44,787 nucleotides of DNA. Source: an uncultured Eubacteriales bacterium. Lineage in GTDB: Bacteria > Bacillota > Clostridia > Christensenellales > Aristaeellaceae. Below the pieces are notes generated by a model that saw nothing but the letters and a program-made list of their open reading frames with translations, was not told where the DNA came from and searched no databases. Shown in pieces: positions 1 to 44,787 of the stretch. The stretch lies in NCBI GenBank assembly GCA_902761755.1, contig CACWLP010000013.1, forward strand, positions 1 to 44,787, read 5' to 3'. A program made the position numbers and the translations under genes. Each line of letters opens with the position of its first letter. Position 1 is the stretch's first letter.

Positions 1-11
1 GACCGCTCCTC

Positions 12-66
12 GGACCGGCAAAGCCGGTCCTGCGGATTTAAAATCGAAGGACTGCGGCCCTTCGAT
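12..66. other. Two perfect stem-loops before a terminator
   Basis: Two perfect hairpins lie at the left edge. Bases 12-19 pair with 23-30 (8 bp, AAA loop) and bases 43-50 pair with 59-66 (8 bp). Neither has a U-tract. A reading frame entering the window could end at TAA 39-41, but only 13 codons are visible, so no gene is called. The hairpins may belong to the 3' end of an upstream transcript that terminates at 98-124. Confidence 0.4.
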
Positions 67-97
67 GCATCCCAGGGGTATTTTGTCGACAGTCTGG

Positions 98-124
98 GCG
101 GCGTTTATCGAAGCGCCGCTTTTT
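98..124 (+). terminator. Rho-independent terminator of an upstream unit
   Basis: Bases 98-106 pair with 111-119 (9 bp, one G-T pair) around an ATCG tetraloop, followed by TTTTT at 120-124. It should end transcription of a gene lying left of the window and separates it from the M23-like gene. Confidence 0.75.
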
Positions 125-191
125 GCTTGCGTTCCTGAAGAAGAAAAGAATAACCCCCGACGCCGCGGATACAATAAACGGGAGAGGGGGG

Positions 192-761
192 ATGCGTGTG
201 CCCGGGAAGATCAGCAGATTTCTGGAAAAATGGGGCCATTATCTGCTGGCGGCCCTGTGTGCCGCGGTGATCCTGCTCTCCGGGCTGTGGACCCGCGCCC
301 TCAGCACCCGGGACGCGGAAGCGCTGCACGATACCGCCCAGCGCCTAGCGGACGTGACGGCCCCGCCGGCTGCGTTCATTCCGCTGCGGCCCTGCGCCGG
401 GGCGGTGCTGCGCCCCTTCAGCACGGCGCCGGTGTTCTTTCCGGCGGTGGGCGTGTGGCAGATCCACCCGGGGGTGGATTTTGCGGCGGAGGAGGGAGAG
501 GAGATCTTCGCTGTGGGGGACGGCGCCGTGGCGGCGGTCGCGCCCTATTTGCGGATTGACCACGGCAACGGATACGTTTCCGAATACCGGGGGCTCCGGG
601 AGACGCCTCTGCGCCCCGGCCAGGCGGTCCGGGCGGGGCAGGCGGTGGGCACGGCGGGGGCGGCGGTGCCGTATGAGGGCGCGGGGCACGTGTGCGTCCG
701 CCTGACAAAACAGGAAGAAGCCGTGGGCTTTGGGGATAATTGGTTGACAAATCCTCCCTGA
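192..761 (+). CDS. Membrane-anchored LytM/M23-like protein, SpoIIQ-like
   Basis: A 189-residue protein with one N-terminal membrane helix (about 15-33) and a short M23/LytM domain (about 70-175). The ATG at 192 was chosen over an upstream ATG at 123 because GGAGAGGGGG lies directly before it. The first metal motif is intact (HPGVD, H92 and D96). The HxH motif reads HVC (H166, C168), so the second histidine is a cysteine, and the usual YAHL motif is replaced by EYRGL. Active M23 peptidases need these residues, so this one is probably not a standard endopeptidase. Inactive LytM domains are known in sporulation proteins such as SpoIIQ, which binds SpoIIIAH across the forespore membranes. The size and single helix fit SpoIIQ, but no sporulation neighbour is visible. 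The LytM fold is well supported; the SpoIIQ role is inferred. Confidence 0.72.
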   Translation: MRVPGKISRFLEKWGHYLLAALCAAVILLSGLWTRALSTRDAEALHDTAQRLADVTAPPAAFIPLRPCAGAVLRPFSTAPVFFPAVGVWQIHPGVDFAAEEGEEIFAVGDGAVAAVAPYLRIDHGNGYVSEYRGLRETPLRPGQAVRAGQAVGTAGAAVPYEGAGHVCVRLTKQEEAVGFGDNWLTNPP

Positions 762-773
762 ATTATGTATAAT
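744..773 (+). promoter_or_regulatory. Sigma-A promoter of the nagB operon
   Basis: TTGACA at 744-749 and TATAAT at 768-773 are both exact consensus boxes, 18 bp apart. The expected start is near 780, giving a 5' leader of about 240 nt that contains the glmS ribozyme. The -35 box lies inside the end of the M23-like gene, whose stop is at 759-761, so the promoter overlaps the upstream coding end. Confidence 0.88.
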
Positions 774-850
774 AATTGAAATGAGCGCGGCTTGCCGGGC
801 TCATGAATAAAACAGCTTTTCCGGAAAGGAAGGCAAACAGGAAGGCTGTT

Positions 851-994
851 AGCGCCAGGACCGGGAACGGTCGACGAGGCATGGCGGTTTATCGAAAGAT
901 TCGGCGGATGCCGCCACGGCGTTCAGCGCGCCGAGAGGGAGAAAGCAAAAAGCAGAATCAACACTGTAACAGAGGTTCTCCCGACGCTGACGGC
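851..994 (+). ncRNA. glmS ribozyme (GlcN6P-dependent self-cleaving RNA)
   Basis: The conserved glmS core is readable in order: AGCGCCAG at the cleavage site, GACGAGG, GTTTATCGA and TTCGGCGGATGCC. P1 is 859-862 with 869-872. P2.1 is TGGCGG 882-887 with CCGCCA 911-916. P3 is TCAGCG 923-928 with CGCTGA 985-990. P4 is GGGAGAA 937-943 with TTCTCCC 976-982. By homology, cleavage falls between A851 and G852. In known cases glucosamine-6-phosphate acts as the cofactor, and the cleaved 5'-OH mRNA is degraded by RNase J, lowering enzyme supply. Here the ribozyme sits 27 nt before the nagB start rather than before glmS. The class call is secure; the 3' limit is approximate. Confidence 0.95.
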
Positions 995-1020
995 AATTGA
1001 ATAGAAGGAGTGTTTTCTTT

Positions 1021-1812
1021 ATGCGTGTCGTCATTCAGGAAAACTACGAAAAGATGAGCCTGTGGGCCGCCCGCTATATCGCGGCGAAGATCAACGCCCA
1101 GCCGGCGGAGAAGCCGTTTATCCTGGGCCTGCCCACCGGGTCCAGCCCCATCGGCGTTTATCGGGAGCTGGTGCGGATGAACAGGGCCGGGGAGGTCAGC
1201 TTCAAAAACGTGGTGACCTTCAACATGGACGAATACGTGGGGCTTCCCCATGAGCATGACCAGAGCTACTGGTACTTCATGCACGATAATTTCTTCGACC
1301 ATCTGGTGGATATGAAGCCGGAGAACATCAACATCCTCAACGGCATGGCCGAGGATCCGGAGGCCGAGTGCGCCCGGTATGAAAAGAAGATCGCTTCCTA
1401 CGGCGGCATCGACCTGTTCATGGGCGGCATCGGCGTGGACGGGCACATTGCTTTCAACGAGCCCTTCACGTCCCTGGCGTCCCGGACCGGCATCCGGAAC
1501 CTGACCACCGACACCCGCATCGTGAACAGCCGCTTCTTCGGCAACGATCCCGAAAAGGTGCCGTCCCAGGCGCTGAGCGTGGGCGTGGGCACGGTGACGG
1601 ATTCCCGGGAAGTGCTGATCCTTATCAACGGCCACAACAAGGCCCGGGCTTTGGCGGCTACCGTGGAGGGCGGCATGAGCCATAAATGGACCTGCTCCGC
1701 GCTCCAGATGCACAACGGCGCCATCATCGCCTGCGACGAGGCGGCCTGCGGCGAGCTGACCGTGGATACCTATAAATACTTCCTGGACATTGAGAAGGGT
1801 GAGCGGCTGTAA
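1021..1812 (+). CDS. nagB: Glucosamine-6-phosphate deaminase/isomerase
   Basis: A 263-residue cytoplasmic enzyme interconverting GlcN6P and fructose-6-phosphate plus ammonia. It aligns nearly end to end with E. coli Nag[11 protein letters not shown] carries the D72 equivalent (D70), and [11 protein letters not shown] carries D140, H142 and E147 (E. coli D141, H143, E148). The SLASRT segment of the allosteric GlcNAc6P site is present. AAGGAG at 1005-1010 fixes the ATG at 1021. The stop overlaps the next start (TAATG). NagB is normally catabolic, but this copy lies behind a glmS ribozyme and leads an operon with a GlmU-like acetyltransferase and glmM. That suggests it runs in the aminating direction to make GlcN6P. 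The family is certain; the direction is inference. Confidence 0.95.
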
Positions 1813-2471
1813 TGTATACGATCAATGATCTTTATGACCTGGACCATACCCTGGCCAAGGATTATCTGAGCAAATTCACCTATCCCTGGGAAGCCCTCAA
1901 GGGCATCAAGGACCTGATCCTCTCCCTGGGCCCCGCCCTGGGGGACGATTACGAGGAGCGGGCGGAGCACGTGTGGGTGCATAAAACGGCGAAGGTGTTC
2001 CCCTCGGCGTACCTGGGCGCTCCCTGCATCATCGGGCCCAACACGGAAGTGCGCCACTGCGCCTTCATCCGGGGAAGCGCCCTGGTGGGGGCCGACTGTG
2101 TGGTGGGCAACAGCTGCGAATTGAAAAACGTGATCCTCTTCGACCACGTGCAGACCCCCCATTACAACTATGTGGGCGACAGCATCCTGGGCTATTACAG
2201 CCACATGGGCGCCGGCTCCATCACCTCCAACGTCAAGAGCGACAAGAAGCTGGTGGTGGTGCACAACGGCACCGAGAACATTGAAACCGGCATCAAGAAA
2301 TTCGGCGCCATGGTGGGCGATTACGTGGAAGTGGGATGCAACAGCGTCCTGAATCCCGGCACCGTCATCGGCCGCCACAGCAACGTATACCCCACGTCCT
2401 GCGTGCGCGGCGTGGTGCCTGAAAACTGCATTTTCAAGAACAGCGGCGATATCGTGGAGAAAAGAGGCTGA
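1812..2471 (+). CDS. GlmU-like left-handed beta-helix acetyltransferase
   Basis: A 219-residue protein made mainly of hexapeptide repeats, beginning near VHKTAKVFPSAYLGAPCIIG, which form a left-handed beta-helix trimer. HYNYVGDSILGYYSHMGAG matches the active-site region of the GlmU C-terminal domain and of archaeal ST0452-type sugar-1-phosphate acetyltransferases. The GlmU N-terminal uridylyltransferase domain is absent, although annotations often call this family a UDP-GlcNAc pyrophosphorylase. The expected reaction is GlcN-1-P plus acetyl-CoA to GlcNAc-1-P. It overlaps the nagB stop by one base and ends 3 nt before glmM, so translation is probably coupled. A separate uridylyltransferase is needed to finish UDP-GlcNAc and is not in this window. 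Confidence 0.82.
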   Translation: MYTINDLYDLDHTLAKDYLSKFTYPWEALKGIKDLILSLGPALGDDYEERAEHVWVHKTAKVFPSAYLGAPCIIGPNTEVRHCAFIRGSALVGADCVVGNSCELKNVILFDHVQTPHYNYVGDSILGYYSHMGAGSITSNVKSDKKLVVVHNGTENIETGIKKFGAMVGDYVEVGCNSVLNPGTVIGRHSNVYPTSCVRGVVPENCIFKNSGDIVEKRG

Positions 2472-2474
2472 TTT

Positions 2475-3824
2475 ATGGGCAAATATTTCGGAACCGACGG
2501 CTTCCGCGGCGAAGCCAACAAGAACCTCACCTTCGAGCACGCCATCAAAATCGGCCGGTATCTGGGCTGGTATTACGGGCTGCGGCTGAACCGCAAGGCG
2601 AAGGTGGTCATCGGAAAGGATACACGGCGTTCTTCCTATATGTTTGAATACGCCCTGTGCACGGGCCTGATGGCCTCCGGTGCGGACGCTTACATCATGC
2701 ACGTCACCACCACCCCCTCCGTGGCCTACATCGCCCGGGTGGACGATTTCGACTGCGGCATCATGATCTCCGCTTCCCACAATCCCTATTACGACAACGG
2801 CATCAAGGTGCTCAACGGCAATGGGGAAAAGATGGAAGAGGAAGTGCTGCTCAAGATCGAGGATTACATCGACGGCAAGGGCGAAGTGCCCCTGGCGGAA
2901 CGGGATAAGATCGGCAAGACCGTGGACTACGTGGCGGGCCGCAACCGCTACATCGGCTTCCTGATTTCCCTGTCGAAGTATTCCTTCAAGGATGTGAAGG
3001 TGGGCCTGGACGTGGCCAACGGCGCCTCCTGGCAGATCGCCAAAGCGGTGTTCGACGCCCTGGGCGCCAAGACCTACGTGATGAACGATCATCCCGACGG
3101 CTACAATATCAACACCGACTGCGGCTCCACCCACATCGAGCACCTGCAGAAATTCGTGGAGGGCAACCGGCTGGATATCGGCTTCGCTTTCGACGGCGAC
3201 GCGGACCGCTGCCTGTGCGTGGATGAAAAGGGCAATGTGGTCACCGGCGACCACATCCTGTATATCTACGGCCTGTACATGAAGGAAAGGGGCAAGCTGC
3301 TCAACAACAAGGTGGTCACCACCGTGATGAGCAATTTCGGCCTCTACAAAGCCCTGGACAAGGTGGGCATCGAATACGATAAAACCAAGGTGGGCGACAA
3401 GTACGTCTACGAGAACATGGTGCAGACCGGCAACCGCATCGGCGGCGAACAGAGCGGGCACATCATCTTCTCCAAGTACGAAACCACCGGCGACGGCATC
3501 GTGACCGCCCTGAAGCTGATGGAGGTCATGCTGGCCAAGGAAAAGCCCATGAGCGAGCTGGCCGCTCCCGTGGTGTTCTATCCCCAGGTGCTCAAGAACG
3601 TCCGGGTCAAGAGCAAGCCGGACGCCCAGAACGATCCCGACGTACAGGCGGCGGTGAAAAAGGTCGCCGATACGCTGGGGGATACGGGCCGCATCCTGGT
3701 GCGGGAAAGCGGCACGGAGCCGGTGATCCGCGTGATGGTGGAAGCCGAGAGCAACGAAATCTGCGAAAAGTACGTGGACAGCGTCATCGACGTGATCCGC
3801 GCCAAGGGACATATCGCAGAGTAA
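2475..3824 (+). CDS. glmM: Phosphoglucosamine mutase-type phosphohexomutase
   Basis: A 449-residue alpha-D-phosphohexomutase converting GlcN6P to GlcN1P. All family motifs are intact: the phosphoserine loop ISASHNPYYDNG (S101), the magnesium loop FDGDADRC (D240, D242, D244), the sugar loop GGEQSGH, and the C-terminal phosphate loop RESGTEPVIRVM. Length is typical of GlmM. It is the last gene of the ribozyme-controlled operon, 3 nt after the acetyltransferase, and is followed by a terminator at 3842. Phosphomannomutase activity cannot be excluded from sequence, but the operon context supports the glucosamine substrate. Confidence 0.9.
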   Translation: MGKYFGTDGFRGEANKNLTFEHAIKIGRYLGWYYGLRLNRKAKVVIGKDTRRSSYMFEYALCTGLMASGADAYIMHVTTTPSVAYIARVDDFDCGIMISASHNPYYDNGIKVLNGNGEKMEEEVLLKIEDYIDGKGEVPLAERDKIGKTVDYVAGRNRYIGFLISLSKYSFKDVKVGLDVANGASWQIAKAVFDALGAKTYVMNDHPDGYNINTDCGSTHIEHLQKFVEGNRLDIGFAFDGDADRCLCVDEKGNVVTGDHILYIYGLYMKERGKLLNNKVVTTVMSNFGLYKALDKVGIEYDKTKVGDKYVYENMVQTGNRIGGEQSGHIIFSKYETTGDGIVTALKLMEVMLAKEKPMSELAAPVVFYPQVLKNVRVKSKPDAQNDPDVQAAVKKVADTLGDTGRILVRESGTEPVIRVMVEAESNEICEKYVDSVIDVIRAKGHIAE

Positions 3825-3841
3825 CGGACACACAGATAATA

Positions 3842-3871
3842 ACGCCGTACGGTAAACGCACGGCGTTTTTT
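3842..3871 (+). terminator. Terminator of the nagB-glmM operon
   Basis: ACGCCGT 3842-3848 pairs with ACGGCGT 3860-3866 and runs into a T-rich tail to 3871, 18 nt after the glmM stop. Confidence 0.85.
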
Positions 3872-4214
3872 GCGCACAAAATTGCCGATCCGCGCCGCAG
3901 AACGTGCGCAGGAACAGCAAAAATGCGGGAATACGAAGGGAAAACCCTCAGTTCTTTCTCTGAAAAACGAAAAAATTGAGGGGGATCGGCGAAATGTGCA
4001 CAATCGCGCCTCATCCGTTGTTTCCGGGCTTTTGTACCATATTGTACATGCCGCATGCGTCGGGACGGCTGGGAAACGTTGAAAAACAAGGGCTTTTCTC
4101 ACTTTGGTTTCTGCTTTTCGCTTTGCCGCTTTTTTCCTGCGGTGAACAAATGAAAAGAAAGGAATGAGAAGAAAGAGAGAAAGAAATGAGATAAAAATAC
4201 CCATTTTTCCATTG

Positions 4215-4245
4215 TTGACCTGTACAAAAAATAACAAAATAGAAC
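4215..4245 (+). promoter_or_regulatory. Weak candidate promoter in the 3872-4304 gap
   Basis: The 433-nt gap before the binding-protein gene holds no convincing ORF. It is AT-richer than its surroundings and has a purine-rich stretch around 4150-4195. The best promoter-like pair is TTGACC 4215-4220 and TAGAAC 4240-4245, 19 bp apart. A GTACCATATTGTAC-like partial dyad lies near 4034-4047 and could be an operator. Given the AraC gene at the operon's end, activator-dependent weak boxes are plausible. Low confidence. Confidence 0.3.
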
Positions 4246-4304
4246 CACAGAGTGCAAATGCGCTCAATTCGAGGAACCCCAAAAAATGAAGGAGGAAGGA
4301 AACC

Positions 4305-6032
4305 ATGAAGAAAATCCTGGCTGCCCTGTTGGTTGCTGTGATGCTGCTCTCCCTGGTGCCTGCTGTGCTGGCCGAAGGCGAAGAACCCATCACCCTGACC
4401 GTGTTCCGCGGCGATCCCGGCGATCAGCCCACGGAAGACAACAAGATCTACAAGCTGATCGAGGAAAAGTTTGGCGTTAAGTTCAGCTTCTCCTACCTGG
4501 CCGGCGACCTGGATCAGACCCTGAGCATTCAGCTCGCGGGCGACGTGTATCCGGATCTGTTCGACGGCGGCAACAGCGCTGACCTGATCATCAGCGGCGG
4601 CGCCCTGATCAACCTGCTGGACTACATCAGCCCCGAAAAGACCCCCCGTCTGTGGGCCCACATCGAGCCCCAGAAGGCCCGCCTGATCGAGAAGGATGCT
4701 GATGGCAACGACGTGCTCTACATCATCCCCAACTATGGCCTGCCGGATGGCCCCCAGATCGCCCTGAGCGTCGGCGGCCCCGCCTTCTTCATTCAGAAGC
4801 AGGTTCTGGAATGGGACGATTATCCCACCATCAAGACCCTGGATGAATACTTCGATCTGCTGGAGCGCTTCCTGGATGCCAACCCCACGGACGAGAACGG
4901 CACTCCCTACACCGGCTTCGGCATCCTGTGCGAAGACTGGCGTCATTTCTGCCTGATCAACCCCGTGCAGCATCTGATGGGCCGTCCCAACGACGGTGAA
5001 GTGTACATCTGCGTCACCGATCAGAACTACGAAGTGACCGGCAACGATCCCTCCGTGGAATTCAAGACCGAGACCTTCATCGACAAGCCCTATGCCAAGG
5101 CCTACTACAAGAAGCTGAACGATGCGTTCCATGCGGGCCTCATCGACCGCAACACCTTCTCCATGAGCTATGACCAGTACATCGCCCTGATTTCCAGCGG
5201 CACCATGCTGGGCATGTTCGACCAGGCCTGGGACTTCGGCACCGCTTCTTCCGCCCTGGTGGACGCCAAGATGTATGACCGCACCTACGTGGCCCTGGGC
5301 CTCGTGTACGATCCCGACTACGTGAACGGCGCTGAGATCGAAGAGCACTACCTGAACGGCTCTCTGCCCAATGTCCGCCGCGGCTTCGGTATCTCCACCA
5401 CCTGCCAGTGCCCGGAACGCATCATTGCCATGTGGGAAGAAATGCTCTCCGACGAATGGCAGCTGATCTTCAACTGGGGCATCGAGGGTGAAGACTACTA
5501 CATCACCGAAGACGGCCGTCTGAACATGACCGAAGAACAGTACGCCAACACCCAGAACTCTCAGTGGAAGCTGGCCAACAAGGCTGACGGCTTCTTCCAG
5601 AGCAGCCCCAAGAAGCAGGGCTGGATCATGAACGACATCCAGGTTGGCGACAAGGTCGTCAAGGCTGGCAACTGCTGGGAACCCGGCAACCAGGATGAAA
5701 TCGTGTTCGGTCTGATGAACGAATACGACAAGGAATTCCTGGCCGCCTATGGCTACAAGAAGTTCGCTGACTTCGTGAATCCGCCCATCGAGCTGGCTCC
5801 CTACGGCGAAGCCTGGCAGATCGACTACACCCCCGTGACCGTGGCGCATGACAACTTCCTGAAGGTGCAGGATCGCGTGCTGCCCGAACTGATCCAGTGT
5901 GACCCGGCCGAATACGACGCCAAGTGGGATGCCTTCGTGGATGAAATCACCCCCTACTGCGACGAATTTGCCGCCTTCATGCAGGATGCGGTCGTTAAGG
6001 AAGCCCATAAGGTTCTCGACAACGTCCAGTAA
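4305..6032 (+). CDS. Extracellular solute-binding protein, LplA-like (CUT1)
   Basis: A 575-residue exported protein. Residues 1-23 form a signal peptide ending VPAVLA. There is no cysteine at or near the cleavage site, so it lacks the lipobox usual for Gram-positive binding proteins. The mature start (ITLTVFRGDPGDQP) and the IQLAGDVYPDLFDGGNSADLI region fit the large LplA/YtcQ type of sugar-binding proteins. AAGGAGGAAGG precedes the ATG at 4305. The substrate is unknown, probably an oligosaccharide. A perfect terminator hairpin at 6049 separates it from its permease genes, which would leave the binding protein in excess. Retention at the cell surface without a lipid anchor is a puzzle. Confidence 0.85.
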   Translation: MKKILAALLVAVMLLSLVPAVLAEGEEPITLTVFRGDPGDQPTEDNKIYKLIEEKFGVKFSFSYLAGDLDQTLSIQLAGDVYPDLFDGGNSADLIISGGALINLLDYISPEKTPRLWAHIEPQKARLIEKDADGNDVLYIIPNYGLPDGPQIALSVGGPAFFIQKQVLEWDDYPTIKTLDEYFDLLERFLDANPTDENGTPYTGFGILCEDWRHFCLINPVQHLMGRPNDGEVYICVTDQNYEVTGNDPSVEFKTETFIDKPYAKAYYKKLNDAFHAGLIDRNTFSMSYDQYIALISSGTMLGMFDQAWDFGTASSALVDAKMYDRTYVALGLVYDPDYVNGAEIEEHYLNGSLPNVRRGFGISTTCQCPERIIAMWEEMLSDEWQLIFNWGIEGEDYYITEDGRLNMTEEQYANTQNSQWKLANKADGFFQSSPKKQGWIMNDIQVGDKVVKAGNCWEPGNQDEIVFGLMNEYDKEFLAAYGYKKFADFVNPPIELAPYGEAWQIDYTPVTVAHDNFLKVQDRVLPELIQCDPAEYDAKWDAFVDEITPYCDEFAAFMQDAVVKEAHKVLDNVQ

Positions 6033-6048
6033 TCTAAGCTAACCTACG

Positions 6049-6085
6049 CCAGAGGGGAGAGGTTCTTCTCTCCCCTCTGGTTTTT
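6049..6085 (+). terminator. Intercistronic terminator after the binding protein gene
   Basis: Bases 6049-6060 pair perfectly with 6069-6080 (12 bp), followed by TTTTT 6081-6085. It lies inside the transporter operon and no promoter is seen after it, so it probably acts as a leaky terminator. Only part of the transcripts would then reach the permeases. Confidence 0.85.
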
Positions 6086-6103
6086 CGGAAAGGAGTCATG
6101 GGT

Positions 6104-7096
6104 ATGACCGGTGTTGCTAAAACCCCTGAAAGGGCCTTGAAGAAAAACAAGGCAGGCTTTTTCCATGTGCTCGGCAGTCAATGGCAGCTGGCGCTCATGT
6201 CCGTTCCGATGCTGCTGTACGTGTTACTGTTCAATTATGGCCCCCTGTGGGGCTGGATCAACGCCTTCAAGGATATCGCCCATGCCCGCGGCACCTGGGC
6301 GGATTTCCTCAAGGGCAAGGATGCGGCCTGGTACGGGCTGCAGAACTTTGAAAACCTCTTCCGGCCCGGCGCCATCATGTTTACGGACACCATCAAGAAT
6401 ACCGTGGCCATGAGCCTGATCAACCTGGTGCTGGGTACGGTGTCCGCCATCTTGCTGGCCATCCTGCTCAACGAAGTGCGGCAGAAGTCCTTCAAGCGCA
6501 CCGTGCAGACGGTGACCTACCTTCCTCACTTCCTGAGTATGGTTATCGTGGTCGGTATCGCGCAGATCATTTTCGACAGCAGTACCTTGAACCCGGGGCC
6601 CTTAAACAGCCTGCTGCTCAGCACGGGCATCGTGAAGCAGGGCCCGGACTGGCTGAACACGCCGGGCTACTTCTGGTGGCTGGTCGGCGTCATCAACGTT
6701 TGGAAAGAAGTCGGCTGGGGCACCATCATTTACATCTCCGCCATGACGGGCATCGACCCCTGCCTCTATGAGGCCGCTTCCATCGACGGCGCAGGCCGCT
6801 GGCAGCGGATCCTCCATGTTACCCTCCCCGGCATCCGTTCCACCTTCGTCATCCTTCTGATTATGAACATCGGCCACCTTCTGGATACCGGCTTCGAAAT
6901 GCAGTATCTGCTGAAGCGCAACGCCACCGAGCAGGTCGCCTACACCATCGACCTGTACGTGATGGAATATGGTATCCGGCAGAATGACTACGGCCTGGCT
7001 ACTGCAGCCGGCATCTTTAAGAGCGTGATTGCAATCTTCCTTCTCACAGGCGCGAATTTCATCTCCAAGAAACTCGGCGAAGATTCGCTGATGTGA
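6104..7096 (+). CDS. CUT1 sugar ABC permease, LplB-like
   Basis: A 330-residue integral membrane protein with about six helices. The first is around 28-48 (LALMSVPMLLYVLLFNYGP). The EAA loop for ATPase contact reads LYEAASIDGAGRWQRILHV. It matches the LplB/YteP family, which pairs with YtcP-like permeases and large binding proteins. ATGs occur at 6098 and 6104; AGGAG at 6091-6095 is only 2 nt from the first and 8 nt from the second, so 6104 is preferred. No ATPase gene is in this operon. Related systems borrow MsmX, and an MsmX-like gene lies convergently at 10231-11358. Confidence 0.9.
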   Translation: MTGVAKTPERALKKNKAGFFHVLGSQWQLALMSVPMLLYVLLFNYGPLWGWINAFKDIAHARGTWADFLKGKDAAWYGLQNFENLFRPGAIMFTDTIKNTVAMSLINLVLGTVSAILLAILLNEVRQKSFKRTVQTVTYLPHFLSMVIVVGIAQIIFDSSTLNPGPLNSLLLSTGIVKQGPDWLNTPGYFWWLVGVINVWKEVGWGTIIYISAMTGIDPCLYEAASIDGAGRWQRILHVTLPGIRSTFVILLIMNIGHLLDTGFEMQYLLKRNATEQVAYTIDLYVMEYGIRQNDYGLATAAGIFKSVIAIFLLTGANFISKKLGEDSLM

Positions 7097-7124
7097 CGAG
7101 CGTACGGGAAGGAGGCAGATATAC

Positions 7125-9206
7125 ATGAGCAAGAAAATTGAAATGGCCGTCCAGGCGGGCCCCCGGGAGGACACGCGAGGGCTCAAGGAAATTCCGGAAA
7201 CCCTTCGCCGTCACGCCAGGCTGAGCCCCAAGCAGATGCGCATCAGCATGACCATCGCCACGGTGGTGATCCTCGTGCTGGCCGCACTGATGATCGTTTC
7301 CCAGAGCCGGACCACGGATATTCTCAAGAACAACGAAAGCGCGGTGCTCCTCAAAGAGGCCATGCACGCCGAGCGCATTGAGCTGACCAATAAGCTGGCC
7401 CTGACGGACCGTTACGGCACCGATACCATCAACGGAAAGCGTTTGTTCGTTCTCCAGGAGATCGGCCAGCAGAACGGCGACGAGGCCAACAAACTGTATT
7501 GGCTGATCTACTGCAACGAGGACGAAGCAAAAGAATACGAAAAGACCCTGAAGAACTACAAGCAGCTGATCCTTCTGGACCAGAAGGAAGAGAAAGGGCT
7601 GTACGTCGCCGTGGCCCGTGCAACGGAGCTGGATGAAAGCATCGCAAAGCTGGCCAGCAAAGGCATCACCGCTCATTTCATTGCCCTGGACGGCCTGGAC
7701 GGCGAACCGGATCTGACCGGCGTTTCGGAGGAGGACCAGGAGACGCTGGCCGCCATGCTGAACGAGCTGACCGTGTACAATTTCGGGTATGACAGCTTCC
7801 AGTCCGTCCGCCTGTCCCGCGGCACCCAGGCGCAGATCTCCTCCAAAAAGGATGAGCGCAACACCCTCAGGCTGTACCGCATCATCCTGATCGCCGTGCT
7901 GATTGTCCTGGCGCTGATCCTGGCCCGGCAGCTCAAGGCAGAGAACAGGCACGAGGCCGATAAGGAAAAATATCGCAGGAACCGCATCATCCTGCTGGTC
8001 ATCGCCTTTGCGCTGCTGTGCGGCATCGTGACGCTATCCGCCATGATCAATCAGAAAGGCGAAGAGCTGGTGGTCATCAGCGAGCTGACCGCCCCCACCG
8101 ATCAGGCCAAGTCCCCCACGGAGGCTGCGGAGGGAACGAAGCTGACGGACGAGGAGCTGGAAGGCAAGTTCGTATACCGGATGGGCAAGGGCAAAAACGA
8201 AAAGGTCTATTCTGTCACCGTGCCCGAGCCCATGGGCGGCTTAGGCTTCTGGCGAGCGGTCTATTACGTGGCGCTGGTGCTGCTGATCGTGTTCTGCATT
8301 TCCCTGCTGTACTTCTTCCGGTATGAGCATGATCTGGGCTTCCCCGTATTCAACACCGTACTGCTGGTTCTGCTGATGGTGATCACCCTGTATCCCGTGC
8401 TCAATACCGTGGCATACTCCTTCAACGACGGCACCGACGCCGCCAGGGCCGGCATCCATATCTGGCCCCGGGTGTTCAGCACCGACAGCTACAAGGAGGT
8501 CATGACCACAAGCCTCTACAAGGCCGCCGGCATTTCCGCCGCCAAGACCATCATCACCACTTTCATGAACCTGTTCTGGACCGGGATGCTGGCGTTTGCG
8601 CTGTCCCGCAGGGAATATGTGCTGCGTAAGTTCATCACCCTGGTCATGGTTATCACGATGTATGTGAACGCAGGCCTGATCCCCAACTTCCTGCTGGTCA
8701 GCAGAACGCTGGGCTTGCGGGATACCTTCTGGGTCTACATCATCCCGACCATGTTCTCCTGCTTCAACATGATCGTGTTAAGAACGTACATCATGGCGCT
8801 GCCCAATGAGCTGGTGGAATCGGGCCGCATCGATGGCGCCGGGGACTTCCGTATCTACTGGCAGATCATCTTCCCGCTGTGCGCTCCCGTGCTGGCTACT
8901 GTGGCCCTGTTCGTGGCCGTGGGCGCCTGGAACTCCTGGTTCGACACCATGATGTACAACTTAAAGACGCCTGATCTGTATTCCCTGCAGTACTACCTGA
9001 TGATCAAGGTGCAGACCGCGGGACAGACCTCCAACCTGGCCAACGGCACCGTGGATGCGGCGAACGAGCTGGCGCGGCAGAGCGTATCCTCCCGTACGGT
9101 GCAGTGCGCCACCACCGTGGTGACCGCATTGCCCATCCTGATCATTTATCCCTTCCTGCAGCGCTACTTTGTCACCGGTATGGCGCTGGGCAGCGTGAAG
9201 GGCTGA
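7125..9206 (+). CDS. CUT1 permease, YtcP-like, with a large N-terminal extension
   Basis: A 693-residue protein. Only the last 290 or so residues (about 405-693) are a normal YtcP/LplC-type permease with the EAA loop LVESGRIDGAGDFRIYWQII. The extension has four predicted helices (about 40-60, 250-266, 287-308, 378-397). By the positive-inside rule, residues about 61-248 and 310-375 face outside, and the very basic loop 267-286 faces in. The four extra helices leave the permease in its normal orientation. The extension matches no domain I recognise. The frame is continuous with neighbour-like base usage, so this is a genuine fusion rather than an artefact of the start. GGAAGGAGG precedes the ATG. 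It probably pairs with the 6104-7096 permease. Confidence 0.88.
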   Translation: MSKKIEMAVQAGPREDTRGLKEIPETLRRHARLSPKQMRISMTIATVVILVLAALMIVSQSRTTDILKNNESAVLLKEAMHAERIELTNKLALTDRYGTDTINGKRLFVLQEIGQQNGDEANKLYWLIYCNEDEAKEYEKTLKNYKQLILLDQKEEKGLYVAVARATELDESIAKLASKGITAHFIALDGLDGEPDLTGVSEEDQETLAAMLNELTVYNFGYDSFQSVRLSRGTQAQISSKKDERNTLRLYRIILIAVLIVLALILARQLKAENRHEADKEKYRRNRIILLVIAFALLCGIVTLSAMINQKGEELVVISELTAPTDQAKSPTEAAEGTKLTDEELEGKFVYRMGKGKNEKVYSVTVPEPMGGLGFWRAVYYVALVLLIVFCISLLYFFRYEHDLGFPVFNTVLLVLLMVITLYPVLNTVAYSFNDGTDAARAGIHIWPRVFSTDSYKEVMTTSLYKAAGISAAKTIITTFMNLFWTGMLAFALSRREYVLRKFITLVMVITMYVNAGLIPNFLLVSRTLGLRDTFWVYIIPTMFSCFNMIVLRTYIMALPNELVESGRIDGAGDFRIYWQIIFPLCAPVLATVALFVAVGAWNSWFDTMMYNLKTPDLYSLQYYLMIKVQTAGQTSNLANGTVDAANELARQSVSSRTVQCATTVVTALPILIIYPFLQRYFVTGMALGSVKG

Positions 9207-9237
9207 TCGGGCGATGAAAGACGGAAAGGATACTGCC

Positions 9238-10167
9238 ATGACAACCAGGCAAGATGGCCGCAGCGAGGGACGGAACAAGTTTCCGGATGGGTTCAGGATC
9301 CTGCAGGGCAAGCAGGAATACATCACCTATCTGGATCATTCCTCCATCCGCATCTGGCCATCCGATACGGCGGCTCATTTCGACCAGCATACCCATTCCG
9401 CCATTGAGATCATCATGCCCCAGCGGGGCGTATCGGTGTACCACATGCTGGATGCGGTATACCGGGTGCAGGCTGGGGAGATCCTGATCGTTCCCTCCGG
9501 GTGCCCCCATGAGCTGACGGAGTACCGGGATACGATCCGGTATCTGCTGCTGTTCGAGCCCAATCCCCTGCTGAACCTGCGGGACATGCCCAGCATTTCC
9601 GCCATGATGCAGCAGCCTATTTACCTGCATGACGATCCGGAAACGGCGAAGCAGGTGAGCGATCTGCTGATGCAGGCGGTGGACTGCTATTTCAGGAAAG
9701 AGCCCATGTGGAACACCCAGTGCTATTCGTACCTGCTGCAGATGTACGCGCTGCTGGGGCAGAAATACATAGAGGGCACGCCCCAGCGGGTGGTGAGCCA
9801 GCGCAACATCGATCCGGCGATCATGAACAGCGCCATCACCTACATCAACGAGCACTACATGAACGACATTTCCCTGGAGGATGTGGCGGTGTTCGCCGGG
9901 TTTTCCAAATGCTATTTCTCCCGCACTTTCAAGCAGTTCTCCGGAGTCTCCTTCCTGGAGTATCTGACGCGGAAGCGGCTGAACGTGGCATCGGATCTGC
10001 TGGTGCGCACCAATCAGCCCATTCACGAGGTGGCGAAAAAATCCGGGTTCGGCAGCACGGCCACCTTCAACCGGGTGTTCCGGGATCACAAGAACTGCAC
10101 CCCGTCCCAGTACCGGGCCATCTACAGCATGGGCGTGGACCCGGAGAAAGACAAAATGCTGCTGTAA
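9238..10167 (+). CDS. AraC-family transcriptional regulator
   Basis: A 309-residue regulator. The N-terminal half has a cupin-like sensor (HTHSAIEIIMPQRGVSVYHM, then a GEILIVPSGCPHEL turn). The C-terminal 100 residues hold the AraC double helix-turn-helix (DISLEDVAVFAGFSKCYFSR and PIHEVAKKSGFGSTATFNRV). The ATG at 9238 was chosen because GGAAAGGA lies 7 nt upstream; an in-frame ATG at 9214 has no good ribosome site. It follows the permease gene by 31 nt in the same operon. It probably responds to the imported sugar or a derivative and activates this operon, although no operator was identified. Confidence 0.9.
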   Translation: MTTRQDGRSEGRNKFPDGFRILQGKQEYITYLDHSSIRIWPSDTAAHFDQHTHSAIEIIMPQRGVSVYHMLDAVYRVQAGEILIVPSGCPHELTEYRDTIRYLLLFEPNPLLNLRDMPSISAMMQQPIYLHDDPETAKQVSDLLMQAVDCYFRKEPMWNTQCYSYLLQMYALLGQKYIEGTPQRVVSQRNIDPAIMNSAITYINEHYMNDISLEDVAVFAGFSKCYFSRTFKQFSGVSFLEYLTRKRLNVASDLLVRTNQPIHEVAKKSGFGSTATFNRVFRDHKNCTPSQYRAIYSMGVDPEKDKMLL

Positions 10168-10182
10168 AGAAACGCAAAAATC

Positions 10183-10217
10183 AAGCCCGGGAGTTCGGAA
10201 TGAACTCCCGGGCTTTT
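10183..10217. terminator. Bidirectional terminator between convergent genes
   Basis: Bases 10183-10196 pair perfectly with 10202-10215 (14 bp, 5-nt loop). T-runs follow on both strands: CTTTT on plus and TTGATTTTT on minus. It serves the AraC gene from the left and the msmX-like gene from the right. Confidence 0.9.
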
Positions 10218-10230
10218 GCCGTGAATGGGA

Positions 10231-11358
<1,128 letters not shown>

Positions 11359-11380
11359 TGTCTGTCCTCTCCTTTCTCAA

Positions 11381-14140
11381 TTAACCCTTGACAGCGCCGC
11401 CGGTGACGCCTTCCACATAGTACTTCTGCAGGCACATGAACAGGATCGCCACCGGAATGGCCACCAGTACGCCGCCTGCGCAGAACATGGTGTAGCGCGA
11501 AGCGATCTGGTCTTTGCTGAGCCAGCTGTACAGACCCACGGCCACGTTCATGCCTTTGGAGGTACCGAAGGCAATGTACCGAGCGAACACGAAATCGCCC
11601 CAGGGCCCCATGAAGGCTGTCAGGATCGTGTAGATCACAATGGGCTTGGAAAGCGGCAGAATGATCTTTTTCAGCACCTGGAAGCGCGTGGCGCCGTCCA
11701 CGCGAGCGGCCTCATCCAGGGATTTGGGCACGGTATCGAAGAAGCCCTTGGATACGTAGTAGCCCATGCCGGAGGAGGCGATGTATACCAGGATCAATCC
11801 GGGCACCGAGTGCGCCTGGGTCAGCCCCAGATCCTTGAGCACGCGGTAGAGGATGATCATGGTGAGCATGCCGGGGAACATGCCCAGGATCAGCATGAGG
11901 CGCATGAGGGGCTTGCGCATTTTGAAGCGGAAGCGGGAAAGCGTGTAGCTCATGCACAGCACGATGATCGTCTGCAGGGCGGCGGTGAAAAGGGCGATGA
12001 TAAAGGTATTGAGATACCACAGGGGGAAGTTGGTGGACAGAAGATCCACGTAGTTGTAAATGTGCAGCTTTTCAGGCATCACGTAGTCCACCTGCAGTGT
12101 GGATTCCGCCCGGAAGGACTGCAGCAGGATGGAAATGAAGGGGATCAGCCAGATCACGCTGATGAAGATCAGGATCGCGTGGATGCTGGTATTGGCGATG
12201 GTCCGGGAAGTCTTCAGGCCCATGTGGTGGCCCGTCTGGGCCCTCTCTGCCCGGGTCAGCCGCGGCTGTGCGCTGCTGCTGTCGCTGAATTTGGTCATCA
12301 GCAGGGCGAGCCCGATCACCAGGGCGACGGCCGCCAGGATCATCAGCAGGGCTTTATTCCGCATGCAGAAGAGCCTGGACGAATCCAGGGCTTCCAGCGT
12401 TGCGCTGTTATCGGTGCCCAGCTCGCTGATGCGCAGATGGGATTCCTTCTGGTTGAAAGCAGTGAGGGTGCCGTTCATGTATTTCATTGCTTTCTTGAGG
12501 CCCAGCTCCTGGATCAGCGCGCAGATGCTGTTCTGATAATTCCGGGCGAATTCCCGGCTTTCGGACGGTATGAGCTTTTCAGACAGGTCCATGGCGGACA
12601 GGAGCCGATCCAGGTATTTGCGGGCTTTCGTTTCCGTGAACCTGGAGTTATCCGCGTCTTGCTTGCTCTGCTGGTACTTCTTGATGGCCAGGTCCAGGGC
12701 TTCCTGCGCCTCGGCGACGGCCGTTTTGTTTTCTTCGGTGTCGGCCTGGTCCAGGAGGGCCTGGGCAGCTTCCAGCGCTTTTTCGGCGTCGGCCAGCTTG
12801 CCGGCGTCCCGCTCTGCCTTGGAAGCGTCGCTTTCCGAATTATCGATGGCGCGGCCCACTTCCTTGTCGATGGCGTACACGTCGGTCAGGTAATGATTGA
12901 GCTTCTGATCCTGGTTGATGGCTTCCCGGATTTGGGCAAGACGGGCGGCGTATTCGCCTTCGGCGCCGGTGGAGCCGGGATCCGCGCCGCGCATGGCGGA
13001 CAGAACGGTATGCGCTGCTTCCGCGTCGGCTCTCGTGACCTGCTCGTTGATGTCGCCGCAGTGCAGCTTGGCGTATTCGATCCCGTTCTCATCGATCATC
13101 CGGTAGATGCCCTGCAGGTACTGCAGCGTCACGGGATCTTTTTCATAGATATGGTCCATGAAAGCGCGGACGTCTGACAGATCCTGTTCTTTGAGGGTTT
13201 TGAGGATGTCCTTGATGAAGCTCTTGGCAGGATTGGTTTCCAGGTCCTCCACCAGGCGGAAGACGCTGGCAATGTAGCCGAGCGTTTGGTCCTTGTCCGC
13301 CGCTTCCGAGGCCTGATACTTTTCCGTGAGCTGCTGCTGGGCGAATTCCACGCTGCTCTGTTCGGAAGCGGCCACGGTGGTCAGATAGGCCAGCGCCTGT
13401 TCCACAGCCTTGCGCTCGATCTCCGCTTCGGCTTCGGTGGGCTGCTCCGCTTCGGGCGCCTGGCCTTCTTCGGCAGCCTGCTCGGGCTTTGCTTCTTCGG
13501 CAGCCGACGCCGCGGGCAGCTCCGCCTCCAGGGCTTTCTTGCTGTCCTTGATGGTCTGGAACACGAAATCCAGGAAGCTGTCGGCCTTCTGGCGGGTTTC
13601 CTTGTCCATGTCGGCGTTGCCTTCGTCGATCCTGGCGCGGGCGTCCTCCAGCCCGTAGGTTTCGATGGCGGTGCTGACGCCGTCCAGATAATCCAGCGCC
13701 GTATCCGGGCCGACGTCTTTCATCTTTTTGAAGGCTTTGTCGGCCTTGCTGATGGCATCAAAGACCTCGTCGGTGTATTCCTGCGCCCGGTCGGCCCCTA
13801 TGGTATTGATGGACTGAACGAAGACGTCCGTGATCTCCAGGGTATCGATCAGGCCGTACGTATCGTGCATTTCATCCAGATAGATGGCCGCGGCATCCTT
13901 GCCGGCGGTGTCGAAGGTATCGACGATGGCATAGGTGCTGCGATAGTCCGCCTTGACTTGGTCCAGGCCTTTGCTGTCGATCTCACCGTATACGTCCTGG
14001 ATCTTCACATCGATCTTTTTGAACAGATCGAAGTATTTGTTTCCGTTGGCGATCCCCTTGATGCACAAGCACAACAGCACCACGCCAGCCAGGATGAAGG
14101 CGATGGCCAGTATTCTGGCTGTTACTTTTTTCTTCATCAC
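11381..14140 (-). CDS. MalG/GanQ-like permease with a giant extracytoplasmic domain
   Basis: A 919-residue protein, about three times normal size. A short cytoplasmic start and a helix (about 8-28) lead into roughly 565 residues predicted outside the membrane. A second helix (about 597-616) and a basic cytoplasmic linker follow, then a complete MalG-type permease (about 644-919) with EAA loop SLDEAARVDGATRFQVLKKI. The external region is almost all helical and acidic. It has an Ala/Glu/Pro-rich linker near 207-240 and a coiled-coil-like stretch near 430-500 (KLADAEKALEAAQALLDQAD). I recognise no named domain in it. Its ATG overlaps the stop of the upstream permease (ATGA), so translation is coupled. 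The two extra helices keep permease topology correct. The role of the external domain is unknown; docking the binding protein is one possibility. Confidence 0.9.
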   Translation of the reverse strand: MMKKKVTARILAIAFILAGVVLLCLCIKGIANGNKYFDLFKKIDVKIQDVYGEIDSKGLDQVKADYRSTYAIVDTFDTAGKDAAAIYLDEMHDTYGLIDTLEITDVFVQSINTIGADRAQEYTDEVFDAISKADKAFKKMKDVGPDTALDYLDGVSTAIETYGLEDARARIDEGNADMDKETRQKADSFLDFVFQTIKDSKKALEAELPAASAAEEAKPEQAAEEGQAPEAEQPTEAEAEIERKAVEQALAYLTTVAASEQSSVEFAQQQLTEKYQASEAADKDQTLGYIASVFRLVEDLETNPAKSFIKDILKTLKEQDLSDVRAFMDHIYEKDPVTLQYLQGIYRMIDENGIEYAKLHCGDINEQVTRADAEAAHTVLSAMRGADPGSTGAEGEYAARLAQIREAINQDQKLNHYLTDVYAIDKEVGRAIDNSESDASKAERDAGKLADAEKALEAAQALLDQADTEENKTAVAEAQEALDLAIKKYQQSKQDADNSRFTETKARKYLDRLLSAMDLSEKLIPSESREFARNYQNSICALIQELGLKKAMKYMNGTLTAFNQKESHLRISELGTDNSATLEALDSSRLFCMRNKALLMILAAVALVIGLALLMTKFSDSSSAQPRLTRAERAQTGHHMGLKTSRTIANTSIHAILIFISVIWLIPFISILLQSFRAESTLQVDYVMPEKLHIYNYVDLLSTNFPLWYLNTFIIALFTAALQTIIVLCMSYTLSRFRFKMRKPLMRLMLILGMFPGMLTMIILYRVLKDLGLTQAHSVPGLILVYIASSGMGYYVSKGFFDTVPKSLDEAARVDGATRFQVLKKIILPLSKPIVIYTILTAFMGPWGDFVFARYIAFGTSKGMNVAVGLYSWLSKDQIASRYTMFCAGGVLVAIPVAILFMCLQKYYVEGVTGGAVKG

Positions 14141-15912
14141 TGGAAGTCCTCCTCATTCTTGATGGACGGGAGCAGGTTGTAGACCACCAGGGAGATCACG
14201 GCGATCACCAGGAACACCAGGATACCGATGACGGACGCCATGTAATATTGGGATTCCGCGCCCGTGGTGATCTTGAACAGCCAGGTGATCAACAGGTCCG
14301 TGTAGCCTACCGTGCCTGCCGCTGACGACGCGGCGCTGTTCGTTGGCGCACCTCCTGTCAGCAGGTAAATGACGTTGAAATTGTTCATGTTCCCGGTGAA
14401 GCTGGTGAGCAGGTAGGGGCCGGTGATGAACAGCATGTACGGCAGCGTGATCTTGCGGTACTGCTGCCAGGCGTTTGCCCCGTCGATGCGCGCGGATTCA
14501 TACAGGTCTGCCGGGATGTTCATCAGGATACCGGTGGCAATCAGCATGAGGTAGGGGATGCCGATCCAGATATTGATGACGATGACCAGGATCCGCGCCA
14601 GGGTGGGATCGCCGAAAAAGTCGATGCCTTCGTTGATCCAGTGCATGCTTTTCAGGAAGCCGTTGAAGATGCCGTTCTTGGCGAACATCTTGCTCACGTA
14701 CAGCAGGGAAATGAACTGGGGAATGGCGATGGTGAGCACCAGGATGGTGCGCCAGCCCTTCTTGAAGCGGATGCCCTTCTTATTGATGGCCATGGCCACC
14801 AGCATGCCCAGGAAGTAGTTGGTGAAGGTGGCGAAGAAGGCCCAGATCAGCGTCCAGGACAGCACCTCGCCGAAGGTGGCCACGTAGGACTGGGTGCCGG
14901 CGCCCCCGGTGACCTTCCAGGACAGCAGCTCGTTGAAATGGGTCAGCCCCGCCCAGTGGAACAGGTGGTTGGAATAGCCGTCGCTGGCGCCGGAATAGTT
15001 GGTGAAGGCCACCAGCACCATGAATACGATGGGCATGACGGTGAACACCAGGATACCGGTGAGGGGCAGGGCCAGCAGCGTCTTATGGAACTGATCGTCC
15101 ACCATGGAGCGCAGATCGTCCCTGCCGCTCTTGAGCGGCTTTCCGGATGCGAGGATCTTTTCCGACAGCTGATTCTGCTTCACGTTCATCCGCCAGGTAT
15201 AAATGAAGGCGATGATGAAGAAAATGGTGAGCACGCCGTAAAGCAGGATTTTGAAGGAGTTGTCGCCGTACTGGGTGGAATAGGTGTCCGTAACGGGGTT
15301 ATAGATCTTGTTCAGCACGGGCTCCACCTTGCCCAGGGAAGGCAGCATCTTCAGCCAGTAGCTGCCGGTGAAGACCATGTAGAGGATAAACACGATCTCA
15401 AACACCAGGAACAGCACGCCCCGCATCACCTGGCCCCGGGCGATGTTGCCAAAGCCCATGACCGCATAGCTGGTGCGGGTTTTCCAGTCGCCGCGGGTGA
15501 AGGTGCCCACGATGTCCCGCACCTCCCGGGCGATCTTCAGCCCTGCGCCCTTCAGGGCATCCCAGATTTTCAGCCCCGTTCTTTTCAGGGCGGCGGGAAT
15601 GCCCAGCACCTTTTTCACGGCCTTGTAGGCGGGCTTTTCCGCCTTGCTCAGCCGCAGGGATTCCGCGTCCCCCGCGGAGGTGCAGGCGGAATACAGTTTG
15701 TCCCATTTCAGGAGGATGACCGCGGCCAGCGGAAGCAGCACCACGGCTGCCAGCACCCAGGAAATCCACATGGGCACGCCAATGCCGGACATGATGCCGC
15801 CCAGCAGCAGGAACACCAGGAGGCCCACCGCCAGTACGCCAATGACCGTCAGCACGCATTTCACGGCGGACAGGCTGTCGCTCCCGCGGTCTTGCGCTTG
15901 GATATTTGACAT
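14137..15912 (-). CDS. MalF/GanP-like sugar ABC permease, N-terminally extended
   Basis: A 591-residue membrane protein. The MalF core begins near residue 266 (LLALPLTGILVFTVMPIVFM) and holds the EAA loop LYESARIDGANAWQQYRKIT. The first 265 or so residues add four helices (about 17-41, 47-69, 163-184, 221-240) around a basic cytoplasmic segment. The sequence RGDWKTRTSYAVMGFGNIAR resembles N-terminal regions I associate with Firmicutes MalF-type permeases, so this extension is less unusual than that of its partner. It is co-transcribed with the binding protein upstream and the 919-residue permease downstream. Galacto-oligosaccharides are the likely substrate because of the adjacent GH53 gene, but malto-oligosaccharides cannot be excluded. 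Confidence 0.9.
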   Translation of the reverse strand: MSNIQAQDRGSDSLSAVKCVLTVIGVLAVGLLVFLLLGGIMSGIGVPMWISWVLAAVVLLPLAAVILLKWDKLYSACTSAGDAESLRLSKAEKPAYKAVKKVLGIPAALKRTGLKIWDALKGAGLKIAREVRDIVGTFTRGDWKTRTSYAVMGFGNIARGQVMRGVLFLVFEIVFILYMVFTGSYWLKMLPSLGKVEPVLNKIYNPVTDTYSTQYGDNSFKILLYGVLTIFFIIAFIYTWRMNVKQNQLSEKILASGKPLKSGRDDLRSMVDDQFHKTLLALPLTGILVFTVMPIVFMVLVAFTNYSGASDGYSNHLFHWAGLTHFNELLSWKVTGGAGTQSYVATFGEVLSWTLIWAFFATFTNYFLGMLVAMAINKKGIRFKKGWRTILVLTIAIPQFISLLYVSKMFAKNGIFNGFLKSMHWINEGIDFFGDPTLARILVIVINIWIGIPYLMLIATGILMNIPADLYESARIDGANAWQQYRKITLPYMLFITGPYLLTSFTGNMNNFNVIYLLTGGAPTNSAASSAAGTVGYTDLLITWLFKITTGAESQYYMASVIGILVFLVIAVISLVVYNLLPSIKNEEDFQ

Positions 15913-15944
15913 GGACTCACTTCCCTTTTTTTGATGCGCTTTTT

Positions 15945-15982
15945 AAGGAAAAGGCCGGAACCAATCGGAATTGGCTCCGGCC
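15945..15982 (-). terminator. Leaky terminator between binding protein and permeases
   Basis: On the minus strand, bases 15982-15970 pair with 15965-15953 in a 12-bp stem with one mismatch, followed by TTTTCCTT (15952-15945). It lies after the binding-protein stop and before the MalF-like gene, the same arrangement as at 6049-6085. Confidence 0.65.
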
Positions 15983-16030
15983 GTCCGGTTACCGATTGCT
16001 GGATTTTTCAATCAAGCATCGGAAGAAGTA

Positions 16031-17569
16031 TTACTCGGCCGCCAGGCTCACTTCGCCGGTGGTTTCATTGAACACCACATAGTAGGTGCCCGCTTCTTCC
16101 ACCACAAAGTTGTCAGCCGGGAAAGCGTTATCCCAGCTCAGGCCCTGGCGTACCTTGAACTGCACGCCGGCTTCCATATCCCAGGCCTGTTCGGTCTTCC
16201 ACTCGCTGGCGGAAACCTTCGTCATGGGGATATCTTCGCTCCAGTTGCTGCGGGTTTCGTTGTTGTAATCGGTGTAGAAGAAGCCGTCGGTCAGGTTGCA
16301 GGTACCGATGACGGTCCAGGCGAACTTCACATCGTCGCTCATGGTGAACAGGCTGGCGATCTTGTCTTCGTAGTTCTGCAGCGCCTGCTTGAGGCCTTCC
16401 TCATCCTCGGCGTCCTTCACGTCGTCACCGATGACCTTGGCGATATCCCACCAGGAGCCGTGGATCTGGCCCTGCGGGATGGAATAGGGGCTCTGGGCCA
16501 GCAGGGCGGCCAGGCCGGGGTTGGCCTGCACGGCCTCGGAGGCCTGGGCATCCAGGTTGGAGGGGCCCCAGGCGCGGGCTTCAAACCGTTCCATCTGGCA
16601 GTCTTCGCCGGTCAGGTACTGCGCCAGCAGGTTCAGCGCGGCGGCTTTGTAGTCGTCCACCTGGGGCTTGATGCCCATCAGCTTGCAGCCGTTGAAGGAA
16701 CCCAGGTGATACAGCTGGCCGTCCACTTCGAAGGAGGGCAGATCGGCAACGCCCATGTTGTCGCCCAGGATGCCCTTGACGGTAACGTAATCCCAGGTGC
16801 CGGTCACGACGGCGGCGGCGCCGTTGGCGAACTCAGAGCCGCTGGAGGAGTTCAGGTGATAGGGAGAGCTGACCAGCTTCTTCATGCCCTTGGCGGCGAT
16901 GAGGCCCTGGGGGCTGTTGAAGGTGTCGTGCACTTCGATGAACTGGCCGTCGGAATCGGTGGTCCATTCGGAGACGCAGCCGGTGCCGAAGAAGAAGGAG
17001 GCCAGATACCAGGCGCTGGTGCCCATTTCAAAGGCGAAATACTTTTCAGCGTTCTCGCAGTCCGCGATGATGGCTTCCAGAGAGTCCACGTCTTCATCGG
17101 GGATGATGCTCTTGTCGTAGTAGAGGAAGTAGCCGTTGTCGGCGGTCAGGGGATAGGCGTAAATGGCGCCGTCGGAGGTGGTGGCAGCCGCAACCACGCC
17201 GGCCGCGTTGTTCACGGTGACGAAGTCGCTGGCGCGTTCGCCCAGGCGGGCCAGGGCGCCGGCCTGCACCAGGCGGGCGAACTGATCCTGCGCGAAGCAG
17301 AAGATATCAGCGCCGGCTTCCACGTCGGTGATCATCTGGGTGGCGGCGTCCGCTTCGGAAACGGGCTCCACGGTGGCGTTGAAGATGATCCCGCGGCTGT
17401 TGTCTTCGTTGAAGTTTTCGATCTGCTGACGGGTCAGATCGGCGATTTCTTCGGCCACCCAGATGGTGACGTCATATTCGCCTTCCAGATCGACGTCCTC
17501 GGCGAAGGTGGGCAGGGCGATGGTCAGCGCCATCACGCATGCGAGCAGAACGGCAAGAAACTTTTTCAT
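16031..17569 (-). CDS. Sugar-binding protein with a SusE/F-like C-terminal domain
   Basis: A 512-residue exported protein. Residues 1-23 form a signal peptide (ALPTFA, then ED). C11 lies inside the hydrophobic core, too early for a normal lipobox. Residues about 30-400 are a MalE/GanS-type binding protein, with the typical YAYPLTADNGYFLYYDKSII hinge region. The last 95 or so residues (about 418-512) look like a separate beta-sandwich resembling the glycan-binding modules of SusE/SusF: FAWTVIGTCN, then MTKVSASEWKTEQAWDMEAG, FKVRQGLSWDNAF and AGTYYVVFNETTGEVSL. A binding protein carrying such a module is unusual. It leads the importer operon behind its own promoter at 17683-17655. GAAAGGA precedes the ATG. 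Confidence 0.88.
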   Translation of the reverse strand: MKKFLAVLLACVMALTIALPTFAEDVDLEGEYDVTIWVAEEIADLTRQQIENFNEDNSRGIIFNATVEPVSEADAATQMITDVEAGADIFCFAQDQFARLVQAGALARLGERASDFVTVNNAAGVVAAATTSDGAIYAYPLTADNGYFLYYDKSIIPDEDVDSLEAIIADCENAEKYFAFEMGTSAWYLASFFFGTGCVSEWTTDSDGQFIEVHDTFNSPQGLIAAKGMKKLVSSPYHLNSSSGSEFANGAAAVVTGTWDYVTVKGILGDNMGVADLPSFEVDGQLYHLGSFNGCKLMGIKPQVDDYKAAALNLLAQYLTGEDCQMERFEARAWGPSNLDAQASEAVQANPGLAALLAQSPYSIPQGQIHGSWWDIAKVIGDDVKDAEDEEGLKQALQNYEDKIASLFTMSDDVKFAWTVIGTCNLTDGFFYTDYNNETRSNWSEDIPMTKVSASEWKTEQAWDMEAGVQFKVRQGLSWDNAFPADNFVVEEAGTYYVVFNETTGEVSLAAE

Positions 17570-17654
17570 GGGAAATCATCCTTTCTCACTTTTTCCACAG
17601 GAAACAACCCCTTTGAAATCGGGATACGGATCCATGTGGTTTCTTATCGGGTAC

Positions 17655-17683
17655 ATTTTAATCTTCTTCATCGAATTTGTCAA
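17655..17683 (-). promoter_or_regulatory. Sigma-A promoter of the minus-strand importer operon
   Basis: On the minus strand, TTGACA (17683-17678) and TAAAAT (17660-17655) are separated by 17 bp. The start should fall near 17648, giving a leader of about 80 nt before the binding-protein ATG at 17569. Confidence 0.82.
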
Positions 17684-17752
17684 TAGTTTTTTTATTGTAA
17701 CCGGAAAACACATGAAATAGGATAAAAACCTTTGTTTACTGTATTTTTGTGG

Positions 17753-17790
17753 AAAAAAACCGCATGCCGGGAGCAGACGGCTCCCGGCAT
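17753..17790 (-). terminator. Terminator of the galactanase operon
   Basis: On the minus strand a perfect 11-bp stem (17790-17780 with 17774-17764) is followed by a run of seven T (17759-17753). It lies 26 nt after the GH53 stop and upstream of the importer promoter, so the two minus-strand units are separate transcripts. Confidence 0.88.
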
Positions 17791-17816
17791 ACGGCGGACG
17801 GCGAGGAAAAGGAAAA

Positions 17817-19763
17817 TCAGCGCACGGAATTGAGCATGGCGTCGTCGATCTTGCCCCAGGCGCCGTTGCCCGCGCCCTGGCATTTCACATACACGCCCAC
17901 GGTGACCTCCGCCCCGGCAGGAGCGGAAAAGGCGGGGGTGGAAGCTGTGTGCCAGTCGTTGTAATAGGTGATCGTAAGCGGCGCGGTGGCCGCGATTTCG
18001 CCGTTCACCCGGACGTACGCGTAAATATCCGTATCGCCCCCGTCCCCGCCCATGATGGAAACGGTGAAGCGGTAATTGCCTTCGGGCAGATCCTTCACCT
18101 GCTGCTCCAGGGTGAATTCCACGCTGTCCCGGGCGGCGCTCCAGAAATGGGCGTGCCTGGTGCCGGTGAGGGAATCGGATTTCTTGTCCTCGATTTTCAG
18201 CTCGTCCGTGTGCCCGAGATCCGTGAAGGTCCAGGCGCCGCTGTTTTCCTCAAAGCTGTAATCGGCGAGGTAATTGTATTCCACCATGGAAACGAAGCAT
18301 TTCGCCTCCATGCCCCCTGCCAGGCCGCGGATCTCATATTTCTCCGGGCCGGAATCGTGCATCTGCCGGTCCATTTCCTCGGTGAAATCCCAGGAAACGG
18401 GGATCGCCTGCCGGCTGTCGTCGGTCATAACGGCGTTTACGGCGGCCGGCAGGGAAAGGGGGGCGTTCAGATCGCAGATCAGGGATACGTCCTCCAGGGC
18501 GTCAGCCGTGGGCGCGATCTCGTTGCCCGTGCGCATGAGGGAGAACACCCGCAGGCTTTCCAGGGGATGGCCCTGGGCGTCGAAGAGGGCCTGGTTGTCC
18601 ACGGCGCTGCCGCCGTAATACTTGCCCGCGTCGGCGGGATCGTAGGCCGCGGCGTAGCTGCTGGCCCAGCCGGAGCCGTACTTTTCCCATTTTTCGTGGT
18701 TCTCTTCCCAGCTCGCGCCGCCCACGGTGATCCAGGCGCCTTCCCAGTAAACCACGCCGATGCCCGCGCCGCCGGTGCGGTTCGCCACGGTATCGGTGAT
18801 AGCCCGTAGGCAGTTGGCCTGGCCCTGGGGGGTGAAGGGATAATCCTTGATGATGCCGCCGCCGTCGCCGATGGTATTGGCGGAAAAATCGGTATCTTCA
18901 GCGGTGTAGGCGTAGGAGGTTTCCATCACCATCACCTTTTTGCCGTAGGCGGAGGCGATCTCCGAAAGCACCTGGGAGAGGTTTTCCAGCGTGCCGTGCC
19001 AGTAGGGGTAATAGGAGGTGGCGAACACGTCGTAATCCACCTGGTAATATTCCATTTTCCTGGCGTAGGTCAGATAGCTGTCCGCCTTTTCCGGGTTGGC
19101 GAAATGCAGCGCCACCAGCGCGTCGGGGTATACCTCCCGGGTGGCCTTCGCCCCCGCCTGCATCAGATACTGGATGTTGAACCAGATCTTTTCCCCGCAC
19201 AGGTACTGGTTGGTTTCGTTGCCCACCTGCACCATGCACACGTCCACCCCGGCGGCCTTCATTTGCTCCAGGCAATCCTTCGTATACTGATAAACCGCTT
19301 CGGTTTTCTCCTCGATGGCCATGTCCTTCCAGGCCAGGGGCGGCATCTGCTTGCCCGGATCCGCCCAGAAATCGGAATAATGGAAATCCACCAGCAGGCG
19401 CATGCCGTTTTCCGTGGCCCGGCGGCCGATCTCCGTCGCCGCGCCGATATCGCAGTTGCCGCCGCCGTAGCCGTTGCCATCCTTGTCGTAGGGATGGTTC
19501 CACACCCGGACGCGGATCGTATTGATGCCGCTGTCCGCCAGCAGGCGGAACAGGTCGGTTTCTTTTCCGTCAAAATCGTAATACCGGACGCCGCTTTTTT
19601 CTTCGGCCAGGACGCTGGAAATATCCATGCCGAAGATGAAATCCTCCGGCAGGTTTTCCACCTTTTTCACATACAGGGAGCTTCCTTCCTGCGCGCTGGC
19701 AAAGGACGGAAGGAGCAGCGACGCCAGCAGCGCGGCGGCCAGGATCACACGAAGCAGCTTCAC
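17817..19763 (-). CDS. ganB: Secreted GH53 endo-beta-1,4-galactanase with a CBM61-like domain
   Basis: A 648-residue exported enzyme that cuts beta-1,4-galactan in type I arabinogalactan and pectin side chains. It has a signal peptide (1-24) and a GH53 barrel (about 40-420) opening with FIFGMDISSVLAEE. The acid/base is E183 in VQVGNET and the nucleophile is E281 in MVMETSY. A bacterial Ig-like segment follows (about 435-510). The C-terminal beta-sandwich (about 515-648) ends in WHTASTPAFSAPAGAEVTVG and GNGAWGKIDD and resembles the galactan-binding CBM61. The start is GTG at 19763 behind AAGGAGGA. It is last in a three-gene operon, 17 nt after the small membrane protein gene. Products would suit the downstream importer. 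No LPXTG anchor is seen, so it should be released or held by its binding module. Confidence 0.93.
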   Translation of the reverse strand: MKLLRVILAAALLASLLLPSFASAQEGSSLYVKKVENLPEDFIFGMDISSVLAEEKSGVRYYDFDGKETDLFRLLADSGINTIRVRVWNHPYDKDGNGYGGGNCDIGAATEIGRRATENGMRLLVDFHYSDFWADPGKQMPPLAWKDMAIEEKTEAVYQYTKDCLEQMKAAGVDVCMVQVGNETNQYLCGEKIWFNIQYLMQAGAKATREVYPDALVALHFANPEKADSYLTYARKMEYYQVDYDVFATSYYPYWHGTLENLSQVLSEIASAYGKKVMVMETSYAYTAEDTDFSANTIGDGGGIIKDYPFTPQGQANCLRAITDTVANRTGGAGIGVVYWEGAWITVGGASWEENHEKWEKYGSGWASSYAAAYDPADAGKYYGGSAVDNQALFDAQGHPLESLRVFSLMRTGNEIAPTADALEDVSLICDLNAPLSLPAAVNAVMTDDSRQAIPVSWDFTEEMDRQMHDSGPEKYEIRGLAGGMEAKCFVSMVEYNYLADYSFEENSGAWTFTDLGHTDELKIEDKKSDSLTGTRHAHFWSAARDSVEFTLEQQVKDLPEGNYRFTVSIMGGDGGDTDIYAYVRVNGEIAATAPLTITYYNDWHTASTPAFSAPAGAEVTVGVYVKCQGAGNGAWGKIDDAMLNSVR

Positions 19764-19780
19764 GTTGGATTCCTCCTTTT

Positions 19781-20347
19781 TTACGGCATGTTCAGCAGCA
19801 GCCGGGCCGCGTCCACGGCCAGGCCGTCCACGGCGTTTTCCGCGTCCGGGTTGTGCAGGGAGGAAGCGCCCACCAGCAGGTAATAATCCTGCGCGTTTTC
19901 CTCCGACGTTTCGTATTCAATGTATTCCTCGGCGATGCCGAAGCGGTCCGCCGCGCTGTAGGCGGTGATCCCCAGGGCCACGCCCTCCCGGGACAGGGTG
20001 CATTCCTCCCGCAGTGCGGCGGGCAGCGGAGCGAACCAATCCCGGTAAGTATCCACGTCGGCGGCGCGGACGATATACAGATCGGCGTTTTTTATGGAAT
20101 CGGCGCCCATCAGGGCGTAGCCGAAGGGCCGAACCTGCACCATTTTTATGCGGCCCGCCAGCTTTTCCTCCAGCTGCACCGCCATTTCCGTGGCCCGGGG
20201 GACGGAAGCATTCACCCACAGCACGATCTTGTTTTCCGGGGCGGTATCCGTGATCCGGGTGAATACGAAGCCCCACACCAGCACGCACAGCATCAGCCAC
20301 AGCAGCAGCAGGGGGACCAGGGAAAAGATGCGCTTAACCGTCCTCAT
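19781..20347 (-). CDS. Membrane-anchored protein of unknown function
   Basis: A 188-residue protein with one N-terminal helix (about 8-29) and an external C-terminal domain. The start at 20347 is preferred over 20359 because GAGGTG lies just ahead; it overlaps the end of the upstream gene by 14 nt. The segment IVLWVNASVPRATEMAVQLEE, followed by DLYIVRAADVDTYRDWFAPL, recalls the first lobe of ABC solute-binding proteins, but the length is less than half of one. It may be a truncated binding-protein-like sensor or a chaperone for the galactanase or importer. It sits between a two-helix membrane protein and the GH53 gene in one operon. I do not recognise a family. Confidence 0.7.
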   Translation of the reverse strand: MRTVKRIFSLVPLLLLWLMLCVLVWGFVFTRITDTAPENKIVLWVNASVPRATEMAVQLEEKLAGRIKMVQVRPFGYALMGADSIKNADLYIVRAADVDTYRDWFAPLPAALREECTLSREGVALGITAYSAADRFGIAEEYIEYETSEENAQDYYLLVGASSLHNPDAENAVDGLAVDAARLLLNMP

Positions 20348-20825
20348 GCAGCACCTCATAATCGGCGATGAACTGCCGCCGGGTCCGGATGCGCAGGGGC
20401 GTTCCTTCGGGGATGCCCCGGAAAAAGCGCTCGTCCAGCAGCAGGGTTGCCGGCCCGTCTTCCGCGTCCAGGCGCGCTTTCCGGACCCGGATGCTGCCGG
20501 GCACCTGAAAGGCGCCGCCCATCCAGGTCAGCGTACCCTCCCGGGGTGCGGAGGGCTCCTCCTGCAGGATGCCCGTCACATGGCGGTATTCCGCCCGGGC
20601 GGGACGGTATGCCAGGAAGAAAACCAGGATGGCCGCCCAGCCGGACGCCGTGGAAAGGATCAGCACCGGCGGGAACAGGATGGCGGCAGTGCCCGTGCGC
20701 ACCCGGGTGCACAGATATGCGCACGCCGCCCAGCCGCAGAAAAGCAGGGCGCAGGCGAGGAGCAGGCTTCCTTGGGCGGCCCGCCGGCAGCGGCGCTCCA
20801 GCGCGGGGGTATACAGCGGTTGCAC
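20334..20825 (-). CDS. Two-helix membrane protein of unknown function
   Basis: A 163-residue protein with two predicted helices (about 17-38 and 47-72) and a basic C-terminal cytoplasmic region of about 90 residues rich in short beta-like segments (GTLTWMGGAFQVPGSIRVRK). The start is GTG at 20825 behind AAGGAGG. It is first in the operon with the 188-residue membrane protein and GH53, read from the divergent promoter at 20923-20895. No family recognised. Overlap with the next gene suggests the two products act together. Confidence 0.68.
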   Translation of the reverse strand: MQPLYTPALERRCRRAAQGSLLLACALLFCGWAACAYLCTRVRTGTAAILFPPVLILSTASGWAAILVFFLAYRPARAEYRHVTGILQEEPSAPREGTLTWMGGAFQVPGSIRVRKARLDAEDGPATLLLDERFFRGIPEGTPLRIRTRRQFIADYEVLHEDG

Positions 20826-20894
20826 GGGGCGTTTCCTCCTTGTTCAGATTTAGGTTGTGCCGGCTTTTTTGCATCCGGGCCGGCTGCTGACGCC

Positions 20895-20923
20895 ATTATA
20901 ACACGCATTCCGGCCCTTGACAA
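20895..20923 (-). promoter_or_regulatory. Promoter of the galactanase operon (minus strand)
   Basis: On the minus strand, TTGTCA (20923-20918) and TATAAT (20900-20895) are 17 bp apart. The start should fall near 20888, about 63 nt before the GTG start at 20825. Its -35 box shares bases 20918-20922 with the divergent plus-strand promoter. Confidence 0.8.
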
Positions 20924-20946
20924 GCAATGGGATTTCGTGAGATGAT
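20917..20946 (+). promoter_or_regulatory. Promoter of the GH13-GH127 operon (plus strand)
   Basis: TTGACA 20917-20922 and GATGAT 20941-20946 with 18-bp spacing. It drives the genes from 20981. The -35 box almost coincides with that of the minus-strand promoter, so one polymerase or regulator bound here could affect both directions. Confidence 0.65.
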
Positions 20947-20980
20947 AAGGATACAGATAAGATGAAAGAAGGGATCGGGA

Positions 20981-22582
20981 ATGAAGCGGGCGATCTGCGT
21001 TTTTCTCGCGCTGATGCTGCTGACGGGCGCCGCCGCGGCGGACGGCGGCCGCGTGCGGGATGAAATCGCTGTGGATGGCGTTTCCTTTGAGGACGCTGCG
21101 GACGTATCGGACAACAATCGGGTATTTTACGAAATTTTCGTGGGCTCCTTCTCCGATTCCGACGGGGACGGCGTGGGGGATCTGCGGGGCATTATCAACC
21201 GGATGGATTACCTGAACGACGGGGATCCCGCCTCCGGCCTCAGCCTGGGCGTGGAGGGCCTCTGGCTGACGCCCATTTTCCAGTCGCCTTCCTATCATAA
21301 ATACGACGTGACGGATTTTTACCGGGTGGACCCGGCTTTCGGCACGGAAGCGGATCTGGAAGAACTGATCGGGCTGTGTCATGAACGGGGGGTCAAGCTG
21401 ATCCTGGATCTGCCCATCAACCACACCGCCACGGACTGCCGCTGGTTCAAAAACTTCGTCAACGCCCATCTGATGCACAACCCGGGCAACGATTATTACA
21501 ATTTCTATCATTGGCTGGAGGGCGATGAAAAGGCCCCCGCGGGGCAGCACTACGCCCGGGTGTCCAATCTGGATCTGCGGTACGAGGCGAATTTTTCCGA
21601 TTCCATGCCGGAGCCGGACTTTGACCAGCCCCTGGTGCGGCAGACGTTCCTGGATGTGGCGAAGCACTACCTGGCGCTGGGGGTGGACGGTTTCCGCTTC
21701 GACGCGGCCAAGTACATTTACTTCGGGGACAACGAAAAGAGCGCCGCGTTCTGGGAATGGTACATCGGGGAACTGAAAAAAGAAAAGCCGGACCTGTACA
21801 CCGTGGCGGAGGTCTGGGACGGGGACGGGGTCATCGACCGGTATATCCCCATGACGGACTGCTTCAATTTCTCCGCCAGCCAGGCCAGCGGCATCATTGC
21901 GGAAACCGCCCAGGCGGGGGATGTGAACCGCTTTACCGCCTACGTGGAAGCCCGGCAGAAACAGCTCCGCGCCCTGCGGACGGATGCCCGGGAAGTGCTG
22001 TTCGTTTCCAACCACGATATGGACCGGGCGTCGGGCTATCTGGGCATGTCCAACGGGCGGATGGCCACAGCCGCCAATCTGTACCTGCTGTCTCCCGGCT
22101 CGCCTTTCATTTACTACGGCGAGGAAATCGGGCTGCGGGGTTCCCGGGGCTCCGCCAATACGGATGCCAACCGCCGCCTGGCCATGGTGTGGGGGGATGG
22201 CGACACCGTGCAGGATCCGGCGGGCGCCACCTACGCCAAGCAGACGCCCTATTCCGTGCAGGACCTCAGGGGCATGCGGAGCAGCCTGCTCAATCATTAC
22301 AAAAAGCTGCTGATGATCCGCCGGGCCAATCCGGAGATCGCCCGGGGCGAATATACCGCGCTGAAATTCACCGGCACCAAGCTGGGCGGCTTTGTCAGCG
22401 CCTGGGAAGGAAAGCGCGTGATGGTGCTGCACAACACCACCAACGCCCCCCTGACGGTGGATCTGCAGGATGTGAACGAAGCGGGCTTTACCCGGATCGT
22501 GGCGGTCGCCGGAGCGGGGGAAGCCGCGCTGGAAGGCACCCAAGTGACCCTGGACGGGCAGACCAGCGCGGTGCTGCGCTGA
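20981..22582 (+). CDS. GH13 alpha-amylase family glycosidase, exported
   Basis: A 533-residue alpha-glucan-active enzyme with a signal peptide (about 1-20, ending GAAAA). Catalytic regions are intact: DLPINHT (143-149), GFRFD with nucleophile D241, TVAEVWD with acid/base E277, and FVSNHD with D346. A C-terminal beta-sandwich domain follows from about 455. The YEIFVGSFSDSDGDGVGDL start matches GH13 amylases and oligosaccharide hydrolases that need calcium. GAAGGGA precedes the ATG. It is first in a four-gene operon with GH127, a serine hydrolase and a GNAT. Exact specificity (endo-amylase, alpha-glucosidase or transferase) cannot be read from sequence. Confidence 0.9.
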   Translation: MKRAICVFLALMLLTGAAAADGGRVRDEIAVDGVSFEDAADVSDNNRVFYEIFVGSFSDSDGDGVGDLRGIINRMDYLNDGDPASGLSLGVEGLWLTPIFQSPSYHKYDVTDFYRVDPAFGTEADLEELIGLCHERGVKLILDLPINHTATDCRWFKNFVNAHLMHNPGNDYYNFYHWLEGDEKAPAGQHYARVSNLDLRYEANFSDSMPEPDFDQPLVRQTFLDVAKHYLALGVDGFRFDAAKYIYFGDNEKSAAFWEWYIGELKKEKPDLYTVAEVWDGDGVIDRYIPMTDCFNFSASQASGIIAETAQAGDVNRFTAYVEARQKQLRALRTDAREVLFVSNHDMDRASGYLGMSNGRMATAANLYLLSPGSPFIYYGEEIGLRGSRGSANTDANRRLAMVWGDGDTVQDPAGATYAKQTPYSVQDLRGMRSSLLNHYKKLLMIRRANPEIARGEYTALKFTGTKLGGFVSAWEGKRVMVLHNTTNAPLTVDLQDVNEAGFTRIVAVAGAGEAALEGTQVTLDGQTSAVLR

Positions 22583-22595
22583 CGGGGAGGAAAAA

Positions 22596-24416
22596 ATGCG
22601 GGAAATCAAGGGAAGGGACGCCGTGATCCTGGACGGCGAAATGCGCCGCCGGGAACGGGACAACCGGGCCTACATGCTGCGGCTGGACCGGGAAAACCTG
22701 ATGCGGAATTACCTGCTGGAAGCCGGGCTGTGGACCAGCGCGGATCTGCCGGGGTATATTCACGGGGGCTGGGAATCCCCCACCTGTCAGCTGCGGGGGC
22801 ACTTTGCCGGGCATTATCTCAGCGCCGCGGCGAAGATCTGGGAAGCCACGGGCGATCCGGAAATCAAAGGCCGGGCCGACGCCATGGTGGAGGATCTGTA
22901 CCGCTGCCAGCAGGCCAACGGCGACGGCTGGGCCGGGTCCATCCCGGAAAAATACCTGGACTGGATCGCCCGGGGCAAGCCCGTCTGGGCGCCCCAGTAT
23001 ACCCTGCACAAGACGATGATGGGCCTGGTGGATATGGCGAAGCTCACCGGGAACAGGCGGGCGCTGGAGATCGCGGACCGGTGGGGTGAATGGTTCGACG
23101 GCTGGACAAGCCGGTTTGACCGGGAACAGATGGACGAAATCCTGGACGTGGAAACCGGCGGGATGCTGGAAATCTGGGCGGATCTGCTGGAATTGACGGG
23201 GAAGGAACGATACAGGCGGCTGCTGGAAAAATACTACCGGGGCCGGCTGTTCGACGAGCTGCTGGCCGGGCGGGATCCCCTGACCAACATGCACGCCAAC
23301 ACCACCATCCCCGAGGTGATCGGCTGCGCCCGGGCTTACGAGGTGACGGGAGAGGAAAAGTACCGCAGGATCGCGGAGGCCTACTGGAAGTGCGCCGTTA
23401 CCGACCGGGGCGCATACTGCACCGGCGGGCAGACCTGCGGGGAGATCTGGACCCCCAAGGGGGACCAGCAGAGCCGCCTGGGGCGCAAGAACCAGGAGCA
23501 CTGCACGGTCTACAACATGATGCGGCTGGCGGATTTCCTGTTCCGCTGGACGAAGGACGTGCGGTATGCCGATTACATCGAACGCAATCTGTACAACGGG
23601 ATCTTTGCCCAGGGATATTACCGCTGGCGGGGCACCAACGGCTATCAGCCGCCCGAGAAAGCCTTCGGGCTGATCGCCTATTTCATGCCCCTCCGGGGCG
23701 GCGACCGCAAGGGATGGGGCTCGGAAACCAACGATTTCTTCTGCTGCCACGGCACCCTGGTGCAGGCCAACGCCGCGCTGAACCGCTATCTGTACTACCA
23801 GGACGGGCGGGATATTTACGTGTGCCAGTTCTTTGAAAGCGAAGCGCGGTTTGAGATCGACGGCCATCCGGTGAAGCTGCGCCAGCGCATCGACCGGCAG
23901 ACCGGCTCCTTCCACCTGTCCAGCGATTCCTCCGGGCGGCAGAGCATCGGGGAAGTGACCTCCCGGGTGGTGAACAATCCGGAAAAGCTCCGGTTGGTGT
24001 TCGAGGTGGAAACGGACGCGCCGGCGTCCTTCCGCCTGCACGTGCGCCGGCCCTTCTGGGCGGGGCAGGGGGAGAGCCGCTTTCTCACCGCAGAACGGGA
24101 AGAATGGAAAACGGGCGATCATTTCATCGTGGAATACGGAAAAACCGTTTGGTGCGAGCCCCTGGGCGGCGATCCCGGCCGGGTGGCATATCTCTACGGC
24201 CCGGCGGTGCTGGCGGGGCTGACGGATACGGAAATCACCCTGCATCCGGATCCTGCCCGCCCGGAAACCGCCCTGCGGCGCTGCAACGAAAGGGAATGGG
24301 GCTCCTGGACGGAGGAATTCATCACCGTCACCGAGGAGAGGGCCGTGTATTTCGTGCCCCTTTACGATATCGGCAGCGAGCATTACGCCGTTTATTTCCG
24401 GATCGCCGGACGGTAA
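22596..24416 (+). CDS. GH127 (DUF1680) beta-L-arabinofuranosidase-like enzyme
   Basis: A 606-residue cytoplasmic enzyme without a signal peptide. It has an alpha/alpha barrel followed by beta-sandwich domains. The zinc-cysteine active site of GH127 is present: E301 and C303 in NQEHCTVYNMM, and C383/C384 in FFCCHGTL, with spacing close to that of Bifidobacterium HypBA1 (E338, C340, C417, C418). The second of these regions supplies the nucleophilic cysteine. It likely removes terminal L-arabinofuranose from imported oligosaccharides; related DUF1680 families (GH146 and others) have different linkage preferences. GGGGAGG precedes the ATG, 14 nt after the GH13 stop. Confidence 0.88.
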   Translation: MREIKGRDAVILDGEMRRRERDNRAYMLRLDRENLMRNYLLEAGLWTSADLPGYIHGGWESPTCQLRGHFAGHYLSAAAKIWEATGDPEIKGRADAMVEDLYRCQQANGDGWAGSIPEKYLDWIARGKPVWAPQYTLHKTMMGLVDMAKLTGNRRALEIADRWGEWFDGWTSRFDREQMDEILDVETGGMLEIWADLLELTGKERYRRLLEKYYRGRLFDELLAGRDPLTNMHANTTIPEVIGCARAYEVTGEEKYRRIAEAYWKCAVTDRGAYCTGGQTCGEIWTPKGDQQSRLGRKNQEHCTVYNMMRLADFLFRWTKDVRYADYIERNLYNGIFAQGYYRWRGTNGYQPPEKAFGLIAYFMPLRGGDRKGWGSETNDFFCCHGTLVQANAALNRYLYYQDGRDIYVCQFFESEARFEIDGHPVKLRQRIDRQTGSFHLSSDSSGRQSIGEVTSRVVNNPEKLRLVFEVETDAPASFRLHVRRPFWAGQGESRFLTAEREEWKTGDHFIVEYGKTVWCEPLGGDPGRVAYLYGPAVLAGLTDTEITLHPDPARPETALRRCNEREWGSWTEEFITVTEERAVYFVPLYDIGSEHYAVYFRIAGR

Positions 24417-24434
24417 GCACGCAGGAGGTGCAAG

Positions 24435-25562
24435 ATGGATTTTACCAAACTGGAAAAATACCTGGACGGGCTGCGGCAGGAGCACGTGCCCGGATGCGAC
24501 ATCGCCGTGTATCGGGATCATCAGCTGCTTTTCCGGCGTCAGGCGGGATACCGGGACGAAGCGGGGAAAAGCCCCGTCCGGCCCGACGACACGTATTGGC
24601 TGTACTCCGCCACCAAGCTGTTCACCACCTGCGCCGCCATGCAGCTGATCCGGCAGGGGAAAATCAGCCTGGACGATCCGGTGGGGGATTATCTGCCCGC
24701 CTACCGGCATCTGGCCGTGAAAACCCCGGACGGGCCGCGCCCGGCCAGGCGCACGCTGACGGTACGGCACCTGATGAGCATGCAGAGCGGCATGACCTAC
24801 GATCTGGAATCCCCGTCCGTCAAAGCGGCGCTGAAGGCGCGCCCGGACGCGGATACCCGGACGCTGGTGGACGCCATGGCCGGGGAGCCCCTGGAATTTG
24901 AGCCGGGGGAGAATTTCCTCTACAGCCTGAGCCACGACGTATTGGCCGCGGTGATCGAGGAGGCAAGCGGACGGCGCTTTTCCGAGTATCTGGAAAAGCA
25001 CATTTTTGCGCCGCTGGGGCTGGAAGCGATGGGCTTTTCCATCCGGCGGAAGGAGAAGCAGAGCGCCCAGTATTTCTGGCATCCGGAGGAGGAGCGCCTC
25101 ATCGCGTTTTCCAACGAAGAGAACCGCTACCGCCTGAGCCCCCGCTACGAAAGCGGCGGCGCGGGGCTGACGGGGGACGTGGGGGACTACGCCCTGTTCG
25201 CGGACGCCCTGGCCTGCGGCGGGGAAACGAAGGACGGCAAGGAGATCCTGGCGCCGGAAATGATCCAGCTGTGGCGGGCCAATCAGCTGGGGCCCGTCAG
25301 CCGGGCCTCCTTCGATACCTGGAACCGCAAGGGCTATTCCTACGCCCTGGGGGTGCGCACCCGGGTGGACCTGGGCCTGGGCGGGCCGGGCAGCCTGGGG
25401 GAATTCGGCTGGGACGGCGCCGCCGGGGCCTGGACCATGGTGGATCCCGCCCGCCGGCTGTCTGCGTTCTTCGCCATGCACGTGCACAATCACCCCACCG
25501 TTTACGACGTGATCCATCCCACGCTGCGCACGCTGATTTACGAAGGGGTCGACGCCCCGTGA
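24435..25562 (+). CDS. Serine hydrolase, class C beta-lactamase/EstB family
   Basis: A 375-residue protein of the penicillin-binding-protein-like esterase fold. The SxxK motif is SATK (S58, K61), and the third motif region GWDGAAGAWTMVDP is typical of EstB-like esterases. The usual Y-x-N motif reads YSL (Y163-L165), so the asparagine is missing. No signal peptide. Given the operon with glycosidases, deacylation of sugars (for example acetyl groups on pectic oligosaccharides) is plausible, rather than beta-lactam hydrolysis. GGAGG lies before the ATG. Its stop overlaps the GTG of the next gene. Confidence 0.85.
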   Translation: MDFTKLEKYLDGLRQEHVPGCDIAVYRDHQLLFRRQAGYRDEAGKSPVRPDDTYWLYSATKLFTTCAAMQLIRQGKISLDDPVGDYLPAYRHLAVKTPDGPRPARRTLTVRHLMSMQSGMTYDLESPSVKAALKARPDADTRTLVDAMAGEPLEFEPGENFLYSLSHDVLAAVIEEASGRRFSEYLEKHIFAPLGLEAMGFSIRRKEKQSAQYFWHPEEERLIAFSNEENRYRLSPRYESGGAGLTGDVGDYALFADALACGGETKDGKEILAPEMIQLWRANQLGPVSRASFDTWNRKGYSYALGVRTRVDLGLGGPGSLGEFGWDGAAGAWTMVDPARRLSAFFAMHVHNHPTVYDVIHPTLRTLIYEGVDAP

Positions 25563-26011
25563 CGGAAATCATCGCCCTGAAGCCGGGGGACGGGCTGTGG
25601 GCGGATGCCGCTGCCTTTGCGCAGGCAAGCGCCTGGCGGGCGGGGCCGTATCTGGCCCGGATGATGCGACGGCGCGCCTTTCTTCCCTGGGAAAGGGTGT
25701 TCCTGGCCCGGGAGGAGGGGGAGGATGCGGGCTACTGTGTGCTCCTCAGGGACGACGAGCTGCCCCCGGAGCACGGCTTGTTCCCCTTCATTGGCTTCGT
25801 GTACGTGGAGGAACGGCGCCGGGGGCGGCGGCTTTCCGGAAAAATGATCGATCATGCCGTGGCGTATGCGGGGCGGTGCGGCTTTCCCCGGGTGTACCTG
25901 ATGAGCGGGGAAAAGGGGCTGTACGAAAAATACGGTTTCCGGCCGCTGGGGGAATACGAAACGGTGTTCGGCACGGTGGATCAGCTGTTCGTCAAAGAAA
26001 CAAACGCATAA
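25559..26011 (+). CDS. GNAT-family N-acetyltransferase
   Basis: A 150-residue acetyltransferase starting with GTG that overlaps the previous stop (GTGA), so translational coupling is likely. The acetyl-CoA loop reads RRRGRRLSGKMIDHAVAYA, with FIGFVYVEE as strand 4 and YEKYGFRPLGEYETVFG as the C-terminal GNAT signature. Cytoplasmic. Substrate unknown. It ends the GH13 operon, 5 nt before a terminator hairpin. Confidence 0.82.
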   Translation: MTEIIALKPGDGLWADAAAFAQASAWRAGPYLARMMRRRAFLPWERVFLAREEGEDAGYCVLLRDDELPPEHGLFPFIGFVYVEERRRGRRLSGKMIDHAVAYAGRCGFPRVYLMSGEKGLYEKYGFRPLGEYETVFGTVDQLFVKETNA

Positions 26012-26016
26012 AAATA

Positions 26017-26044
26017 CAGGCGGGCCGATGCTTCGGCCCGCCTG
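26017..26044. terminator. Bidirectional terminator between GNAT and symporter genes
   Basis: Bases 26017-26028 pair with 26033-26044 (12 bp, TGCT loop). The minus-strand tail is TATTTTT, the better one; the plus tail (TCTGTCTG) is weak. It serves the convergent putP-like gene and the GH13 operon. Confidence 0.8.
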
Positions 26045-26055
26045 TCTGTCTGCGG

Positions 26056-27534
26056 TCAGATTTCCTGCTTGGAAGCTACCTTGTCGAAAAGCGCGGTCAC
26101 CTCCTGATCGGGGGCTTTGTCCAGCCAGGAGAAGATCAGTGCCGCGGCGAAGCCCATGATGAAGCCCGGGACGATCTCGTACAGCTCGGTGTAGCCCATG
26201 AAGATGAGCCACAGGATGTCCACCGCCGCGCCGATGACGATGCCCGCGGCAGCGCCCTTGAAGGTGAGCCGCCGCCAGAACAGGGACAGCAGGATCACCG
26301 GGCCGAAGGCCGCGCCGAACACGCCCCAGGCGTTTTCTACCAGATCCATGATGGTGCCGCTGTCCGGGTTCAGGGCAATGAACAGCGCCACCAGGGCGAT
26401 GACCACCACCACCAGCCGGCCGATCCAGAACATTTCTCTGTCGTTGACCTTGTTCTTGCGGATGATGGGCTTGTATACGTCACTGGCAAAGGCGGAGGCG
26501 CTGGCCAGCAGCTGGCTGTCCGCCGTGGACATGGAAGCCGCCAGGATTGCGGAGAGCAGGATGCCGCTGATGGCCGGAGGGAAGATATAGTGTACCATCT
26601 GAATGAACACGTTTTCTGCTTCCTTCTTGGTGGCAAACACCAGGTTGGGATAGTCGGGATTGGCAGCGATCATCCTGCCGATGATGCCGGCGGCCACGGC
26701 GAAGCCCAGGATCAGGATGGTCCAGGAAATGCCGATGGTGGCGCTGCGCTTGATATCTTTATCCGAACGCACGGACATGAAGCGGATGATGATGTGGGGC
26801 ATGCCGAAATAGCCCAGGCCCCAACCCAGGCCGGAAGCGATATCCTTCCAGTTGGTTATCAGGTTCCAGTAGCCATCCTGGGTGATGGTGGCAGTGCTTT
26901 CCCCGGCGTTCACCACGCCCAGGGCGAAGATGGGGGCAATGAGCAGCGCGCCCAGCATCAGCATGCCCTGGAAAAAGTCCGTCCAGCAGACGGCGGAGAA
27001 GCCGCCCAGGAAGGTGTAGGAAATGATGACGGCCGCAGCGATGAGCATGCCCCATTGCGCCTCCAGGCCGAGCACTTTGGTGAACAGCGTGCTGCACGCT
27101 TTGATGCTGCTGGCGGCGTAAAGGGTGTAAGCCACCAGAAAAATCACCGCGCAGATGACCTGCATGACCTTGCTCTGAGAAAGGAAACGGTTGGTCAGGT
27201 ACTGGGGGATGGTGATGGAATCCTTGGCGGCGATGGAATAGCGGCGCAGGCGCTTGGCCTCGAAGATCCAGCTCAGGGTGTAGCCGATGGCCAGGCCGAT
27301 GGCGATCCATACCTTTCCGATGCCGTAGAAATAGATCGACCCGGGCAGGCCCATCAACACCCATGCGCTCATGTCCGACGCGCCGGCGGACAGGGCCGAT
27401 ACCCAGGGGCCCATTTTACGCCCGCCCAGGAAGTATTCCTTTTCGCCGCCGCTGCGGGTTTTCATGTAGAAATAGATGCCGATGCCCAGCATGAAGAACA
27501 GATACAGGATGAATACGATCAGTTCCGTGTTCAA
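26056..27534 (-). CDS. putP: Sodium:solute symporter, PutP-like
   Basis: A 492-residue transporter with about 13 helices of the SSS family. KEYFLGGRKMGPWVSALSAG and ASDMSAWVLMGLPGSIYFYG match the sodium and substrate sites of PutP sodium/proline symporters. The start is a TTG at 27534 (LNTELIVF) because AAAGGAG lies 9 nt upstream; the in-frame ATG at 27570 lies upstream of that ribosome site. It has its own promoter at 27626-27598 and a terminator at 26017-26044, so it is monocistronic. Proline is the likely substrate, but other SSS solutes are possible. It lies next to the arginine operon and is transcribed away from it. Confidence 0.9.
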   Translation of the reverse strand: MNTELIVFILYLFFMLGIGIYFYMKTRSGGEKEYFLGGRKMGPWVSALSAGASDMSAWVLMGLPGSIYFYGIGKVWIAIGLAIGYTLSWIFEAKRLRRYSIAAKDSITIPQYLTNRFLSQSKVMQVICAVIFLVAYTLYAASSIKACSTLFTKVLGLEAQWGMLIAAAVIISYTFLGGFSAVCWTDFFQGMLMLGALLIAPIFALGVVNAGESTATITQDGYWNLITNWKDIASGLGWGLGYFGMPHIIIRFMSVRSDKDIKRSATIGISWTILILGFAVAAGIIGRMIAANPDYPNLVFATKKEAENVFIQMVHYIFPPAISGILLSAILAASMSTADSQLLASASAFASDVYKPIIRKNKVNDREMFWIGRLVVVVIALVALFIALNPDSGTIMDLVENAWGVFGAAFGPVILLSLFWRRLTFKGAAAGIVIGAAVDILWLIFMGYTELYEIVPGFIMGFAAALIFSWLDKAPDQEVTALFDKVASKQEI

Positions 27535-27597
27535 GAAAGCTCGCTCCTTTCTGTGGGGACGGCAGGGCAATCGGCCCGCCGCCGGATGAACGATATA

Positions 27598-27626
27598 ATT
27601 TTACAGGATCATGCAAAAAAATACAA
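27598..27626 (-). promoter_or_regulatory. Candidate promoter of the putP-like gene
   Basis: On the minus strand, TTGTAT (27626-27621) and TAAAAT (27603-27598) are 17 bp apart, about 64 nt before the TTG start. The -35 box is weak. Confidence 0.5.
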
Positions 27627-27744
27627 GATTGAAAAGGACGGCGCACTGTTTTTTTTCGGTACGGAATGCCGCTTGGGCAGGATTGCCATTAAGAAATGAA
27701 GAAAAAGGAACGGCCCCTTCCGGAAAGTTTTTCGGATCCACCGC

Positions 27745-27773
27745 TTGACAAACGCGGATCGGGGCAGTATAAT
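27745..27773 (+). promoter_or_regulatory. Consensus sigma-A promoter of the arg operon
   Basis: TTGACA 27745-27750 and TATAAT 27768-27773, both exact, with the ideal 17-bp spacing. The start is expected near 27780. A perfect promoter usually implies repressor control, which fits the palindrome immediately downstream. Confidence 0.92.
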
Positions 27774-27781
27774 TTCTGCAT

Positions 27782-27805
27782 ATTCATGCACAATAACGCA
27801 TGAAT
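27782..27805 (+). promoter_or_regulatory. ArgR-like operator palindrome
   Basis: ATTCATGC 27782-27789 and GCATGAAT 27798-27805 form a perfect 8-bp inverted repeat with an 8-nt spacer at the expected transcription start. The CATGAATA halves match the left half of the Bacillus ArgR/AhrC ARG box. Position and gene content support arginine-dependent repression. The spacing differs from the usual ARG box, so the protein is inferred. Confidence 0.6.
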
Positions 27806-27835
27806 ACAATCCCAAAGAACAGACGGAGGGCGGCT

Positions 27836-28771
27836 ATGAAGCGGGTATTCATCGACGGGAGCGCAGGCACCACGGGCCTGAGGATCGCGGAAAGGCTGGC
27901 GGCACGGGCGGATCTGGCATTGATCCGGCTGCCGGAGGTGCTGCGCAAGGACCCCGCCGCCCGGAAGGACGCCCTGAATACGGCGGATGCCGCGTTCCTG
28001 TGCCTGCCCGACGACGCGGCCCGGGAAGCCGCGGCCATGGTGGAAAACGAAAGCACGGTGGTGATCGATACCTCCACCGCCCACCGCACCGCAGCGGGCT
28101 GGACTTACGGCTTTCCCGAATTGACCGGGCAGAGAGAGAAGCTCCGCTCGGCGAAGCGCATCGCCAATCCGGGCTGCCACGCCACGGGCTTCATTTCTCT
28201 GATCGCGCCGCTGACGGAGGCGGGGATCCTTCCCGCCGGCGCGCTGCTTTCCTGCTTTTCCCTGACGGGGTATTCCGGCGGGGGCAAGAAAATGATCGCG
28301 GAATACGAATCGGAGGGCCGGGACGCGCTGCTGGACGCCCCCCGCCAGTACGGCCTGGGGCAGACCCACAAGCATCTGCCTGAAATGAAAAAGCTGTGCG
28401 GGCTGGAAAATGCGCCGGTTTTCTGCCCCATCGTGGCGCCGTATTACGCGGGCATGGAAGTGACGGTGCCCCTGTTCCGGGAGCAGATCAATTCCGGGAT
28501 GGAGGAGATCCGGGAGGTTTACAGAAATTATTACCGGACCGGCCTGGTGCACTTCATCGACAGCCCGGCGGAGGGAGGCTTCCTGTCCGCGGGGGCGTAC
28601 GCGGGGCGGGACGATCTGGAAATCACCGTGGCCGGAAATGAGGACCGCCTATTGCTGATCAGCCGGTTCGACAACCTGGGCAAGGGCGCCAGCGGCGCGG
28701 CCATCCAGAATATGAACCTCGCTCTGGGCATGGAAGAAACCGGAGGGCTGGTGATGGGAAATGGCGTCTGA
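27836..28771 (+). CDS. argC: N-acetyl-gamma-glutamyl-phosphate reductase
   Basis: A 311-residue NADPH enzyme, the third step of acetylated ornithine synthesis. It is the shorter ArgC type. It has an N-terminal nucleotide loop DGSAGTTG and the catalytic cysteine C114 in IANPGCHATGF. GGAGGG lies 5 nt before the ATG at 27836; an ATG at 27800 is within the operator palindrome and has no ribosome site. First gene of argC-GNAT-argJ-argB-argD; its end overlaps the next gene by 11 nt. Confidence 0.94.
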   Translation: MKRVFIDGSAGTTGLRIAERLAARADLALIRLPEVLRKDPAARKDALNTADAAFLCLPDDAAREAAAMVENESTVVIDTSTAHRTAAGWTYGFPELTGQREKLRSAKRIANPGCHATGFISLIAPLTEAGILPAGALLSCFSLTGYSGGGKKMIAEYESEGRDALLDAPRQYGLGQTHKHLPEMKKLCGLENAPVFCPIVAPYYAGMEVTVPLFREQINSGMEEIREVYRNYYRTGLVHFIDSPAEGGFLSAGAYAGRDDLEITVAGNEDRLLLISRFDNLGKGASGAAIQNMNLALGMEETGGLVMGNGV

Positions 28772-29225
28772 GGTGAAGATCGACCCCATGACCGTTGCGG
28801 ATTACGACGAGGTGCGCGCTCTGTGGATGACCATCCGGGGCTTCGGCATCCGGGCGCTGGACGATTCAAGGGAGGATATCGCGCGCTTCATCGGCCGCAA
28901 TCCCACTACCAGCGTGGTGGCCCGGGCGGACGGGAAGATCGTGGGCTCCATCCTCTGCGGGTCCGACGGGCGGCAGGGGGCGCTGTACCACGTGTGCGTG
29001 GCCCGGGAATACCGCAGGCAGGGCATCGGCACCCGGATGGTGGGTTACTGCATGCAGCGCCTGCGGGATATGGGGATCAACAAAGTGGGGCTCATCGCCT
29101 TCACCCGCAACGACGTGGGCAACGCGTTCTGGAAGCAGATCGGGTGGAAGCAGTCCGACGTGAATTATTATGAATTCGTGCTGAATGAGAAAAACATCAC
29201 GCGCTTTATCGGGGAGGATCAGTAA
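28761..29225 (+). CDS. GNAT acetyltransferase inside the arg operon
   Basis: A 154-residue GNAT. The acetyl-CoA loop is CVAREYRRQGIGTRMVGYCM, after strand 4 (GALYHV); NDVGNAFWKQIGWKQ is the C-terminal signature. It overlaps argC by 11 nt and precedes argJ by one base, so it belongs to the operon. It could be a short N-acetylglutamate synthase priming the pathway, or acetylate something else. ArgJ in many bacteria makes acetylglutamate itself, so the need for it is not proven. No amino-acid kinase domain, unlike classical ArgA. Start ATG 28761 is chosen; a GTG at 28773 lacks a ribosome site. Confidence 0.82.
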   Translation: MASEVKIDPMTVADYDEVRALWMTIRGFGIRALDDSREDIARFIGRNPTTSVVARADGKIVGSILCGSDGRQGALYHVCVAREYRRQGIGTRMVGYCMQRLRDMGINKVGLIAFTRNDVGNAFWKQIGWKQSDVNYYEFVLNEKNITRFIGEDQ

Positions 29226-29226
29226 C

Positions 29227-30465
29227 ATGCGGAAGATTCCGGGGGGCGTAACGGCGGCGAAGGGCTTTTCGGCGGCCTGCTGCGCCGCGGGCATCAAGTA
29301 TCAGGGCCGGACGGATATGGCCATGATCACAAGCGATTCGGACTGCGCCGTGGCGGGCACCTTTACCACGAATCTGGTAAAGGCCGCGCCGGTGGTGTGG
29401 GATCAAAAGATCGTGTATGAAGAAAAGAAGGCCCGGGCGGTGGTGGTAAACGCCGGTATCGCCAACGCGGCCACGGGGAAGGAAGGCATGCGGCTCTGCC
29501 AGCAGACGGCGGCATTTACCGGGAAAGCCCTGGGGATCCCGGAAAGCCGGGTGCTGCTGGGCTCCACCGGGGTCATCGGCCCCCAGATCCCTCTGGACCG
29601 GATCACCGCCGGGGTGGCCGCCATGAAGGAGACGCTGTCTTCTTCCCTGGAAGCCGGCACCGCCGCCAGCCGCGCCATTATGACCACCGATACCGTGAAC
29701 AAGGAATTCGCCGTGGAATTTGATCTGCCCGGGGCGGACGGCAGCGTTCCGGTGCGTCTGGGGGGCATGAGCAAGGGCAGCGGCATGATCCATCCCAATA
29801 TGTGCACCATGCTGGGCTATCTCACCACGGACTGCGCCATCGACCAGGCCCTGCTGCAGAAAGCGCTGAAAGCCGCTGTGCAGGATACTTTCAACATGAT
29901 TTCCGTGGACGGGGACACCAGCACCAACGACACCCTGCTGTTGCTGGCCAACGGGCAGGCGGGGAATACGCCCATCACCCAGGAGGACGAAAGCTACGCC
30001 GCGTTCTGCGAGGCGCTGTTTTCCGTCTGCCGGGATCTGGCGGTGAAAATGGCCGGCGACGGGGAAGGGGCCACCCGCCTGATGGAAATGCGGGTATACA
30101 ACGCGGATACCAAGGACCACGCCCGGACCCTGGCCAAATCGGTGATTGCATCCAGCCTGGTGAAAGCCATGGTGTTCGGCAGGGACGCCAACTGCGGGCG
30201 CATCCTGTGCGCCCTGGGATACGCCGGGGCGCCCTTTGATCCGGAAAAAATCGAGGTGTATCTCCATGGGGAAAACGGGGATACCCTCACGTTCTACGAT
30301 AACGGCTGCGTGCTGCCCTTCGATGAGGAAAAGGCGCTGGAGATGCTCTCCGGCACCGCGGTGCGCTTTTCCTGCAATCTGAACATGGGCAAAGAGGAAG
30401 CCACCGCCTGGGGCTGCGATCTGACCTACGATTATGTGAAGATCAACGGGGATTACCGGTCGTAA
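29227..30465 (+). CDS. argJ: Glutamate N-acetyltransferase/ornithine acetyltransferase
   Basis: A 412-residue Ntn-type enzyme that moves acetyl from N-acetylornithine to glutamate, and in bifunctional forms uses acetyl-CoA. It self-cleaves into two chains before a catalytic threonine. Here that site is GSGMIHPNMCTMLGY with T194; the residue before it is cysteine rather than the usual alanine. The N-terminal GGVTAAKGFSAACCAAGIK and C-terminal NLNMGKEEATAWGCDLTYDY are typical. GGAGG at 29213-29217 supports ATG 29227. Mono- or bifunctionality cannot be read from sequence. Confidence 0.94.
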   Translation: MRKIPGGVTAAKGFSAACCAAGIKYQGRTDMAMITSDSDCAVAGTFTTNLVKAAPVVWDQKIVYEEKKARAVVVNAGIANAATGKEGMRLCQQTAAFTGKALGIPESRVLLGSTGVIGPQIPLDRITAGVAAMKETLSSSLEAGTAASRAIMTTDTVNKEFAVEFDLPGADGSVPVRLGGMSKGSGMIHPNMCTMLGYLTTDCAIDQALLQKALKAAVQDTFNMISVDGDTSTNDTLLLLANGQAGNTPITQEDESYAAFCEALFSVCRDLAVKMAGDGEGATRLMEMRVYNADTKDHARTLAKSVIASSLVKAMVFGRDANCGRILCALGYAGAPFDPEKIEVYLHGENGDTLTFYDNGCVLPFDEEKALEMLSGTAVRFSCNLNMGKEEATAWGCDLTYDYVKINGDYRS

Positions 30466-30534
30466 TTTCCATTGGTTTCCCCATGATGGAGCTGTGATCG
30501 CCCGGGAGCGTTGACACGATCATAGAGATCGGGT

Positions 30535-30615
30535 CCAGGGGGCTGGCCCCCTGGTTCAGGGGTTCGGGGGCTGAAGAAGCCCCCGAGAGGGGTTTGGGGG
30601 CTGAAGAAGCCCCCG
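30535..30615. repeat. Intercistronic palindromic repeats between argJ and argB
   Basis: The 176-nt gap between argJ and argB contains an 8-bp hairpin (30535-30542 with 30547-30554). Two copies of GGGGGCTGAAGAAGCCCCCG (30566-30585 and 30596-30615) follow, repeated at a 30-nt step, each able to form its own GGGGGCT/AGCCCCC-type hairpin. No T-tract follows. It looks like a dispersed extragenic palindromic element that may adjust argJ/argB transcript stability. No promoter is seen. Confidence 0.75.
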
Positions 30616-30641
30616 GAAGAGAAAGGAAGGGTATTGATCAA

Positions 30642-31511
30642 ATGGAAACGTCCTTTTCCAACGCCCAGCGGGCGGAGGTGCTGACCCAGGCGCTGCCCTA
30701 TATCAAGCGCTACACCGGCAAGGTGGTGGTGGTGAAATACGGGGGCAACGCCATGGTGAACGAGCAGCTCAAGCAGCAGGTGATGGAGGATATCGTGCTG
30801 CTGTGGCTGATCGGCGTCAAGATCGTGCTGGTGCACGGCGGCGGCCCGGAAATCACGGAGCTGATGGACCGGCTGGGGAAGAAGCCGGAATTTGTGGACG
30901 GGCTGCGGGTCACCGATAAGGAAACGGTGGACATCGTGCAGATGGTGCTGGCCGGAAAGGTGAACAAGACGCTGGTGAACCTGCTGGAAATGAAGGGCGG
31001 CAAGGCCATCGGCCTGTCCGGCATGGACGGGCGGCTGATCGAAGCGAAGGTGAAGGACGAAAAGCTGGGGTATGTGGGAGAAGTCACGAAGATCCACATC
31101 AAGCCCGTTACGGACCTGCTGAATAACGGCTACATCCCCGTGGTGTCCACGGTGGGGTGCGATAAATCGGGCAACGCCTACAACATCAACGGCGATACCG
31201 CCGCTGCGCACATCGCCGGCGCCCTGAACGCCGAAAGGCTGATCCTGATGACGGATATTGCCGGGATCCTGCGGGATAAAAACGACCCCGCCACCCTGAT
31301 CCCGGAGCTGACACTGCCCCAGGCGGACGAGCTAAGGCGGGAGGGCGTGATCTCCGGCGGCATGATCCCCAAGGTGGACTGCTGCGTGACGGCCATTCAC
31401 GCCGGGGTGAAAAATGCGGTCATCATGGACGGGCGGGTGCCCCATTCCATCCTGATGGAGCTATTGACCAATGAAGGCGCCGGCACCTGGATCCGGGGAG
31501 GACAGCAATGA
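30642..31511 (+). CDS. argB: Acetylglutamate kinase
   Basis: A 289-residue amino-acid kinase phosphorylating N-acetylglutamate. KVVVVKYGGNAM is the phosphate-binding strand, LVHGGGPEI the substrate loop, and GGMIPKVDCCVTAI the C-terminal lysine motif. The N-terminal helix (SFSNAQRAEVLTQALPYI) resembles the kinked helix of arginine-sensitive hexameric kinases, so feedback inhibition by arginine is plausible. AAAGGAAGG precedes the ATG at 30642. Its stop overlaps argD (ATGA). Confidence 0.95.
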   Translation: METSFSNAQRAEVLTQALPYIKRYTGKVVVVKYGGNAMVNEQLKQQVMEDIVLLWLIGVKIVLVHGGGPEITELMDRLGKKPEFVDGLRVTDKETVDIVQMVLAGKVNKTLVNLLEMKGGKAIGLSGMDGRLIEAKVKDEKLGYVGEVTKIHIKPVTDLLNNGYIPVVSTVGCDKSGNAYNINGDTAAAHIAGALNAERLILMTDIAGILRDKNDPATLIPELTLPQADELRREGVISGGMIPKVDCCVTAIHAGVKNAVIMDGRVPHSILMELLTNEGAGTWIRGGQQ

Positions 31512-32680
31512 CGATCATGGAAAAGGACGCCCAATACGTGGCGCAAACCTACAAACGGTTTCCGGTGGAGATCGTGTCGGGGAAAGGCTCCCTGGTATGG
31601 GACAGCCAGGGGAAGGAATATATCGACCTGGGCAGCGGCATCGCCGTCACGTCCTTCGGGATCGGGGATGAAGCGTGGAAACAGGCGGTAATCGATCAGC
31701 TGGGCCGGGTGCAGCACACCTCGAACCTGTATTACACTTCGCCCTGCGCGGACCTGGCGGAAATGCTGTGCAGCCGCACGGGGATGAAAAAGGTGTTCTT
31801 CTGCAATTCCGGGGCGGAGGCAAACGAATGCGCCATCAAGGCGGCCCGGAAGTACGCCCAGGACCGGTACGGCCGGGAGCGCTATACCATCATCACCCTG
31901 AAAAACAGCTTCCACGGCCGCACGCTGACCACCCTGGCTGCCACGGGCCAGGATCATTACCATGAACTCTTTCAGCCCCTGACCCCGGGCTTCGTGCACG
32001 CGGAAGCCAACAATATTGCGGAATTGACCGCCCTGACGGAAAAATATCCCACCGCGGGCATCCTGCTGGAGTGCGTGCAGGGGGAGGGCGGGGTGATCCC
32101 GCTGGAAAAGGATTACGTTCAGGCGGCGGAGAAGCTGTGCCGGGAGAAGGACATCCTGCTTCTGATCGACGAGGTACAAACCGGCAACGGCCGCACCGGG
32201 GAGCTGTACGCCTACATGCACTACGGCGTGCAGCCGGACATCGTGTCCACCGCCAAGGGCCTGGCGGGCGGGCTGCCCTTGGGGGCGGCGCTGCTGGGGG
32301 AGAAAGCAAAAGACGTGCTGGGGTACGGCGACCATGGCTCCACCTTCGGGGGAAACCCCGTCTGCTGCGCCGGGGCGCTCAGCATCCTGAGCCGGATCGA
32401 CGAAGCACTGCTCCGGGAGATCCGGGAAAAGAGCGCTTACCTGTTTGACCTGTTCACCGGCGCGCCGGGCATCCGGCAGGTGACGGGCCTGGGGCTGATG
32501 ATCGGCTTGAAAACGGAAAAGCCGGCGGCAGAGGTGGCGAATGCCTGCCGGGAGGCGGGAGTGCTGTGCCTGACGGCCAAAGACAAATTGCGCCTGCTGC
32601 CCGCGCTGAATATCCCCATGCCGCTTTTGCAGCGGGCAGGCCGGATTATTCTGGAGGTATGCGATCCGGACAAATCATAA
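31508..32680 (+). CDS. argD: Acetylornithine aminotransferase
   Basis: A 390-residue class III PLP aminotransferase making N-acetylornithine. FFCNSGAEANECAIKAAR binds the cofactor phosphate, LLLIDEVQTGNGRTG holds the PLP aspartate, and STAKGLAGG carries the Schiff-base lysine K250. It starts in a 4-nt overlap with argB; an in-frame ATG lies 9 nt further on. Last gene of the operon, with a terminator about 105 nt downstream. Confidence 0.94.
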   Translation: MTIMEKDAQYVAQTYKRFPVEIVSGKGSLVWDSQGKEYIDLGSGIAVTSFGIGDEAWKQAVIDQLGRVQHTSNLYYTSPCADLAEMLCSRTGMKKVFFCNSGAEANECAIKAARKYAQDRYGRERYTIITLKNSFHGRTLTTLAATGQDHYHELFQPLTPGFVHAEANNIAELTALTEKYPTAGILLECVQGEGGVIPLEKDYVQAAEKLCREKDILLLIDEVQTGNGRTGELYAYMHYGVQPDIVSTAKGLAGGLPLGAALLGEKAKDVLGYGDHGSTFGGNPVCCAGALSILSRIDEALLREIREKSAYLFDLFTGAPGIRQVTGLGLMIGLKTEKPAAEVANACREAGVLCLTAKDKLRLLPALNIPMPLLQRAGRIILEVCDPDKS

Positions 32681-32784
32681 CAAATTTGTGACAAATTATT
32701 GAATCTTCCTGCTCTTTGGTCTGGTAAAAACAGAATGCGGTATGCCAAAAACAGAAAACGGTGAAGCAAGCCTGCTTTTTAGAA

Positions 32785-32822
32785 AACGGATGGGAGAAAA
32801 CTTCTCATCCGTTGTCTTTTTT
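32785..32822 (+). terminator. Terminator of the arg operon
   Basis: AACGGATG 32785-32792 pairs with CATCCGTT 32806-32813, followed by GTCTTTTTT to 32822. It separates the arg operon from the giant surface gene. Confidence 0.85.
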
Positions 32823-32915
32823 GACAAAAAATAACAAGGAGATGATCGGCGGAAATGTCCGATCCGGAGCCGGATCAAAGAATGGGAAAAATTACAGGAA
32901 AGCCCAACTTATGTA

Positions 32916-32944
32916 TTGTTTTTCTGCTGTTTTTCTGGTATAAT
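32916..32944 (+). promoter_or_regulatory. Extended -10 promoter of the giant surface gene
   Basis: TATAAT 32939-32944 is preceded directly by TGG (extended -10) and by TTGTTT 32916-32921 at 17-bp spacing. The start should fall near 32951, giving a leader of about 180 nt. Confidence 0.78.
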
Positions 32945-33005
32945 TCAAATGCCAATAATATGGAAAGTCCGGTAAACGGCCTGCGGCGGAAGAAGAAGCC
33001 ACATC

Positions 33006-33035
33006 GCGTGGGGAAATCGCCCGGTTTCCCCGCGC
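33006..33035 (+). other. Stable stem-loop in the surface-gene leader
   Basis: Bases 33006-33016 pair with 33025-33035 (11 bp, one G-T) around an 8-nt loop; a second short hairpin is possible near 33043-33055. No T-tract follows, so it is not a simple terminator. I could not match the leader to a known riboswitch class. Confidence 0.5.
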
Positions 33036-33130
33036 CCGGCAACCGTTCCGGACGGAAACATGAACGTGATTTTTGCAAAAATTGTCATAACACGCCAATG
33101 TAACCGACGACGTGAATAGGAGAGAAGAAA

Positions 33131-36100
33131 ATGAACAAAAAGCTGCAGCGATTCCTTTCCATCCTGTGCGCCCTGGCCATGCTGCTGAGCTGCATGCCCG
33201 CGGGCGTACTGGCGGAAAACGCCACCGCGGCGGGAACGGCCGACGAGGGGCCGGCGCAGGAAAATGGCGCGCCGGAAAAAGCGGAGGAAAACAAAGAAGA
33301 AGCGCCGGAGCTGGTGCCTGATCTGGAAATGAATTTGGATGAGCCGCTGGATCTCGCGCTCAAGGAAGGCCAAAGGAAGATCGTTCGCCTGATGGTGCAG
33401 CAGCGCGGATTCCTGCAGGTAACGGCCGAAAGCACGGATCTGGGCCCGACGTCCGGAAAAGCGCTGACCGTGACGCTGTTCCGGCAGGACCGGCCCGGCG
33501 TGCGCTTCGGCATGCAGAACGCCAAGGACGGCAAGCTGGAAGGCAACTGGGAAGTTTTTGCCGGGGCGTATCTGCTGGTCTTTGAATGCGAGAAGGACGA
33601 CGCCTTCAAGGTCACGGCGGCGATGAAGACGCCGGAAGAGCCCGCTGCCCAGGAGCCGGAGCAACAGATCGAGGGCGAACCGGAAAAGGAGCCGGAGCAG
33701 CAGATCGAAGGGGAACCGGAGAAGGAACCGGAGCAGAAGATCGAGGGGGAACCGGAGAAAGAGCCGGAGCAGCAGATCGAAGGGGAACCGGAGAAAGAGC
33801 CGGAGCAGAAGATCGAAGGGGAGCCGGAGCAAAAGATCGAAGGGGAACCGGAGAAGGAACCGGAGCAGCAGATCGAGGGGGAACCGGAGAAAGAGCCGGA
33901 GCAGAAGATCGAAGGGGAACCGGAAAAGGAGCCGGAGCAGAAGATCGAAGGGGAACCGGAGAAAGAGCCGGAGCAGAAGATCGAAGGGGAACCGGAAAAG
34001 GAACCGGAGCAGCAGATCGAGGGCGAACCGGAAAAGGAGCCGGAGCAGCAGATTGAGGGCGAACCGGAAAAGGAGCCGGAGCAGCAGATCGAAGGGGAAC
34101 CGGAGAAAGAGCCGGAGCAGAAGAAGGGGGAACCGGAGAAGGAACCGGAGCAGCAGATCGAGGGCGAACCGGAAAAGGAGCCGGAGCAGAAGAAGGGGGA
34201 ACCGGAGAAGGAACCGGAGCAGAAGATCGAAGGGGAGCCGGAGCAGAAGATCGAAGGGGAGCCGGAGCAGAAGATCGAAGGGGAACCGGAGCAGAAGATC
34301 GAGGGGGAACCGGAGAAAGAACCGGAGCAGAAGATCGAAGGGGAACCGGAAAAGGAACCGGAGCAAAAGATCGAAGGGGAACCGGAGAAAGAGCCGGAGC
34401 AGCAGATCGAGGGCGAACCGGAAAAGGAGCCGGAGCAGAAGATCGAAGGGGAACCGGAGAAGAAGCCGGAGCAAAAGATCGAGGGGGAACCGGAGAAAGA
34501 GCCGGAGCAGAAGAAGGGGGAACCGGAGAAAGAACCGGAGCAGAAGATCGAAGGGGAGCCGGAGCAGAAGATCGAAGGGGAACCGGAAAAAGAGCCGGAG
34601 CAAAAGATCGAAGGGGAACCGGAGAAAGAGCCGGAGCAGCAGATCGAAGGGGAACCGGAGAAAGAACCGGAGCAGAAGATCGAAGGGGAGCCGGAGCAGA
34701 AGATCGAAGGGGAACCGGAGAAAGAGCCGGAGCAGCAGATCGAAGGGGAACCGGAGAAGGAGCCGGAGCAGAAGATCGAAGGGGAGCCGGAAAAAGAGCC
34801 GGAGCAGAAGATCGAAGGGGAACCGGAGAAAGAGCCGGAACAGAAGATCGAAGGGGAACCGGAGCAAAAGATCGAAGGGGAACCGGAGAAAGAGCCGGAG
34901 CAGAAGATCGAAGGGGAACCGGAGAAAGAGCCGGAGCAGAAGATCGAAGGGGAGCCGGAGAAAGAGCCGGAGCAGAAGATCGAAGGCGAACCGGAAAAGG
35001 AACCGGAGCAGAAAACGGAAGACGGGCAGGATGCCGAAAAAGCCAAGGAAACCGTGACGCTGCTGGAGAGCGACGTGCGGGTGGAGGCGCTGTCTCAGGA
35101 TGAGACGGATGCGCTGGTGGCCCGATACCTGACGGCGCCTGCGAAAGCCGCGGGGGCGAAGGGCGGCCGGCAAATGCTGCGCGCCACCGTCAGCGCGGAC
35201 CGGAAAAACGAGGCGTACGCCGCGTTCGATATCTCCCTGGACAACGCCGAAATGCAGGACTACGGCGGATACCGCGTGCCTGTGCAGCTGGACAGCGCCA
35301 TTGATCTGACCGGCGCCCGGGCCGCCGCGGGCGAAAAAGACGTGTTCACCGTAAAGAACGTGGTATACACCCTGTACCACATTCACGAGAACGAAAAGGG
35401 CGAGACGGTGGTGGATGTGATCCCCGCCGAAGCGTTCACCGCCCAGGACAAAGACGGATACCTGACCGGCTTCACCTTTGAAACCGACGGGTTTTCTACT
35501 TATGTATTAAAGTACACCGTGGACTTCCACTACGACGGCGTGGATTATTCCATCGAGGGCGGCAGCCAGATCCTGCTGAGCGATCTGATCGCGCAGATGC
35601 AGATCATGAACGGCGACGCCCTGCTGGATGTAATGGACGTAAAGGAAGTGACGTTCACCAATCGGCATCTGGTGAAAGTGGAGCAGGTCAGCGGCCTGAT
35701 CGTGTACAACGGCGCCGCCAGCGTGGACGTGGGGGAGAAGGATTTCCTGCTCACCAGCGAAATGCCGTTCTCCACCGACGAGGCCCTGACCATCACCCTC
35801 ACCGACGGCCAGCCCATCGTGCTGAACGTGACGGACGCGGCGTATTGGATCTATCTTGAAAAGGGACAGAAAGAATTTGCCCTGAAGCCGTATTTCCTGG
35901 CGCAGAGCAATCTGGGCGCCGACGTGTACGATTACGCGATCAGCTGCTCGATCTACTTCCGCGCTTCCAGCGGCGATTATGTGTACGATTACGGCTATAC
36001 CAACGATTCCAACGGCTTCACGGTCACGAAGCTGAACAATATCCCCGCCGGCGATTATATGTATATCGGGTTCTACGACTGGGATGCGAGCAGCTGGGTC

Positions 36101-39100
36101 AAGGATCAGGCCGGCACCACCCTGTGGCTGTGCTTTGTCGCCCCCGAAGCCGTGACCTGCTCCGACGGCGTGTTCACGTATGCCGTGGACGAGGAGGAAA
36201 AGACCGCGCAGATCACCGGCCTGGATGAAAATTACAGCGGCGACGGCAACCTGGTGATTCCCGCCACGGTTGAGTACGGGGAGGGCGAATTCACCGTCAA
36301 AGGGATCGCCGCGAGCGCCTTTGATTCCGACAACGACGACAGCAAGCCCGATAACATCAAGAGCGGCGTGATCCGCTCCGTCACATTCAGCAATACGGCG
36401 GCGCTCACCATCGGCAACTATGCGTTCTACGGCTGCAAGAACCTGGCCCGGGTCGGCGGGGACGGCCCCATCGCTTCCCTGGGACAGCAGGTGTTCTCCT
36501 ATGACGACAGCCTGGCAACCATCACCCTGACCGGCAGCGACCTGCGCACCAGCGCGTATGTGTTCTGCTACTGCGGCGCGCTGGAGAGCTTTACGCTCAA
36601 CGGCACGGTGTATAGTTCGCTGGGAAGCCGTTCCTTCGAGGGCTGCACCAGCCTGAAAACCGTTACCATCAACGCCCCGATGGATACGATCGACGCGCAT
36701 GAATTCGAGGGGTGCTCCGCACTGGAGACCGTTACCATCGCTTTGGACGACGGCGATTCGCTGGCGGTTCTGCCCAACGCCTTCAACGGCTGCGTCAAGC
36801 TGCATTCCGTCATCAAGAACCGGCAGCAGATCTTTACCAACGAAAACGATTATTCGCAGTACTTCACCGTGGCAGCCTCCGAAGCGGGCGCGCCCATCGG
36901 CGCTCAGCTGGCAATCGAAGCGGCGACCGTTTCCGCCGCGGCCCAGGCAGCCGTGGAGCAGGCTGCCCAGGAAGCCCTGGCTCCGGAGGAGATCGGGGTC
37001 GGCTATGTGAAAATCAGCCTGCTGGCTCCCGACGGGACGGAGTGCGCGAACGCCGACGCGCAGATCCAGGCATACCAGTATCCTGGCGTGTCTTACGCCG
37101 GCCTTGTGGAAAATGCGAAGTGCCGGGTCTATCCGATCAGCGGCGATACGGTGGGCACCTGGACGGATACGGTCAAGCCCGTCGTCAGCGGTAAGGAGAT
37201 CGTTTCCGAGACCCTGGTGAACGCCAAACAGGGGACCTACGCCATCGCGTATCAGGCTGATTCCACGCTGTACCACGACGATATGTTCTACTACGAGCTG
37301 GACGACACCGATCCGCAGAACATCGTGGCGAAGATCACGGGGATCTACAGCAAGTACACCGGCACGATCCTGAGGTTTACCGGCAGGACCCGCAATGAGG
37401 ACGCCTATCTCGTCCCCACGGTCCCGGACGGCGTATTCAGCAACAATTCCAAGATCACCGCCATCATCTTCAGCAACAAGGATGAGATCACGGTGCAGGG
37501 CAAGGCCTTCCAGAGCATGACGGCCCTGCAGACCATCCACTTCGGCGGAGAGGGGCTGGTATCCTTCGTCGGGAACGACTGGGACCGTCCGGTGGGCTAT
37601 TGCACGGCCCTTACCACCGTGACCGGCACCGGCCCGGTCAGCTTCAACGCCATGGGGATCTTCGAGGGCTGCTCCTCCCTGACCAACGTGAAGCTGGGCG
37701 CCGTGAAGAAGATCAATCAGAATACCTTTATCGACAACAATGCCCTGTATTCCTTCGAGGCCGAAAGCATCGAAGAAATCGGTCTCCAGGGCTTCAACCG
37801 CTGCACGGGGCTGAAATCCTTCCGGGTCAACGGCAACGTGGGGACCATCGGCGAATGGGCCTTCGACGGCTGCAAGGCGATGGAAACTTTCATCGTGATG
37901 GGCACCGTTGACACGATGCTGGGCAGCGCCGTGAATACGGATAAGATGCGCGTCGCCGTGTTCAAGGGCGGCGTCAAGAAGATCAGCGCCTGGGCGTTCC
38001 GGGGCGAGCCCTTCGGACAGGACAACAACCTGATCTACGTGGGCGGCGTTGGCGGCAGCAACACCATGGACTGCTACGCTTTCGGCGGCAGCGATTATCG
38101 GGGCAACGCCTATTTCAACGTTACCAGCGCAGCCCTGAAAACCGCCCTGGGCAAGAGCTCGGCGTACGATCTGCATGTGGATCTGCTGCATTGCTCCGAT
38201 CAGGACAAGAGCGCGGATATGTACGTCAGCGAAAACGGCTATTCCTATGACCTGGGCACCCAGGAGGAACCCTGCACCAGCTTTACCACCGCCATGGCCA
38301 TCATGTACAACCGCATGGACGACATGGAACGGTTTGACCGGGTCTGCGCCGCGGCGGGCGTTGCCGACCTGGGGCTGGTATTCTACGGCGACATGGAGGC
38401 CGGCTTCAACGGCTTCGTGCTGCATGTGGTGAAGGGCGGAAGGAACCAGGATGTTACGGCCGTTGCGTTCCCGGAGGACCTGTACGGCAATTACGTCAGC
38501 ACCCACAGCTACATTGCCAATGCCCCATCGACATTCAGCTATCTCAAAGCCGTCATTTTTGAGGACGGCATGACGGAGATCGGCATTCCCGACGGCGCCA
38601 TGCAGAATTTCCCGAATCTGGCGTCCGTCGAAGTGAAGAACGCCGACGCCGTGGTCACCATCGGCGTGGAAGCCTTCAAGGGCACCGGGGTCAATACCAT
38701 CTGCGAAGCGAAGCAGATCGTGTCCAGCCGGGACGGCGTGGTGACCATTGAAAAAGGAGCGAACGCGCCCATCGGCACGGCGCTGGCCATCGAAGACGCC
38801 GACGGGGACCGGGATGCGGTCATCCAGGCCGCGCGAGCGGAGGGCCTGTTTGAGGACAGCGACGACGCGGATATTCAGGTCAGGTATTTCGATGTTTCCC
38901 TGGTGTCTCCCCAGAATGAAAAAGTGAAGAATGTGCCGGCTAAAGTAACGGCCGTCCAGAAGCTGGCGGTATACACCGGGGCCGATACCATCGCGCCCAA
39001 TGCCTTCGCCTTCTTCCACATGGAGGATGCCGCCACGCTGGCTACGAAGGAGTTTGCCGCGGATCAGTCCGCCGGCACCATCACCTTCTCCTTCGCCGCC

Positions 39101-42100
39101 GACGGCTTCAGCCCGTACGCGGCGGCCTATACCACCGACATCAAGACGGTGGAGGGCTTCTATACCTACCTGGTGGACGGCGACGGTAACGCCACCATCA
39201 CCGGCTACGGCCCGGATTTCTCCGGCAGCGCCCTGGATATTCCCGATGTGACGGAGGAAATCGACGGCAAGACTTACAAGGTGGTGGGCATCGCCAAAGA
39301 CGCGCTGAAGAACCCGCCGGAGGGCATCACCATCACTTCCGTCCGGTTCAATAATTCCGATCCCATCATGGTGGGCGGCGGCGCCATGAGCGGCATCGCC
39401 ACCATTGAAACGATCGAATTTGCCGGCGCGGGCAAGGTGGAGATCCAGGACGCTTCCGTCTTTGCGGACAGCGGCGCGGAAACCGTGGCCGTGAACATGA
39501 AGAACGGGCTGACCGCGCAGACCTCGGACGGAAAATACGGCGACGTGTTCAGCGGGCTGAACGGGCTGTACACCCTCACTCTGGGCGAGAGCCTGGAGGA
39601 TCCCATCTCCATCCCCGCCGAAGCATTCAAAACGGATCAGAAGCTGCAGGCGGTCACCGTTGCGTGCGGGCTGGCGGATCAGGCGAAGTTCAAGCCGACC
39701 TATTCCAACGCGGACCGCGGGGACTATACGAACAGCGCCGTGAATACGGGCGCCTTCGACGGCTGCTCCAACCTGGAAAGCTTCATCGTCGAAAAGGGCG
39801 AGGGCGATTTCTCCATCGGCAACGAAGCCTTCCAGGACTGCGAAAAGCTGGCCACCCTGTCCTATACAGGCAACCTGCGGGGCCTGGGCGAGAATGCGCT
39901 GAAAAACACGGGCTTCACCAGCCTGACGCTCAAAGGCTCGAAAATGGGCTTCGGGAGAGAGTCGCTGGCGTACTGCAAAAACCTGAAATATCTTGAAATC
40001 GACGGCGATGTGTATAACAACGGCAGCCAGTTCCTGGGCGGCGACGGGGAAAACGCCACCATGCTTGAAACGCTGGTGTTCGACGGGTATGTGAGCTGCC
40101 AGCTGTTCGATGAAACCATCCGCGGCGAGCGCCTGAAGGTGCTGGTCTTCAAGAAAGGCTGCTATGGGATGACCGACGGCTGCATCTGCGCCGAAGGGCA
40201 GGTCACGGCCGACAGCCTGAACGTCTACGTGGGCCATGAAGACGAGGACGACGATCCGTCTTTCTACAGGGGAGCGTTCCCGGCCGGCCAGAAGAACGTG
40301 CGCGTTTACCTGAACCTGGCCCTCACCAGGGAGGAGGCGGACGCGGACTATTGGCTGAATCAGTCCGACAATGTGGTGGACGTGCTCTTCTATCTGGATA
40401 CGGCGCCGACGGAATTCTACGTGGACGCCGATGTGGGCGAAAACGACGTGCAGAACGGATCCCGGAACCAGCCCTACTGCAGCATGGAAAGGGCGAAAGC
40501 GGCGGCCGACGCGACGTATGACCATTCGCGTTTCGTGCAGTACTTCCGGGATGCGGGCTATGATCCCGAAGAAAACGGCCTGGAAATCGCGGAAGGCAGC
40601 GGCCGGGTGACGGAGTTTGCGCTGCATCTGGTGGGCGGCACGGACGAGGCCGACGATAGCTTTGCCGGCGATATGAGGATGACTTCCCTGGAAATCAATA
40701 CGGACGGCGCCATCGCCGTGGATTCCGGCGCGTTCAGGGGCTGCACCGGCCTTCAGTCCATCACCATGGAGGATATGAAAAACCCGGTGGGCATCGGCGA
40801 ATCCGCCTTTGAGGGCTGCACGGCGCTGGAAAATATGACGATCGGCTATTACAGCACCTATTACGCCGCCTATAACGCAGCCCCGTCGGTGGACTTCGGG
40901 CCCGCTGCGTTCAAGGGCTGCACGGCGCTGGCCGAAATCGACATCGACAATGCCAAGGACCTGACCTTCGGCGTCGGCGCCTTTGAGAACTGCGCGAAGA
41001 TCGAAAGCGTGGAGATCCCGCGGGCCGACAGCGTCACGTTCAAAGCGGACGCTTTCAAGAACACCGGCCTTCAGAAGGTCGACGTAACGGCATCCAAGAA
41101 CGTTGCCTTTGAGGAGAACGCCCTGAAGGGGCTGGAAACCCTGTCCGCCGTATCGGTCACGGCCGTCGACGCCGCCATCGGTTCCGGCGCGTTCGCGGAC
41201 TGCGGCACGGTGGATCAGGTGCTGCTGATGAGCAGCAATGCGCCTGCGGTGAAATCCGGGGCGTTCAACGGCCCCATCGGCGTGCTGCGGGTGGACGGCG
41301 GCTGCTTCAGCGCCGAAGAAGGCGCGTTCAGCGGCGGCACCGCCTACATCGACGGCAGCGAAACTTTCGAGGACAGCCTGGCCGCCCGGATCGGCGGATT
41401 TGAAAACGTGATCCTGACCAACCCCCAGACGATCAGCGCCGACGCGCAGGTCTTCTCCGGGAACGACGCGCTCCTGCGGGTCTACCTGGGCAGGGACGTC
41501 AGCACCGACGGCGGCGCCGCGGGGGCCATCTTCGCGGGCATGCCAGACGGAGCGGCGGCGTACGTGGCCCGCAAGCAGGCGGACTTCACCGATGAGAGCA
41601 GGCCCACCCGCACCGGCGGCGCGCTGCGCTTCCTGGACAACGACGGCTTCCTCTACATCGACGGAACGAATAACAACCCCGAACCGGACGGCAGCGAGAG
41701 CAACGGGTTCAAGACCTTTGCCCAGGCAAAGGCTTATGTGAGCGAACACAAAAACGCCTCCAACGCCGCCGGCAGCAGCGAATACTACTATTCGGATCTG
41801 GCCGACGCCGTGCGCACGGCCTGCAAAGCGGCGGGCGTGTCCGTTGACGAAAAGGACATCCGCTTCCTCGTTCCGGATTCCAACAGCAATGTGTTCTATG
41901 TGATCGGCACCGTGACGGTGGCCGGGGAAGAAACCTGGAAGAGCGACGAGGACGCCCCGATCACCCTGGTGCGCGGCGATCAGTTCACCGGCGCTATGGC
42001 GATCGTGCCCAGAGGGGCCAGCCTGACGCTGGAGAATGTGGTGCTGGACGGCCTGAACTATCCGGCGAAGGGCTCGCTGGTGGAAGTGAGGGGCGGCGAA

Positions 42101-44787
42101 GCGATCCTGAATGACGGCGCGGTGCTGCAGAACAACTACAAAGCCACCGCCACCGACAACTTCTGGAAGTACGGCGGCGGCCTGATGATCGACAACGGCT
42201 CCGCCGTGATGAACGAAGGCAGCGTGATCCGGAACAATCAAGCCCTCTACGGCGGCGGCGTGCTGGTCGCTTACGGCAGCTTCACCATGAACGGCGGCAC
42301 CGTGGCGGACAACACCGCCGAGAATAACGACAAATACATCGCCCAGGGCGGCGGCGTCTTCCTTGGCCCGAACGGCTCCATGACGATGTCGGGCGGCCTG
42401 ATCACCGGGAACCGCGCCATCGGCGCCGGGCCCGGCGGCGGCGTGACCGGCGCTGTGGGCGGCGGCATCAAGGTGGGCTGGGGCTTTACCAACGGCGGCC
42501 TTGCCAACCTGACGATGACCGGCGGCACCATTTCCGAAAACGAAGCCTCTGCCGAGGGCGGCGGCATGGATATCGAGGGCGGTTCCGTGGCCACTGTGAC
42601 CGGCGGCAGCATCATCGGCAACAAGTCCGGCGGCGGCGCGTTCGGCGGCGGCGGAGTTTACGTCAACGGCGCCAGGGACGGCGGATCCAGCCCGAACAAC
42701 GGATTGCTGATCCTGAAAAACGTGCTGATCACCGACAATACCGCCCGGGAGGAAGGCGGCGGCCTGGCGGGCTGCACCACCTCCTCTTCCAGCGTGTACT
42801 GCCTGGAGGGCGGCGCGATCTACGGCAACCACGCGCTCTACGATTCCGACGTCTACGTGGACGTCATCAGCAGACCCATCCCGGGCCGGCAGGACAATAT
42901 CGTCACCGTGTCTACCATGAAAGCCTACGTGACGCAGTACATGTTCAACGGCTCTCCCTACAACTGGACCGATTCCCGCACCGGCGACAAGCTGTCCCCG
43001 GCGCAGCTGTCCGATCTGCATAACCTGATCAGAGACAGCTTCGCGGCCCTCACCGCCAACCCGGACGGCACGGAACCCACCGCCAAAACCGCTTCCGTGA
43101 TCATCAGCGGCAACGTTTCCTCCACCAAGGGCGGCGGCATCGGCTCCAACGGCGACGTGATCATCGGCGGCCGGCCCGAACCCCAGGAAATCTCCTGGAC
43201 GCCCGAAGCGGACAAGGTGCTGCACGACCGGGATATGAAGACCGGCGAGCACTTTGACTTCCTGGTCTATGAAGAAAAGAAAACCACCGGTGATCCCAGC
43301 TTCTGGTGGTCCACCTATACCGATGAGCTGATCGGCGCCGTTACCGGCACCGTCACCGGAGCGAAGAGCGACGAAAACAAGGCGATCGTCTTCAGCGGCT
43401 CCATACCCTTCGGCGAAGTGAATGTGGAGGACATCGGCTCCACCCGGACCTTCCTGCTGGTGGAGAAAACGCCCGAGGGCGAAGACCTGCTGCCGGTGCA
43501 AAAGTACCTGGCGTTCGTGGTCAGCGTCACCACTTCCTGGGACAAGGAAACCGAGAAAGAAATCTTCAGCGCCGACGTGCTGCGGGTAGAAACCGGCAGG
43601 CTGGTCAACGGCGAATTCGAGTTTGACAACGTATTCGATGACGACGTGTATGACAGCGCCACCGCGCAGCACAACTTCGGCCGGATCCGCACCGTTGCAG
43701 AGAAGGCCGAGATCCATAACTACTCCGACGAGACCGACATTTCCGCCAGCAAGGAATGGATGTACGGCGAAAACGCGGCGGTGCCTCAGAACGCCAGCGT
43801 GACCTTCGAGCTGTACGCGGACGGCGAAGCGACGGGCAAACAGATCGTCCTGAACGGCGAAGCCGACGGGGACGGCGAAGCTGAGCCGTGGACCGCTTCC
43901 TGGAAGGATTTGAAGGTTTACCGCAGGAACGGCGACGGGCTGCTCATCCCCGACGGCGACGGCTATGAACGAATCGCATACACCGTGAAGGAAATCGGCT
44001 GGACGCCCGCGTGCTATCAGCCGGTGCAAACCGTGCTGGATGCGACGAAGAGCCTGCCCGCGGCGTTTGTGAACGAATACCGCGCAGAAGGGGAAATCAC
44101 GCTGGAGGGCGTGAAGACCCTTGAGAACCGCCAGTTCCAGGCGGGGGACAAGTGGACGTTCACGGTGACAGCGGCGGAAGGCGTGCCGATGCCCGAAAGG
44201 ACGGAAGTGACGGTTGAGCCCGCCGAGGGCAGCAGCGCCGCCATTGACTTTGGCAAGATTCAGTACACGGAAAAGGATATCGGCAAGACCTACGAATACA
44301 CCGTAACCGAAAGCGGCACGGTGAAGGGCGTCGCCAACGACCCGAAGGCGCAGAAGCTGGTGCGGGTGACCGTCACCGACAAGCCGGAAGGGGAACGGGA
44401 CGGCGAGCTGATCGTAGCCTATGCGGAGGACAGCGAAGAGATCGCCTTTGTGAACACCTACGAACCCGCCGGGGAAATCACGCTGGAGGGCGTGAAGACC
44501 CTTGAGAACCGCCAGTTCCAGGCGGGGGATAAGTGGACGTTCATGGTGACGGCTGCGGAAGGCGTGCCGATGCCCGAAAGGACGGAAGTGACGGTCGAGC
44601 CCGCCGAGGGCAGCAGCGCCGCCATTGACTTTGGCAAGATTCAGTACACACAAAAGGATATCGGCAAGACCTACGAATACACCGTAATCGAGAGCGGCAC
44701 GGTGCAGGGCGTCGCCAACGACCCGAAGGCGCAGAAGCTGGTGCAGGTGACCGTCACCGACAAGCCGGAAGGGGAGCGGGACGGCGA
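33131..44787 (+). CDS. Giant multidomain surface adhesin, 5' part (runs off the window)
   Basis: At least 3885 residues with no stop before the window end. AGGAGAG supports ATG 33131. Order: signal peptide (1-29, AGVLA then EN); beta domain (about 60-165); charged stalk of 40 units (180-628); a repeated domain ending in a DGFSTYVLKYT-type strand (about 644-800, with relatives near 1254-1379 and 1879-2004); blocks of BspA-type leucine-rich repeats such as IGNYAFYGCKNL and IGESAFEGCTAL (about 1017-1237, 1417-1674, 1770-1874, 2010-2354, 2487-2810); a glycine-rich beta-helix (about 2957-3244); a Spy0128-like pilin domain (about 3354-3507); a Cna_B-like domain (about 3535-3649); then two nearly identical 127-residue Spy0128-like domains. 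In the first, K3662, E3727 and N3775 fit an isopeptide bond. A sortase motif would be expected beyond the window. Probably an adhesin; ligand unknown. Confidence 0.92.
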   Translation, partial: MNKKLQRFLSILCALAMLLSCMPAGVLAENATAAGTADEGPAQENGAPEKAEENKEEAPELVPDLEMNLDEPLDLALKEGQRKIVRLMVQQRGFLQVTAESTDLGPTSGKALTVTLFRQDRPGVRFGMQNAKDGKLEGNWEVFAGAYLLVFECEKDDAFKVTAAMKTPEEPAAQEPEQQIEGEPEKEPEQQIEGEPEKEPEQKIEGEPEKEPEQQIEGEPEKEPEQKIEGEPEQKIEGEPEKEPEQQIEGEPEKEPEQKIEGEPEKEPEQKIEGEPEKEPEQKIEGEPEKEPEQQIEGEPEKEPEQQIEGEPEKEPEQQIEGEPEKEPEQKKGEPEKEPEQQIEGEPEKEPEQKKGEPEKEPEQKIEGEPEQKIEGEPEQKIEGEPEQKIEGEPEKEPEQKIEGEPEKEPEQKIEGEPEKEPEQQIEGEPEKEPEQKIEGEPEKKPEQKIEGEPEKEPEQKKGEPEKEPEQKIEGEPEQKIEGEPEKEPEQKIEGEPEKEPEQQIEGEPEKEPEQKIEGEPEQKIEGEPEKEPEQQIEGEPEKEPEQKIEGEPEKEPEQKIEGEPEKEPEQKIEGEPEQKIEGEPEKEPEQKIEGEPEKEPEQKIEGEPEKEPEQKIEGEPEKEPEQKTEDGQDAEKAKETVTLLESDVRVEALSQDETDALVARYLTAPAKAAGAKGGRQMLRATVSADRKNEAYAAFDISLDNAEMQDYGGYRVPVQLDSAIDLTGARAAAGEKDVFTVKNVVYTLYHIHENEKGETVVDVIPAEAFTAQDKDGYLTGFTFETDGFSTYVLKYTVDFHYDGVDYSIEGGSQILLSDLIAQMQIMNGDALLDVMDVKEVTFTNRHLVKVEQVSGLIVYNGAASVDVGEKDFLLTSEMPFSTDEALTITLTDGQPIVLNVTDAAYWIYLEKGQKEFALKPYFLAQSNLGADVYDYAISCSIYFRASSGDYVYDYGYTNDSNGFTVTKLNNIPAGDYMYIGFYDWDASSWVKDQAGTTLWLCFVAPEAVTCSDGVFTYAVDEEEKTAQITGLDENYSGDGNLVIPATVEYGEGEFTVKGIAASAFDSDNDDSKPDNIKSGVIRSVTFSNTAALTIGNYAFYGCKNLARVGGDGPIASLGQQVFSYDDSLATITLTGSDLRTSAYVFCYCGALESFTLNGTVYSSLGSRSFEGCTSLKTVTINAPMDTIDAHEFEGCSALETVTIALDDGDSLAVLPNAFNGCVKLHSVIKNRQQIFTNENDYSQYFTVAASEAGAPIGAQLAIEAATVSAAAQAAVEQAAQEALAPEEIGVGYVKISLLAPDGTECANADAQIQAYQYPGVSYAGLVENAKCRVYPISGDTVGTWTDTVKPVVSGKEIVSETLVNAKQGTYAIAYQADSTLYHDDMFYYELDDTDPQNIVAKITGIYSKYTGTILRFTGRTRNEDAYLVPTVPDGVFSNNSKITAIIFSNKDEITVQGKAFQSMTALQTIHFGGEGLVSFVGNDWDRPVGYCTALTTVTGTGPVSFNAMGIFEGCSSLTNVKLGAVKKINQNTFIDNNALYSFEAESIEEIGLQGFNRCTGLKSFRVNGNVGTIGEWAFDGCKAMETFIVMGTVDTMLGSAVNTDKMRVAVFKGGVKKISAWAFRGEPFGQDNNLIYVGGVGGSNTMDCYAFGGSDYRGNAYFNVTSAALKTALGKSSAYDLHVDLLHCSDQDKSADMYVSENGYSYDLGTQEEPCTSFTTAMAIMYNRMDDMERFDRVCAAAGVADLGLVFYGDMEAGFNGFVLHVVKGGRNQDVTAVAFPEDLYGNYVSTHSYIANAPSTFSYLKAVIFEDGMTEIGIPDGAMQNFPNLASVEVKNADAVVTIGVEAFKGTGVNTICEAKQIVSSRDGVVTIEKGANAPIGTALAIEDADGDRDAVIQAARAEGLFEDSDDADIQVRYFDVSLVSPQNEKVKNVPAKVTAVQKLAVYTGADTIAPNAFAFFHMEDAATLATKEFAADQSAGTITFSFAADGFSPYAAAYTTDIKTVEGFYTYLVDGDGNATITGYGPDFSGSALDIPDVTEEIDGKTYKVVGIAKDALKNPPEGITITSVRFNNSDPIMVGGGAMSGIATIETIEFAGAGKVEIQDASVFADSGAETVAVNMKNGLTAQTSDGKYGDVFSGLNGLYTLTLGESLEDPISIPAEAFKTDQKLQAVTVACGLADQAKFKPTYSNADRGDYTNSAVNTGAFDGCSNLESFIVEKGEGDFSIGNEAFQDCEKLATLSYTGNLRGLGENALKNTGFTSLTLKGSKMGFGRESLAYCKNLKYLEIDGDVYNNGSQFLGGDGENATMLETLVFDGYVSCQLFDETIRGERLKVLVFKKGCYGMTDGCICAEGQVTADSLNVYVGHEDEDDDPSFYRGAFPAGQKNVRVYLNLALTREEADADYWLNQSDNVVDVLFYLDTAPTEFYVDADVGENDVQNGSRNQPYCSMERAKAAADATYDHSRFVQYFRDAGYDPEENGLEIAEGSGRVTEFALHLVGGTDEADDSFAGDMRMTSLEINTDGAIAVDSGAFRGCTGLQSITMEDMKNPVGIGESAFEGCTALENMTIGYYSTYYAAYNAAPSVDFGPAAFKGCTALAEIDIDNAKDLTFGVGAFENCAKIESVEIPRADSVTFKADAFKNTGLQKVDVTASKNVAFEENALKGLETLSAVSVTAVDAAIGSGAFADCGTVDQVLLMSSNAPAVKSGAFNGPIGVLRVDGGCFSAEEGAFSGGTAYIDGSETFEDSLAARIGGFENVILTNPQTISADAQVFSGNDALLRVYLGRDVSTDGGAAGAIFAGMPDGAAAYVARKQADFTDESRPTRTGGALRFLDNDGFLYIDGTNNNPEPDGSESNGFKTFAQAKAYVSEHKNASNAAGSSEYYYSDLADAVRTACKAAGVSVDEKDIRFLVPDSNSNVFYVIGTVTVAGEETWKSDEDAPITLVRGDQFTGAMAIVPRGASLTLENVVLDGLNYPAKGSLVEVRGGEAILNDGAVLQNNYKATATDNFWKYGGGLMIDNGSAVMNEGSVIRNNQALYGGGVLVAYGSFTMNGGTVADNTAENNDKYIAQGGGVFLGPNGSMTMSGGLITGNRAIGAGPGGGVTGAVGGGIKVGWGFTNGGLANLTMTGGTISENEASAEGGGMDIEGGSVATVTGGSIIGNKSGGGAFGGGGVYVNGARDGGSSPNNGLLILKNVLITDNTAREEGGGLAGCTTSSSSVYCLEGGAIYGNHALYDSDVYVDVISRPIPGRQDNIVTVSTMKAYVTQYMFNGSPYNWTDSRTGDKLSPAQLSDLHNLIRDSFAALTANPDGTEPTAKTASVIISGNVSSTKGGGIGSNGDVIIGGRPEPQEISWTPEADKVLHDRDMKTGEHFDFLVYEEKKTTGDPSFWWSTYTDELIGAVTGTVTGAKSDENKAIVFSGSIPFGEVNVEDIGSTRTFLLVEKTPEGEDLLPVQKYLAFVVSVTTSWDKETEKEIFSADVLRVETGRLVNGEFEFDNVFDDDVYDSATAQHNFGRIRTVAEKAEIHNYSDETDISASKEWMYGENAAVPQNASVTFELYADGEATGKQIVLNGEADGDGEAEPWTASWKDLKVYRRNGDGLLIPDGDGYERIAYTVKEIGWTPACYQPVQTVLDATKSLPAAFVNEYRAEGEITLEGVKTLENRQFQAGDKWTFTVTAAEGVPMPERTEVTVEPAEGSSAAIDFGKIQYTEKDIGKTYEYTVTESGTVKGVANDPKAQKLVRVTVTDKPEGERDGELIVAYAEDSEEIAFVNTYEPAGEITLEGVKTLENRQFQAGDKWTFMVTAAEGVPMPERTEVTVEPAEGSSAAIDFGKIQYTQKDIGKTYEYTVIESGTVQGVANDPKAQKLVQVTVTDKPEGERDG
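33668..35014 (+). repeat. In-frame 36-nt minisatellite, 40 units, in the adhesin stalk
   Basis: Forty tandem units fill 1347 nt exactly: 30 of 12 residues (IEGEPEKEPEQ ending in K or Q), 3 of 11 (KGEPEKEPEQ ending in K or Q) and 7 of 8 (IEGEPEQK). Units differ mostly at synonymous third positions (GAA/GAG, AAA/AAG, CAA/CAG); one unit has EKKPEQ in place of EKEPEQ. The encoded peptide is acidic with regular prolines and should be an extended stalk across the cell wall. Copy number is likely to vary between strains. Confidence 0.95.
44090..44787 (+). repeat. Tandem 381-nt repeat of an isopeptide domain
   Basis: Unit 1 is 44090-44470 and unit 2 starts at 44471 and is cut by the window end after 317 nt. 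Over those 317 nt I count 12 differences, about 96% identity. Each unit codes for 127 residues of a Spy0128-like domain (GEITLEGVKTLENRQFQAGD at the start, AFVNTYEPA at the end). More copies may follow outside the window. Confidence 0.95.

What the first reader, a model, noticed from the sequence alone, without database searches (positions are those of the whole stretch)
851..3824. glmS ribozyme controls a nagB operon instead of glmS
Seen: an intact glmS ribozyme core and a consensus promoter lead straight into nagB, followed by a GlmU-like acetyltransferase and glmM. No glmS is in the window. Known: the ribozyme cleaves its mRNA when GlcN6P is abundant, a feedback on GlcN6P production. A catabolic NagB would need the opposite response. 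Inference: NagB here runs backwards (fructose-6-P plus ammonia to GlcN6P), giving an ammonia-dependent UDP-GlcNAc route wired to the same RNA sensor. Three genes in order then do amination, acetyl transfer and isomerisation.
Basis: partly seen in the sequence, partly recalled or inferred. Interest (0 to 1): 0.92.

Follow-up and report, generated by a model that had tools for sequence, protein, structure and literature searches.

The report
glmS ribozyme guarding a nagB operon
Some gut bacteria, this one among them, carry the self-cutting RNA that normally shuts off the amino-sugar-making gene glmS in front of nagB, a gene usually thought to break the same sugar down, which suggests that here NagB may help make cell-wall sugar from ammonia.

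Summary
A full-length glmS ribozyme match (RF00234, 63.7 bits, gathering 37; window 840-992) behind a 12/12 promoter match leads into nagB, a GlmU-C-like acetyltransferase gene (LbH) and glmM. "Instead of glmS" fails: the same genome (73% complete) has a full GlmS on another contig, with no ribozyme found there. The arrangement recurs: 13 of 21 ribozymes in a 200-genome family sample and 39 of the 80 closest nagB loci sit on nagB-containing units. Gene order permutes; nagB is sometimes the only recognised gene; sometimes glmS or a yvcK/glmR-type gene shares the unit. One genome has one ribozyme on glmS and another on nagB. The module looks horizontally spread among gut Bacillota; the 10 other genomes of the window's genus in the sample lack it. 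Most carriers keep GlmS (28 of 37); two near-complete ones do not. Best reading: GlcN6P feedback on an ammonia-dependent NagB working in the synthetic direction beside GlmS. Ribozyme control is well supported by sequence; reaction direction is inferred. Akkermansia NagB is the counter-precedent.

The parts
744..773 (+). promoter-like site TTGACA-18-TATAAT
   Evidence: 12 of 12 consensus bases; a consensus match only
840..992 (+). glmS ribozyme (RF00234), inferred cleavage between 851 and 852
   Evidence: 63.7 bits, full length; 141.3 bits with the family model R1 (the window is in its training set)
1021..1812 (+). nagB, GlcN6P deaminase/isomerase family, 263 aa; E. coli Arg158-equivalent is Gly
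1812..2471 (+). left-handed beta-helix acetyltransferase like the C-terminal half of GlmU (LbH), 219 aa
   Evidence: no full GlmU over cut-off in the own genome
2475..3824 (+). glmM phosphoglucosamine mutase, 449 aa
3841..3872 (+). terminator-like hairpin plus T run after glmM
   Evidence: hairpin 3841-3867 (listed for the minus strand); the T run on the plus strand read directly

Best explanation
A genuine glmS-class ribozyme in the 5' leader senses GlcN6P and, when GlcN6P is abundant, cuts the nagB-LbH-glmM mRNA and lowers its expression. NagB in this module works at least part of the time in the aminating direction (fructose-6-phosphate + ammonia to GlcN6P), as an ammonia-fed second entry to UDP-GlcNAc beside the glutamine-dependent GlmS, so that the feedback is negative and makes sense. 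The ribozyme-nagB(-LbH-glmM) module has spread horizontally among ruminant and other gut Bacillota. Shown by sequence: ribozyme, unit, recurrence, variable gene order, co-occurrence with or absence of glmS. Inferred: cleavage by GlcN6P, loss of expression after cleavage, direction of NagB, ammonia as the reason, transfer.
For: Ribozyme full length with covariation. Family sample: 13 of 21 ribozymes on nagB units, 5 on glmS, 3 other or undetermined. Named collection: 39 of the 80 closest nagB loci have a ribozyme of at least 100 bits, each on the coding strand upstream of the nagB unit. nagB itself is a target: 8 of those 39 have no LbH, GlmM or GlmS within 3.6 kb of nagB (three of the eight, L154, L155 and L169, have under 2.2 kb of downstream sequence), and in one of the eight, L184, a YvcK/GlmR-family gene follows nagB by 12 nt; GlmR diverts carbon into peptidoglycan in B. 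subtilis (PMC6171935, passages). Elsewhere a ribozyme-led cluster holds nagB and glmS (L198, L211; L177 with a 1.1 kb gap). G220 has two ribozymes, one shortly upstream of glmS and one of nagB. Near-complete genomes with ribozyme-nagB and no GlmS: G064 (96%) and G245, which is G218 by identical contig coordinates (98%). The Arg158-equivalent of the E. coli allosteric site is Gly and the Lys160-equivalent Arg in 80 of 80, so the GlcNAc6P signal is probably not read in the usual way. Precedent for a synthetic NagB: Giardia (PMC4281351, abstract and passages).
Against: Akkermansia lacks GlmS, yet its NagB aminates too poorly (Km NH4 41 mM, Fru6P 5.5 mM) and the bacterium needs GlcNAc or GalNAc (PMC5902328, abstract and passages). 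Most carriers have GlmS (28 of 37; 10 of 13 in the family). In the family, lack of GlmS does not go with this NagB class: 18 of 49 genomes with it and 65 of 151 without it lack a GlmS over cut-off (completeness varies). The ribozyme is not fixed: 41 of the 80 close nagB loci show none, 21 of these 41 with LbH, GlmM or GlmS nearby, and the 10 other genomes of the window's own genus in the sample show none. In 48 of 53 handles the ribozyme-linked NagB is the only NagB over the TIGR00502 cut-off (two handles are duplicates, and G368's ribozyme is below gathering), and 12 of 13 ribozyme-nagB genomes of the family have a NagA-family match at E below 1e-69, so this NagB may also serve GlcNAc catabolism. 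The allosteric change is shared by loci without ribozyme, so it does not mark direction. In G017 the ribozyme precedes LbH-glmM with neither nagB nor glmS beside it. Catalytic residues are those of ordinary NagB. No wet evidence.
Confidence: 0.58

Rival explanations
1. NagB stays a deaminase. The ribozyme shuts the whole unit when GlcN6P is high, or NagB is co-expressed as a relief valve that equilibrates GlcN6P with fructose-6-phosphate while the pathway runs.
For: Ordinary NagB catalytic residues; the only NagB over cut-off in 48 of 53 handles; NagA-family matches in 12 of 13 carriers of the family; GlmS present in most carriers; Akkermansia NagB cannot aminate physiologically (PMC5902328, abstract and passages).
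Against: A deaminase that is destroyed when its substrate accumulates gives positive feedback, opposite to S. mutans, where NagB rises and GlmS falls with GlcNAc (PMC3306399, abstract). nagB shares ribozyme-led clusters with glmS, which would be a futile cycle. Two near-complete GlmS-less genomes carry it.
Confidence: 0.23
2. The ribozyme's selected target is LbH-glmM and nagB is a passenger.
For: 31 of 39 ribozyme loci have LbH, GlmM or GlmS nearby; one ribozyme unit (G017) is LbH-glmM alone.
Against: 8 of 39 ribozyme loci have nagB with none of these genes within 3.6 kb, three of them with little downstream sequence; nagB is next after the ribozyme in many orders; repressing the consumers of GlcN6P when it is high has no clear use.
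Confidence: 0.08
3. The RNA no longer works as a GlcN6P-triggered off switch (inactive, different ligand, or cleavage that stabilises the mRNA).
For: Untested here; four family members score only 41-46 bits and G231 36.4, below gathering.
Against: Many core columns are invariant over 21 and 15 sequences, covariation in 22 of 29 pairs, same conserved core as the glmS-linked ribozymes of the same family.
Confidence: 0.08
4. Assembly or binning artefact.
For: Almost all carrier records are metagenome-assembled by their titles; the own genome is 73% complete.
Against: Ribozyme and genes lie on one contig in tens of assemblies; nagB GC3 runs from 0.33 to 0.89; one carrier record, Ruminococcaceae bacterium P7, is not titled MAG or uncultured.
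Confidence: 0.03

Closest known systems
glmS ribozyme upstream of glmS (RF00234), B. subtilis type
   Same: Same RNA family and conserved core, same pathway metabolite
   Different: The gene led is nagB, usually with LbH and glmM, sometimes with glmS; in 36 of 37 carrier genomes searched the ribozyme at the nagB unit is the only one found
Anabolic NagB of Giardia lamblia (PMC4281351, abstract and passages)
   Same: NagB-family enzyme that makes GlcN6P from Fru6P and ammonia, not modified by GlcNAc6P
   Different: Eukaryotic, mostly monomeric, no ribozyme known to me; direction measured there, inferred here; it keeps an Arg at the Arg158 position by that paper's list, which is Gly here
Akkermansia muciniphila NagB (PMC5902328, abstract and passages)
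   Same: Gut bacterium with NagB as the only candidate Fru6P/GlcN6P enzyme, as in the GlmS-less carriers
   Different: Its NagB is kinetically catabolic and the cell needs GlcNAc or GalNAc; the passages seen mention no ribozyme
glmM-ribozyme-glmS unit of the same order (L005, L008, L255, L256, L257)
   Same: Ribozyme inside a UDP-GlcNAc biosynthesis unit beside glmM
   Different: glmS in place of nagB

Membership tests
glmS ribozyme RF00234 | match to the family model over its gathering score, full length | tested here: met
   63.7 against 37 bits, model 1-167
glmS ribozyme RF00234 | conserved structure with compensatory change | tested here: met
   22 of 29 pairs over 50 sequences; model-fitted alignment
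glmS ribozyme RF00234 | self-cleavage with GlcN6P | not testable with these tools
   needs RNA in vitro
glmS ribozyme RF00234 (classical arrangement) | located in the glmS mRNA | tested here: not met
   it leads nagB; no ribozyme found at the own glmS
NagB (TIGR00502) | score over the curated cut-off | tested here: met
   381.5 against 236.9 bits
NagB, E. coli allosteric type | GlcNAc6P-binding residues Arg158 and Lys160 | tested here: not met
   Gly and Arg in 80 of 80; residue list from PMC4281351 passages
NagB (catabolic context) | beside nagA | tested here: not met
   no NagA match in the own genome, 73% complete; with one NagA query, NagA neighbours in 3 of 128 relatives' loci (G089, G148, L167), none with a ribozyme
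ammonia-dependent GlcN6P synthase | net amination at physiological substrate levels | not testable with these tools
   needs kinetics
bifunctional GlmU | score over the curated cut-off of a full GlmU model | tested here: not met
   140.7 against 292.1 bits for Arch_glmU; only the C-terminal half is present

The most novel reading that the evidence does not exclude
A horizontally spread bacterial module in which a GlcN6P-activated ribozyme gives product feedback on an ammonia-dependent NagB, a second and in some lineages the only de novo source of GlcN6P for the cell wall.
Probability: 0.5. Interest if true: 0.85.

Novelty: new variant of a known kind. Interest (0 to 1): 0.72.

Why it matters
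The glmS ribozyme is taught as a device of glmS mRNAs. Tens of gut genomes that have it on nagB make an RNA sensor a clue to reaction direction: it points at an enzyme annotated as catabolic and suggests that the cell treats it as a producer of GlcN6P. If true, high-ammonia habitats such as the rumen may favour wall-sugar synthesis without glutamine, annotation of NagB in gut bacteria would need revision, and compounds aimed at the glmS ribozyme might also act on this route. It can be tested with one RNA and one enzyme.

Tried and rejected
Rejected: 'no glmS in the genome'. Rejected: a ribozyme on the own glmS. Rejected as a general rule: NagB replaces GlmS; 9 of 37 and 3 of 13 carriers lack a GlmS over cut-off, and two of the nine (G222, G232) hold large GlmS pieces. 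Rejected: loss of GlmS tracks this NagB class; 18 of 49 family genomes with it and 65 of 151 without it lack a GlmS over cut-off, so GlmS absence alone proves little. Not tested: whether a mobile element carries the module; I did not look for one. Led nowhere: G005, where the ribozyme follows glmM and no GlmS was recognised downstream; three weak order-level ribozyme hits (L264-L266) whose neighbours did not match my queries.

Literature: nine searches. No listed title or abstract start reports a glmS ribozyme on nagB; several lists were capped (13: 20 of 53; 15: 20 of 27; 65: 12 of 58; 66: 10 of 28; 67: 12 of 34). Of the papers opened I saw passages, or for PMC3306399 the abstract and outline. 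The main survey (McCown 2011) is not held; its abstract, as I recall it, says that all but two of 463 glmS ribozymes lie in glmS mRNAs.

Rows dropped or limited: 10 of 30 genomes, the own among them, had no RplB match, so 20 were compared. Model R1 used 15 of the 21 family ribozymes. Searches took the 37 genomes of loci where my first pattern saw a ribozyme; L176 and L181, which the model also finds, were not among them. The GlmS list, NagB class list and completeness values were copied by hand.
Full report
What is there. The window has one Rfam gathering hit, the glmS ribozyme RF00234 at 840-992 on the plus strand (63.7 bits against 37). A 12/12 sigma-70 match lies at 744-773. nagB (1021-1812), a 219-aa left-handed beta-helix acetyltransferase like the C-terminal half of GlmU (1812-2471) and glmM (2475-3824) follow head to tail. 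A hairpin with a T run follows glmM. The upstream frame (192-761) matches M23 peptidases. No full GlmU is over cut-off in the own genome or in the 12 other genomes of its genus searched; five of those 12 show a free N-terminal uridyltransferase match, so GlmU looks split.

The genome. The window is contig 13 of a 2.2 Mb, 46-contig genome, 73% complete. A full GlmS (742.9 bits) with the Cys glutaminase start is on contig 4, behind a gene that looks like gltD (my reading of the translation). The genome's only RF00234 hit is in the window, and a permissive Rfam scan of the glmS locus found none. The genome shows one NagB and no NagA, the latter of little weight at 73%.

How common. In 200 genomes of the family, 21 have RF00234. 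By tblastn with the window's genes 13 lead nagB-containing units, 5 lead glmS, and 3 are other: G017 (LbH-glmM alone), G102 (contig end) and G005 (after glmM, nothing recognised after). The 10 other genomes of the window's genus in that sample have none. Five of them have a close nagB without LbH, GlmM or GlmS recognised beside it (G094, G134, G150, G176, G186). In 297 genomes of the order, 17 have hits, 13 over gathering; new nagB-linked ones lie in other families, f10 (G245, G330, G444) and, below gathering, f31 (G368); six lead glmS. Among the 80 closest nagB loci of a named collection, mostly ruminant gut bacteria by record title, 39 carry a ribozyme of at least 100 bits with model R1, on the coding strand upstream of the nagB unit. 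38 further loci without a ribozyme gave at best 11.6 bits.

Architecture. Orders seen: ribozyme-nagB-LbH-glmM; ribozyme-LbH-nagB-glmM; ribozyme-LbH-glmM-nagB; ribozyme-nagB-glmM; ribozyme-LbH-nagB-glmM-glmS (L198); ribozyme-glmM-nagB-glmS (L211); glmS-ribozyme-LbH-nagB-glmM (L160). In 8 of 39 no LbH, GlmM or GlmS lies within 3.6 kb of nagB. Of these, L154, L155 and L169 have under 2.2 kb of downstream sequence; in L161 and L171 the next predicted gene is on the other strand; in L184 nagB is followed 12 nt later by a gene of the UDP-GlcNAc-binding YvcK family (TIGR01826, 268.2 bits). G220 has one ribozyme shortly upstream of glmS (69.1 bits) and one upstream of nagB (73.4 bits); the other 36 genomes of that search have one hit each. 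I conclude that nagB itself is a target of the ribozyme.

With or without GlmS. 28 of 37 genomes behind ribozyme-nagB loci have GlmS over cut-off, and 10 of 13 in the family. Without: in the family G064 (96% complete, 1% contamination), G116 (89%) and G198 (72%); in the named set nine, among them G218, which by identical contig coordinates is G245 (98%, 1%). So the module is usually an addition to GlmS and in some lineages may be the only de novo source. GlmS absence alone is weak evidence: 83 of 200 family genomes lack one over cut-off, 18 of 49 with this NagB class and 65 of 151 without it. Two such genomes, G115 and G164, have an ordinary NagB beside glmM and LbH.

Spread. For 20 genomes with both proteins, pairwise RplB identity is 54-98% (median 67) but NagB identity 82.5-97.7% (median 89); the rank correlation is 0.11 (p 0.12; pairs are not independent), and the two FastTree trees differ by eye, without a formal test. 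Against the own proteins, in 24 genomes, GlmS is 41-77% and NagB 77-90% identical, while nagB GC3 runs from 0.33 to 0.89. Transfer followed by adaptation to host base composition is the simplest reading; misbinning does not explain the GC3 spread. On a NagB tree of 80 loci and the window, the ribozyme loci fall in one crown clade together with loci that lack it, with 11 parsimony changes of ribozyme state; the basal loci have no ribozyme, most of them also no LbH, GlmM or GlmS nearby (no support values examined).

Mechanism. The ribozyme uses GlcN6P as cofactor to cut, which represses the gene downstream (PMC2258182 and PMC6171935, passages). On a GlcN6P consumer this would be positive feedback; on a producer it is negative feedback. 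NagB is reversible. Giardia NagB is a measured synthetic example (PMC4281351, abstract and passages); Akkermansia NagB is a measured counter-example (PMC5902328, abstract and passages); in S. mutans NagB and GlmS respond to GlcNAc in opposite directions (PMC3306399, abstract). Here nagB and glmS would be controlled alike where both carry or share the ribozyme. The clade keeps Asp70, Asp140, His142 and Glu147 (catalytic roles recalled) in 11 of 11. The Arg158 position of the E. coli allosteric site is Gly and Lys160 is Arg in 80 of 80, with ribozyme or without, so this does not separate the two directions.

Judgement. Ribozyme control of nagB: about 0.9. Horizontal spread: about 0.85. NagB as an in vivo producer of GlcN6P: about 0.6. 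No title or abstract start listed in my nine searches describes this arrangement, but the lists were partly capped, the library lacks most subscription papers, and the key survey is not held.

Noticed in passing
G000 and 12 genus relatives: GlmU seems split: no full GlmU over cut-off in 13 of 13 genomes of the genus; a free N-terminal uridyltransferase match in five of them, and separate C-terminal-half matches.
   Followed up: partly
family sample: 83 of 200 genomes, 15 of them at least 95% complete, lack a GlmS over the curated cut-off; in the sample this holds for 7 of 7 genomes of genus g38, 5 of 5 of g18 and 5 of 5 of g4.
   Followed up: partly
L140 (G115) 3950-6959 and L141 (G164): An ordinary NagB (about 41% identical) sits beside glmM and LbH in two GlmS-less genomes (96% and 94% complete) of the same genus; no ribozyme found.
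   Followed up: partly
L006/L133 (G017): A glmS ribozyme leads LbH-glmM with neither glmS nor nagB recognised nearby, in a 97% complete genome without GlmS over cut-off.
   Followed up: partly
window 35507-44653 (-): An open frame of 3048 aa with no Pfam match at 1e-5 when scanned in three pieces.
   Followed up: no
window 20981-24416 (+): An alpha-amylase frame followed by a GH127 beta-L-arabinofuranosidase frame.
   Followed up: no
L019 and L021-L023: Ribozymes with extra or diverged sequence near the P1 region in the alignment.
   Followed up: no
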